From positions 20,817,601 to 20,881,600 of the forward strand of contig CM049319.1 of NCBI GenBank assembly GCA_026874595.1: a stretch of 64,000 bases of DNA, read 5' to 3'. Both the position numbers and the translations under genes were made by a program. This stretch comes from Sipunculus nudus. Taxonomy: Eukaryota > Annelida > Sipuncula > Golfingiida > Sipunculidae. The notes under the pieces are model-generated. The model had not been told where the DNA came from. It saw nothing but the letters and a program-made list of their open reading frames with translations, and searched no databases. Positions within the stretch are counted from its first letter, which is position 1; the number at the start of each line of letters is the position of its first letter. This document shows positions 1 to 64,000 of the stretch, piece after piece.

Positions 1-409
1 ATTCCTTTCAATTTGATTGATATTCTCTCACCTGTACCACTTTCGGAAGTGTTTGGCACTGAATCCACATCACCTGCAAAGAATATGCATATATATATAT
101 ACGTAATGTATAGAACAGCACATTGCAGATATACATATGAATATAACGAGATATGCATATGAATTAAATAAATTAAGTGTTAAAGCCTGATGAATGTTGA
201 TACAATTTTACTCTCATTCATTCCTTGTAAGGGTTCTAAAATACTAATTAGCAGTTTGCTGGGGGTAGGGATGTTCAGGAGGTCATAATGAAGTAGACTG
301 CTGGCTCATCTGAACCCTCGCCTTGTCTCAGGTGTAGGGATTTCAGATTACTCCCCTTCAGTTTACCTTGGGTTGGGCTGGGGGGAGGTGGAGGGGGTGA
401 GTTCGAAAC

Positions 410-880
410 AAAAATTGAAATCAGATAACCCCCAGGGGTACCCTGAAATGGATTTCAGATAACCCCCTAAAAACAGTTGTTTATTTTATTTCATATACCT
501 AAAATTCATATAAATTCTTTTTTTCTGGAAGTTCTGAAATGAGGTTGAATCAGTGTGTATCTTATATTTGTATGTAATGTGTCATGCGGTTTGATGAAGC
601 GTATGAGAAAACAGAAATATATTTAAAAATGAAATTTTACGTCAGTTTTAGTTTTCATAGATTTATTCTACCTTTTAAATTTATCTTTCACGTATTTATT
701 AAAATAATATATCACGAGTTTAAAGCATAAGAATTTATCATTTGGTTAAATCAACGATGGGGTTATCTGAACAGTGCGGTGGTAATTTTGGAATTACGTT
801 CTGAGTACCCCGGGGGTTATAAGGGTTTTTTTCCAGATAACCGGGGGTAACCTCAAGGGGGGGGGGGGGTAACCGGATGT
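410..880. repeat. possible foldback/MITE-like element
   Basis: A short motif reading CAGATAACCCCCAGGGGTACC occurs near 422-442 and again as CAGATAACCCCC near 454-465. Imperfect reverse complements lie near 757-773 (GGGGTTATCTGA) and 812-834 (GTACCCCGGGGGTTATAAGG). The interior is AT-rich and non-coding. This layout suggests a small inverted-repeat element, but I cannot define clean termini or a target-site duplication. Confidence 0.3.
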
Positions 881-3549
881 CTTTATACCAGTCTGGTCTG
901 AAACTACGCTTGATCGTGTCTCTTGGATACTCTTGCGTTAGGCACCCACAAAATTAAATCTTAGGGTTTTTCACCTCTATGACTTCAAAAATTGTCAAAA
1001 TAAACCTCAAAATCGCTTTCATCTATCCTCTATCACGTTGCTGAGGGGGCTGGCTGGGTGTGCAGCCGTGTTAACATTATAACATCTTCCCCTTGTTTAT
1101 TAAGCTAGCTCAAGCTTTAAAAATACACTATCAACTCTTACCGTGATCACTTCTAGCAGTGTTTTGTGTCATCATCATTTCACCTATAATGAATATTATA
1201 TATTGTATATTAAAGCTTTCAAAAAGATATATAGATAATTGTGGTAAGCATTGGAATATGAAGAAGTAAAAGCATTTGCTTTAAACTAAAAGAAATAACA
1301 CTAAATCTAGGTTCCGAATATATCCAAGGTTTTTCTCAACCTGTGCACATCCCTAATATATCGAGTTAACATGATACATTTTCCATTATTACACAACGGC
1401 CTTTTTTTCAGTATCACATATATCGTGTTTACATAAACAAGACATACTTCATGCATGTATGCTCTCTTTTCTTATCCCATATATTTAGTCGAATATACTT
1501 CTGCACCTAATTAAAAAATGATATGTAAAGTTTTTATAAATGTATTTTAATGTTTAATGTCATAGAGTCCTGGTCACCTTAAATATAAGGCATTCCTGAT
1601 ATCCATGCGCGATGCAAAATTTCTGATATTACAGATGTTTTGATTCAGAAATATTCTGACCATGTCACACTAGTGCAGGTATCTAATAATCACACACACA
1701 CACAATCAGTATGATATTGGTTATATTGATGATACTAAATTTGCTATTATGTACTTGTGTAGTGTTAAAACATTAAATTTACAAGTACAGGTCTTTACTC
1801 GCATGCATTTATTTAGGTCAAAACGGAATGTTACTCAGGAAGATTATTTTCCAAGAAACCAAGAAACCGGCGCATCCCCCTGGTTCTCTGTTTTATTGTT
1901 TTTCGATAAAATTTCACATTTCTTCAAATTTATGAATATTTAATCGAATTTTTATTATTCTGTTTTCATGAAGAAATATCCGAGCGGTTTGAACTCAAAC
2001 TTGATCATTTCTACCGAAATGAAAAATTTAAAAAAAAACTGATGCGGGTGAGAGGGTTAAAAAAGATGCACGCGGGACTTTGAGAGCAACAAATTTTATT
2101 TTGTTGGCCTTACCTCCCACATGTATCATGTTTGAGGTATGTATACCGTTCATTTTATAGGAATGCACATGTCTAATAATGTACATCCCATACGCAGTGA
2201 GGGCTGTAAGGGGCCTGCGGGCCTGACCAATTTACAACAGGCATTTCTTTGCTCGAATTGGTCGGAACATTTGGTGGCACTATGCCATGCAAATCCTGTT
2301 ATTGAAAGGAGTGATAAATTGAAGGAGGTGTAGAATGAATGTAGCGTGATCACTGCGTGTAAACGTACTTGTATCGACGTTATAAAGTTTACTGGAACAT
2401 ACTAGCTTGTGACTCATGAAACCTACAACCCACAAGGTGCCTTATCACAGCTGAAGCAAGAACCTGTTTTATTAATGATATTAAAGGCCACTCAAATATT
2501 GTTCCCGCTCATGTTTTTCATAGATATTTGTCCCCAAATGAAGAGCAGGTTCGATGTAATTTTGCTAATTTGCGCCATGTTGAAATTCCCTTAGTGAACT
2601 CTTAAATATATGGAAAAGGGACTAAATTTTGTTTTTATTATAATACAGCATTTCAGGAACTGGACCAAATTTTGTGGGTTGTTTTTTGGCAAACTGACAA
2701 ATTTCCACGTATATTGTCTCGATCGATAAACATAATTTTTTTTACAAATTTTCCAACTCGCACCCAGTTTTTCCAACATCCGCAGATCAAACAAGTTTGT
2801 TTGTGTGGCCTCACACGGCCGTTCGTAAACAAAAATTCACTCTTGTTATCGACAGATGCAGGGGACTCTGTGTGCAGCATGATTTTACATTCCCCTAGGA
2901 AAGTAGAAAAGGTTCATCACCTTTAAAGAATTTCATCTTTTTCAAATAAGCCAAGCTGAAGACTGCTACAAGTAATACCATCAAACAGAAGACCTGGCGA
3001 AGTTGTTGTTGCACAAGAGGTAGACGCATGATCAAGTCGACCTTCAGCATACAAAGTCGGAGCTATACGGACCTGTAAATTAAAAAAATAATGTTTTTAT
3101 TTGTTTGTGTTGCAGCCCCTAAAGGGCCCCACAAATGTTGCCTTCCCGTGTCCAATCGAAACTCTTTAGCAGTTCTTATTATGTGGAGTATTATATGTTT
3201 CGAGAAATAAATTTTTAACAGGAGAAATAAGTTACAGGAGAATGTTTGTTGTACTTGCGATAAAGCAAGGAAGCAGGTTGATGAAAAATATATTACACCT
3301 GTGTTTCCATCGTACCGACGAGAAAACACACACAGGCATGGAAATGGTTTGGACTAAACTATGAAAAAAAAGTTTTGCACATGTACCGCAACTGAAATTG
3401 CGATTTCAAAACTCTGCTTGTAAGGAACCACAACCGGCGCCGTATGCGGCCGAGTGATGGTATTCCCAAAATATTTTTGGAAAAGCCCACAAACGTAGTC
3501 TCATGTGTTCAAAATTACTATATATTATCAGTACTGCTTCAATATTTGA

Positions 3550-3551
<2 letters not shown>

Positions 3552-3599
<48 letters not shown>

Positions 3600-3630
3600 G
3601 AGGAGAGGTGCAAATATTAATCCTTTACAA

Positions 3631-3662
<32 letters not shown>
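3552..3662. repeat. two (TA)n microsatellites
   Basis: Pure TA runs at 3552-3597 and 3634-3662 are separated by a 36-bp unique spacer. They have no coding meaning; the tyrosine/isoleucine-rich open frame across them is a by-product of the repeat. Confidence 0.95.
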
Positions 3663-3664
<2 letters not shown>

Positions 3665-3929
3665 TATTTAAAATACAAGACCACCAACAAATAAACCGGA
3701 CTTACTATACTTATTTTTTACCGTGTGCGTATACGTGTACCTTTTGCGTGTCCGTTCCGCATTTAGTGGAAATGCAGTTTAAGTTATATTATTGTACGAA
3801 CACAATGTGTTCGTAAATTGTGACAATGTATCCTTACGTTTTCGTGCTGGTGTGCTCTAGGCTCCGTTGTGGTAAGTAATATTCTTAGTCAGAACCAGGT
3901 GTGTCTTGAACAATGTTCGGACGGTTAGG

Positions 3930-4275
3930 TTTCCATAACGAAGCGGTTGTACGATTCAAGTATGGTTTCATTTAAGGCGGGTCAACACAAGCAAAGTAGA
4001 TTTTCAAACGAACATGTGAAACAATTGTATTGATCTATGTGTACTGGTCTATTACTTCCACTAGACCCATAAACGTATTGTAGGAAGGATAATGACTTCA
4101 GTAGGTTTGCATTAAATGTACATCAGCAAATATTCAATATATAATGTCTGATAAGTACGGTAGATGAGGTGAGAAATAATTAACAATGATGAGTGGTGAA
4201 TACAGCTTATATTCCAGGAAATATTTCAGGTACCGCTGAGCAGTGGTAGTACACGCGCCTATATGTCATTCGCAT
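3930..4275 (+). repeat. dispersed repeat ending in (TA)n, copy 1
   Basis: This stretch matches the reverse complement of about 34036-34370 at roughly 80% by eye. Shared blocks include the GAAGCGGTTGT..CGATT start, CATTTAAGGCGGG, ACTTCCACTAGACCCATAAA, CAAATATTCAATATA and GATGAGGTGAGAAATAAT. Both copies run into a CG/TA alternating tract and then a (TA)n microsatellite. It is a family member with no visible coding, probably a SINE or MITE whose end abuts microsatellite DNA. Confidence 0.65.
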
Positions 4276-4276
4276 G

Positions 4277-4279
<3 letters not shown>

Positions 4280-4313
<34 letters not shown>
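4280..4313. repeat. (TA)n microsatellite
   Basis: A TA run separates the dispersed repeat on its left from the LINE 3' tail on its right. The same repeat-plus-microsatellite pairing recurs near 34 kb. Confidence 0.95.
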
Positions 4314-4318
<5 letters not shown>

Positions 4319-4800
4319 CAATGTTTAGAGCGCTAAATTCATTGTAAAATGTTCTAAGGCGCTTGACAAAGAAAGTATTAAATACAAATAAACTACAACA
4401 AGGTCCCATTTAAACATTTCAAACGTACGATAAAATATTTAAAAAAAAAACTACGATAATAAATTACACACAACCACCCAATTAGCACTCAATCCCTCTG
4501 CAAGCTTCTCTGAATAAATTTATCTTTAGTTTTGATTTGAATATTGGCATAGTTTTACTAGATCTGATGTTCAGAGGAAGAGCATTCCATAATGAACGTC
4601 CGGCTGCATATAGAATGATCCGTCACCACACAAGGTCCTGTAAGTTCTTGGACGTGCGAACACGTGGCTGTCAGCTAACCGAAAGATTCTTGTAGGCATA
4701 TAAGGATGGTTCATTTCTTTAAGATAGATGGATTATAGGTTATGTTGGCACATAAAGTTAACAACAAAATTTTTAATTCTATCCTCTGTGCCAAAGGGAA
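4314..4800 (-). mobile_element. L2/CR1-like LINE 3' end fragment
   Basis: Read on the minus strand, about 4480-4600 encodes SLWNALPLNIRSSKTMPIF followed by KSKLKINLFREAC and a stop. This is the usual C-terminal tail of L2/CR1/Jockey-type LINE polyproteins. Downstream on that strand the 3' UTR has the AAGCGCCTTAGAACA and TTTAGCGCTCTAAA signature common to L2-type elements and ends at the (TA)n tract. The upstream reverse transcriptase is missing, so this is a dead 5'-truncated copy. The exact clade is uncertain. Confidence 0.75.
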
Positions 4801-4899
4801 CCAGTGGGATTCATAAAAAACTGCTGAAATATGGCCAGTTTTATGGGTTCTGGTGATAAGCCTAGCAGCAGTATTTCGATATTAGTCTGTCTGGTAAAT

Positions 4900-6470
4900 A
4901 TATGCGGGGAACTTTCGCTTTTTCAGACTAATCTATGGGATTCTTTGCTACCACTCCGCATAGCCAGGCACAACGCGCTCTCAGCATCCACTCATATTGC
5001 TACTATTATGCGCTCAACGGCTATTGAGAGCAAAGTGCGCGGTAGCAAATAGCCGTCGCACAGTTGCATTTGCCAGCGCGCAATAAGCAAGCAGCCACTG
5101 GACTTGCTACCATCTGACACAGACCGGCTCATATGCGAAAAGTGCGCATTAGCAAATCAGACGTGTGCGGTAGCAAATGGCTGTCATTGCTACGCATGGG
5201 GGCTATGCACAGTCCGGCTAATATGTGCAAAGTGCGCGGTAGCGAATGAGACCTGCGCGGTAGCAATTGGCAGTCGTTTCTATCATGGGGGCTATGAATA
5301 TGCGGTCGCAAAATCTGCTACTGTTGACATAGTGGAAGTCTTTCCTGCCAGAGGTCGCTCGGACAAGACCACTCAAAACAGTATGTGCGGTAGCAATTAA
5401 CTGTCGCAAAGTAGCAAACAGGTCTGCGCAGTAGCTTATGCCATGGGTCATATTAAGCTGCGAACGCAATGCGCAATGTCCGCGGTACCAAACAAACCTG
5501 CGCGTTAGCAAGTGGCTGTCACCTGCTACCAATGGGGACTATGTCTTTGCGATCGCATAATTTGCTATTATAGACGTAGTGCAAGCCTTTCCTGCCAGAG
5601 GTCGCTCGGACAAGACCACTCAAAGCAATATGCGCGGTAACAATTAACTGTCGCAAAGTAGCTAACAGATTTGCGCGGTAGCAAGTGCCATGGACCATAT
5701 TTAGCTGCGATTGCAATGCGCCATGTGCGCGGTAGCAAATCAGATTTGCGCAGTATCAAGTATCCCATGGAGGCTATCTACTGCGATCGACACTTTTGCT
5801 GCTATCGTGACAGTGCAAGTCTTTGTAGCCATAGGTTGCCCGGATAGGCCAGCAACAAGCTTTGCAATAGGACACGTGGCTGTATTTATTTTCCCTATAT
5901 AACATTTATAAAACTCCTGAGGTTACGGCCTCTTTTAGATAATATCAAAATAAATTTTGATATTAAACTTTTTTTCTGAGAATTTGTTGTCTCTTCAGTC
6001 AAAGTAGACCAAGAAAAAGGGGGCTTCTGTTTCCCCTTTTTTACCATCCTGTCCCGAATGCAGAGAAGCCCAAAATACCCCACCAAGCAGTCCCAAACAA
6101 ACATTGAACAAAATCTCTTCGATTGGCCACAGATTAAAAAAAACAATTGACCAAAACTGTCAATTTTATTGGAGATTATGCTGAACATACTTAAAAAGCA
6201 AACAATGGGGTGCTTTGAGGCTCCCCACATGATGACTAGAGCCAACCAATGAAAACCAAACCATTCACTGCTCTCCTTCAGGGCTTGGGGCCCCCGATCA
6301 TGTAAACAAATAGGACCACGTGACCAATAGGCGTGTAAGCAATTAATAGTCGCAGAGTAGCACATTGACCTGCGCAGTAGCAGGTTTACGAGCCATAATA
6401 GCTAACCACCGCAAAGCGTGATGTGCACGCTACCAAAAAGACTTGCGAGATAGCAAGTGCTTGTTACTGA
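4900..6470. repeat. satellite family A (GTAGCAAAT type), left block
   Basis: The motif GCGGTAGCAAAT and variants recur throughout. A clearer long unit is repeated with a period near 247 bp: the block CCTGCCAGAGGTCGCTCGGA starts near 5344 and again near 5591, and diverged versions extend from about 5090 to 5890. The open frames here are satellite artefacts. The array is interrupted at about 5880-6310 by unrelated sequence and resumes to about 6470. The core resembles the array at 11.28-13.85 kb. Confidence 0.8.
5880..6310. mobile_element. unrelated block inside satellite A, candidate insertion
   Basis: About 430 bp with no satellite motif interrupt the array. Near-identical strings flank it: AATAGGACACGTG at about 5867 and AATAGGACCACGTG at about 6308. 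These could be an imperfect target-site duplication or remnants of the satellite unit. A 156-codon open frame on the minus strand spans it but shows no domain I recognise. The identity of the block is unknown. Confidence 0.35.
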
Positions 6471-6954
6471 CTAATCATAGTCATAATTCTGGCATAATAT
6501 ATGCTTCATTTCATTGAATTTTTTTTCAAATAACCACATATGATATATTAACATTTAATTTTGATTAACACTTGTTCCAAACCTTTGTCGTCCTTCTCTT
6601 ACAAAATCTGCATCCTCTGTTCATACACAATATTGCACATTTATTAAGGGGTTGTTAACATGCTTTGTCTGTAAATCATGGACTTTTTCCAATAATTGAT
6701 ATTTAGTGATTTGCGTTATTTCTAATTCCGATGAACCTTCAACACTCCCGAGATCAGAACTGTCCAGATTTTATTCCAATGTCCTAAATTCAAGTATTGA
6801 TGCAATATTCTAGAATAATTTATATCTCGCAGAAATTCTATATTATATTAAACATAATATATAGTCACAGAGCTGCATTTGCTGTTCACTTCTCTTTTAT
6901 GATTACATCGCTGTTGTCGGTTCTATCGATGTGTCTCTTCATGATTTATTGAAA
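6471..6954. other. AT-rich spacer between satellites
   Basis: I see no gene, repeat unit or structured element here beyond general AT richness. Confidence 0.6.
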
Positions 6955-9900
6955 TATTAGGGTAACCTGTATCCCGGATATAGCATATATTAATAGTGAC
7001 AAAAACTTACTGTAATATTTCATGCCTGAAGGGTAAGGGTAACCCGTTCCCCGGATACAGCATATATTAATAGTGACAAACATTTTCTGGAGTATTCATG
7101 CCCGAAGGGTTAGGGTAATCCGTATTCCTGATATAGCATATATCAAAATGACAAACACTTACTGTAGTATTTCATGACCGAAGTGTTAGGGTAATTCGAA
7201 TCCCGGATAAGCAAATACTAATAGGGACAAAGACGCACTGTGGTATTTTAGCCCTACGGTTTAGAGAAACCTATATTCTGGATATAGCATATATTAATAG
7301 TGACAAACACGCAATGGAGTATTGCACACCCTAAGAGTCAGGGTAACCCGTATCCCGGATATAGCATATATTCATAGCGACAACGGCTTACTGAAGCATT
7401 CCATGTCGAAGTGCTATGGTACCTCGTATACCGGATATAGCAAATACTAATAATGGGAAACACTTACTGGAATATTTCATGCCTGAAGGGTTAGGGTAAC
7501 CCGTATCCCGGATATAGTACATATTAATAGTGTACAACACTAATTGGAGTATTTTATGTCCGCAGTGTTAGGGTAACCCGTATCCCGGATAAAGTACATA
7601 TTAATAGTGACAAATACTCACTGGAGTATTTCATATCCGAAGGGTTAGGGTAACCCGTATCCCGGATATAGCATATATTAAAAGTATACAACACTAATTG
7701 GAGTATTTTATGTCCGCAGTGTTTGGGTAACTCGTAACACGGATATAGCATATATTAATAGTTACAAACACTTAACCTCTAGCATTTTATGCCCGAAGGG
7801 TTAGGGTAACCCGTATCCTGTATAAACAACATATTCATAGTGACCAACACTTACTGGAGTATTTCGATCATATCCGAAGGGTGAGGGCAATTCGTATACC
7901 GGAAATAGGAAATACTAATAGTTACAAACACTTCCTGGAGTCTTTCATATACCATATAATAATAGTGACAAATACTTACTGGAGTAAACACTGAAAGGTT
8001 TATTTCAAGCTCGAAGGGTTGGGGTTACCCGTATTCGGATATAGCATATATTAATAGTTAAAAAACACTTCCTGGAGTCTTTCATGCCCAAAGGGTTAGG
8101 GTAACACGTATCCCGGATATAGTACATATTAAAAGTGACAAACACTGACTGGAGTATTTCATGCCTAAAGGGTTAGGGTAAACCGTATCCCGGATTTAGT
8201 ACATATTAATAGTGACAAACACTCACTAGATTATTTCATATCCGAAGAGTTAGGGTAACCCGTATCCCGGATATAGCATATATTAAAACTGTACAACACT
8301 AATTGGAGTATTTTATGTCCGCAGTGTTTGGGTAACTCGTAACACGGATATAGCATATAGTACAGTGACAAACGCTTACAGAAGTATTTCATGTCGAAGA
8401 GTTATGGTAACTCGTATACCGGATATAGCAAATACCAATAGTGACAAACACTTACTGGAGTATTTCATACCCGAAGGGTTAGGGTAACCCGTATCCTGGA
8501 TATAGCATATATTAATAGTTACAAACACTTAACCTCAAGTATTTTATGCCCGAAGGGTTACGGTAACCCGTATTCTGTATAAAGAACATATTCATGGTGA
8601 CAAACACTTATTGGAGTATTTAGATCATATCCGAAGGGTTAGGGTAATTCGTATACCGGAAAGAGGAAATACTAGTAGTTACAAACACTTACTGGAGTAT
8701 TTCATGCCCAAAGGGTAAAGGGTAACCGTATCCCGGATATAGCATATATTAAAAGTGTACAACACTAATTGGAGTATTTTATGTCCGCAGTGTTAGGGTA
8801 ACCCGTATCCCGGATAAAGTACATATTAATAGTGACAATTACTCACTGGAGTATTTCATATCCGAAGGGTTAGGGTAACCCGTATCCCGGATATAGCATA
8901 TATTAAAAGTATACAACACTAATTGGAGTATTTTATGTCCGCAGTGTTTGGGTAACTCGTAACACGGATATAGCATATATTAATAGTTACAAACACTTAA
9001 CCTCTAGCATTTTATGCCCGAAGGGTTAGGGTAACCCGTATCCTGTATAAACAACATATTCATAGTGACCAACACTTACTGGAGTATTTCGATCATATCC
9101 GAAGGGTGAGGGCAATTCGTATACCGGAAATAGGAAATACTAATAGTTACAAACACTTCCTGGAGTCTTTCATATACCATATAATAATAGTGACAAATAC
9201 TTACTGGAGTAAACACTGAAAGGTTTATTTCAAGCTCGAAGGGTTGGGGTTACCCGTATTCGGATATAGCATATATTAATAGTTAAAAAACACTTCCTGG
9301 AGTCTTTCATGCCCAAAGGGTTAGGGTAACACGTATCCCGGATATAGTACATATTAAAAGTGACAAACACTGACTGGAGTATTTCATGCCCAAAGGGTTA
9401 GGGTAAACCGTATCCCGGATTTAGTACATATTAATAGTGACAAACACTCACTAGATTATTTCATATCCGAAGAGTTAGGGTAACACCGTATCCCGGATAT
9501 AGCATATATTAAAACTGTACAACACTAATTGGAGTATTTTATGTCCGCAGTGTTTGGGTAACTCGTAACACGGATATAGCATATAGTACAGTGACAAACG
9601 CTTACAGAAGTATTTCATGTCGAAGAGTTATGGTAACTCGTATACCGGATATAGCAAATACCAATAGTGACAAACACTTACTGGAGTATTTCATACCCGA
9701 AGGGTTAGGGTAACCCGTATCCTGGATATAGCATATATTAATAGTTACAAACACTTAACCTCAAGTATTTTATGCCCGAAGGGTTACGGTAACCCGTATT
9801 CTGTATAAAGAACATATTCATGGTGACAAACACTTATTGGAGTATTTAGATCATATCCGAAGGGTTAGGGTAATTCGTATACCGGAAAGAGGAAATACTA

Positions 9901-11150
9901 GTAGTTACAAACACTTACTGGAGTATTTCATGCCAAAAGGGTAAAGGGTAACCGTATCCCGGATATAGCATATATTAAAAGTGTACAACACTAATTGGAG
10001 TATTTTATGTCCGCAATATTAGGGTAACCCGTATCCCGGATAAAGCATATATTAATAGTGACAAACACTAACAAGACTATTTCAGGCCCGAAGGGTTAGG
10101 ATAACCTGTACCACGGATATACCATATAATAATAGTGACAAACACTTACTGGAGTAAACATTTAAAGGTGCATTTCATGCTTGAAAGGTTAGGGTTACCC
10201 TTTTCGGATATAGCATATATAAATAGTGACAAACACTTCCTGGAGTCATTCATACCTAAAGGGTTAGGGTAACCCGTATCCCGGATATAGTACATATTAA
10301 TAGTGACAAACACTCACTGGAGTATTTCATATCCGAAGGGTTAGAGTAACCCGTATCCCGGATATAGCATATATTATTAGTGACAAACGCTTACTGAAGT
10401 ATTTCGTGTCGAAGGGTTATGGGAACTCGCATACCGGATATAGCAAATACTAATCGTAACAAACACTTACTGGAGTCTTTCATGCCCGAAGGGTTAAGGT
10501 ATCCCGTATGCCGGATATAGCTTATATCACTATTGAGAAACACTAACTGTAGCATTTCATGTCCGAGAGCTAAGGGTAACTCGTATCCCGGATATAGCAT
10601 ATATATTAATAGTGACAAACACACGAGTATTTCATGTCCGAAGGCTTAGGGTAAGTTGTATCCTGGATTAACCAAATATTAATAATGACAAACTCTTACT
10701 GGAGTATTTCATGCTTGAAGGGTAAGGGTAACCCGTATTCCGGATATAGCATATATCACTAGTGGCAAACTATGGCTGAAGTATTTCATGTCCGAAGGCT
10801 TAGGCTAACCCGTTTCCAGGATATACCATATATATAATATCTTGTAACATGTCACCAGTGTCACGCGCTCAATTTAGTATTCCTAACCCGAAGGGTTAGG
10901 CATACCAATATTATGGACATTAAACGGAACATGGGACAAGCACTTTACAATTATCAGTGCCCGAAGGGTTAGGGTTACACATATCACAGATATATCAGGA
11001 GACCTGTGAAACGCACTATTCCATGTGGCGTATTCCATGCCAGAAGGTTTAGGGTTACCTGTATAATGGACAAAATATATTATACCCGTGACAACTACTT
11101 ATCATTTAAGCCTTGCCCATAAAGTTTGGGTTACCCATAACACGGACATC
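6955..11150. repeat. satellite family B, ~77-bp tandem array
   Basis: Roughly 50 tandem monomers of 71-80 bp. A typical monomer runs GGGTTAGGGTAACCCGTATC, CCGGATATAGCATATATTAA, TAGTGACAAACACTTACTGG, AGTATTTCATGCCCGAA. The monomer contains GGGTTA and TAACCC as an inverted pair and 1.5 copies of the telomere-like TTAGGG. Divergence rises at both edges, especially after 10.8 kb. Apparent open frames are translations of the repeat. Confidence 0.95.
7500..10060. repeat. 1,225-bp higher-order repeat within satellite B
   Basis: Distinct variant monomers recur at a fixed offset. Four landmarks give the same value: TATCCCGGATAAAG at 7581 and 8806; GATCATATCCGAAGGGTGAG at 7866 and 9091; CTGAAAGGTTTATTTCAAGC at 7991 and 9216; GGAAAGAGGAAATACTAGTA at 8658 and 9884. 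The unit is about 16 monomers. Two nearly identical copies and the start of a third are present, so the block duplicated recently as a whole. Confidence 0.9.
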
Positions 11151-11157
11151 CCCACTC

Positions 11158-13915
11158 CCCCCGGCGGCACTAATGATAAAACTGCCTGCGTAAAGTCCCA
11201 TCAGCTTAATTACAGGCCTCTACTGAAAACCGACAGTTCCCCGCCTATCCGCGCCTACTCTCCGTAGCGGCAGTCTTGACAATTTTTATTGTTGCAAATA
11301 ACTTCTATTTGCGCTTGCGATTTATGGCAACCCCTCTGGCAGCCCGCTCGGATATCCACTCGTCCTGGCTGTAGTCTTAACAATTTTTTATGGCAGCAAA
11401 TAGCTGCTTTTTGCGCGTGCGATTCATGGGGGGGGGGCGGGCTTCTGGCAGGCCGCTCTCATATCTACTCGCCATGGCGGCAGTCTTTACACTTTTTTGG
11501 TAGCAAATAACTGCTATTAGCGCGTGCGACTCATGCGGTCCCCTCTGGCAGCCCGCTCTGATATCCTCTCCCTCTATACCCCCTGATGGCAGTCTTGACA
11601 CTTTTTATGGTAGCAAATAGCTGCTACTTGCGCTTGCGATTCAGGGTGGCGGTCCTTCTTGCAGGCCGCTGAGTTGTCCAATCTTCCTGGCGGCACTTTT
11701 TATGATAGCAAATAGCTGCTATTTGCGCGTGCGAATCATGGGGTCCCCTCTGGTAGCCCGCTCTGACATCCGCTCCCCTGGCGGCAGTCTTGACACTTTT
11801 TATCTAGCAAATAGCTGCTATTTGCGTGTGCGATTCATGAGGGTCCTTCTTGCAGGCCGCTGAGTTGTCCAATCATCGTGGCGGAAGTCTTGACACTTTT
11901 TATGGTAGCAAATAGCTGTTATTTGCACGTGCGACTCATTAGGTCCACTCTGGCAGCCCGCTCTGATATCCTAGCTCTCCCCCCGGCGACAGTCTTGACA
12001 CTTTTTATGATAGCAAATAGCTGCTATTTGCGCTGACGATTCATGGGGGCCCTTCTGCCAAGCCCCTGAGACCTCCACTCCCCCTGGTGGAGGTCTTGAC
12101 AATTTTTGGGTAGCAAATAACTGCTATTTGCTCGTGCGACTCCTGAGGGCCTTTCTGCCAGGCCGCCTTGATCTCCACTCCCCCTACCGGCAGTTCTGAC
12201 ACTTTTTTAGTAGCAAATAGCTGCTATTTGCGCGTGCGATTCATAGGGGCACTTTTGGCAGGCCGAGGAGATCTCCACTCCCCCTGGCGTCCGTCTTGAC
12301 ACTTGATGGTAGCAAATATCTGCTATTGGCGCGTGCGACTCATGGGAACCCTCTGACAGGCCGCTCTTATATCTACTCCCCCTGGCGGCAGTCTTAAATC
12401 TTTTTATGGTAGCAAATAGCTGCTATTTGAGCATTAGATTCATGGGGACCCTTCTGGCAGGCCGCTGAGATCTCCACTCCTCCTGGCGGAAGTCTTGAGA
12501 CTTTTTTAAGGTAGCAAATAGCTTTTATTTGCACGTGCGACTGATTGGGTCCACTCTGGCAGCCCGCTCTGATATCCTCTCCCCCTGGCGCCAGTCTTGA
12601 CTCTTTTTATGGTAGTAAATAGCTGCTATTTGCGCTTGGGGGCCCTTCTGCCAGTCTCTGGCAGGCCGCTCACATGTCCACTCCCCCTGGCGGCAGTTTT
12701 AACACTCAATGTGATGCTAACATAAATTTTAATCCCTTCCAATTTTATTAGGATAGCAAATAGCTGCTATTTGCGCGTTCGATTCGTGGGGCGTCTGTGG
12801 TAGTCCGCTCTCATGTCCACTCCCCCTGGCGGCAGTCTTAACCCTCAATGCGATGCTACCATAAATTTTGACCCCTCCCAATTTTTTTTAGGGTAGCAAA
12901 TAACTGCTATTTGCGCGTCCGATTCATGGGGCCCCTGTGCCTGGCCGTTCTATTGTCCACTCCCCCTGGCGGCAGTCTTAACACTCAATGCGATGCTACC
13001 ATAAATTTTACCCTCTCCAAATTTTTAAGGGTAGCAAATGGCTGCTATTAGCGCATGCTATTAATGGGGCCCCTATTGCTGGCCCATCACATGTCCACTC
13101 CCCCTGGCGGCAGTCTTAACACTTAATTTGATGCTACCATAAATTTTACCCCCTCTCAAATTTTTATTAGGGTAGCAAACAGCTGCTATTTACGCGTGCG
13201 ATTCATGGGGGTCTTAACACTCAATGCGATGCTACCATATATTTTACCCCCTGCCATTTTTTTAGAATAGCAAATAGCGGCAATTCATGGGGGCCCCTGT
13301 TGCTGGCCGCTCTCATGTCCACTCATCCGTGCGGCAGTCTTATCACTCAATGCGATGCTACCATAAATTTTACCCCCTCCCAAATTTTCAGGGTAGCAAA
13401 TAGCTTCTATTTGCGCGTGCGATTCATTCGCTAGCCGCTCACATGTCCAGTCCCCCAGGCGGCAGTCGTAACACTCAATGCGATGCTACCAAAAATTTTA
13501 AACCATCCTAATTTTTTTAGGGTAGCAAATAGCTGCTATTTGCGCGTGCGATTCATGGGGCCTCTGTGGTAGTCCGCTCTCATGTCCACTCCCCCTGGCG
13601 GCAGTCTTAACAACCAATGCGATGTTACCATCAATTTAACCCTCCTTCCAATTTTTTTATGGTGGCAAGTAGCTGCTATTTTCCCGTGCGATTCATGGGG
13701 GCCCTTCTGTCTGCCGCTCTTATGTCCACTCCCCCTGGCGGCAGTCTTGTCACTTTTTATGGTAGCAAAAAGCTGCTATTTTCCCGTGCGATTCATGGGG
13801 GCCCCTCTGCAGGATGCTAAGACTTCGACTTCCCCCGGCGGCACTAATGAGATATTGCCTGCGAAATTCCGAAAAGTCCCATATCCTTAACTACAGGCCG
13901 CAACCAAAAACCGAA
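11158..13915. repeat. satellite family A, right array (~105 then ~140 bp units)
   Basis: Units carry GGTAGCAAATAGCTGCTATT followed by TGCGCGTGCGATTCATGGGG, then CCCTCTGGCAGGCCGCT and CCACTCCCCCTGGCGGCAGT. The core GCAAATAGCTGCTATTTGC is a 19-bp palindrome. The period is about 100-108 bp to about 12.7 kb, then about 140 bp after gaining a CTCAATGCGATGCTACCATA block. A related edge sequence (CCGGCGGCACTAATGA...TGCCTGCG...AAAGTCCCAT...TACAGGCC) stands at both ends, near 11158-11240 and 13832-13915. Confidence 0.9.
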
Positions 13916-14164
13916 ACCCACCTGGTAGGTCAAATAACAAAAACTGGAGGTGATCAAGCCTTTGTAAAAAAATGGCATGACATATGATTTCCGTTGCTGA
14001 CTTACCAATATTGCAGGCGCAACGCGATGGCATAATTGTGGCTTCTCCGACGTGAATAGTTAGGCTGGAGGCAAGCATGCTCAGCCGGTACTTGCCTCCA
14101 ATTATAAGGCTTCAGTCTCGCCATAATTTAGCTTAAGGAAGTTTTTTTTTAATATTTGACATTC
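13916..14164. other. spacer, no gene seen
   Basis: Unique-looking DNA between the satellite and the LINE fragment. The only structure is a 9-bp stem (GGAGGCAAG/CTTGCCTCC, near 14067-14099) with a 15-nt loop. I assign no function to it. Confidence 0.5.
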
Positions 14165-14520
14165 AAGGGTCGATATATGCCACACATTCTTTAATCATGT
14201 TTATCCTAGGCTCAACGATCTTTCTCCAGTGGTGGAAGGTTTTAACGTCATGCAGGTATACCTGGATGTCATCGGCATATAGATGACAGCTAATGTTATG
14301 TCTTCAGATAATATCACCAAGCGGTGCAGAGTACAAAGTAAAAATAACTGAACCCAGAACAGACCCCTATGACACTCAATATTTAAGTGATACGCTATCT
14401 GACGTCTCATCCCTAACGAGGACGGATTGTGCACAGTCTGAGAGATAGGAATTGAACCATCAAAGGGCTACTCCAGTCACACCATACCTTAATTTAAATC
14501 TGTTTTAAGTCTGTTTAATA
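14165..14520 (-). pseudogene. LINE reverse transcriptase fragment (YADD box)
   Basis: On the minus strand the translation, with several stops, reads SYLSDCAQSVLV, then GSVLGSVIFTLYSAPLGDII, then HLYADDIQVYLHDVKT. These are the RT regions around the catalytic YADD box of a CR1/L2/Jockey-type non-LTR retrotransposon. In-frame stops fall between the blocks, so it is dead. It begins at a (TA)n tract and abuts the sulfotransferase inverted repeat. Related fragments of the same family lie at 33755-33917 and 34371-34560. Confidence 0.8.
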
Positions 14521-14533
14521 TATATATATATAA

Positions 14534-15130
14534 ACATATAGCGTCTTTTATGGTTTTATTTCTCCAGTATGGGCGGGCTGCACGCCACATTGAAAAATGT
14601 GATATGGCTCGTTGGACTGGTAACCTTTATATTGAAATTAGTTTAATATTTGGAGTTACCGCATGTAGTTTTTGCGCATTAGCATAGGAGCCATCCCCAC
14701 AAAACCCTCCGGCAGCTGTCATTGTTATCTGGTCTTCTCGTGACAGAGGCATGAGAGACCGGTACCAGTCTGTGCCTTTAGTCACTGCGTCTCGGTAGGT
14801 ATGAAAGCCGATTGGTGCCTGTACAATGTTAGGATGGAGTCTTAGAAAGGTTTCCATAGTTTGAGTTCCTCCTTTCATTGCTCCTAAGACATGTGCTTGA
14901 GGAAGACGTTTCATCAATGTAGATTTAGATGCATAATGTAATGACGTGTTTTGCGACGAGGAAATTTCTTCTTGAACAACTTTTTCTCCGTCTTCACGAG
15001 CCGATATAGCTTCTTTTATTCCTGTTGCACTTCTAACCAGTGATGGATACGTTTCTTCATATATAAATAGCCAGAGGTCCAAACAAAATACGCTTACCAG
15101 AACACACAGTCTATACGGTCTCTGAACCAT
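14534..15130 (-). pseudogene. truncated heparan-sulfate 3-O-sulfotransferase-like pseudogene
   Basis: This is a copy of the first ~195 codons of the intact gene at 28356-29348. It keeps the ATG at 15130, the N-terminal anchor and the GAMKGGT PAPS loop. A TTA codon just before the RDP motif has become TAA, giving a 167-residue frame that ends in NIKLISI. Homology continues past the stop to about 14534, then ends at a short (TA)n tract beside LINE debris, so the C-terminal half is gone. It is divergently oriented from the second pseudogene at 16281. Confidence 0.88.
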
Positions 15131-16280
15131 TATGGCTGTCCTTTCGCAATGATGACCAAAGATGATATTGTCAGTCTTCGTACCAGGAATATAGGAACAT
15201 AATATGTATATACGTCAATACATATATCATATATAAGGTTTCGCTTGCTCTTGTTTCGATATATGATGCTACTAAAAAGAAACAGCACCTTCATGAATTT
15301 AGTGGTTTATAGCCATTGTGAAGTTTAAGTTTGGCTCTTAAATCAATATCTTTATTTATTACAGCCATTCACGTGTAGACAACATTATACGATTTCTGTC
15401 TGCCTGTGTACATGTGTATCTGCAAGAGCTAGTACATAGTAATGACAGAGACCAGGAAATAGAATAAATGAATCTTTTAATAAGTTCACCCTACCTAGTG
15501 TACAATAATGCTCTACTATATTAGTAAAATTATGTAGTTATATGATCATATCCGGAGCGCTCACAATCGTTTCACTCTGGTGCATCTTCGGGCGGGGATG
15601 GGGGAAGCGCTATCTGAGAATTCATAATTAAAAAAAGTGTGGACAGTATTTGCATGAAAGTTCAATTTGACTGATGACTATCACTCAGGTACCCTTACGC
15701 CACGTAAGTAAAGAAAATTATGATGTTCTGTGATTGCAGCTTAAATTATAACAAACTACCCACAGACGAAGTGGGCGGGACTGCTGGAGGAGGAATCCCC
15801 CTGCCCCGTGTGGACATTTATTAAAATACATACAATAAATTGTCATTTCTGTTGGTAGTTTGTTATAATATAAGCTCTAATCACAGAACATAATTACTTG
15901 CTTTAATATACGAAGCTTAAGGGTAACTGAGTGATAGTCAACAGTCAAATTGAATTTTCTTGGAAATACTGTCGACATTTTTTTTTACCCATGAATGCTC
16001 AGATCTCACCCATCCCCCACCCGAAGTAACGGTACTTGACTACCTGATTGACAAACCACAGTTAAAAGAATGTAAGCGCTCCGGATATGCTAATTTTACT
16101 TCATAATTTTCGTCCTACTAGAGTAGAGCGTTATTGTAAACTAGGTTGGGGGCGTATTAAAAGATACGTTTATTCTATGTCCTGGCCTCTGCCATTTCTA
16201 TGTACTTGCGCTTGCAGATACATATACACACAGGCGGACAAACAGAAAGACAGAAAACGCCGTTATATTGTTCTATACAC
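15131..16280. repeat. intergenic region that is an old imperfect inverted repeat
   Basis: About 15350-15760 pairs with the reverse complement of about 15854-16280. Shared blocks include CCGGAGCGCT, ACTATCACTCAG(G/T)TACCCTTA, TTCTGTGATT and TATAACAAACTACC. Identity is lower than in the big inverted repeat, around 80-85% by eye. The centre is near 15810. This is the common upstream region of two head-to-head sulfotransferase copies, so it records an earlier inverted duplication. No other gene is seen. Confidence 0.75.
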
Positions 16281-16682
16281 GTTACCAGGAGAACCGGACA
16301 CAGCTTAATATGAACACTGAAATAAGCAAACACGGTATTCACTACCTATGTTTCCTGCCTCATTTCAAGTATTTCCCCATTAATCATTTCCTGATATTAG
16401 ATTCTGCTCTATTCGTTAAAAACCCGCTTGTAAACTAGCTTTAGTCGAAGAGTTTCTGGGCATTCTTCGCAGGATTGACTCTTGTGTGATATTTTACAGT
16501 GAGGGAAAGCGGTTTTATTGCTACAGAAAGGACGGCGAGGAAAAGTGTATGGGAGCTCTGAAAGGGGTAAAACATGCTACTGTCCATGAGAGTCTTCTCA
16601 AGCAGATGAGAGCCTACTAACGTCCTTACAATTAGATATTATACGCATGCATTGCTGAACAGAATATTTGACTGGCCCTAGA
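16281..16682 (+). pseudogene. 3' remnant of sulfotransferase-like gene
   Basis: The region aligns with codons from about residue 199 of the intact gene to its end, including the GFYCYRKDGEEKCMGALKG-type cysteine loop and the final FDWP. It follows directly on upstream-region sequence, so about 830 bp covering the start and PAPS-binding part are deleted. A 1-bp loss near 16433 creates a TAG, and a later TAC-TAA also breaks the frame. It is not functional. The mirror copy is at 26804-27205. Confidence 0.88.
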
Positions 16683-17031
16683 ACCGCTACGTTGCCTTTT
16701 TTTCAACAGTGCATATCGTAAAAGTGTTCACATTGCAGAAAATTCAAACTGTGAAAGTCGTTTGGGTAATAATGTGTTATTTCATGTATCTCAGATATGT
16801 ATATTCAAATGTCACATGTAATGTTATATTACAAGAAGAAAGAGTACATGGTAATATGAGGGAATATATGAGTAACAGAGACTGGTTGAGAGACGCCATT
16901 TATTCTCAGCACACATGAATAAAAAAGTTCATCTATAATTTGTGGAGGAGCTGTTTTTACATATATTTTTAATATCTGAATAATGACTATACTTTACTCC
17001 GTATGTAATGAAATATTTATATACTCTCTCT

Positions 17032-17035
<4 letters not shown>

Positions 17036-17092
<57 letters not shown>
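17036..17092. repeat. (TA)n microsatellite
   Basis: A long TA run in the downstream flank of the pseudogene. The mirrored copy at about 26400-26450 has a different repeat length, one of the few differences between the arms. Confidence 0.95.
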
Positions 17093-18025
17093 CACTCCAG
17101 GCCAATCCTATAACATATAAATCCGTTTTCTTTTCGCTTTTTCTCTCTCTCTCTGTCTAGACTGGTAATGTGTGTGCGATCCGAAAATATGTTAAAGTTA
17201 ACTAAAATTCCATATGCACAGAACGTGGAACCGGCAGGCGGATATAATCGAAATTGACTGAGAAAATAATGTAAGATCCCATATACACGGATCCGGCATG
17301 CGGAATGGTTGCTGCACAAAACGAATCGACATGCTGGTGGATTCTTAGCTTTATAACCAAAATATGGGATTAGTAAATAATACTAAAATCTTAAAATAAA
17401 ACACTAATCAGCCAAGCACACTGGATCAAATTACTTCATTATAGAAAGGCAAGAATAGATGAAGGCTTTCAAGGTCATTTTGGGGTTTTCAATTAAATGT
17501 TTTCCTGGCCTCATAATACCAGCCGTTATCATTTTTGTACTGGAGGATTTTGTTAATTCAGGTACCTTAGCACAGGGAAAATCAAGGTGTTTACTGTTAT
17601 TTTTAAAATACTAATAACAAAAATAAAAAAATAAACAAGAACCTACTTTACAGATGAGGGAGGGATAATGGTTATATTACAGTATACTCCGTACATCTTC
17701 AGAATAAACTAGTTTCCAGTGAATCTTCCTTCAGCAAACGCCTCTAGTCACAAAAATGATCTTTATAAAACCTTTACCATGCATTATGGTATCATTTTCG
17801 ATAGGTCAAAACAAAAACCTTTAAAATTTCCTCATGTACCAAAATATTTTATACTCACCTTTTTCATCAGTGAACAATACTGAATTAAATTAAATCTAAT
17901 TAAAATCAATCCATTTCATTTTTGTTTTCAGCGGCGTTCGTTAACGAAGATCTCCTCTTCAACCGCTGGACGGAATTTTCCAAAACTTTGTATCTTGATA
18001 GAGTCACATGGGAACCTTTTCCTTG

Positions 18026-18660
18026 ATGAAGATAGGTGGCGCCACATATAACATTTCTTTGCGTGATATCAATTCATGCGTCTGTTCTTATTTTTCAGAA
18101 TCGGTTTGATGTCGGTTTGATGTCTTCCTGAAATTCTGCATGTCATGGATCTTATTTATCTGGTAGCGCCTCTAACAATCGTTTATGCGTTCCGTTCATC
18201 CGTGCGTCTGTTTTGGGTAAAAATCACATATGTCTCAGGATCTTAAAGTTTGCAGTCTTTGACAGCTTCCTCATACACAAGTGGCGTCACCTACAATCAT
18301 TTCTTGAAAAATTCATCAATAAACACAAATCAGGAGTGGTTCGAAGTATCGGCCTGAAATTTTCATATCCATAGAACATGTGTTTTTTTCTCAAGTACAG
18401 TTCCCGCATTACCTACGATCGTGTTTGTCTGATGTCCAGTCGTGCATCTAGTTTGGTGAAACACACATAGCTTTAAGATACTTTTAATATACAATACTGA
18501 AGGCGCCAACTACACCCGTTTTGCGTTACCTCCATTCATGTCTTGGTAAATACCATTCATATCTCAGGAGTGGTTTGACGTATCAGCCTGAAAGATTGTA
18601 TATTTTACAACCTTCTGATTTGTCCGAACCACGTGGCCACGTGACATGACAACTGTCATA
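18026..18660. repeat. degenerate ~100-137-bp tandem units with GGCGCCACCTAC core
   Basis: Five diverged units start near 18026, 18163, 18281, 18402 and 18502. The consensus runs GGTGGCGCCACCTACAATCG, a TTTATGCGTT..TCCATGCGTCTG part, TTTTGGTGAAAATCACATAT, and CTCAGGAGTGGTTTGACGTATC with CCTGAAATTTT. The same block recurs in every copy of the sulfotransferase downstream flank. No coding sense is apparent. Confidence 0.65.
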
Positions 18661-19107
18661 GGCTGGAAGCTTTTGTTTAACAGAAACATTTTTTTAGAAT
18701 ATAATGACACGAACTAAACAACCAATCTGGAGCTTTTTAAAGAAGTTATTTGAGCATGTGTCCATGCATACAATGACTTTGACTTTCATCAATGGGTTTG
18801 AGTATTGTACAAAAAATAAATAAAAAAATCAGATATTTATTGTTATGAATTACTAACATATTACACACGTTATGGTTTGGTTTCATTCTAAGGAATAAGG
18901 CTTATACCCCATTACTCCATTGCAGCTCACTTTTGGGAACTGATATGTATATTGATTAAAACATTCACACTTTTCAATTTGCGCCTGACTGTGGAAACTT
19001 AAGTATAGGTAGACAGAGATCTTTTTCTTGGACCTTCAATCTTAATCTTATAAGACAACAGATTAACTTGAGTAAAAGAATCATGGATCAACACAAATTA
19101 ACATTTA

Positions 19108-19130
19108 ATATATATATATATCAGCTCAAC
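19108..19130. repeat. (TA)n tract at loop edge
   Basis: A short TA run joins the inverted-repeat arm to the truncated transposon. Another (TA)n closes the other side of the loop at 24330-24380. Confidence 0.85.
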
Positions 19131-19493
19131 TTGAGCTGGGGGTCAGGTTACAGCAGACTGCCATGCATGGACCCGGGGGTTGATTAATTGCCCTGATAAA
19201 GTGTTTGCCCCGGTCTGTGGGGTTCAGCAGATTAATGTGCTGCTATCATATTTACACAGTGCATGTGTACAGGATATAGGAGCATGCTTGTTTCTTAGTG
19301 TTGCCCTCCTTGTTGCTGAATGGTTTTATATTTTCATGCTCGTTTTAACACTGTTTTACATAAAATTGGGACATTTTGAGTGTTTGCTGAAGTATTATAA
19401 TGGAGTTAGTTCTTCCCTGTGAAATGTGGACTTTATGAGGAAATTCACTCACTTTTCTCCTGCATGGGAAGAACTATTCAGCTGGAAAACATG

Positions 19494-19997
19494 GTAAGTT
19501 GTTTTTTATCATATCCCTTCTTTAAAAAATTCTCATTGAAATGTTCATGAGGCCACCTTAAAATTATTCTGGTTTGGGCTTACCCTCAATGACATTGTGT
19601 TTAATTTAAAGTTTAATGGGCCCTTTGTATTATAGTTTTAAACATTGATGTTAACCGTTCAAAATGTTAATAGGGCGTGCTTTATTTTGTAGCATAATAT
19701 AATATGCAGATTACAACATTCAACAGATTTTTGAAAAACGACAAGCATTGGATTCATCTTTCTGAATTTGTAGAATTCCTTAAGAAGGAACACAAGTCAA
19801 CAGACAAAATAAAATTCATCAAATATTTTAATATTATTAGGGAATTCAAAAAGCACATCATAACAAAAGATGAAGGTAAGGAAGCAGTCAGTTTACAAAT
19901 GACGTTGTGTTTAACGGGCCCTTTTTTATAGTTATAGAGTGTTTAAACATTGATGTTAACCGTTCAAAGTGCTAATTGGGCGTGCTTTATTTTGCAG
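19494..19997 (+). other. putative first intron of transposon gene
   Basis: A consensus donor (ATG|GTAAGT, GT at 19494) lies after a short 5' exon. Pyrimidine-rich acceptors end at 19692 (TTTATTTTGTAG) and 19997 (TTTATTTTGCAG), one before each tandem exon copy. Splicing to the second acceptor would place the ATG at 20009 a few bases into the exon. Inferred from signals only. Confidence 0.45.
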
Positions 19998-20200
19998 TGT
20001 GATACAATATGCAGATTACAACATTCAACATCTTTCTGGAAAATGACAAGCATTGGATTTATCTTTCCGAATTTGTAGAATTCCTTAAGAAGGAACACAA
20101 GTCAACAGACAAAATAAAATTCATCAAATATTCTAATATTATAAGGGAATTCAAGAAGAACATCATAACAAATGATGAAGGTAAAGAAGCAGTCAGCGTA
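19588..20200 (+). repeat. 305-bp tandem duplication of a coding exon
   Basis: Two adjacent units with period 305 bp (ATG at 19704 and 20009; AACATTGATG at 19641 and 19946). Each contains a splice-acceptor-like tract, an ATG and a frame beginning MQITTFN and KHWI.LSEFVEFLKKEH. They are about 90% identical. The first copy runs out of frame after GKEAVSLQ, so only the second continues into the rest of the gene. Confidence 0.85.
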
Positions 20201-20353
20201 CAAGCCATCATACGATTTGTTTTCAAACATGCTGATGATTTTAGATGCTGTGAATTGCTTGCTGCAGACATAGAGAAAAACGTTTTAAAAACTTCAAAGA
20301 GGGATTATAGTGGAACTGTGTTAGAACTATATCGTGAAATCGCTGTCAGTTGA
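20009..20353 (+). CDS. N-terminal exon of transposon gene, unknown domain
   Basis: 114 codons from ATG 20009. The protein is lysine-rich and charged and predicted soluble, with segments FVEFLKKEHKSTDKIKF and AIIRFVFKHADDFRCCELLA. It stops at TGA, but the next frame (from 20350, overlapping by 4 bp) continues with LKNNTINEYLNS and homologous-looking charged sequence. A 1-nt frameshift or an unseen intron therefore separates them. The copies at 35-64 kb lack this exon through an internal deletion, so this is the only N-terminus in the window. No family is recognised. Confidence 0.55.
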   Translation: MQITTFNIFLENDKHWIYLSEFVEFLKKEHKSTDKIKFIKYSNIIREFKKNIITNDEGKEAVSVQAIIRFVFKHADDFRCCELLAADIEKNVLKTSKRDYSGTVLELYREIAVS

Positions 20354-21305
20354 AAAACAATACAATTAATGAATACCTAAATTCAGTTGAAATAAATGAG
20401 ACAAAACTGCATACCTTGATACCTGAACACAAAGGTCTTTTTTCTCAAACAGAATGGCGAAGAATCTGCATTTTTGAACACCATTTTAGTCAGTATCATG
20501 CCAAAAATGATAGCTGTTATGAAGAAAGTCGGTCAGACAAATGGAAATATTTTCACTATATACAACAAACAAAAATTATTTCTCAACAAATGCTAATTCA
20601 ATCGAAAAAGTTGTTGAGCCAACGATCCTTGCGAAAAGAGGCCACAAACTTGGAACACGAGGTTGAGTTGATTGCTGAACAGAAACATTTGCCATGCATT
20701 CTTGATTTGCAAGTTACTGAATTTATTCAAGTTGAATTTCCTGACAAAGTGACAAAAATTGTTTCTGTGGACCCCACTTTGACAGATGGAGTAAATCAGA
20801 TTGAAATTTATGCTGAGTTGGCCAAGGGCACAATGGACAATGCAGAGATATTGCAGAACGAATTGCAGCATATTTGGCGAGAAAACATTGTGTTTGGTCC
20901 AATATTGTGTTCTTTCTACCTGGAACACTTGGGGTCTATCAGTGTGGAGCAAGACCAAACAGATTTCTCTTGCGTGATGAAGTCAAGCTAAAAAAGTTGT
21001 CAAATAACATCCATGCAGCATTCACATATCCTAAAGATTCCACATATGACCTTGAGTTACCACAGGATGATAGTGAAAGTATCAAGTGCAAAACATGTTT
21101 TGCCAAGGACATGCCAAAACCTCTGAAGATATCAGAATTTCAAATTGAATGTGAATGGCTGTTGGATGTGCCACTGGAAGTACAGTTACTACTGGAATCA
21201 TTCATCAACAAAGAAACTCTCTCAAAGGCAGATGACAAAGAGGCATTTTTAAAAAAGAAATTAGCCCGTCTCTATGAAACACATGACATATTACTTACAC
21301 CTTGA
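20350..21305 (+). pseudogene. second coding segment of transposon gene, frameshifted here
   Basis: The frame from 20350 runs LKNNTINEYLNS...SRSDKW...VDPTLTDGVNQIEIYAELAKG and then breaks. Relative to the copy at 45630 one A is missing near 20822 (GCCAAGGGC against GCCAAAGGGC). The correct frame resumes in ARKHCVWSNIVFFLPGTLG and ends DILLTP-stop at 21305. The intact version is at 45630-46427. I see cysteine pairs (IKCKTC) but no catalytic motif that I can name. Confidence 0.7.
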
Positions 21306-21874
21306 ATAAGCATTATTTAGGCATTCTTCAGCAAGCAAACACAGAGGAGCTCTCTCTACATTATCAGAGTGTTAAGTCTGTCTTTTCTGTCACAGTAAGT
21401 GCTGGAGCAACAAGCTGTTTGACAACAGCTGAGAATAAATTGAAACAAAAGGCTAGTGATGACCTTTGTTACTACAATACATACCTAAGAAAGTACCCTT
21501 TGGAATACATGTCTGTTGGTGGATTTGGAACATTTGATGTTAGCCTAAGGGACTGCACCATAATTCTGATGTTGGACAATCTTGTACGACTAAAATATCA
21601 CAGTGATCCAAACCCTGGACAAGGGCGTTCCAAGCAGTTATGTACCTTGCCCATCACACTACAAGGTCTACCTTGGGATGCTGCAGTGCTTGATTCGTGG
21701 CATGACTCGACAATTTGTGATGGTAGTGACAACTGTCGCTGCAAAAAAACTGTTTCATTGCAAAGCAGTGATATATCCCTCATCATGGATCTGACTACTG
21801 AGGAAGACAACTGTTTGAATCGTTTCCATATGCTTTGTACCTGGGGCTTCTCATCTTCCTGGCAGACTTCCAAG
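21302..21874 (+). CDS. third coding segment of transposon gene
   Basis: The frame starts at TTG AAT AAG, overlapping the previous stop by 4 bp, and reads NKHYLGILQQANTEE...IILMLDNLVRLKYHSDPNPG...FHMLCTWGFSSSWQTSK. A good donor (AAG|GTAGGC) follows at 21875 in phase 0, so the residues after that point are intronic. Short motifs include DSWHDSTICDGSDNCRCKK with closely spaced cysteines, possibly metal-binding. Function unknown; it may belong to the transposase. Confidence 0.6.
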
Positions 21875-22155
21875 GTAGGCAATATATTTAAGTGAAAATA
21901 CTTATTAGTCATTATTATTGCTGAACATCTCATTTAAACATACACAGAAACGGCAATTGTTGGTCTACCTTTCTGCCAGTTTGTATCAACACAGAAAATT
22001 ATGGAGTACTAAGTACAATTTAGATTGAAACTTTATAATTCCTAGTATCTAACAGTCAATAATAATGAAGTTATTCAATTTAATATTCTGTCTTTCAAAA
22101 TAGCCACTTATTAACTATTGGTGACTTATTTGCAGAAATCATCTTTTTTTTCCAG

Positions 22156-22877
22156 ATGACTTTGCAATCTTCCTCACAATGGATCCAAATGTCTCTGAGC
22201 CACCAGCCCTTGAGAGTTCCGAAAATGATATCTGCACAGATGAGGTATAAGAAATATATATTTAGTCATATGAAATGGAGTACAAATGGACATATACAAA
22301 ATATAAAAAAATTAATATATCTGACTTATAGGCAGCTGAGCTAAATACCTATAAATTTCATAAATCCAACTCACAATCTTTAAAAATATTATACATATCT
22401 ATAAATTAAGTATACCTACAGGTTCATGATTGGGCATCTTGGCACTGGTTACAGGCTCTATTGTCCCAGTTATCAAGGACAAGTAAGCTATATTTACTTA
22501 GTGATCATGCAAGTTATTTTAATTCAGTGATCAAGCAATTTATAAAGCTTTAACTTAGAAAAAACTGTCCTCCATTTCAATGCAGTTTCTGGTGTCTCAA
22601 CTTGGACCAAGTACATCCACCATTCAAGAAGAGATGGAGCTTGCATCTGAGGATGGCAATGCCGTTGACAGGGATGAGGACGAACTTAATGACATAATGC
22701 AAGATCATGATGCTGAGCAAAAAACAGAACATGTAGAGATGGAAGCACCAGGAACAATCAGTCAATTTGAGAATGAATTTTGTCAATTACAGGATGATAG
22801 CATGTTAAGTGAGGAGGGGGATGATAACATATCACATCTTGAATTGTCAATGCATGATCTTAGTTTGAATGATGAAG
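22156..22877 (+). CDS. three small exons of transposon gene
   Basis: Exons 22156-22244, 22422-22482 and 22586-22877 are bounded by GT-AG signals (acceptors TTTTCCAG, CCTACAG, AATGCAG; donors GTATAA, GTAAGC, GTAAAA). Their lengths (89, 61 and 292 nt) keep one frame from the preceding SSWQTSK through MTLQSSSQW..., RFMIGHLGTGYRLYCPSYQGQ and an acidic stretch EDGNAVDRDEDELNDIMQDH. This frame consistency across three introns supports a real spliced gene. The acidic region looks like a flexible linker. Confidence 0.65.
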
Positions 22878-22920
22878 GTAAAACAGGTGAAACAACTAAC
22901 TCAAGTGCAAAAAAGTGCAG

Positions 22921-23369
22921 CTATTCCAAACTTGTTTGGCTTTGAAAAGTCCATTGCCCCAGCACTTTTATGCAGGCACCCTCCACCAGCAACAGGGCGA
23001 GATGATGACATACATGTTCTAAGAGATATACTGGATGACATTTTGATCGAGACTGGCCGCTACAAAATAAACAAACAGGACAAAATCCTTGTTGGACCTG
23101 ATCACAAATTGGGAACCAACCTGTTGAAATTGGTCAAGCAAGAAGAAAAGTATGAACAGTTTCTGCCTGATTTCCCACTTCTTCATTTGCGAAAATCAAG
23201 GATCACCACTTTGTTTAGCGCATACAAGGATGCTGGCATTATTCATATGTTGAAATTCATGAGAGAAGATGACAGGGATGAATGGACAAAGCTTGTCTCG
23301 GCAACACATATTGATGTAGCAACAAGGAATGTGAAGCGCTTGTCTCAAGCTCTGCACCTGGCAGTCATT
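22921..23369 (+). pseudogene. start of large exon of transposon gene, cut off by fusion
   Basis: After a 43-bp intron (22878-22920) the frame continues DEAIPNLFGFEKSIAPALL and runs to LSQALHLAVI, where homology to the transposon stops at 23369. The following bases are Penelope-like DNA and the frame ends at once. The full exon is seen at 37309-39551 (minus) and 48042-50188 (plus). Confidence 0.8.
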
Positions 23370-24326
23370 ATTTTCCCAAAATAAGTATGAATATGAGCAA
23401 GCTCTCAAAAAAAGTGGACATAGCAGCCTACTTAAATTTCAACCAAACGCTGAAGGCACTACTAGGAGAAAAAAGAATAGAAGTAGAAACGTAACATGGT
23501 ACAACCCACCATATAACATGGCACTCAAAACCAATATCGGTAAGAACTTCCTAAAACTAATTGATAAACACTTCCCCAAAAACCACATCCTAAATCCCAT
23601 CATCAACAGAAAAACAGTTAAAATCAGTTACAGCTGCTGTCCTAATATTGACTCCATAATATCATCCCACAACCGTAAAGTGTTAAATGACCAAACCACT
23701 CCACAAGATCAGACAGATAAATGCAACTGCAAGGACAAAACCAACTGTCCCATCCCCGGAAAATGTTGCACGGAAGGTGTCATCTACAAAGCCACGGTCG
23801 AAAACACCCAAATCAACTACGTCGGCATGACACAAGGAAAATTTAAAACCAGATTTACCCAACATACTCACTCTTTCAGAACTCAATCTAAAAAGAACGC
23901 CACAACCCTGTCCCAATACGTCTGGGACAAAAAAATGAACCCTAAACCAAAAATTAAATGGCAAATAATCAAACAGTGCAAAACCTACCAACCAGGTGAT
24001 AAATGCTGTGACTTATGTCTGTCAGAAAAACTAGAAATATTGAAAAACAGCACTAGCCCCAACAACATCAACAAAAGAAATGACATTGGGGCTAAATGTC
24101 TACATCGTAAAAACTTCATGCTTAACAGAATAACTTGAGAAAAGCACGCAGAGTTGTGTGGGGGTGCCCGCCACACGTCTCTGTGTACAAGCCTCGAAGA
24201 CCCGGACACGTCATGCCTGACTGCGCACCTGAAAAACCACAATAGATGTACCTACTACACTTCAGTCTGTGATCAACTGGAGACAGTGAAACAGCTGTAA
24301 GACCAAGTGAGTAGTACAACTACTAC

Positions 24327-24330
<4 letters not shown>
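23370..24330 (+). mobile_element. 5'-truncated Penelope-like element
   Basis: Only the 3' end of the element is present, from just before the RT-endonuclease linker to a 3' tail ending CTACTACCTC against a (TA)n tract. The first bases, TTATTTTCCCAAAATAA (23368-23384, shared with the transposon edge), are a 7-bp inverted repeat with a CCC loop. The same truncation point is found at both palindrome centres further right, so these copies share one origin. Confidence 0.85.
23380..24138 (+). CDS. Penelope-like C-terminus: linker plus GIY-YIG endonuclease
   Basis: 252 codons open from the truncation point. Residues 33-46 (NRSRNVTWYNPPYN) and the following KTNIGKNFLKLIDKHFP are the conserved linker of Penelope-like reverse transcriptases. 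A cysteine cluster (C115, C117, C123, C129) precedes the GIY-YIG core: GVIY at 133-136, YVGMT at 147-151, Arg158, His162/164, Asn173 and Glu216 in CLSEKLEI. In full-length elements this nuclease nicks target DNA for retrotransposition. Here the RT palm is missing, so the fragment cannot move by itself. The ATG at 23518 is internal and not a natural start. Confidence 0.88.
   Translation, partial: NKYEYEQALKKSGHSSLLKFQPNAEGTTRRKKNRSRNVTWYNPPYNMALKTNIGKNFLKLIDKHFPKNHILNPIINRKTVKISYSCCPNIDSIISSHNRKVLNDQTTPQDQTDKCNCKDKTNCPIPGKCCTEGVIYKATVENTQINYVGMTQGKFKTRFTQHTHSFRTQSKKNATTLSQYVWDKKMNPKPKIKWQIIKQCKTYQPGDKCCDLCLSEKLEILKNSTSPNNINKRNDIGAKCLHRKNFMLNRIT

Positions 24331-24380
<50 letters not shown>
24330..24380. 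repeat. (TA)n microsatellite at loop edge
   Basis: A TA run joins the Penelope-like 3' end to the right arm of the inverted repeat. Confidence 0.95.
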
Positions 24381-24384
<4 letters not shown>

Positions 24385-24834
24385 TGTTAATTTGTGTTGA
24401 TCCATGATTCTTTTACTCAAGTTAATCTGTTGTCTTATAAGATTATGATTGAAGGTCCAAGAAAAAGATCTCTGTCTACCTATACTTAAGTTTCCACAGT
24501 CAGGCGCAAATTGAAAAGTGTGAATGTTTTAATCAATATACATATCAGTTCCCAAAAGTGAGCTGCAATGGAGTAATGGGGTATAAGCCTTATTCCTTAG
24601 AATGAAACCAAACCATAACGTGTGTAATATGTTAGTAATTCATAACAATAAATATCTGATTTTTTTATTTATTTTTTGTACAATACTCAAACCCATTGAT
24701 GAAAGTCAAAGTCATTGTATGCATGGACACATGCTCAAATAACTTCTTTAAAAAGCTCCAGATTGGTTGTTTAGTTCGTGTCATTATATTCTAAAAAAAT
24801 GTTTCTGTTAAACAAAGGCTTCCAGCCTATGACA

Positions 24835-25470
24835 GTTGTCATGTCACGTGGCCACGTGGTTCGGACAAATCAGAAGGTTTTAAAATATACAATCTTTCAG
24901 GCTGATACGTCAAACCACTCCTGAGATATGAATGGTATTTACCAAGACATGAATGGAGGTAACGCAAAACGGGTGTAGTTGGCGCCTTCAGTATTGTATA
25001 TTAAAAGTATCTTAAAGCTATGTGTGTTTCACCAAACTAGATGCACGACTGGACATCAGACAAACACGATCGTAGGTTATGCGGGAACTGTACTTGAGAA
25101 AAAAAAACATGTTCTATGGATATGAAAATTTCAGGCCGATACTTCGAACCACTCCTGATTTGTGTTTATTGATGAATTTTTCAAGAAATGATTGTAGGTG
25201 ACGCCACTTGTGTATGAGGAAGCTGTCAAAGACTGCAAACTTTAAGATCCTGAGATATATGTGATTTTTACCCAAAACAGACGCACGGATGAACGGAACG
25301 CATAAACGATTGTTAGAGGCGCTACCAGATAAATAAGATCCTGACATGCAGAATTTCAGGAAGACATCAAACCGACATCAAACCGATTCTGAAAAATAAG
25401 AACAGACGCATGAATTGATATCACGCAAAGAAATGTTATATGTGGCGCCACCTATCTTCATCAAGGAAAA
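24835..25470. repeat. degenerate GGCGCCACCTAC tandem units, mirrored copy
   Basis: Mirror image of the units at 18026-18660, with the same spacing and only a few base differences. Confidence 0.65.
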
Positions 25471-26410
25471 GGTTCCCATGTGACTCTATCAAGATACAAA
25501 GTTTTGGAAAATTCCGTCCAGCGGTTGAAGAGGAGATCTTCGTTAACGAACGCCGCTGAAAACAAAAATGAAATGGATTGATTTTAATTAGATTTAATTT
25601 AATTCAGTATTGTTCACTGATGGAAAAGGTGAGTATAAAATATTTTGGTACATGAGGAAATTTTAAAGGTTTTTGTTTTGACCTATCGAAAATGATACCA
25701 TAATGCATGGTAACGGTTTTATAAAGATCATTTTTGTGACTAGAGGCGTTTTGCTGAAGGAAGATTCACTGGAAACTAGTTTATTCTGAAGATGTACGGA
25801 GTATACTGTAATATAACCATTATCCCTCCCTCATCTGTAAAGTAGGTTCTTGTTTATTTTTTTTATTTTTGTTATTAGAATTTTAAAAATAACAGTAAAC
25901 ACCTTGATTTTCCCTGTGCTAAGGTACCTGAATTAACAAAATCCTCCAGTACAAAAATGATAACGGCTGGTATTATGAGGCCAGGAAAACATTTAATTGA
26001 AAACCCAAAAATGACCTTGAAAGCCTTCATCTATTCTTGCCTTTCTATAATGAAGTAATTTGATCCAGTGTGCTTGGCTGATTAGTGTTTTATTTTAAGA
26101 TTTTTAGTATTATTTATTAATCCAATAATTTGGTTATAAAGCTAAGAATCCACCAGCATGTCGATTCGTTTTGTGCAGCAACCATTCCGCATGCCGGATC
26201 CGTGTATATGGGATCTTACATTATTTTCTCAGTCAATTTCGATTATATCCGTCTGCCGGTTCCACGTTCTGTGCATATGGAATTTTAGTTAACTTTAACA
26301 TATTTTCGGATCGCACTCACATTACCAGTCTAGACAGAGAGAGAGAGAAAAAGCGAAAAGAAAACGGATTTATATGTTATAGGATTGGCCTGGAGTGTAT
26401 ATATAAATAT

Positions 26411-26449
<39 letters not shown>

Positions 26450-26803
26450 AAAAGAGAGAGAGTATATAAATATTTCATTACATACGGAGTTTAGTATAGT
26501 CATTATTCAGATATTAAAAATATATGTAAAAACAGCTCCTCCACAAATTATAGATGAACTTTTTTATTCATGTGTGCAGAGAATAAATGGCGTCTCTCAA
26601 CCAGTCTCTGTTACTCATATATTCCCTCATATTACCATGTACTCTTTCTTCTTGTAATATAACATTATATGTGACATTTGAATATACATATCTGAGATAC
26701 ATGAAATAACACATTATTACCCAAACGACTTTCACAGTTTGAATTTTCTGCAATGTGAACACTTTTACGATATGCACTGTTGAAAAAAAGGCAACGTAGC
26801 GGT

Positions 26804-27205
26804 TCTAGGGCCAGTCAAATATTCTGTTTAGCAATGCATGCGTATAATATCTAATTGTAAGGACGTTAGTAGGCTCTCATCTGCTTGAGAAGACTCTCAT
26901 GGACAGTAGCATGTTTTACCCCTTTCAGAGCTCCCATACACTTTTCCTCGCCGTCCTTTCTGTAGCAATAAAACCCCTTTCCCTCACTGTAAAATATCAC
27001 ACAAGAGTCAATCCTGCGAAGAATGCCCAGAAACTCTTCGACTAAAGCTAGTTTACAAGCGGGTTTTTAACGAATAGAGCAGAATCTAATATCAGGAAAT
27101 GATTAATGGGGAAATACTTGAAATGAGGCAGGAAACATAGGTAGTGAATACCGTGTTTGCTTATTTCAGTGTTCAGATTAAGCTGTGTCCGGTTCTCCTG
27201 GTAAC
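26804..27205 (-). pseudogene. 3' remnant of sulfotransferase-like gene, mirrored copy
   Basis: Reverse-complement counterpart of 16281-16682. It shares the same missing 5' half, the same 1-bp loss and the same premature stops, so the damage predates the inverted duplication. It is divergent from the intact gene at 28356. Confidence 0.88.
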
Positions 27206-28355
27206 GTGTATAGAACAATATAACGGCGTTTTCTGTCTTTCTGTTTGTCCGCCTGTGTGTATATGTATCTGCAAGCGCAAGTACATAGAAATGGCAGAGG
27301 CCAGGACATAGAATAAACGTATCTTTTAATACGCCCCCAACCTAGTTTACAATAACGCTCTACTCTAGTAGGACGAAAATTATGAAGTAAAATTAGCATA
27401 TCCGGAGCGCTTACATTCTTTTAACTGTGGTTTGTCAATCAGGTAGTCAAGTACCGTTACTTCGGGTGGGGGATGGGTGAGATCTGAGCATTCATGGGTA
27501 AAAAAAAATGTCGACAGTATTTCCAAGAAAATTCAATTTGACTGTTGACTATCACTCAGTTACCCTTAAGCTTCGTATATTAAAGCAAGTAATTATGTTC
27601 TGTGATTAGAGCTTATATTATAACAAACTACCAACAGAAATGACAATTTATTGCATGTATTTTAATAAATGTCCACACGGGGCAGGGGGATTCCTCCTCC
27701 AGCAGTCCCGCCCACTTCGTCTGTGGGTAGTTTGTTATAATTTAAGCTGCAATCACAGAACATCATAATTTTCTTTACTTACGTGGCGTAAGGGTACCTG
27801 AGTGATAGTCATCAGTCAAATTGAACTTTCATGCAAATACTGTCCACACTTTTTTTAATTATGGATTCTCAGATAGCACTTCCCCTATCCCCGCCCGAAG
27901 ATGCACCAGAGTGAAACGAATGTAAGCGCTCCGGATATGCTCATATAACTTCGTAATTTTACTAATATAGTAGAGCATTATTGTACACTAGGTAGGGTGA
28001 ACTTAATAAAAGATTCGTTTATTCTATTTCCTGGTCTCTGTCATTACTATGTACTAGCTCTTGCAGATACACATGTACACAGGCAGACAGAAATCGTATA
28101 ATGTTGTCTACACGTGAATGGCTGTAATAAATAAAGATATTGATTTAAGAGCCAAACTTAAACTTCACAATGGCTATAAACCACTAAATTCATGAAGGTG
28201 CTGTTTCTTTTTAGTAGCATCATATATCGAAACAAGAGCAAGCGAAACCTTATATATGATATATGTATTGACGTATATACATATTATGTTCCTATATTCC
28301 TGGTACGAAGACTGACAATATCATTTTTGGTCATCGTTGCGAAAGGGCAGCCATA
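27206..28355. promoter_or_regulatory. shared upstream region of divergent sulfotransferase copies
   Basis: This is the mirrored copy of the old imperfect inverted repeat (centre near 27676) and the 5' flank of the intact gene. A TATATATGATATAT stretch near 28250, about 100 bp before the ATG, could act as a TATA box, but the region is AT-rich and this is weak evidence. No other gene is visible. Confidence 0.4.
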
Positions 28356-29348
28356 ATGGTTCAGAGACCGTATAGACTGTGTGTTCTGGTAAGCGTATTT
28401 TGTTTGGTCCTCTGGCTATTTATGTATGAAGAAACGTATCCATCACTGGTTAGAAGTGCAACAGGAATAAAAGAAGCTATATCGGCTCGTAAAGGCGGAG
28501 AAAAAGTTGTTCAAGAAGAAATTTCCTCGTCTCCAAACACGTCATTACATTATGCATCTAAATCTACATTGATGAAACGTCTTCCTCAAGCACATGTCTT
28601 AGGAGCAATGAAAGGAGGAACTCAAACTATGGAAACCTTTCTAAGACTCCATCCTAACATTGTACAGGCACCAATCGGCTTTCATACCTACCGAGACGCA
28701 GTGACTAAAGGCATAGACTGGTACCGGTCTCTCATGCCTCTGTCCCGAGAAGACCAGATAACAATGACAGCTGCCGGAGGGTTTTGTGGGGATGGCTCCT
28801 ATGCTAATGCGCAAAAACTACATGCGGTAACTCCAAATATTAAACTAATTTTAATATTAAGGGATCCAGTCCAAAGAGCCATATCACATTTTTCAATGTG
28901 GCGTGCGGCCCGCCCATACTGGAGAAATAAAACCATAGAAGACGCTATATGTTACCAGGATAATCGGACACAGCTCAATCTCAACACGGAAATAATCAAA
29001 TTCGGTATTTACTACCTTTGTTTCCTGCCTTATTTTAAGTATTTCCCCATGAATCAGTTTCTGATATTAGATTCTGCCCTGTTCGTTAAAAACCCGCTGG
29101 TGGAACTAGCGAAAGTCGAAGAGTTTCTGGACATTCCTCGCAGGTTTGACTCAAGTATGATATTTTACAGTGAGGAAAAGGGGTTTTATTGCTATAGGAA
29201 GGACGGCGAGGAAAAGTGTATGGGAGCACTGAAAGGAGTCAAGCATGCTACTGTCAAGGAAAGTCTTCTAAAGCAGATGAGAGCTTACTATCATCCTTTC
29301 AATGAGAAATTATACGCATTGCTCAACAGAAGATTTGACTGGCCATAA
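28356..29348 (+). CDS. heparan-sulfate glucosamine 3-O-sulfotransferase-like protein
   Basis: An intact single-exon gene of 330 residues. The family transfers sulfate from PAPS to the 3-OH of glucosamine in heparan sulfate in the Golgi. A short basic N-terminus and a hydrophobic segment (about 8-23) fit a type II membrane anchor. The 5'-phosphosulfate loop is GAMKGGT (83-89), and the 3'-phosphate motif is RDPVQRAISHF (169-179). The family's C-terminal disulfide loop is present (GFYCYR...KCMGALKG, Cys279/Cys288), and the protein ends FDWP. Possible N-glycosylation sites are N61, N191 and N203. The usual EVHFFD region reads IGFHTYRD, so the catalytic glutamate expected two residues before the histidine appears to be glycine; activity or substrate may differ. 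The length is typical. An AATAAA follows 236 bp after the stop. Confidence 0.9.
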   Translation: MVQRPYRLCVLVSVFCLVLWLFMYEETYPSLVRSATGIKEAISARKGGEKVVQEEISSSPNTSLHYASKSTLMKRLPQAHVLGAMKGGTQTMETFLRLHPNIVQAPIGFHTYRDAVTKGIDWYRSLMPLSREDQITMTAAGGFCGDGSYANAQKLHAVTPNIKLILILRDPVQRAISHFSMWRAARPYWRNKTIEDAICYQDNRTQLNLNTEIIKFGIYYLCFLPYFKYFPMNQFLILDSALFVKNPLVELAKVEEFLDIPRRFDSSMIFYSEEKGFYCYRKDGEEKCMGALKGVKHATVKESLLKQMRAYYHPFNEKLYALLNRRFDWP

Positions 29349-29584
29349 AAACGCTAATTTTTTTTTTAACAGTGCATATCGTTAAAGTGTTCACATTGCA
29401 GAACATTCAAACTGAGAAAGGCGTTTGGGTAATAATGTATTTTTTCATGTGTCTCAGATATGTATATTTAAATGTCACATGTAATGTTATATTACAACAA
29501 CAAAGAGCACATTGTGATATGAGGGAATATATGAGTAACAGAGGCTAGTTGAGAGACACTTGCCACTTATTCACAGCACACATG

Positions 29585-29590
29585 AATAAA
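29585..29590 (+). promoter_or_regulatory. putative poly(A) signal of the sulfotransferase
   Basis: A canonical AATAAA lies 236 bp downstream of the stop codon, in CATGAATAAAAGG. The equivalent position downstream of the pseudogene at 16682 also keeps CATGAATAAAA. Confidence 0.5.
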
Positions 29591-29637
29591 AGGTCATCTA
29601 TACTTGTGGAGGAGCTGTTTTTGCATATATTTTTAAT

Positions 29638-29751
29638 ATCTGAATAAGGATAATACCTAACTTCGCATGTAATGATACATGTATATACTGTCTCCTTATA
29701 TATATATATATATATGTATATATATGTATATGTATATGTATATATATATAT

Positions 29752-29782
<31 letters not shown>

Positions 29783-31430
29783 CACTCTAGGCTAATCCTA
29801 TGACAAATGAACCCGCTCTCTTCTCGTGTTTTCCTCTCTGTCTAGACTGGCATTAAGTGCGCGATCTGAAAATATGTGAAAGTTAACTAACATTCCATAA
29901 TGTTTGGATCCGGCATGCGGATAAAATCGATATTGACTGAACAAATAATGTAGAATTCCATACGTACGGATCCGGCATGCGGAATGCCTGCTTCACAAAA
30001 CGAATCGACGTTTAGATGGAATCTTAGCTTTATAACTAAATTATGGGATAAGTAATAAAACTAAAAATCTTATAAACACTTATCAGCCAAGAACACTAGG
30101 ATCAAATTACTTCATTTTACAAATGGAAGAATAGACGTGGGCCTCCGTGATCATTTTCGGTTTTAATGAAATGTTGTCCTAACCTTATTATGATACCAGC
30201 CGTTATCATTGTTGTACTGGACGATTTTGTAAATTCATGAACCTTAGCACAGGGAAAATCAAATGTGTTTAGTGTTATTTTGAAATGCAAATTAACAAAA
30301 TGAAAAAAGAATAAACAAAAACCTACTTTACAGATGAGGGAGGGATAATGGTATTATTACAGTATACTCCGTACATCTTCAGAATAAACTAATTTACAGT
30401 GGATCTTCCTTTAGCAAAACTGATCTTCATGAAACGGTTTACCATGGATTACGGTATCATTTTCGTTAAGTAAAAAGAAAAACCTTTAATATTTCCTCAT
30501 GTACAAAAATATTTTATATAAACCTTTTCCATCACTGAACTAAACTGAGAAATATTTGTCTTATTTAAATCAATCCCTTCCATCTTTGTTTTCAGCGGCG
30601 TTCGTTAACGAAGATCTATGTAACCGCTGGACGGAATAATCTTTATAGGGTCACAGGTGTACCTTTTCGGTGACGAAGTTAGGTGGCGCCTAATATAACC
30701 GTTTTTTTTCATGATATCCATGCATGCATCTGTTTTCATTTACCAGAATCCGTTTGATGTGTTTTCCTGAAATGTTGCATGTCAAAGATCTTATTTATCT
30801 GGTAGCACTTCCTACAATCGTTTATCCGTTGCGTTCATCCATGCGTCTGTTTTGGGTGAAAATCACAAATATCTGAACATTTCAAAGTTTGCAGGGTGGT
30901 GACGGCTTTCTCGAACACAAGATAGATGGCGCCACCTACATTAATTTTTTTGAAGAATTCATCGATTAACGTTCATCAGGAGTGGTTCGAAATTTTCATA
31001 TTAATTGAAAATAGTTTTTTTTTTCACGTACACTGATCGCGCAACCTACAATCGTTTTTGTCTGAGGTCCAGTCGTGCATTTATTTTGGTAGACACATAT
31101 AACACATGAGTTGCTTGATATGTACATCCATCCTGAATAGCTCTGTCGTACAGAAGACCTTAGGCGCCACCTACAATCGCGCTTTCATAGTATTCACCCA
31201 TGCACATGACAAAGTAAGTGTATCGTATCGGCTGGTAATTTTCATGTCCATAGCTGTTGGATACTTTTTTAATACAGTACTGGAGGTGACAACTACACCC
31301 GTTTTGCGTTACCTCCATTCATGTCTTGGCAAATATCATTCATATCTCAGGAGTGGTTTGACGTATCAGCCTGAAAGATTGCATATTTTGCAATCTTCTG
31401 ATTTTTACGAACCACGTGGCCACGTCAACA
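29638..31430 (+). repeat. tandem direct duplication, unit 1
   Basis: Downstream flank of the sulfotransferase, paralogous to 17.0-18.65 kb at about 85% by eye. It repeats as 31495-33290 at an offset near 1,857-1,863 bp with about 99% identity. Inside are (TA)n/(GA)n microsatellites (29697-29782) and GGCGCC-type degenerate repeats (about 30680-31400). No gene is seen. Confidence 0.9.
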
Positions 31431-31494
31431 AAACATTTCATCAACAAAAGAAATGACATTGGGGCTAAATGTCTACATCGTAAAAACTTCATGC
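31431..31494 (+). repeat. Penelope-derived filler at duplication junction
   Basis: Between the two tandem units lies a stretch absent from unit 2's own ends. Its main part, ATCAACAAAAGAAATGACAT followed by TGGGGCTAAATGTCTACATC and GTAAAAACTTCATGCTT, equals 24067-24123 of the Penelope-like coding end. It is neither full-length nor at a natural 3' end, so it looks like copied filler and not a normal insertion. Confidence 0.88.
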
Positions 31495-31607
31495 TTTCTG
31501 AATAAGGATAATACCTAACTTCGCATGTAATGATACATGTATATACTGTCTCCTTATATATATATATATATATGTATATATATGTATATGTATGTGTATA
31601 TATATAT

Positions 31608-31649
<42 letters not shown>

Positions 31650-33290
31650 TCTAGGCTAATCCTATGACAAATGAACCCGCTCTCTTCTCGTGTTTTCCTC
31701 TCTGTCTAGACTGGCATTAAGTGCGCGATCTGAAAATATGTGAAAGTTAACTAACATTCCATAATGTTTGGATCCGGCATGCGGATAAAATCGATATTGA
31801 CTGAACAAATAATGTAGAATTCCATACGTACGGATCCGGCATGCGGAATGCCTGCTTCACAAAACGAATCGACGTTTAGATGGAATCTTAGCTTTATAAC
31901 TAAATTATGGGATAAGTAATAAAACTAAAAATCTTATAAACACTTATCAGCCAAGAACACTAGGATCAAATTACTTCATTTTACAAAGGGAAGAATAGAC
32001 GTGGGCCTCCGTGATCATTTTCGGTTTTAATGAAATGTTGTCCTAACCTTATTATGATACCAGCCGTTATCATTGTTGTACTGGACGATTTTGTAAATTC
32101 ATGAACCTTAGCACAGGGAAAATCAAATGTGTTTAGTGTTATTTTGAAATGCTAATTAACAAAATGAAAAAAGAATAAACAAAAACCTACTTTACAGATG
32201 AGGGAGGGATAATGGTATTATTACAGTATACTCCGTACATCTTCAGAATAAACTAATTTACAGTGGATCTTCCTTTAGCAAAACTGATCTTCATGAAACG
32301 GTTTACCATGGATTACGGTATCATTTTCGTTAAGTAAAAAGAAAAACCTTTAATATTTCCTCATGTACAAAAATATTTTATATAAACCTTTTCCATCACT
32401 GAACAAAACTGAGAAATATTTGTCTTATTTAAATCAATCCCTTCCATCTTTGTTTTCAGCGGCGTTCGTTAACGAAGATCTATGTAACCGCTGGACGGAA
32501 TAATCTTTATAGGGTCACAGGTGTACCTTTTCGGTGACGAAGTTAGGTGGCGCCTAATATAACCGTTTTTTTTTCATGATATCCATGCATGCATCTATTT
32601 TCATTTATCAGAATCCGTTTGATGTGTTTTCCTGAAATTTTGCATGTCAAAGATCTTATTTATCTGGTAGCACTTCCTACAATCGTTTATCCGTTGCGTT
32701 CATCCATGCGTCTGTTTTGGGTGAAAATCACAAATATCTGAACATTTCAAAGTTTGCAGGGTGGTGACGGCTTTCTCGAACACAAGATAGATGGCGCCAC
32801 CTACATTATTTTTTTGAAGAATTCATCGATTAACGTTCATCAGGAGTGGTTCGAAATTTTCATATTAATTGAAAATAGTTTTTTTTTCACGTACACTGAT
32901 CGCGCAACCTACAATCGTTTTTGTCTGAGGTCCAGTCGTGCATTTAGTTTGGTAGACACATATAACACATGAGTTGCTTGATATGTACATCCATCCTGAA
33001 TAGCTCTGTCGTACAGAAGACCTTAGGCGCCACCTACAATCGCGCTTTCATAGTATTCACCCATGCACATAACAAAGTAAGTGTATCGTATCGGCTGGTA
33101 ATTTTCATGTCCATAGCTGTTGGATTCTTTTTTAATACAGTACTGGAGGTGACAACTACACCCGTTTTGCGTTACCTCCATTCATGTCTTGGCAAATATC
33201 ATTCATATCTCAGGAGTGGTTTGACGTATCAGCCTGAAAGATTGCATATTTTGCAATCTTCTGATTTTTACGAACCACGTGGCCACGTGA
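31495..33290 (+). repeat. tandem direct duplication, unit 2
   Basis: Near-identical second copy of 29638-31430, starting TCTGAATAAGGATAATACC. It carries its own (TA)n/(GA)n tract at 31555-31647 with a longer GA run. At its right end it continues into the natural flank (CCACGTGGCCACGTGACATG), which unit 1 lacks. Confidence 0.9.
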
Positions 33291-33754
33291 CATGACAACT
33301 GTTATAGGTTGGTAGCCTCACACTGACAGTAACATTTTTTAGCATATTTATGACACTAAACAACTAATCTGGAGCTTTTTAAAGTAGTTGTTGGAGCATG
33401 TGACCATGTATACAATGACTTTGGACGTCATCAATGGGTTTTAGTATTGTAAAAAAATATAAAAAGTCAGATATTTATTGTAATAAATTACTAAAATATT
33501 ATGCAGGTTAAGGTTTGGGTTCATTCTAAGGAATAAGGCTTATGCCTCATTACTCCATTGGAGGTCACTTTTGGGAACTGATGTGTACATTGATTAAAAA
33601 ATTCACACTTTTCAATTGGCGCCCGACTGTGGAGACTAAAATATAGGCAGACAGAGATCATTCTCCTTGGACCTTCAATCTTAATCTAATAAGACAACAG
33701 ATTAACTTGAGTAAATGAATCATGGATCCACACAAATGATTATTAACTAAATAC
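33291..33754. other. continuation of sulfotransferase downstream flank, no gene seen
   Basis: Paralogous to about 18640-19100 (for example TAAGGAATAAGGCTTATGCC and CTTTTCAATTGGCGCC). It ends near CATGGATCCACACAAATGAT, where the copies in the inverted repeat meet their (TA)n tract. Confidence 0.6.
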
Positions 33755-33913
33755 ATCTTTCAGACCGTACAAAATCCGTCCTGGTTAGGTTTGAGACGTC
33801 AGATAGCGTACGTACCACCGAAATATGGAGTACCAAAGGGGTTTGTTTTGGGTTCAATTCATTTTATTTTGGTGATATAATCAGAACACACAACATGAGC
33901 TATCATCTATATG

Positions 33914-33917
<4 letters not shown>
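33755..33917 (+). pseudogene. LINE reverse transcriptase fragment
   Basis: The plus-strand translation reads LSDRTKSVLVRFETSDSVRTTEI, then a deletion, then GDIIRTHNMSYHLYA, breaking at the microsatellite just where the YADD box should complete. It is the same family as 14165-14520. Confidence 0.75.
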
Positions 33918-33991
<74 letters not shown>

Positions 33992-34035
33992 TATACGCGT
34001 ATACGCGCGTATATGTACATATACGCGCGTGTACC
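33915..34035. repeat. (TA)n microsatellites with alternating CG/TA extension
   Basis: TA runs at about 33915-33950 and 33955-33988 pass into GAATATACGCGTATACGCGC and further alternating purine-pyrimidine sequence to about 34032. Confidence 0.9.
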
Positions 34036-34370
34036 ATTTCCCAGCGGGACCTGAAATGTTTACTACCTTTAAGAAGTTATATTTACCACACATCCTTGTT
34101 TATTATTTCTCACCTCATCTCTCCTCCTTATCATACAAGGTATATTGAATATTTGCCGGTGTAAATCTAATGAAAACCTACTGATGCCATTATCGTTCCT
34201 ACTATACATTTATGGGTCTAGTGGAAGTTATTGGCCTGCACACAAAATTCAAAAAATATTGTTTTACATGTTTGTTTGAATATCTACGTGGGCATCTGTA
34301 TTGTCCCGCCTTAAATGAACCAATACTTTAATCGAACAACCGCTTCATCAGGAAAACCTCTCCGTCACCA
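34036..34370 (-). repeat. dispersed repeat, copy 2
   Basis: Reverse-complement relative of 3930-4275. Both copies have the same CG-rich end next to a microsatellite. Confidence 0.65.
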
Positions 34371-34559
34371 GCAAATATGGGATAAATGTAAAATGAATTG
34401 AACCCAACACAAACATCATTGGTACTCCATATTTGAGTGGTACGTACGCTATCTGACGTCTCAAACCCAACCAGGACGGATTGTGTACGGTCTGAGAGAT
34501 AGGATTTAAAACTTCCAAGGGCTACTCCAGTCACACCATTCCTTAATTTAAGTCTGTTT

Positions 34560-34560
<1 letters not shown>
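34371..34560 (-). pseudogene. LINE reverse transcriptase fragment
   Basis: On the minus strand it reads TGVALGSFKSYLSDRTQSVLV, then FETSDSVRTTQIWSTND and CVGFNSFYIYP. This is the region just upstream of the YADD box, and the following part has been replaced by the dispersed repeat. Together with 33755-33917 it forms an inverted pair. Confidence 0.75.

Positions 34561-34622
<62 letters not shown>
34561..34622. repeat. (TA)n microsatellite
   Basis: A TA run immediately before the pogo-like terminus; TA is the target site of pogo-type elements. Confidence 0.95.
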
Positions 34623-34627
<5 letters not shown>

Positions 34628-35007
34628 ACTCCCGCAAGACGACCACCCCGTTAACATGACCACTCCGCTAACACGACCACTTTTCTTGGTCCCAGAATTG
34701 TCTAATATAAATTATCATATAAAAAAACTTCGTTAACACGACCACCCCGCTATCACGACCAACGACCACCTTTTTTTGGTCCCGACCTTCAAATGAGCCC
34801 CCGTATCACGACCACTGGCCCGTGGCGACCGCGGCCCGTTGAGCAGATGACACGCTCATCGCCCAGCTTGGACTTAGATAATAGCCCGTAATTAATTAGC
34901 CGTATCACGACCACTAGCCCGGGGCGACCGCAGCCTGTTGGGCAGAGACACGCTCATCGGCCAGCTTAGACTTAGATAATAGCCCGTTATAATCAGCGGG
35001 GCATGTG
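34623..35007 (+). mobile_element. pogo/Tigger-like element, left part
   Basis: Starts AGTGAACTCCCGC next to (TA)n. Repeated CCGCTAACACGACCAC-type motifs match the other terminus, whose inward reading is CAGTAAAACCCCGCTAACGC (42761 inward). Positions 34801-34899 are duplicated in tandem at 34900 to about 34995. The left part ends at TGTG, the target duplication of the inserted transposon. No transposase remains here. Confidence 0.65.
35004..35007. repeat. target-site duplication TGTG, left
   Basis: TGTG at 35004-35007 matches TGTG at 42244-42247, directly abutting the terminal inverted repeats CAGTCC...GGACTG. Confidence 0.8.
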
Positions 35008-35175
35008 CAGTCCAGCACATTTTTCCAGAATACCAGCTCAACTTGAGCTGGGGGTCAGGTTACAGCAGACTGTCATGCATGGAGCCCGGGGTTGATTAAT
35101 TGCCCTGATAAAGTGTTTGCCCTGGTCTGTGGGGTTCAGCAGATTTACGTGCTGCTATCATATTTACACAGTGCA
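35008..35175. repeat. terminal inverted repeat, left (168 bp)
   Basis: Pairs base for base with 42076-42243 (coordinates add up to 77,251), with about nine mismatches. It contains a perfect 19-bp palindrome at 35033-35051 (CCAGCTCAACTTGAGCTGG). Confidence 0.92.
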
Positions 35176-36457
35176 GTATAATGCTACAGAATATAGCTTA
35201 ATTCTAGTTGCAAAATAATAATAGAAAAAATAATAAGAGTACAAAATATAAATTAGTGCATTTTTTAACAAAAAAAAAATGTAATAATAAAGATGCAAAA
35301 TACAGCAGGCCTATTTATTTGACATACATGCAAAGAGCAAAACTGTTAAAATATAATTGTGTGGCAGCAATCAAACCTTCAGTATATTCCTCTTATAAAA
35401 TACAGATAAAACACAAAATCAATATTAAATACATGTACTTATGTATTTATAACTCTCTTGTTTTAAAGTGTAAATATGAACTGTAATGCTATAATAAACT
35501 CACTTTTGTGCTTAATTCATATTATCAAATGGGATCTGTCAAACGAAACACGTTTGTTCTATTTTGTTTGGTGGTTGTTTTGTCACATAGGCACCACACA
35601 AACCAAATAGGCCTCTTAACATCTGCACTAAAATTCTTATGGCTTTAGAATAAGTTTTTTTTATATTGCCACAATCACGAACAGTTAATTTGCAGACATT
35701 ACTAACTTTTCACTAGGTTCAAATCACCATATTTCTAGAAGTAATATAAGGAATTACTATTTAGATTTAAATGGTCATAGTTTAATTTTTACAGACAGAA
35801 TGTAATCTAATAACCTGATTTTTAACTTCCAATAGTTTTCTGCCAGCAAAATTGTGAATAGAACATTGCACGCGGAAACCCTTTTCTGGGAAAATTCCTG
35901 AGAAACAAATATTTTTACAACACAACTTATCTGTTTTACAGTTTTTTTTTTAATCTGATAACTAAATACAAACCAGGCGAGTGCATATTGAAAAAGACAT
36001 TTCAGTCACAATTTCAGTACACCCATTACATACAGTGTACTTAATATATTCATGAATATGATAAGTAGGTGTCATTTTAATATCAATCATGATAAGCCCC
36101 CAAGCTAATAATAATAAATTCAACATATTATGACAAAATTGATTGTAAGATTAATTTCATTTGTTGTGTTAGGAAAAAAATCTATAATTACTTCTACTGC
36201 TACGTTTCACTTCTGTGAAACCATGCAGCCGATTGCAAACTGTTTTCTGGCTTTGATATGTTTACTTCTGTCTGGAGTGTCATTGGGCATGTTGAACATC
36301 TTTATCATAGTATCCCTTTTCAATCTTGTGTCTGTTCAATGCTGTTGGCATAGTTTATCTGCAGTAGGGAGTGGTATATACAATATGAGCTTTTTATGCA
36401 ATAAAAGTTGACCTTGAATGATCCCATAAGGTCAATCTGATCATCATGAAAGTCTAA
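35176..36457. other. 3' untranslated/non-coding part of the transposon
   Basis: AT-rich sequence between the nuclease stop codon and the terminal repeat. Minus-strand translations are full of stops and plus-strand frames show nothing recognisable. Confidence 0.6.
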
Positions 36458-37504
36458 TTATGAGTTATCATCATGTTTTAATTTATATTTTGGTGTAGAT
36501 GTCAAAATTCTTTTTCTTCTTGTGCCCTTTTGTGGAGTGACAGGAGCTTTTCTCTTGACCTGACTGGATACCACCTGTGGAATTAAAAATGTCTTTTGTG
36601 TTGTATTTATTGAACTTGGCTCTTGTTGATCTTGGCTGAGAATTTTGTACGACTCGGACCCAAAGTCATATTCAATTTTTCCTGCACTTGTTTTCTTAAG
36701 ACAACCTTTGCCTAGAAAATCGGGAAGTGAAGCATCATGACAGCCAACAGTCTCCAGGTATTCAATTTGAAGCTCCACTAGTTTGGTAACTTGAGTGAGA
36801 CAGCTCATTGGTGGAAGCCACATCTGTGGGTTTCTATACTCTCCTGTATTTTGTGTCATAATAGTTAATTTCCTCACCTCATCAAAATCCATGTCTTGTG
36901 GCTGTTTCCTTTTTGGGCAATATAAGTGTTTGATAAGGTCTATGAAAACACCGGGATCAAGGCTGACTTTGTCACGACTCGTACAGATCAAATTTTCTTT
37001 GAAATGGTCATTCTGTATCACCTGGAGCAGCATTTTTTCATGGGATATCCCATAGAATTTGGGCAGGAAATCATTTCCACCCATACAGAGTGTGACTGCA
37101 ACTTTCACACCAATCTGGCGGTCTTGCAGATGGTTTTCAAGAAACTCCAGTATACCGGTGATGTTATAAATGTCCCATATTCTCTTTGGTTTCTGCAACA
37201 GTACAAAGACAGAGTTACAAAATTTTCCATCTTGTCTCCTAGGCCACAACCTACTGATGGCAAACAAATGAATGGGCACAGCATCTATGTCACCAGAGGT
37301 GACAATGCTCACACAGCTGTCATTCTGTCCAAGCTGAGAATGACATTGCGACAACCAGTCAACTTGGGCAAGTTCTGCCTCACCCTTCCTTTGCTTGACA
37401 TATTCAAGCCTTTGAATAGATGGAGGAGTTCCATTTTGCACAAAGTTGCACTTGACAGGTACAGTGTAAAGATGACAGATGCAAACAATAATTGGCAGGA
37501 GCAC
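36458..37504 (-). CDS. XPG/FEN1-family nuclease module of the transposon
   Basis: The 348-codon frame holds the XPG I-region: KGEAELAQVDWL (Gly41-Glu42-Ala43-Glu44), IVTSGDIDAV (Asp72 and Asp74) and GGNDFLPKFYGIS (Asn144, Asp145). These match the GEAE, SxDxD and GxDxxP metal-binding patterns of structure-specific FEN1/XPG nucleases. The C-terminus is basic (KRKAPVTPQKGTRRKRI), likely a nuclear signal. The N-terminal acidic motif may be LTLVIDSEYYL in the preceding frame (near 37530), so the two frames probably belong to one protein split by a frameshift or unseen intron. They overlap at 37309-37504. The first ~30 residues are probably not real coding. Confidence 0.8.
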   Translation of the reverse strand: MLLPIIVCICHLYTVPVKCNFVQNGTPPSIQRLEYVKQRKGEAELAQVDWLSQCHSQLGQNDSCVSIVTSGDIDAVPIHLFAISRLWPRRQDGKFCNSVFVLLQKPKRIWDIYNITGILEFLENHLQDRQIGVKVAVTLCMGGNDFLPKFYGISHEKMLLQVIQNDHFKENLICTSRDKVSLDPGVFIDLIKHLYCPKRKQPQDMDFDEVRKLTIMTQNTGEYRNPQMWLPPMSCLTQVTKLVELQIEYLETVGCHDASLPDFLGKGCLKKTSAGKIEYDFGSESYKILSQDQQEPSSINTTQKTFLIPQVVSSQVKRKAPVTPQKGTRRKRILTSTPKYKLKHDDNS

Positions 37505-39551
37505 CCTTCCAGGTAGTATTCGCTGTCAATGACCAAAGTTAGATCAGCTGGTATTTTCAAATTTGTGGCATTTGCAGCAACGTATGTGCTGATCAGGCTC
37601 TTCCCTTCTGCTGTTTCTAGGATGGCCTTTTTGTTGAAGACTTCATCACTTAAAATACTATCAGATGTTTTCAGATGGGAAATCGAAGCTGACCTGTTTG
37701 TTTTTCTTTGTTCTCTAGTAGCAGCTTTGAAGTCATCAGGAGTAAATTTATATTTCTCCTCACACAAGACTAAGGTTTTCAGTTTTGGAAGTTGTTTTCT
37801 TGTGGAGTTGATCACTGCTGACTCAACAAATTTCAAATACTGGGTGCCAGATGCGGCATGTGCCTTGAATTTTACACCAGCAAATTCGACTGTCCCGTAC
37901 GTTGAATATTCAGACACAATGGCTGGTATTTTTTCTTGTTCAGTCAATATCAGACTTCCTGTGTCGGTTTCATTTGCCTTGATGGTACAAGCACTTATCA
38001 AAGACTTTAAAGCCTTGACAACACTGGTGGACTTTTTTACTTTAGGTTTGGTACAGTCTGGCTTCACTAAAGCCTGACAAGTGTTCATTTTAGAACTTAT
38101 GTGGTCCATCTTCTTTGTCTCTCTTTTAACTATTTGTTGCCTCTTTTCCTCTGCTTTCTGTTCATCTGTTTTGTCTATAATTGTTACCTTGTCAGTTGAC
38201 CTTTTCACTGTTGTGCTTTTGCTTTTCCTTACCCTGTTTCTCAAAGTTGCAGGACATTCAGTTTCGTCTAGGTCATTCAGGTCATCTTCTGTGATATTGA
38301 ACAGTTTTTCTTTCATCAGAAACTTTTTTATGAGATAGGTTCCAGCTGCTTTGGTGGGATTGTCTAAAACTGATTTAGACAAACATTTCTTTTCTTGTAT
38401 GTAGACATTGAAGACTGACTGACAAGGCACTGTTGACAAACCACCCCTTCGCAAGATAAGGGATGCAGTAGGGACGATGTGATTCACATCATTTTGGGTC
38501 AGACGCCAACCTAAATCATCTTCTGTCTTTTGGAAGGATGCACGTTTCTCCCCTCTGTGTTTCAGCTGTTGTACATGTATCTCATTCAATGGATCTAAAA
38601 GAGACATCCTACATGTGACCGACTGAAGGGTTGATCCTGAACGGAACCCCCTAAGCACGTCCTGGTGGTCCATTTCTCTTTTCGTGTCACCAGCAAAATT
38701 GAATGAACTGTTCCCAATGGGTGTGGCAAACAAGGTTTCTTTCATATGTTGATGGTAAGGGCCATTGGAGTAATGTTCATGGAGGAGTAAGGTGCAGAAA
38801 GGGGCATAACAGCTTGCACCATTGAGATATGAGAAGCCAAGTGAGGACTTCACAGCAGCTAACAAAAGTGTGTAGCCACCTTTCCCTCCTAAACGTTCAG
38901 CTAATGATATAGCCAGTATCTCATCGCAGTGGCGCATTATGTCACAATGTAAGGCAAAGGTAAAATTCTGTGCTGAGCTGCGTTTAACAAAATCTTCTAA
39001 TCTCTCTCCCCATTGGTCTGCCACACTACTAGGATCATCACTTGCAAATGATTCTCTTAGTTTTTCCAATTCTTCTCCCTCCAGTGTAGTTGCAAATCGA
39101 ACAATGACTGCCAGGTGCAGAGCTTGAGACAAGCGCTTCACATTCCTTGTTGCTACATCAATATGTGTTGCCGAGACAAGCTTTGTCCATTCATCCCTGT
39201 CATCTTCTCTCATGAATTTCAACATATGAATAATGCCAGCATCCTTGTATGCGCTAAACAAAGTGGTGATCCTTGATTTTCGCAAATGAAGAAGTGGGAA
39301 ATCAGGCAGAAACTGTTCATACTTTTCTTCTTGCTTGACCAATTTCAACAGGTTGGTTCCCAATTTGTGATCAGGTCCAACAAGGATTTTGTCCTGTTTG
39401 TTTATTTTGTAGCGGCCAGTCTCGATCAAAATGTCATCCAGTATATCTCTTAGAACATATATGTCATCATCTCGCCCTGTTGCTGGTGGAGGGTGCCTGC
39501 ATAAAAGTGCTGGGGCAATGGACTTTTCAAAGCCAAACAAGTTTGGAATAG
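37309..39551 (-). CDS. large exon of the transposon gene
   Basis: After the 43-bp intron the frame runs AIPNLFGFEKSIAPALL to ADLTLVIDSEYYLEGCSCQL, about 740 residues. The middle contains LGGKGGYTLLLAAVKSSLG, VLRGFRSGSTLQSVTCRMS and DLGWRLTQNDVNHIVP. It is followed by a lysine-rich, probably coiled region (DKTDEQKAEEKRQQIVKRET). I do not recognise a DDE core. The last ~35 residues (GLNMSSKGRV...) overlap the nuclease frame and look like read-through. The same exon without frame change stops at 50188 in the other arm because one G is missing there. Confidence 0.7.
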
Positions 39552-39594
39552 CTGCACTTTTTTGCACTTGAGTTAGTTGTTTCACCTGTTTTAC

Positions 39595-40316
39595 CTTCAT
39601 CATTCAAACTAAGATCATGCATTGACAATTCAAGATGTGATATGTTATCATCCCCCTCCTCACTTAACATGCTATCATCCTGTAATTGACAAAATTCATT
39701 CTCAAATTGACTGATTGTTCCTGGTGCTTCCATCTCTACATGTTCTGTTTTTTGCTCAGCATCATGATCTTGCATTATGTCATACAGTTCGTCCTCATCC
39801 CTGTCAACGGCATTGCCATCCTCAGATGCAAGCTCCATCTCTTCTTGAATGGTGGATGTACTTGGTCCAAGTTGAGACACCAGACACTGCATTGAAATGG
39901 AGGACAGTTTTTTCTAAGTTAAAGCTTTATAAATTGCTTGATCACTGAATTAAAATAACTTGCATGATCACTAAGTAAATATAGCTTACTTGTCCTTGAT
40001 AACAGGGACAATAGAGCCTGTAACCAGTGCCAAGATGCCCAATCATGAACCTGTAGGTATACTTAATTTATAGATATGTATAAAATTTTTAAAGATGGTG
40101 AGTTGGATTTATGAAATTTATAGGTATTTAGCTCAGCTGCCTATTAGTCAGATATATTAATTTTTTTATATTTTGTATATGTCCATTTGTACTCCATTTC
40201 ATATGACTAAATATATATTTCTTATACCTCATCTGTGCAGATATCATTTTCGGAACTCTCAAGGGCTGGTGGCTCAGAGACATTTGGATCCATTGTGAGG
40301 AAGATTGCAAAGTCAT
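39595..40316 (-). CDS. three small exons of the transposon gene
   Basis: Exons 40228-40316, 39990-40050 and 39595-39886 mirror those at 47277-47998, with identical splice signals and phases. The last exon encodes the acidic linker EDGNAVDRDEDELYDIMQDH. Confidence 0.65.
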
Positions 40317-40596
40317 CTGGAAAAAAAGATGATTTGTGCAAATAAGTCACCAATAGTTAATAAGTGGCTATTTTGAAAGACAGAATATTAAATTGAATAA
40401 CTTCATTATTATTGACTGTTAGATACTAGGAATTATAAAGTTTCAATCTAAATTGTACTTAGTACTCCATAATTTTCTGTGTTGATACAAACTGGCAGAA
40501 AGGTAGACCAACAATTGCCGTTTCTGTGTATGTTTAAATGAGATGTTCAGCAATAATAATGACTAATAAGTATTTTCACTTAAATATATTGCCTAC

Positions 40597-41169
40597 CTTG
40601 GAAGTCTGCCAGGAAGATGAGAAGCCCCAGGTACAAAGCATATGGAAACGATTCAAACAGTTGTCTTCCTCAGTAGTCAGATCCATGATGAGGGATATAT
40701 CACTGCTTTGCAATGAAACAGGTTTTTTGCAGCGACAGTTGTCACTACCATCACAAATTGTCGAGTCATGCCACGAATCAACCACTGCAGCATCCCTAGG
40801 TAGACCTTGTAGTGTGATGGGCAAGGTACATAACTGCTTGGAACGCCCTTGTCCAGGGTTTGGATCACTGTGATATTTTAGTCGTACAAGATTGTCCAAC
40901 ATCAGAATTATGGTGCAGTCCCTTAGGCTAACATCAAATGTTCCAAATCCACCAACAGACATGTATTCCAAAGGGTACTTTCTTAGGTATGTATTGTAGT
41001 AACAAAGGTCATCACTAGCCTTTTGTTTCAATTTATTCTCAGCTGTTGTCAAACAGCTTGTTGCTCCAGCACTTACTGTGACAGAAAAGGCAGACTTAAC
41101 ACTCTGATAATGTAGAGAGAGCTCCTCTGTGTTTGCTTGCTGAAGAATGCCTAAATAATGCTTATTCAA
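40597..41169 (-). CDS. coding segment with LDNLVRLKYHSDPNPG motif
   Basis: 191 codons up to a donor at 40596. It is the same protein as 21302-21874 with a few substitutions. It overlaps the upstream frame by 4 bp in a shifted frame, as in every copy here. Confidence 0.62.
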
Positions 41170-41963
41170 GGTGTAAGTAAAATGTCATGTGTTTCATAGA
41201 GACGGGCTAATTTCTTTTTTAAAAATGCCTCTTTGTCATCTGCCTTTGAGAGAGTTTCTTTGTTGATGAATGATTCCAGTAGTAACTGTACTTCCAGTGG
41301 CACATCCAACAGCCATTCACATTCAATTTGAAATTCTGATATCTTCAGAGGTTTTGGCATGTCCTTGGCAAAACATGTTTTGCACTTGATACTTTCACTA
41401 TCATCCTGTGGTAACTCAAGGTCATATGTGGAATCTTTAGGATATGTGAATGCTGCATGGATGTTATTTGACAACTTTTTTAGCTTGACTTCATCACGCA
41501 AGAGAAATCTGTTTGGTCTTGCTCCACACTGATAGACCCCAAGTGTTCCAGGTAGAAAGAACACAATATTGGACCAGACACAATGTTTTCTCGCCAAATA
41601 TGCTGCAATTCGTTCTGCAATATATCTGCATTGTCCATTGTGCCCTTTGGCCAACTCAGCATAAATTTCAATCTGATTTACTCCATCTGTCAAAGTGGGG
41701 TCCACAGAAACAATTTTTGTCACTTTGTCAGGAAATTCAACTTGAATAAATTCAGTAACTTGCAAATCAAGAATGCATGGCAAATGTTTCTGTTCAGCAA
41801 TCAACTCAACCTCGTGTTCCAAGTTTGTGGCCTCTTTTCGCAAGGATCGTTGGCTCAACAACTTTTTCGATTGAATTAGCATTTGTTGAGAAATAATTTT
41901 TGTTTGTTGTATATAGTGAAAATATTTCCATTTGTCTGACCGACTTTCTTCATAACAGCTCAA
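41166..41963 (-). CDS. 5'-most surviving coding segment
   Basis: About 260 codons (CYEESRSDKWKYFHY...YETHDILLTP). It contains VDPTLTDGVNQIEIYAELAKGH and NIVFFLPGTLGVYQCGARPN in an uninterrupted frame, unlike the copy near 20822. The start is at a deletion junction, where 5' untranslated sequence (GGGACATTTTGAG) runs straight into coding sequence, so no genuine initiation codon is present. Function unknown. Confidence 0.6.
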   Translation of the reverse strand: MSCYEESRSDKWKYFHYIQQTKIISQQMLIQSKKLLSQRSLRKEATNLEHEVELIAEQKHLPCILDLQVTEFIQVEFPDKVTKIVSVDPTLTDGVNQIEIYAELAKGHNGQCRYIAERIAAYLARKHCVWSNIVFFLPGTLGVYQCGARPNRFLLRDEVKLKKLSNNIHAAFTYPKDSTYDLELPQDDSESIKCKTCFAKDMPKPLKISEFQIECEWLLDVPLEVQLLLESFINKETLSKADDKEAFLKKKLARLYETHDILLTP

Positions 41964-42075
41964 AATGTCCCAATTTTATGTAAAACAGTGTTAAATCCAG
42001 CATTAAAATATAAAACCATTCAGCAACAAGCAGGGCAACACTAAGAAACAAGCATGCTCCTAGATCCTGTTCACA

Positions 42076-42243
42076 TGCACTGTGTAAATATGATAGCAGC
42101 ACATTAATCTGCTGAACCCCACAGACCGGGGCAAACACTTTATCAGGGCAATTAATCAACCCCCGGGTCCATGCATGGCAGTCTGCTGTAACCTGACCCT
42201 CAGCTCAAGTTGAGCTGATATTCTGGACAAATGTGCTGGACTG
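42076..42243. repeat. terminal inverted repeat, right (168 bp)
   Basis: Partner of 35008-35175. Its internal palindrome is at 42200-42218 (TCAGCTCAAGTTGAGCTGA on the plus strand). Confidence 0.92.
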
Positions 42244-42761
42244 TGTGGGAAAGCCCGCTTTCATTTGCCCAGCCATAGTTAGGCTTGTTTATATTGCCGC
42301 CCAACTTGTTAGCCAAACTATACTGAAAGCATTCTGCCAGGAGTCCTGTCCTGATTTATGGCAGTCCATGAGTCAACTTGAGGAAAAGCTGCAAACTGAA
42401 GCACTGAAAGGAACTGTCAGGTTGAAGACACAGTCAACTCTGGTGGCATATTTTGGACGAGTGTAGATTGTACATTTTATACAATGCCCATTGACTTGTT
42501 TAATGGCTTAGTCAATCTATTTGTTTCATTTGTGTGATTTATTTCTATGTGAATAAAACTTCTGAATCATGTTTGTTATTTATTTTTCTTTATATTTTAA
42601 ATTTTGAATTAAACAGGGACAGCATATTAACATTTACTTGATATACCATCATTATCGCCTGCATTTATATTGGCAGACAAGTATCCCGCTAACACGACCA
42701 TCCCGCCAACAAGACCCCTTTGCCTGGTCCCGCAGGTGGTCGCGTTAGCGGGGTTTTACTG
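42244..42761 (+). mobile_element. pogo/Tigger-like element, right part
   Basis: Begins with the TGTG duplication and ends in the terminus GCGTTAGCGGGGTTTTACTG followed by (TA)n. Together with 34623-35007 it would make a short element of about 0.9 kb, interrupted by the 7.2-kb transposon. Confidence 0.65.
42245..42466 (+). pseudogene. C-terminal remnant of a pogo-like transposase
   Basis: The frame reads VSQTILKAFCQESCPDLW...SQLEEKLQTEAL...LKTQSTLVAYFGRV and stops. Pogo-type transposases commonly end in a PCNA-interacting box; QSTLVAYF fits QxxLxxYF. The catalytic DDD domain is absent. The identification rests on the flanking pogo-like termini and this tail, so it is moderate. Confidence 0.45.
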
Positions 42762-42784
42762 TATATATATATATATATATATAT
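42762..42784. repeat. (TA)n microsatellite
   Basis: A TA run between the pogo-like terminus and the Penelope-like 3' end. Confidence 0.95.
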
Positions 42785-43794
42785 CCAATTGTTGTATGGA
42801 GAAAGCAAGAGACCTCAAGACATGATATGTCGAGGAATTGTAGAGGTAGTAGTTGTACTACTCACTTGGTCTTACAGCTGTTTCACTGTCTCCAGTTGAT
42901 CACAGACTGAAGTGTAGTAGGTACATCTATTGTGGTTTTTCAGGTGCGCAGTCAGGCATGACGTGTCCGGGTCTTCGAGGCTTGTACACAGAGACGTGTG
43001 GCGGGCACCCCCACACAACTCTGCGTGCTTTTCTCAAGTTATTCTGTTAAGCATGAAGTTTTTACGATGTAGACATTTAGCCCCAATGTCATTTCTTTTG
43101 TTGATGTTGTTGGGGCTAGTGCTGTTTTTCAATATTTCTAGTTTTTCTGACAGACATAAGTCACAGCATTTATCACCTGGTTGGTAGGTTTTGCACTGTT
43201 TGATTATTTGCCATTTAATTTTTGGTTTAGGGTTCATTTTTTTGTCCCAGACGTATTGGGACAGGGTTGTGGCGTTCTTTTTAGATTGAGTTCTGAAAGA
43301 GTGAGTATGTTGGGTAAATCTGGTTTTAAATTTTCCTTGTGTCATGCCGACGTAGTTGATTTGGGTGTTTTCGACCGTGGCTTTGTAGATGACACCTTCC
43401 GTGCAACATTTTCCGGGGATGGGACAGTTGGTTTTGTCCTTGCAGTTGCATTTATCTGTCTGATCTTGTGGAGTGGTTTGGTCATTTAACACTTTACGGT
43501 TGTGGGATGATATTATGGAGTCAATATTAGGACAGCAGCTGTAACTGATTTTAACTGTTTTTCTGTTGATGATGGGATTTAGGATGTGGTTTTTGGGGAA
43601 GTGTTTATCAATTAGTTTTAGGAAGTTCTTACCGATATTGGTTTTGAGTGCCATGTTATATGGTGGGTTGTACCATGTTACGTTTCTACTTCTATTCTTT
43701 TTTCTCCTAGTAGTGCCTTCAGCGTTTGGTTGAAATTTAAGTAGGCTGCTATGTCCACTTTTTTTGAGAGCTTGCTCATATTCATACTTATTTT
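42785..43794 (-). mobile_element. 5'-truncated Penelope-like element, left arm
   Basis: Same fragment as 23370-24330 but with an extra ~60 bp of 3' tail (to CCAATTGTTG at the TA tract). It is cut at its 5' side exactly at the palindrome centre. Confidence 0.88.
43034..43792 (-). CDS. Penelope-like linker plus GIY-YIG endonuclease
   Basis: Encodes the same 252 residues as 23380-24138, with all GIY-YIG key residues present. It is open to the palindrome centre without a native start. Confidence 0.85.
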   Translation of the reverse strand, partial: NKYEYEQALKKSGHSSLLKFQPNAEGTTRRKKNRSRNVTWYNPPYNMALKTNIGKNFLKLIDKHFPKNHILNPIINRKTVKISYSCCPNIDSIISSHNRKVLNDQTTPQDQTDKCNCKDKTNCPIPGKCCTEGVIYKATVENTQINYVGMTQGKFKTRFTQHTHSFRTQSKKNATTLSQYVWDKKMNPKPKIKWQIIKQCKTYQPGDKCCDLCLSEKLEILKNSTSPNNINKRNDIGAKCLHRKNFMLNRIT

Positions 43795-43798
43795 GGGA

Positions 43799-44809
43799 AA
43801 AATAAGTATGAATATGAGCAAGCTCTCAAAAAAAGTGGACATAGCAGCCTACTTAAATTTCAACCAAACGCTGAAGGCACTACTAGGAGAAAAAAGAATA
43901 GAAGTAGAAACGTAACATGGTACAACCCACCATATAACATGGCACTCAAAACCAATATCGGTAAGAACTTCCTAAAACTAATTGATAAACACTTCCCCAA
44001 AAACCACATCCTAAATCCCATCATCAACAGAAAAACAGTTAAAATCAGTTACAGCTGCTGTCCTAATATTGACTCCATAATATCATCCCACAACCGTAAA
44101 GTGTTAAATGACCAAACCACTCCACAAGATCAGACAGATAAATGCAACTGCAAGGACAAAACCAACTGTCCCATCCCCGGAAAATGTTGCACGGAAGGTG
44201 TCATCTACAAAGCCACGGTCGAAAACACCCAAATCAACTACGTCGGCATGACACAAGGAAAATTTAAAACCAGATTTACCCAACATACTCACTCTTTCAG
44301 AACTCAATCTAAAAAGAACGCCACAACCCTGTCCCAATACGTCTGGGACAAAAAAATGAACCCTAAACCAAAAATTAAATGGCAAATAATCAAACAGTGC
44401 AAAACCTACCAACCAGGTGATAAATGCTGTGACTTATGTCTGTCAGAAAAACTAGAAATATTGAAAAACAGCACTAGCCCCAACAACATCAACAAAAGAA
44501 ATGACATTGGGGCTAAATGTCTACATCGTAAAAACTTCATGCTTAACAGAATAACTTGAGAAAAGCACGCAGAGTTGTGTGGGGGTGCCCGCCACACGTC
44601 TCTGTGTACAAGCCTCGAAGACCCGGACACGTCATGCCTGACTGCGCACCTGAAAAACCACAATAGATGTACCTACTACACTTCAGTCTGTGATCAACTG
44701 GAGACAGTGAAACAGCTGTAAGACCAAGTGAGTAGTACAACTACTACCTCTACAATTCCTCGACATATCATGTCTTGAGGTCTCTTGCTTTCTCCATACA
44801 ACAATTGGA
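43799..44809 (+). mobile_element. 5'-truncated Penelope-like element, right arm
   Basis: Mirror of 42785-43794, head to head with it across the 4-bp spacer. Confidence 0.88.
43801..44559 (+). CDS. Penelope-like linker plus GIY-YIG endonuclease
   Basis: Identical in product to 43034-43792. The two frames diverge from the palindrome centre and neither has an RT domain or start codon of its own. Confidence 0.85.
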   Translation, partial: NKYEYEQALKKSGHSSLLKFQPNAEGTTRRKKNRSRNVTWYNPPYNMALKTNIGKNFLKLIDKHFPKNHILNPIINRKTVKISYSCCPNIDSIISSHNRKVLNDQTTPQDQTDKCNCKDKTNCPIPGKCCTEGVIYKATVENTQINYVGMTQGKFKTRFTQHTHSFRTQSKKNATTLSQYVWDKKMNPKPKIKWQIIKQCKTYQPGDKCCDLCLSEKLEILKNSTSPNNINKRNDIGAKCLHRKNFMLNRIT

Positions 44810-44831
44810 TATATATATATATATATATATA

Positions 44832-45349
44832 CAGTAAAACCCCGCTAACGCGACCACCTGCGGGACCAGGCAAAGGGGTCTTGTTGGCGGGATGGTCGTG
44901 TTAGCGGGATACTTGTCTGCCAATATAAATGCAGGCGATAATGATGGTATATCAAGTAAATGTTAATATGCTGTCCCTGTTTAATTCAAAATTTAAAATA
45001 TAAAGAAAAATAAATAACAAACATGATTCAGAAGTTTTATTCACATAGAAATAAATCACACAAATGAAACAAATAGATTGACTAAGCCATTAAACAAGTC
45101 AATGGGCATTGTATAAAATGTACAATCTACACTCGTCCAAAATATGCCACCAGAGTTGACTGTGTCTTCAACCTGACAGTTCCTTTCAGTGCTTCAGTTT
45201 GCAGCTTTTCCTCAAGTTGACTCATGGACTGCCATAAATCAGGACAGGACTCCTGGCAGAATGCTTTCAGTATAGTTTGGCTAACAAGTTGGGCGGCAAT
45301 ATAAACAAGCCTAACTATGGCTGGGCAAATGAAAGCGGGCTTTCCCACA
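44832..45349 (-). mobile_element. pogo/Tigger-like element part, mirrored
   Basis: Reverse complement of 42244-42761. It starts CAGTAAAACCCCGCTAACGC after (TA)n and ends at CACA, the complement of the TGTG duplication. Confidence 0.65.
45127..45348 (-). pseudogene. pogo-like transposase C-terminal remnant, mirrored
   Basis: Same product and PIP-box-like tail as 42245-42466. Confidence 0.43.
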
Positions 45350-45629
45350 CAGTCCAGCACATTTGTCCAGAATATCAGCTCAACTTGAGCTGAGGGTCAG
45401 GTTACAGCAGACTGCCATGCATGGACCCGGGGGTTGATTAATTGCCCTGATAAAGTGTTTGCCCCGGTCTGTGGGGTTCAGCAGATTAATGTGCTGCTAT
45501 CATATTTACACAGTGCATGTGAACAGGATCTAGGAGCATGCTTGTTTCTTAGTGTTGCCCTGCTTGTTGCTGAATGGTTTTATATTTTAATGCTGGATTT
45601 AACACTGTTTTACATAAAATTGGGACATT

Positions 45630-46427
45630 TTGAGCTGTTATGAAGAAAGTCGGTCAGACAAATGGAAATATTTTCACTATATACAACAAACAAAAATTAT
45701 TTCTCAACAAATGCTAATTCAATCGAAAAAGTTGTTGAGCCAACGATCCTTGCGAAAAGAGGCCACAAACTTGGAACACGAGGTTGAGTTGATTGCTGAA
45801 CAGAAACATTTGCCATGCATTCTTGATTTGCAAGTTACTGAATTTATTCAAGTTGAATTTCCTGACAAAGTGACAAAAATTGTTTCTGTGGACCCCACTT
45901 TGACAGATGGAGTAAATCAGATTGAAATTTATGCTGAGTTGGCCAAAGGGCACAATGGACAATGCAGATATATTGCAGAACGAATTGCAGCATATTTGGC
46001 GAGAAAACATTGTGTCTGGTCCAATATTGTGTTCTTTCTACCTGGAACACTTGGGGTCTATCAGTGTGGAGCAAGACCAAACAGATTTCTCTTGCGTGAT
46101 GAAGTCAAGCTAAAAAAGTTGTCAAATAACATCCATGCAGCATTCACATATCCTAAAGATTCCACATATGACCTTGAGTTACCACAGGATGATAGTGAAA
46201 GTATCAAGTGCAAAACATGTTTTGCCAAGGACATGCCAAAACCTCTGAAGATATCAGAATTTCAAATTGAATGTGAATGGCTGTTGGATGTGCCACTGGA
46301 AGTACAGTTACTACTGGAATCATTCATCAACAAAGAAACTCTCTCAAAGGCAGATGACAAAGAGGCATTTTTAAAAAAGAAATTAGCCCGTCTCTATGAA
46401 ACACATGACATTTTACTTACACCTTGA
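45630..46427 (+). CDS. transposon gene, 5'-most surviving segment
   Basis: Same product as 41166-41963. It begins at the deletion junction, so the real N-terminus is absent. It ends DILLTP with TGA overlapping the next frame by 4 bp. Confidence 0.6.
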   Translation: MSCYEESRSDKWKYFHYIQQTKIISQQMLIQSKKLLSQRSLRKEATNLEHEVELIAEQKHLPCILDLQVTEFIQVEFPDKVTKIVSVDPTLTDGVNQIEIYAELAKGHNGQCRYIAERIAAYLARKHCVWSNIVFFLPGTLGVYQCGARPNRFLLRDEVKLKKLSNNIHAAFTYPKDSTYDLELPQDDSESIKCKTCFAKDMPKPLKISEFQIECEWLLDVPLEVQLLLESFINKETLSKADDKEAFLKKKLARLYETHDILLTP

Positions 46428-46996
46428 ATAAGCATTATTTAGGCATTCTTCAGCAAGCAAACACAGAGGAGCTCTCTCTACATTATCAGAGTGTTAAGTC
46501 TGCCTTTTCTGTCACAGTAAGTGCTGGAGCAACAAGCTGTTTGACAACAGCTGAGAATAAATTGAAACAAAAGGCTAGTGATGACCTTTGTTACTACAAT
46601 ACATACCTAAGAAAGTACCCTTTGGAATACATGTCTGTTGGTGGATTTGGAACATTTGATGTTAGCCTAAGGGACTGCACCATAATTCTGATGTTGGACA
46701 ATCTTGTACGACTAAAATATCACAGTGATCCAAACCCTGGACAAGGGCGTTCCAAGCAGTTATGTACCTTGCCCATCACACTACAAGGTCTACCTAGGGA
46801 TGCTGCAGTGGTTGATTCGTGGCATGACTCGACAATTTGTGATGGTAGTGACAACTGTCGCTGCAAAAAACCTGTTTCATTGCAAAGCAGTGATATATCC
46901 CTCATCATGGATCTGACTACTGAGGAAGACAACTGTTTGAATCGTTTCCATATGCTTTGTACCTGGGGCTTCTCATCTTCCTGGCAGACTTCCAAG
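46424..46996 (+). CDS. transposon gene, LDNLVRLKYHSDPNPG segment
   Basis: Same product as 40597-41169. The donor AAG|GTAGGC is at 46997 and the intron runs to 47276. Confidence 0.62.
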
Positions 46997-47276
46997 GTAG
47001 GCAATATATTTAAGTGAAAATACTTATTAGTCATTATTATTGCTGAACATCTCATTTAAACATACACAGAAACGGCAATTGTTGGTCTACCTTTCTGCCA
47101 GTTTGTATCAACACAGAAAATTATGGAGTACTAAGTACAATTTAGATTGAAACTTTATAATTCCTAGTATCTAACAGTCAATAATAATGAAGTTATTCAA
47201 TTTAATATTCTGTCTTTCAAAATAGCCACTTATTAACTATTGGTGACTTATTTGCACAAATCATCTTTTTTTCCAG

Positions 47277-47998
47277 ATGACTTTGCAATCTTCCTCACAA
47301 TGGATCCAAATGTCTCTGAGCCACCAGCCCTTGAGAGTTCCGAAAATGATATCTGCACAGATGAGGTATAAGAAATATATATTTAGTCATATGAAATGGA
47401 GTACAAATGGACATATACAAAATATAAAAAAATTAATATATCTGACTAATAGGCAGCTGAGCTAAATACCTATAAATTTCATAAATCCAACTCACCATCT
47501 TTAAAAATTTTATACATATCTATAAATTAAGTATACCTACAGGTTCATGATTGGGCATCTTGGCACTGGTTACAGGCTCTATTGTCCCTGTTATCAAGGA
47601 CAAGTAAGCTATATTTACTTAGTGATCATGCAAGTTATTTTAATTCAGTGATCAAGCAATTTATAAAGCTTTAACTTAGAAAAAACTGTCCTCCATTTCA
47701 ATGCAGTGTCTGGTGTCTCAACTTGGACCAAGTACATCCACCATTCAAGAAGAGATGGAGCTTGCATCTGAGGATGGCAATGCCGTTGACAGGGATGAGG
47801 ACGAACTGTATGACATAATGCAAGATCATGATGCTGAGCAAAAAACAGAACATGTAGAGATGGAAGCACCAGGAACAATCAGTCAATTTGAGAATGAATT
47901 TTGTCAATTACAGGATGATAGCATGTTAAGTGAGGAGGGGGATGATAACATATCACATCTTGAATTGTCAATGCATGATCTTAGTTTGAATGATGAAG
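47277..47998 (+). CDS. transposon gene, three small exons
   Basis: Exons 47277-47365, 47543-47603 and 47707-47998; introns 47366-47542 and 47604-47706. Phases match as described for 22156-22877. Confidence 0.65.
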
Positions 47999-48041
47999 GT
48001 AAAACAGGTGAAACAACTAACTCAAGTGCAAAAAAGTGCAG

Positions 48042-50188
48042 CTATTCCAAACTTGTTTGGCTTTGAAAAGTCCATTGCCCCAGCACTTTTATGCAGGCAC
48101 CCTCCACCAGCAACAGGGCGAGATGATGACATATATGTTCTAAGAGATATACTGGATGACATTTTGATCGAGACTGGCCGCTACAAAATAAACAAACAGG
48201 ACAAAATCCTTGTTGGACCTGATCACAAATTGGGAACCAACCTGTTGAAATTGGTCAAGCAAGAAGAAAAGTATGAACAGTTTCTGCCTGATTTCCCACT
48301 TCTTCATTTGCGAAAATCAAGGATCACCACTTTGTTTAGCGCATACAAGGATGCTGGCATTATTCATATGTTGAAATTCATGAGAGAAGATGACAGGGAT
48401 GAATGGACAAAGCTTGTCTCGGCAACACATATTGATGTAGCAACAAGGAATGTGAAGCGCTTGTCTCAAGCTCTGCACCTGGCAGTCATTGTTCGATTTG
48501 CAACTACACTGGAGGGAGAAGAATTGGAAAAACTAAGAGAATCATTTGCAAGTGATGATCCTAGTAGTGTGGCAGACCAATGGGGAGAGAGATTAGAAGA
48601 TTTTGTTAAACGCAGCTCAGCACAGAATTTTACCTTTGCCTTACATTGTGACATAATGCGCCACTGCGATGAGATACTGGCTATATCATTAGCTGAACGT
48701 TTAGGAGGGAAAGGTGGCTACACACTTTTGTTAGCTGCTGTGAAGTCCTCACTTGGCTTCTCATATCTCAATGGTGCAAGCTGTTATGCCCCTTTCTGCA
48801 CCTTACTCCTCCATGAACATTACTCCAATGGCCCTTACCATCAACATATGAAAGAAACCTTGTTTGCCACACCCATTGGGAACAGTTCATTCAATTTTGC
48901 TGGTGACACGAAAAGAGAAATGGACCACCAGGACGTGCTTAGGGGGTTCCGTTCAGGATCAACCCTTCAGTCGGTCACATGTAGGATGTCTCTTTTAGAT
49001 CCATTGAATGAGATACATGTACAACAGCTGAAACACAGAGGGGAGAAACGTGCATCCTTCCAAAAGACAGAAGATGATTTAGGTTGGCGTCTGACCCAAA
49101 ATGATGTGAATCACATCGTCCCTACTGCATCCCTTATCTTGCGAAGGGGTGGTTTGTCAACAGTGCCTTGTCAGTCAGTCTTCAATGTCTACATACAAGA
49201 AAAGAAATGTTTGTCTAAATCAGTTTTAGACAATCCCACCAAAGCAGCTGGAACCTATCTCATAAAAAAGTTTCTGATGAAAGAAAAACTGTTCAATATC
49301 ACAGAAGATGACCTGAATGACCTAGACGAAACTGAATGTCCTGCAACTTTGAGAAACAGGGTAAGGAAAAGCAAAAGCACAACAGTGAAAAGGTCAACTG
49401 ACAAGGTAACAATTATAGACAAAACAGATGAACAGAAAGCAGAGGAAAAGAGGCAACAAATAGTTAAAAGAGAGACAAAGAAGATGGACCACATAAGTTC
49501 TAAAATGAACACTTGTCAGGCTTTAGTGAAGCCAGACTGTACCAAACCTAAAGTAAAAAAGTCCACCAGTGTTGTCAAGGCTTTAAAGTCTTTGATAAGT
49601 GCTTGTACCATCAAGGCAAATGAAACCGACACAGGAAGTCTGATATTGACTGAACAAGAAAAAATACCAGCCATTGTGTCTGAATATTCAACGTACGGGA
49701 CAGTCGAATTTGCTGGTGTAAAATTCAAGGCACATGCCGCATCTGGCACCCAGTATTTGAAATTTGTTGAGTCAGCAGTGATCAACTCCACAAGAAAACA
49801 ACTTCCAAAACTGAAAACCTTAGTCTTGTGTGAGGAGAAATATAAATTTACTCCTGATGACTTCAAAGCTGCTACTAGAGAACAAAGAAAAACAAACAGG
49901 TCAGCTTCGATTTCCCATCTGAAAACATCTGATAGTATTTTAAGTGATGAAGTCTTCAACAAAAAGGCCATCCTAGAAACAGCAGAAGGGAAGAGCCTGA
50001 TCAGCACATACGTTGCTGCAAATGCCACAAATTTGAAAATACCAGCTGATCTAACTTTGGTCATTGACAGCGAATACTACCTGGAAGGGTGCTCCTGCCA
50101 ATTATTGTTTGCATCTGTCATCTTTACACTGTACCTGTCAAGTGCAACTTTGTGCAAAATGGAACTCCTCCATCTATTCAAAGCTTGA
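48042..50188 (+). CDS. transposon gene, large exon
   Basis: Follows the 43-bp intron 47999-48041. The product equals that of 37309-39551 up to LLHLFK, then stops (FKA-stop) because of the missing G near 50183. In this arm the frame carrying KGEAE can be read without a stop from 50064, so the indel changes how the nuclease frame might connect. Confidence 0.7.
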
Positions 50189-50463
50189 ATATGTCAAGCA
50201 AAGGAAGGGTGAGGCAGAACTTGCCCAAGTTGACTGGTTGTCGCAATGTCATTCTCAGCTTGGACAGAATGACAGCTGTGTGAGCATTGTCACCTCTGGT
50301 GACATAGATGCTGTGCCCATTCATTTGTTTGCCATCAGTAGGTTGTGGCCTAGGAGACAAGATGGAAAATTTTGTAACTCTGTCTTTGTACTGTTGCAGA
50401 AACCAAAGAGAATATGGGACATTTATAACATCACCGGTATACTGGAGTTTCTTGAAAACCATC
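50159..50463 (+). CDS. XPG-type nuclease module, partial (cut by gap)
   Basis: Contains KGEAELAQVDWL and IVTSGDIDAV and ends ITGILEFLENH at the N gap. The GGNDFLP motif would lie within the gap. Confidence 0.75.
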
Positions 50464-50963
50464 NNNNNNNNNNNNNNNNNNNNNNNNNNNNNNNNNNNNN
50501 NNNNNNNNNNNNNNNNNNNNNNNNNNNNNNNNNNNNNNNNNNNNNNNNNNNNNNNNNNNNNNNNNNNNNNNNNNNNNNNNNNNNNNNNNNNNNNNNNNNN
50601 NNNNNNNNNNNNNNNNNNNNNNNNNNNNNNNNNNNNNNNNNNNNNNNNNNNNNNNNNNNNNNNNNNNNNNNNNNNNNNNNNNNNNNNNNNNNNNNNNNNN
50701 NNNNNNNNNNNNNNNNNNNNNNNNNNNNNNNNNNNNNNNNNNNNNNNNNNNNNNNNNNNNNNNNNNNNNNNNNNNNNNNNNNNNNNNNNNNNNNNNNNNN
50801 NNNNNNNNNNNNNNNNNNNNNNNNNNNNNNNNNNNNNNNNNNNNNNNNNNNNNNNNNNNNNNNNNNNNNNNNNNNNNNNNNNNNNNNNNNNNNNNNNNNN
50901 NNNNNNNNNNNNNNNNNNNNNNNNNNNNNNNNNNNNNNNNNNNNNNNNNNNNNNNNNNNNNNN
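50464..50963. other. scaffold gap, 500 N
   Basis: Exactly 500 N, a common placeholder length, so the true size is unknown. The contig ends on both sides come from the same part of the nuclease gene but in opposite orientation. Confidence 0.98.
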
Positions 50964-51474
50964 TTTCTTTGAAATGGTCATTCTGTATCACCTGGAGCAG
51001 CATTTTTTCATGGGATATCCCATAGAATTTGGGCAGGAAATCATTTCCACCCATACAGAGTGTGACTGCAACTTTCACACCAATCTGGCGGTCTTGCAGA
51101 TGGTTTTCAAGAAACTCCAGTATACCGGTGATGTTATAAATGTCCCATATTCTCTTTGGTTTCTGCAACAGTACAAAGACAGAGTTACAAAATTTTCCAT
51201 CTTGTCTCCTAGGCCACAACCTACTGATGGCAAACAAATGAATGGGCACAGCATCTATGTCACCAGAGGTGACAATGCTCACACAGCTGTCATTCTGTCC
51301 AAGCTGAGAATGACATTGCGACAACCAGTCAACTTGGGCAAGTTCTGCCTCACCCTTCCTTTGCTTGACATATTCAAGCCTTTGAATAGATGGAGGAGTT
51401 CCATTTTGCACAAAGTTGCACTTGACAGGTACAGTGTAAAGATGACAGATGCAAACAATAATTGGCAGGAGCAC
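50964..51474 (-). CDS. XPG-type nuclease module, partial
   Basis: Carries the GEAE, SGDIDA and GGNDFLP motifs. The C-terminal basic tail is lost in the gap. Confidence 0.78.
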
Positions 51475-53521
51475 CCTTCCAGGTAGTATTCGCTGTCAAT
51501 GACCAAAGTTAGATCAGCTGGTATTTTCAAATTTGTGGCATTTGCAGCAACGTATGTGCTGATCAGGCTCTTCCCTTCTGCTGTTTCTAGGATGGCCTTT
51601 TTGTTGAAGACTTCATCACTTAAAATACTATCAGATGTTTTCAGATGGGAAATCGAAGCTGACCTGTTTGTTTTTCTTTGTTCTCTAGTAGCAGCTTTGA
51701 AGTCATCAGGAGTAAATTTATATTTCTCCTCACACAAGACTAAGGTTTTCAGTTTTGGAAGTTGTTTTCTTGTGGAGTTGATCACTGCTGACTCAACAAA
51801 TTTCAAATACTGGGTGCCAGATGCGGCATGTGCCTTGAATTTTACACCAGCAAATTCGACTGTCCCGTACGTTGAATATTCAGACACAATGGCTGGTATT
51901 TTTTCTTGTTCAGTCAATATCAGACTTCCTGTGTCGGTTTCATTTGCCTTGATGGTACAAGCACTTATCAAAGACTTTAAAGCCTTGACAACACTGGTGG
52001 ACTTTTTTACTTTAGGTTTGGTACAGTCTGGCTTCACTAAAGCCTGACAAGTGTTCATTTTAGAACTTATGTGGTCCATCTTCTTTGTCTCTCTTTTAAC
52101 TATTTGTTGCCTCTTTTCCTCTGCTTTCTGTTCATCTGTTTTGTCTATAATTGTTACCTTGTCAGTTGACCTTTTCACTGTTGTGCTTTTGCTTTTCCTT
52201 ACCCTGTTTCTCAAAGTTGCAGGACATTCAGTTTCGTCTAGGTCATTCAGGTCATCTTCTGTGATATTGAACAGTTTTTCTTTCATCAGAAACTTTTTTA
52301 TGAGATAGGTTCCAGCTGCTTTGGTGGGATTGTCTAAAACTGATTTAGACAAACATTTCTTTTCTTGTATGTAGACATTGAAGACTGACTGACAAGGCAC
52401 TGTTGACAAACCACCCCTTCGCAAGATAAGGGATGCAGTAGGGACGATGTGATTCACATCATTTTGGGTCAGACGCCAACCTAAATCATCTTCTGTCTTT
52501 TGGAAGGATGCACGTTTCTCCCCTCTGTGTTTCAGCTGTTGTACATGTATCTCATTCAATGGATCTAAAAGAGACATCCTACATGTGACCGACTGAAGGG
52601 TTGATCCTGAACGGAACCCCCTAAGCACGTCCTGGTGGTCCATTTCTCTTTTCGTGTCACCAGCAAAATTGAATGAACTGTTCCCAATGGGTGTGGCAAA
52701 CAAGGTTTCTTTCATATGTTGATGGTAAGGGCCATTGGAGTAATGTTCATGGAGGAGTAAGGTGCAGAAAGGGGCATAACAGCTTGCACCATTGAGATAT
52801 GAGAAGCCAAGTGAGGACTTCACAGCAGCTAACAAAAGTGTGTAGCCACCTTTCCCTCCTAAACGTTCAGCTAATGATATAGCCAGTATCTCATCGCAGT
52901 GGCGCATTATGTCACAATGTAAGGCAAAGGTAAAATTCTGTGCTGAGCTGCGTTTAACAAAATCTTCTAATCTCTCTCCCCATTGGTCTGCCACACTACT
53001 AGGATCATCACTTGCAAATGATTCTCTTAGTTTTTCCAATTCTTCTCCCTCCAGTGTAGTTGCAAATCGAACAATGACTGCCAGGTGCAGAGCTTGAGAC
53101 AAGCGCTTCACATTCCTTGTTGCTACATCAATATGTGTTGCCGAGACAAGCTTTGTCCATTCATCCCTGTCATCTTCTCTCATGAATTTCAACATATGAA
53201 TAATGCCAGCATCCTTGTATGCGCTAAACAAAGTGGTGATCCTTGATTTTCGCAAATGAAGAAGTGGGAAATCAGGCAGAAACTGTTCATACTTTTCTTC
53301 TTGCTTGACCAATTTCAACAGGTTGGTTCCCAATTTGTGATCAGGTCCAACAAGGATTTTGTCCTGTTTGTTTATTTTGTAGCGGCCAGTCTCGATCAAA
53401 ATGTCATCCAGTATATCTCTTAGAACATATATGTCATCATCTCGCCCTGTTGCTGGTGGAGGGTGCCTGCATAAAAGTGCTGGGGCAATGGACTTTTCAA
53501 AGCCAAACAAGTTTGGAATAG
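51279..53521 (-). CDS. transposon gene, large exon
   Basis: Same product as 37309-39551, including the extra G that gives the longer reading. Confidence 0.7.
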
Positions 53522-53564
53522 CTGCACTTTTTTGCACTTGAGTTAGTTGTTTCACCTGTTTTAC

Positions 53565-54286
53565 CTTCATCATTCAAACTAAGATCATGCATTGACAATT
53601 CAAGATGTGATATGTTATCATCCCCCTCCTCACTTAACATGCTATCATCCTGTAATTGACAAAATTCATTCTCAAATTGACTGATTGTTCCTGGTGCTTC
53701 CATCTCTACATGTTCTGTTTTTTGCTCAGCATCATGATCTTGCATTATGTCATACAGTTCGTCCTCATCCCTGTCAACGGCATTGCCATCCTCAGATGCA
53801 AGCTCCATCTCTTCTTGAATGGTGGATGTACTTGGTCCAAGTTGAGACACCAGACACTGCATTGAAATGGAGGACAGTTTTTTCTAAGTTAAAGCTTTAT
53901 AAATTGCTTGATCACTGAATTAAAATAACTTGCATGATCACTAAGTAAATATAGCTTACTTGTCCTTGATAACAGGGACAATAGAGCCTGTAACCAGTGC
54001 CAAGATGCCCAATCATGAACCTGTAGGTATACTTAATTTATAGATATGTATAAAATTTTTAAAGATGGTGAGTTGGATTTATGAAATTTATAGGTATTTA
54101 GCTCAGCTGCCTATTAGTCAGATATATTAATTTTTTTATATTTTGTATATGTCCATTTGTACTCCATTTCATATGACTAAATATATATTTCTTATACCTC
54201 ATCTGTGCAGATATCATTTTCGGAACTCTCAAGGGCTGGTGGCTCAGAGACATTTGGATCCATTGTGAGGAAGATTGCAAAGTCAT
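53565..54286 (-). CDS. transposon gene, three small exons
   Basis: Exons 54198-54286, 53960-54020 and 53565-53856, as at 39595-40316. Confidence 0.65.
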
Positions 54287-54566
54287 CTGGAAAAAAAGAT
54301 GATTTGTGCAAATAAGTCACCAATAGTTAATAAGTGGCTATTTTGAAAGACAGAATATTAAATTGAATAACTTCATTATTATTGACTGTTAGATACTAGG
54401 AATTATAAAGTTTCAATCTAAATTGTACTTAGTACTCCATAATTTTCTGTGTTGATACAAACTGGCAGAAAGGTAGACCAACAATTGCCGTTTCTGTGTA
54501 TGTTTAAATGAGATGTTCAGCAATAATAATGACTAATAAGTATTTTCACTTAAATATATTGCCTAC

Positions 54567-55139
54567 CTTGGAAGTCTGCCAGGAAGATGAGAAGCCCCAG
54601 GTACAAAGCATATGGAAACGATTCAAACAGTTGTCTTCCTCAGTAGTCAGATCCATGATGAGGGATATATCACTGCTTTGCAATGAAACAGGTTTTTTGC
54701 AGCGACAGTTGTCACTACCATCACAAATTGTCGAGTCATGCCACGAATCAACCACTGCAGCATCCCTAGGTAGACCTTGTAGTGTGATGGGCAAGGTACA
54801 TAACTGCTTGGAACGCCCTTGTCCAGGGTTTGGATCACTGTGATATTTTAGTCGTACAAGATTGTCCAACATCAGAATTATGGTGCAGTCCCTTAGGCTA
54901 ACATCAAATGTTCCAAATCCACCAACAGACATGTATTCCAAAGGGTACTTTCTTAGGTATGTATTGTAGTAACAAAGGTCATCACTAGCCTTTTGTTTCA
55001 ATTTATTCTCAGCTGTTGTCAAACAGCTTGTTGCTCCAGCACTTACTGTGACAGAAAAGGCAGACTTAACACTCTGATAATGTAGAGAGAGCTCCTCTGT
55101 GTTTGCTTGCTGAAGAATGCCTAAATAATGCTTATTCAA
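54567..55139 (-). CDS. transposon gene, LDNLVRLKYHSDPNPG segment
   Basis: Same product as 40597-41169. Confidence 0.62.
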
Positions 55140-55933
55140 GGTGTAAGTAAAATGTCATGTGTTTCATAGAGACGGGCTAATTTCTTTTTTAAAAATGCCT
55201 CTTTGTCATCTGCCTTTGAGAGAGTTTCTTTGTTGATGAATGATTCCAGTAGTAACTGTACTTCCAGTGGCACATCCAACAGCCATTCACATTCAATTTG
55301 AAATTCTGATATCTTCAGAGGTTTTGGCATGTCCTTGGCAAAACATGTTTTGCACTTGATACTTTCACTATCATCCTGTGGTAACTCAAGGTCATATGTG
55401 GAATCTTTAGGATATGTGAATGCTGCATGGATGTTATTTGACAACTTTTTTAGCTTGACTTCATCACGCAAGAGAAATCTGTTTGGTCTTGCTCCACACT
55501 GATAGACCCCAAGTGTTCCAGGTAGAAAGAACACAATATTGGACCAGACACAATGTTTTCTCGCCAAATATGCTGCAATTCGTTCTGCAATATATCTGCA
55601 TTGTCCATTGTGCCCTTTGGCCAACTCAGCATAAATTTCAATCTGATTTACTCCATCTGTCAAAGTGGGGTCCACAGAAACAATTTTTGTCACTTTGTCA
55701 GGAAATTCAACTTGAATAAATTCAGTAACTTGCAAATCAAGAATGCATGGCAAATGTTTCTGTTCAGCAATCAACTCAACCTCGTGTTCCAAGTTTGTGG
55801 CCTCTTTTCGCAAGGATCGTTGGCTCAACAACTTTTTCGATTGAATTAGCATTTGTTGAGAAATAATTTTTGTTTGTTGTATATAGTGAAAATATTTCCA
55901 TTTGTCTGACCGACTTTCTTCATAACAGCTCAA
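55136..55933 (-). CDS. transposon gene, 5'-most surviving segment
   Basis: Same product as 41166-41963, with the same 5' deletion. Confidence 0.6.
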   Translation of the reverse strand: MSCYEESRSDKWKYFHYIQQTKIISQQMLIQSKKLLSQRSLRKEATNLEHEVELIAEQKHLPCILDLQVTEFIQVEFPDKVTKIVSVDPTLTDGVNQIEIYAELAKGHNGQCRYIAERIAAYLARKHCVWSNIVFFLPGTLGVYQCGARPNRFLLRDEVKLKKLSNNIHAAFTYPKDSTYDLELPQDDSESIKCKTCFAKDMPKPLKISEFQIECEWLLDVPLEVQLLLESFINKETLSKADDKEAFLKKKLARLYETHDILLTP

Positions 55934-56213
55934 AATGTCCCAATTTTATGTAAAACAGTGTTAAATCCAGCATTAAAATATAAAACCATTCAGCAACAAG
56001 CAGGGCAACACTAAGAAACAAGCATGCTCCTAGATCCTGTTCACATGCACTGTGTAAATATGATAGCAGCACATTAATCTGCTGAACCCCACAGACCGGG
56101 GCAAACACTTTATCAGGGCAATTAATCAACCCCCGGGTCCATGCATGGCAGTCTGCTGTAACCTGACCCTCAGCTCAAGTTGAGCTGATATTCTGGACAA
56201 ATGTGCTGGACTG

Positions 56214-56731
56214 TGTGGGAAAGCCCGCTTTCATTTGCCCAGCCATAGTTAGGCTTGTTTATATTGCCGCCCAACTTGTTAGCCAAACTATACTGAAAGC
56301 ATTCTGCCAGGAGTCCTGTCCTGATTTATGGCAGTCCATGAGTCAACTTGAGGAAAAGCTGCAAACTGAAGCACTGAAAGGAACTGTCAGGTTGAAGACA
56401 CAGTCAACTCTGGTGGCATATTTTGGACGAGTGTAGATTGTACATTTTATACAATGCCCATTGACTTGTTTAATGGCTTAGTCAATCTATTTGTTTCATT
56501 TGTGTGATTTATTTCTATGTGAATAAAACTTCTGAATCATGTTTGTTATTTATTTTTCTTTATATTTTAAATTTTGAATTAAACAGGGACAGCATATTAA
56601 CATTTACTTGATATACCATCATTATCGCCTGCATTTATATTGGCAGACAAGTATCCCGCTAACACGACCATCCCGCCAACAAGACCCCTTTGCCTGGTCC
56701 CGCAGGTGGTCGCGTTAGCGGGGTTTTACTG
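56214..56731 (+). mobile_element. pogo/Tigger-like element, right part, repeated
   Basis: Equals 42244-42761. The transposase remnant with the QSTLVAYF tail is at 56215-56436. It is followed by (TA)n at 56732-56754. Confidence 0.63.
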
Positions 56732-56754
56732 TATATATATATATATATATATAT

Positions 56755-57764
56755 CCAATTGTTGTATGGAGAAAGCAAGAGACCTCAAGACATGATATGT
56801 CGAGGAATTGTAGAGGTAGTAGTTGTACTACTCACTTGGTCTTACAGCTGTTTCACTGTCTCCAGTTGATCACAGACTGAAGTGTAGTAGGTACATCTAT
56901 TGTGGTTTTTCAGGTGCGCAGTCAGGCATGACGTGTCCGGGTCTTCGAGGCTTGTACACAGAGACGTGTGGCGGGCACCCCCACACAACTCTGCGTGCTT
57001 TTCTCAAGTTATTCTGTTAAGCATGAAGTTTTTACGATGTAGACATTTAGCCCCAATGTCATTTCTTTTGTTGATGTTGTTGGGGCTAGTGCTGTTTTTC
57101 AATATTTCTAGTTTTTCTGACAGACATAAGTCACAGCATTTATCACCTGGTTGGTAGGTTTTGCACTGTTTGATTATTTGCCATTTAATTTTTGGTTTAG
57201 GGTTCATTTTTTTGTCCCAGACGTATTGGGACAGGGTTGTGGCGTTCTTTTTAGATTGAGTTCTGAAAGAGTGAGTATGTTGGGTAAATCTGGTTTTAAA
57301 TTTTCCTTGTGTCATGCCGACGTAGTTGATTTGGGTGTTTTCGACCGTGGCTTTGTAGATGACACCTTCCGTGCAACATTTTCCGGGGATGGGACAGTTG
57401 GTTTTGTCCTTGCAGTTGCATTTATCTGTCTGATCTTGTGGAGTGGTTTGGTCATTTAACACTTTACGGTTGTGGGATGATATTATGGAGTCAATATTAG
57501 GACAGCAGCTGTAACTGATTTTAACTGTTTTTCTGTTGATGATGGGATTTAGGATGTGGTTTTTGGGGAAGTGTTTATCAATTAGTTTTAGGAAGTTCTT
57601 ACCGATATTGGTTTTGAGTGCCATGTTATATGGTGGGTTGTACCATGTTACGTTTCTACTTCTATTCTTTTTTCTCCTAGTAGTGCCTTCAGCGTTTGGT
57701 TGAAATTTAAGTAGGCTGCTATGTCCACTTTTTTTGAGAGCTTGCTCATATTCATACTTATTTT
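56755..57764 (-). mobile_element. 5'-truncated Penelope-like element, repeated
   Basis: Equals 42785-43794. The coding part is 57004-57762 on the minus strand, with intact GIY-YIG residues. Confidence 0.86.
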
Positions 57765-57768
57765 TCCC

Positions 57769-58779
57769 AAAATAAGTATGAATATGAGCAAGCTCTCAAA
57801 AAAAGTGGACATAGCAGCCTACTTAAATTTCAACCAAACGCTGAAGGCACTACTAGGAGAAAAAAGAATAGAAGTAGAAACGTAACATGGTACAACCCAC
57901 CATATAACATGGCACTCAAAACCAATATCGGTAAGAACTTCCTAAAACTAATTGATAAACACTTCCCCAAAAACCACATCCTAAATCCCATCATCAACAG
58001 AAAAACAGTTAAAATCAGTTACAGCTGCTGTCCTAATATTGACTCCATAATATCATCCCACAACCGTAAAGTGTTAAATGACCAAACCACTCCACAAGAT
58101 CAGACAGATAAATGCAACTGCAAGGACAAAACCAACTGTCCCATCCCCGGAAAATGTTGCACGGAAGGTGTCATCTACAAAGCCACGGTCGAAAACACCC
58201 AAATCAACTACGTCGGCATGACACAAGGAAAATTTAAAACCAGATTTACCCAACATACTCACTCTTTCAGAACTCAATCTAAAAAGAACGCCACAACCCT
58301 GTCCCAATACGTCTGGGACAAAAAAATGAACCCTAAACCAAAAATTAAATGGCAAATAATCAAACAGTGCAAAACCTACCAACCAGGTGATAAATGCTGT
58401 GACTTATGTCTGTCAGAAAAACTAGAAATATTGAAAAACAGCACTAGCCCCAACAACATCAACAAAAGAAATGACATTGGGGCTAAATGTCTACATCGTA
58501 AAAACTTCATGCTTAACAGAATAACTTGAGAAAAGCACGCAGAGTTGTGTGGGGGTGCCCGCCACACGTCTCTGTGTACAAGCCTCGAAGACCCGGACAC
58601 GTCATGCCTGACTGCGCACCTGAAAAACCACAATAGATGTACCTACTACACTTCAGTCTGTGATCAACTGGAGACAGTGAAACAGCTGTAAGACCAAGTG
58701 AGTAGTACAACTACTACCTCTACAATTCCTCGACATATCATGTCTTGAGGTCTCTTGCTTTCTCCATACAACAATTGGA
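57769..58779 (+). mobile_element. 5'-truncated Penelope-like element, repeated
   Basis: Equals 43799-44809. The coding part is 57771-58529 on the plus strand. Confidence 0.86.
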
Positions 58780-58801
58780 TATATATATATATATATATAT
58801 A

Positions 58802-59319
58802 CAGTAAAACCCCGCTAACGCGACCACCTGCGGGACCAGGCAAAGGGGTCTTGTTGGCGGGATGGTCGTGTTAGCGGGATACTTGTCTGCCAATATAAAT
58901 GCAGGCGATAATGATGGTATATCAAGTAAATGTTAATATGCTGTCCCTGTTTAATTCAAAATTTAAAATATAAAGAAAAATAAATAACAAACATGATTCA
59001 GAAGTTTTATTCACATAGAAATAAATCACACAAATGAAACAAATAGATTGACTAAGCCATTAAACAAGTCAATGGGCATTGTATAAAATGTACAATCTAC
59101 ACTCGTCCAAAATATGCCACCAGAGTTGACTGTGTCTTCAACCTGACAGTTCCTTTCAGTGCTTCAGTTTGCAGCTTTTCCTCAAGTTGACTCATGGACT
59201 GCCATAAATCAGGACAGGACTCCTGGCAGAATGCTTTCAGTATAGTTTGGCTAACAAGTTGGGCGGCAATATAAACAAGCCTAACTATGGCTGGGCAAAT
59301 GAAAGCGGGCTTTCCCACA
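58802..59319 (-). mobile_element. pogo/Tigger-like element part, repeated
   Basis: Equals 44832-45349. The transposase remnant is at 59097-59318 on the minus strand, and the preceding (TA)n at 58780-58801. Confidence 0.63.
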
Positions 59320-59599
59320 CAGTCCAGCACATTTGTCCAGAATATCAGCTCAACTTGAGCTGAGGGTCAGGTTACAGCAGACTGCCATGCATGGACCCGG
59401 GGGTTGATTAATTGCCCTGATAAAGTGTTTGCCCCGGTCTGTGGGGTTCAGCAGATTAATGTGCTGCTATCATATTTACACAGTGCATGTGAACAGGATC
59501 TAGGAGCATGCTTGTTTCTTAGTGTTGCCCTGCTTGTTGCTGAATGGTTTTATATTTTAATGCTGGATTTAACACTGTTTTACATAAAATTGGGACATT

Positions 59600-60397
59600 T
59601 TGAGCTGTTATGAAGAAAGTCGGTCAGACAAATGGAAATATTTTCACTATATACAACAAACAAAAATTATTTCTCAACAAATGCTAATTCAATCGAAAAA
59701 GTTGTTGAGCCAACGATCCTTGCGAAAAGAGGCCACAAACTTGGAACACGAGGTTGAGTTGATTGCTGAACAGAAACATTTGCCATGCATTCTTGATTTG
59801 CAAGTTACTGAATTTATTCAAGTTGAATTTCCTGACAAAGTGACAAAAATTGTTTCTGTGGACCCCACTTTGACAGATGGAGTAAATCAGATTGAAATTT
59901 ATGCTGAGTTGGCCAAAGGGCACAATGGACAATGCAGATATATTGCAGAACGAATTGCAGCATATTTGGCGAGAAAACATTGTGTCTGGTCCAATATTGT
60001 GTTCTTTCTACCTGGAACACTTGGGGTCTATCAGTGTGGAGCAAGACCAAACAGATTTCTCTTGCGTGATGAAGTCAAGCTAAAAAAGTTGTCAAATAAC
60101 ATCCATGCAGCATTCACATATCCTAAAGATTCCACATATGACCTTGAGTTACCACAGGATGATAGTGAAAGTATCAAGTGCAAAACATGTTTTGCCAAGG
60201 ACATGCCAAAACCTCTGAAGATATCAGAATTTCAAATTGAATGTGAATGGCTGTTGGATGTGCCACTGGAAGTACAGTTACTACTGGAATCATTCATCAA
60301 CAAAGAAACTCTCTCAAAGGCAGATGACAAAGAGGCATTTTTAAAAAAGAAATTAGCCCGTCTCTATGAAACACATGACATTTTACTTACACCTTGA
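59600..60397 (+). CDS. transposon gene, 5'-most surviving segment
   Basis: Same product as 45630-46427. Confidence 0.6.
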   Translation: MSCYEESRSDKWKYFHYIQQTKIISQQMLIQSKKLLSQRSLRKEATNLEHEVELIAEQKHLPCILDLQVTEFIQVEFPDKVTKIVSVDPTLTDGVNQIEIYAELAKGHNGQCRYIAERIAAYLARKHCVWSNIVFFLPGTLGVYQCGARPNRFLLRDEVKLKKLSNNIHAAFTYPKDSTYDLELPQDDSESIKCKTCFAKDMPKPLKISEFQIECEWLLDVPLEVQLLLESFINKETLSKADDKEAFLKKKLARLYETHDILLTP

Positions 60398-60966
60398 ATA
60401 AGCATTATTTAGGCATTCTTCAGCAAGCAAACACAGAGGAGCTCTCTCTACATTATCAGAGTGTTAAGTCTGCCTTTTCTGTCACAGTAAGTGCTGGAGC
60501 AACAAGCTGTTTGACAACAGCTGAGAATAAATTGAAACAAAAGGCTAGTGATGACCTTTGTTACTACAATACATACCTAAGAAAGTACCCTTTGGAATAC
60601 ATGTCTGTTGGTGGATTTGGAACATTTGATGTTAGCCTAAGGGACTGCACCATAATTCTGATGTTGGACAATCTTGTACGACTAAAATATCACAGTGATC
60701 CAAACCCTGGACAAGGGCGTTCCAAGCAGTTATGTACCTTGCCCATCACACTACAAGGTCTACCTAGGGATGCTGCAGTGGTTGATTCGTGGCATGACTC
60801 GACAATTTGTGATGGTAGTGACAACTGTCGCTGCAAAAAACCTGTTTCATTGCAAAGCAGTGATATATCCCTCATCATGGATCTGACTACTGAGGAAGAC
60901 AACTGTTTGAATCGTTTCCATATGCTTTGTACCTGGGGCTTCTCATCTTCCTGGCAGACTTCCAAG
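60394..60966 (+). CDS. transposon gene, LDNLVRLKYHSDPNPG segment
   Basis: Same product as 46424-46996; donor at 60967. Confidence 0.62.
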
Positions 60967-61246
60967 GTAGGCAATATATTTAAGTGAAAATACTTATTAG
61001 TCATTATTATTGCTGAACATCTCATTTAAACATACACAGAAACGGCAATTGTTGGTCTACCTTTCTGCCAGTTTGTATCAACACAGAAAATTATGGAGTA
61101 CTAAGTACAATTTAGATTGAAACTTTATAATTCCTAGTATCTAACAGTCAATAATAATGAAGTTATTCAATTTAATATTCTGTCTTTCAAAATAGCCACT
61201 TATTAACTATTGGTGACTTATTTGCACAAATCATCTTTTTTTCCAG

Positions 61247-61968
61247 ATGACTTTGCAATCTTCCTCACAATGGATCCAAATGTCTCTGAGCCACCAGCCC
61301 TTGAGAGTTCCGAAAATGATATCTGCACAGATGAGGTATAAGAAATATATATTTAGTCATATGAAATGGAGTACAAATGGACATATACAAAATATAAAAA
61401 AATTAATATATCTGACTAATAGGCAGCTGAGCTAAATACCTATAAATTTCATAAATCCAACTCACCATCTTTAAAAATTTTATACATATCTATAAATTAA
61501 GTATACCTACAGGTTCATGATTGGGCATCTTGGCACTGGTTACAGGCTCTATTGTCCCTGTTATCAAGGACAAGTAAGCTATATTTACTTAGTGATCATG
61601 CAAGTTATTTTAATTCAGTGATCAAGCAATTTATAAAGCTTTAACTTAGAAAAAACTGTCCTCCATTTCAATGCAGTGTCTGGTGTCTCAACTTGGACCA
61701 AGTACATCCACCATTCAAGAAGAGATGGAGCTTGCATCTGAGGATGGCAATGCCGTTGACAGGGATGAGGACGAACTGTATGACATAATGCAAGATCATG
61801 ATGCTGAGCAAAAAACAGAACATGTAGAGATGGAAGCACCAGGAACAATCAGTCAATTTGAGAATGAATTTTGTCAATTACAGGATGATAGCATGTTAAG
61901 TGAGGAGGGGGATGATAACATATCACATCTTGAATTGTCAATGCATGATCTTAGTTTGAATGATGAAG
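61247..61968 (+). CDS. transposon gene, three small exons
   Basis: Exons 61247-61335, 61513-61573 and 61677-61968, as at 47277-47998. Confidence 0.65.
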
Positions 61969-62011
61969 GTAAAACAGGTGAAACAACTAACTCAAGTGCA
62001 AAAAAGTGCAG

Positions 62012-64000
62012 CTATTCCAAACTTGTTTGGCTTTGAAAAGTCCATTGCCCCAGCACTTTTATGCAGGCACCCTCCACCAGCAACAGGGCGAGATGATGAC
62101 ATATATGTTCTAAGAGATATACTGGATGACATTTTGATCGAGACTGGCCGCTACAAAATAAACAAACAGGACAAAATCCTTGTTGGACCTGATCACAAAT
62201 TGGGAACCAACCTGTTGAAATTGGTCAAGCAAGAAGAAAAGTATGAACAGTTTCTGCCTGATTTCCCACTTCTTCATTTGCGAAAATCAAGGATCACCAC
62301 TTTGTTTAGCGCATACAAGGATGCTGGCATTATTCATATGTTGAAATTCATGAGAGAAGATGACAGGGATGAATGGACAAAGCTTGTCTCGGCAACACAT
62401 ATTGATGTAGCAACAAGGAATGTGAAGCGCTTGTCTCAAGCTCTGCACCTGGCAGTCATTGTTCGATTTGCAACTACACTGGAGGGAGAAGAATTGGAAA
62501 AACTAAGAGAATCATTTGCAAGTGATGATCCTAGTAGTGTGGCAGACCAATGGGGAGAGAGATTAGAAGATTTTGTTAAACGCAGCTCAGCACAGAATTT
62601 TACCTTTGCCTTACATTGTGACATAATGCGCCACTGCGATGAGATACTGGCTATATCATTAGCTGAACGTTTAGGAGGGAAAGGTGGCTACACACTTTTG
62701 TTAGCTGCTGTGAAGTCCTCACTTGGCTTCTCATATCTCAATGGTGCAAGCTGTTATGCCCCTTTCTGCACCTTACTCCTCCATGAACATTACTCCAATG
62801 GCCCTTACCATCAACATATGAAAGAAACCTTGTTTGCCACACCCATTGGGAACAGTTCATTCAATTTTGCTGGTGACACGAAAAGAGAAATGGACCACCA
62901 GGACGTGCTTAGGGGGTTCCGTTCAGGATCAACCCTTCAGTCGGTCACATGTAGGATGTCTCTTTTAGATCCATTGAATGAGATACATGTACAACAGCTG
63001 AAACACAGAGGGGAGAAACGTGCATCCTTCCAAAAGACAGAAGATGATTTAGGTTGGCGTCTGACCCAAAATGATGTGAATCACATCGTCCCTACTGCAT
63101 CCCTTATCTTGCGAAGGGGTGGTTTGTCAACAGTGCCTTGTCAGTCAGTCTTCAATGTCTACATACAAGAAAAGAAATGTTTGTCTAAATCAGTTTTAGA
63201 CAATCCCACCAAAGCAGCTGGAACCTATCTCATAAAAAAGTTTCTGATGAAAGAAAAACTGTTCAATATCACAGAAGATGACCTGAATGACCTAGACGAA
63301 ACTGAATGTCCTGCAACTTTGAGAAACAGGGTAAGGAAAAGCAAAAGCACAACAGTGAAAAGGTCAACTGACAAGGTAACAATTATAGACAAAACAGATG
63401 AACAGAAAGCAGAGGAAAAGAGGCAACAAATAGTTAAAAGAGAGACAAAGAAGATGGACCACATAAGTTCTAAAATGAACACTTGTCAGGCTTTAGTGAA
63501 GCCAGACTGTACCAAACCTAAAGTAAAAAAGTCCACCAGTGTTGTCAAGGCTTTAAAGTCTTTGATAAGTGCTTGTACCATCAAGGCAAATGAAACCGAC
63601 ACAGGAAGTCTGATATTGACTGAACAAGAAAAAATACCAGCCATTGTGTCTGAATATTCAACGTACGGGACAGTCGAATTTGCTGGTGTAAAATTCAAGG
63701 CACATGCCGCATCTGGCACCCAGTATTTGAAATTTGTTGAGTCAGCAGTGATCAACTCCACAAGAAAACAACTTCCAAAACTGAAAACCTTAGTCTTGTG
63801 TGAGGAGAAATATAAATTTACTCCTGATGACTTCAAAGCTGCTACTAGAGAACAAAGAAAAACAAACAGGTCAGCTTCGATTTCCCATCTGAAAACATCT
63901 GATAGTATTTTAAGTGATGAAGTCTTCAACAAAAAGGCCATCCTAGAAACAGCAGAAGGGAAGAGCCTGATCAGCACATACGTTGCTGCAAATGCCACAA
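62012..64000 (+). CDS. transposon gene, large exon, partial at window edge
   Basis: Same product as the first 663 codons of 48042-50188. The frame is still open at the window end, before the position of the G indel. Confidence 0.7.

Follow-up and report, generated by a model that had tools for sequence, protein, structure and literature searches.

The window analysed here is a 64,000-nucleotide stretch of Sipunculus nudus (GCA_026874595.1, contig CM049319.1, positions 20,817,601 to 20,881,600, forward strand). Between positions 35004 and 42247 it carries a genuine but defective cut-and-paste DNA transposon. Its 168-nt terminal inverted repeats (CAGTCC...GGACTG, 95% complementary, gap-free) lie where an earlier note on this DNA had placed them, and TGTG adjoins both ends. 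The coding strand is minus, and the protein runs from a transposase-like core to a nuclease-like part, with candidate catalytic residues that are conserved across the family. The features of this copy are as follows.

35004..35007, unstranded: left target-site duplication TGTG, adjoining the left end
35008..35175, plus strand: left terminal inverted repeat, 168 nt
36458..37489, minus strand: nuclease-like C-half and C-terminus, frame-shifted relative to the preceding block in the window copy; motifs RKGEAELAQ (37352-37390), VTSGDIDAV (37277-37303) and LCMGGNDFLP (37061-37090)
37501..39573, minus strand: coding block with VGPDHK (candidate second Asp at 39370-39372), GDTKREMDH (candidate Glu at 38674-38676) and then the nuclease-like N-half (stretch CEEKYKFTPDDFKAATREQR, 37705-37764)
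39527..39892, minus strand: coding block of an acidic linker
40603..41169, minus strand: coding block holding conserved Cys residues and MLDNLVR (40882-40902), the site of the candidate first catalytic Asp
41169..41963, minus strand: coding block, remainder before the first candidate catalytic motif (tblastn against family B, below); the segment upstream is deleted in the window copy
41954..41960, unstranded: deletion point, where siblings have 0.8-1.1 kb coding for the N-terminus; 7 bp are common to both edges
42076..42243, minus strand: right terminal inverted repeat, 168 nt, matching the left arm at 95%
42244..42247, unstranded: right target-site duplication TGTG, adjoining the right end

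The element had been described as a complete-ended 7.2-kb transposon; the ends are indeed complete, while the interior lacks about 1.1 kb and its frames are broken. The missing part codes for the protein N-terminus and is present in the siblings, which are 8.1-8.4 kb long and retain 0.8-1.1 kb at window position ~41957. An insertion of this 1.1 kb in the siblings was considered and rejected, as the segment codes for an N-terminus that is also found in family B. The frame is broken in at least three places, near 41168, 39560 and 37489; the first two breaks are present in the copies compared, and the third occurs in window-type copies only. At the join of exons e2 and e3, GT-AG is kept and no obvious frame is found. 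The window copy is unable to make a whole protein; its movement would require enzyme supplied by another copy.

Evidence for insertion comes from a repeat of the flanking DNA that contains no element. At C14:20964247-20964403, which is positioned at the end of the array holding the window copy, 157 of the 160 bases of the joined flanks of the element are matched at 99% identity, and the flanks share a single TGTG where they meet. Because this flank repeat exists without the element, the inverted repeats and TGTG ends go beyond chance, and the 4-bp duplication claimed in the earlier note stands. The junction of the joined flanks is spanned in 40 of the 47 matches listed, at 84-99% identity (40 of 333 candidates scored); the base-by-base check of the element-free junction refers to the C14 site only. 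Four further copies lie in the window.

19118..23372, plus strand: truncated copy, coding direction plus, with the N-terminal coding segment kept; also frame-broken
45346..50463, minus strand: second copy, oppositely oriented to the first and cut at 50463; same right-end flank
50964..56217, plus strand: third copy, left side cut; same right-end flank
59316..64000, minus strand: fourth copy, inverted, running past the window edge (array 59316-66560); both ends present

Since the array copies share the flanks of the window copy, they go back to one ancestral insertion that was duplicated later. Reading the C14 copies as independent insertions was rejected because of these same two flanks. The present spread of the window copy through the array is due to duplication of the surrounding DNA.

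Independent insertions are provided by a second family of the same genome, family B, which is 45% identical to the window family (family A). It comprises three insertions of 11.0-11.8 kb and a 3.1-kb derivative, has the same CAGTC termini as family A and inverted repeats of about 20 nt, and is flanked at four separate places by the duplications TACG, TGTA, TATA and TTAT. One copy interrupts a Gypsy reverse transcriptase. Its joined flanks, 140 bases, are matched along their whole extent by six paralogues of equal length at 98-99% identity, and the joined frame reads through the empty site. Thus 4-bp duplications occur at 5 of 5 two-ended insertions of families A and B, the consistency that the earlier note had set beforehand as a check. 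A host gene or segmental duplication whose inverted repeats are fortuitous could draw on the segmental array and shared flanks of the C14 copies; against it stand the four other places where family B inserted independently, each with a 4-bp duplication, and, above all, the empty sites, which refute it and leave it a negligible probability. The other refuting condition in the earlier note, a match to a host gene family devoid of terminal repeats, did not hold either: the protein is that of a mobile family.

Scans of the A and B proteins against Pfam, at E up to 1 and, in a second scan, up to 10, returned no family, DUF6589, XPG and helicase included, and the A and B loci are absent from the matches listed for genome searches with Pfam DUF6589 and XPG_I. 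Three matches in a PDB profile search (E 0.6-1.1) were not credible; the best E values were 0.31 in PHROGs and 0.058 in NCBIfam, the latter far under the cut-off. The XPG label of the earlier note rests on motifs seen by eye; its proposed XPG_I check gave no match, and the direct recognisability that the note implied does not hold. By eye, the likeness to FEN1/EXO1 and XRN1 consists of E/D in the N-half, K and R downstream, and then GEAE, GDID and GGND. Profiles of these enzymes, on the other hand, gave no significant result: for A, B on C2, B on C12 and L053 (another family sequence), 1, 39, 42 and 500 of 500 shuffles did as well with FEN1/EXO1, and 34, 28, 28 and 23 of 500 with XRN1. No hhalign comparison of small profiles reached significance (best 14%); this failure is uninformative because the true homologues FEN1/EXO1 and XRN1 reach only 16% against each other. 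In viral contigs and prokaryote genomes, pattern matches were present and no relative was confirmed.

Profiles were also built from DUF6589 elements of this genome that bear a nuclease; these elements are here called AcademX-like. We infer that DUF6589 is the Academ transposase because of its helicase and nuclease neighbours. For A, B, L053 and L054a, the transposase profile (5 sequences) was matched by 0, 0, 0 and 0 of 1000 shuffles (second run 0, 1, 0 and 0), and for L054b by 0 of 1000, so that it beats shuffles in five of seven family sequences; the two that failed are L056 (88 and 80 of 1000) and L055 (42 of 1000). The matching stretch falls after the second Asp and ahead of the Glu and includes neither motif. 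Other DUF6589 sequences scored 4.1, 7.2, -1.3 and 0.5 bits against this profile (5, 0, 167 and 130 of 1000 shuffles), and a Gypsy reverse transcriptase control scored -2.0 bits (110 of 1000; -1.6 bits and 133 of 1000 with the nuclease profile). In the reverse direction, the family's own transposase profile clearly beat shuffles for one of five AcademX-like sequences (L069, 1 of 1000; others 14-281). An earlier comparison with a mixed set of DUF6589 sequences came out negative, with L054a (5 of 300) and L056 (6 of 300) near the edge, L054b at 174 and the other four of the seven unscored; its reverse gave 3 of 300 for L030 and 4 of 300 for L039 among 11 sequences. Smith-Waterman comparison with the transposase pieces of L039, L043, L022 and L024 reached a best z of 2.7, with 19 of 20 values under 2. 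Control pairs within DUF6589 ranged from z -0.4 to 190, and members of DUF6589 can therefore be equally invisible to each other.

For A, B on C2, B on C12 and L053, the nuclease profile (7 sequences) was matched by 0, 0, 3 and 1 of 1000 shuffles, and thus beats shuffles in four of four sequences from three families, over the N-half only; human FEN1, as a control, gave 65 of 1000. The matching stretch surrounds CEEKY and excludes GEAE, GDID and GGND. An earlier two-sequence profile gave 7, 500, 28 and 57 of 500. In reverse, the family's nuclease profile was clear for one of seven (L064, 0 of 1000), with L043 at 5, L063 at 9 and the other four at 86 or more. The AcademX-like nucleases of L043 and L039 are likewise without a Pfam match. 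These two elements are close to each other (z 30.7 transposase, 21.7 nuclease), while the family reaches at most 2.7 and 4.5 against them.

Based on the conserved residues and the weak but consistent profile matches, the protein appears to combine a DDE-type core and a C-terminal 5'-nuclease-like domain. The window element is most likely, at roughly three chances in four, a defective copy of a divergent, Academ-like cut-and-paste lineage. AcademX elements carry a nuclease and have 3- or 4-bp target-site duplications, and AcademH elements carry a helicase and have duplications of 9 or 10 bp, according to PMC10045372. With AcademX so described, the family shares the 4-bp duplication, the terminal inverted repeats and a transposase-like core that precedes a nuclease-like part, and in profile both parts partly resemble the DUF6589 elements with a nuclease from this genome. 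It differs in that Pfam DUF6589 does not match the A and B proteins, and its nuclease-like part has GGNDFLP and, between the two nuclease halves, CxCx4-7CxC, whereas the seven AcademX-like sequences compared mostly have motifs such as TGCDTTS, TGSDQTS or SGADQTG. Any kinship with AcademH is limited to the transposase; the duplications of the family are 4 bp long, and Pfam reports no helicase in the A and B proteins scanned.

The earlier note left the choice between a divergent Academ lineage and a distinct group; the same-genome profiles favour the former, and Academ membership is probable. The best reading places the lineage on the AcademX side, far from the AcademX-like sequences sampled. 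It would be a little-charted branch near known Academ rather than a new kind of system. Its members may even form a separate, unnamed DDE lineage or superfamily, sister to AcademX, with a built-in 5'-nuclease, the CxCx4-7CxC insert resembling a metal-binding site and recently moved members, a proposal that we hold only tentatively. A fully separate, non-Academ DDE superfamily, with a similar nuclease gained independently and a coincidental 4-bp stagger, is improbable. The missing Pfam DUF6589 and XPG matches, the distance from L039-L043, the cysteine motif and the weak reverse tests speak for it; however, both domains, in the same order, top nearly all shuffles against the AcademX-like profiles in most family sequences, with scores about as good as those of other DUF6589 sequences. 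Slightly less unlikely, and overlapping with the preferred reading, is an AcademX family already in Repbase and merely unfamiliar to the tools used. A bivalve study reports 100 curated Academ consensus sequences (PMC10294476), so Academ diversity is partly catalogued already; yet the divergence from L039-L043 argues against this explanation, as does the absence of the family among the matches listed for the AcademX-like nuclease genome search (151 matches, 150 of 288 candidates scored). In the literature listed for Academ, XPG and DUF6589, no title or abstract opening concerned this family.

For the Academ-like lineage, the putative DDE core (candidate D 40894-40896, D 39370-39372 and E 38674-38676) would cut the ends and join them to the target with a 4-bp stagger, and the putative C-terminal XPG/FEN1-like 5'-nuclease may trim flaps or branched ends as the element is excised or the DNA repaired. 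As the domain libraries searched report neither enzyme, such elements are likely left as "unknown" in genome annotation, and this one is worth adding to the transposon catalogue. Insertions with both ends, sites lacking the element and the long reading frames of family B offer a clean start for asking about the role of a nuclease fused to a DDE transposase.

Family B copies at different places are 97.5-99.3% identical. The dN/dS of ORF2 is 0.25-0.34 in three of three copy pairs (9-24 changes each); ORF1 gives 0.48 and 0.56 in two pairs, and the third has 9 nonsynonymous and 0 synonymous changes. In weighing the best explanation, the ORF2 values were counted for it and those of ORF1 against it.

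The element at window 35004-42247, which together with its array copies on C14 (contig CM049319.1) constitutes family A, had been described in an earlier note as carrying 168-nt terminal inverted repeats (TIRs) with TGTG on both flanks, and these ends are borne out by the sequence. In the window copy, TGTG adjoins the outer edge of each TIR arm:

35008-35175: left TIR arm, 168 nt, about 95% (94.6%) complementary to the right arm
42076-42243: right TIR arm, 168 nt, about 95% (94.6%) complementary to the left arm

At the far end of the C14 array there is an unfilled site: the right flank (81 bases including TGTG) runs directly into the left flank (approximately 1.25 kb, identity 95-97%), and the two have a single TGTG in common. 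The flanking sequence is itself an interspersed repeat; in a genome search with the joined family A flanks the junction is spanned in 40 of 47 among the matches listed. A duplication of 4 bp, the length proposed in the note, recurs at 5/5 two-ended insertions of family A and family B, a 45%-identical family of the same genome; four other family B ends, each seen singly, were left out of this count.

Two-ended insertions and their target-site duplications
Family A, window copy: TGTG
Family B, contig C12: TACG
Family B, contig C2: TGTA
Family B, contig C16: TATA
3.1 kb deletion derivative, C9 54757320-54760448: TTAT

The C12 copy is inserted in a Gypsy reverse transcriptase; once its flanks are joined with one TACG, the open frame is restored. 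Six paralogues align with all 140 joined bases, with no difference in length and at 98-99% identity. The family has been mobile, has inserted with 4-bp duplications and has produced deletion derivatives. In excerpts of PMC10045372, AcademX duplications are 3 or 4 bp and AcademH duplications 9 or 10 bp; the 4-bp duplications of families A and B (5/5) fit the former and not the latter.

The host assembly comprises 1.43 Gb in 153 contigs, and the window corresponds to C14:20817601-20881600. The left TIR has 16 scored genome matches, 15 on C14 within about 120 kb and one in C3; the latter looks like a right-end remnant, since in the 20 kb read around it the element is represented only by its right end and two short internal pieces. 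In 154 kb of C14, 14 exact element ends are present, seven per strand, the right flank of the window copy lying on eight and the left flank on six. Since these ends carry the window copy's own flanks, the C14 copies are one insertion multiplied by duplication of the surrounding DNA. Scattered differences distinguish the seven copies compared, and the downstream copies are spaced approximately 17.7 kb apart. The array of ~17.7 kb units with the element extends over C14 20.817-20.971 Mb (the window and loci L011-L019), four element copies lying past the fourth window copy. In addition, window 37129-50463 forms a giant palindrome with its own reverse complement (99.96%), 36994-50030 recurs as a direct repeat at 50964-64000 (99.97%), and element copies are broken at 50463/50964 by near-perfect giant palindromes. 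These palindromes (37129-50463, 50964-64000) may be either real amplification or an assembly artefact. A 4.6 kb inverted repeat (14533-19121 versus 24367-28953, 98.7% identical) brackets a truncated element copy at 19118-23372.

The window element is complete at its ends but not in its interior, where the frames are broken and 0.8-1.1 kb kept by the siblings, at window position ~41957, is absent. In four downstream copies, this segment codes an N-terminus like that of family B (30-31% identity, ~259 residues, E down to 2e-28); therefore, it is the window form that has lost sequence. From coordinates, the sibling elements measure 8.1-8.4 kb. The copies compared share frame breaks near 41168 and 39560, which may be either frameshifts or very short introns; in the related sequence L053, a single 840-residue ORF crosses this region. 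A third break, near 37489, is confined to window-type copies and is read through in array copies L014 and L016 within a 1048-residue ORF. Some sibling copies have additional one-base gaps. A ~305-bp tandem duplication in the N-terminal coding segment (window 19637-20203) is visible also in several sibling copies.

A genome search with a 691-residue block of the protein returned 49 match rows, which fall on the C14 copies, on family B loci of C2, C12 and C16 (44-45% identity to the block) and on several more decayed loci; these three family B loci and four other loci were read. The family B copies are 97.5-99.3% identical to each other, with element lengths of 11,041, 11,000 and 11,782 bases. 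Those on C2 and C12 each contain a pair of long ORFs, of 662 and 1145-1149 residues, and that on C16 has one stop in the second ORF. Their ends consist of CAGTCCTGCTCACAGGCCCA and its near-inverse, approximately 20 nt, and the CAGTC terminus is common to families A and B.

The protein comprises an N-terminal part, a core (DNLVR, PDxK, DTxRE) and a C-terminal part (CEEKYxFTPDDFK, CxCx4-7CxC, RKGEAE, TSGDID, GGNDFLP), and the core and C-terminal motifs are kept across A, B and L053. By eye and from the profile tests below, the core is a candidate DDE triad and the C-terminal part a candidate 5'-nuclease of FEN1/XPG type. The XPG-type assignment of the note is a candidate one, drawn from motifs read by eye; Pfam scans of the proteins from families A and B reported no family at E up to 1, nor at E up to 10 in a second scan. 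NCBIfam and PHROGs scans gave nothing worth naming, and a PDB profile search with the protein nothing credible.

A Pfam profile search of the same genome gave 26 match rows for DUF6589. Of the loci that were read, two (L043 and L039) carry a nuclease-like ORF downstream of DUF6589, and at L030 a RecQ-type helicase ORF (Pfam Helicase_C and RecQ_Zn_bind) adjoins it; a similar ORF at L023 had no Pfam match. The helicase ORF of L030 (C9:54685259) lies on the opposite strand from the DUF6589 gene, and so does that of L023 (C10:71205094), which is RecQ-like by eye. Because the author of PMC10045372, as excerpted, links duplication lengths to the AcademX nuclease and the AcademH helicase, we infer that the nuclease-bearing loci are AcademX-like and the helicase-bearing loci AcademH-like. 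The L043 nuclease query had at least 151 genome matches (150 of 288 candidates scored), and A and B loci are absent among those listed. Many of these matches lie in long open frames, the genome being rich in AcademX-like nuclease elements.

Against a nuclease profile of seven sequences (L043, L039 and five matches to the L043 query), the scores were 15.8 bits for A, 7.6 for each of the two B sequences (on C2 and on C12) and 6.4 for L053; they were reached by 0 (A), 0 (B on C2), 3 (B on C12) and 1 (L053) of 1000 shuffles, and that of human FEN1 by 65 of 1000. The alignments shown (A, B on C2, L053) share one register, in the N-half around CEEKY. Against a profile of five AcademX-like transposases, A, B, L053 and the related sequence L054a scored 5.7, 8.0, 12.4 and 9.8 bits (0, 1, 0 and 0 of 1000 shuffles), and L054b, a near-duplicate of L054a, 10.4 bits (0/1000); the relatives L055 and L056 were not clearly above shuffles (42/1000 and 80/1000). 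The match region falls in the interval from the second Asp to the Glu, and the same YA motif ends all four alignments shown. Negative controls gave -1.5 (FEN1), -2.7 (B nuclease) and -2.0 bits (Gypsy RT), and the B N-terminus no score. In the same test, other DUF6589 sequences scored 4.1, 7.2, -1.3 and 0.5 bits. Reverse tests, with family profiles against AcademX-like sequences, were mostly weak, a first test against a mixed DUF6589 set was negative, and hhalign gave no significant result in any run.

The forward nuclease and transposase matches to AcademX-like sequences favour the divergent Academ lineage, one of two options left by the note, and the family is best filed as a divergent Academ-like lineage, which may already be in Repbase or Dfam. 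The core would cut DNA and join the ends with a 4-bp stagger, and the putative nuclease would trim flaps or branched ends.

Elsewhere in the window, a satellite-like array at 6957-10839 contains about 50 copies of a 77-bp unit starting TTAGGG, and tandem arrays at 11267-13748, with units of ~100, 126, 140 and 200 bp, have the core TAGCAAATAGCTGCTATTTGC in common.
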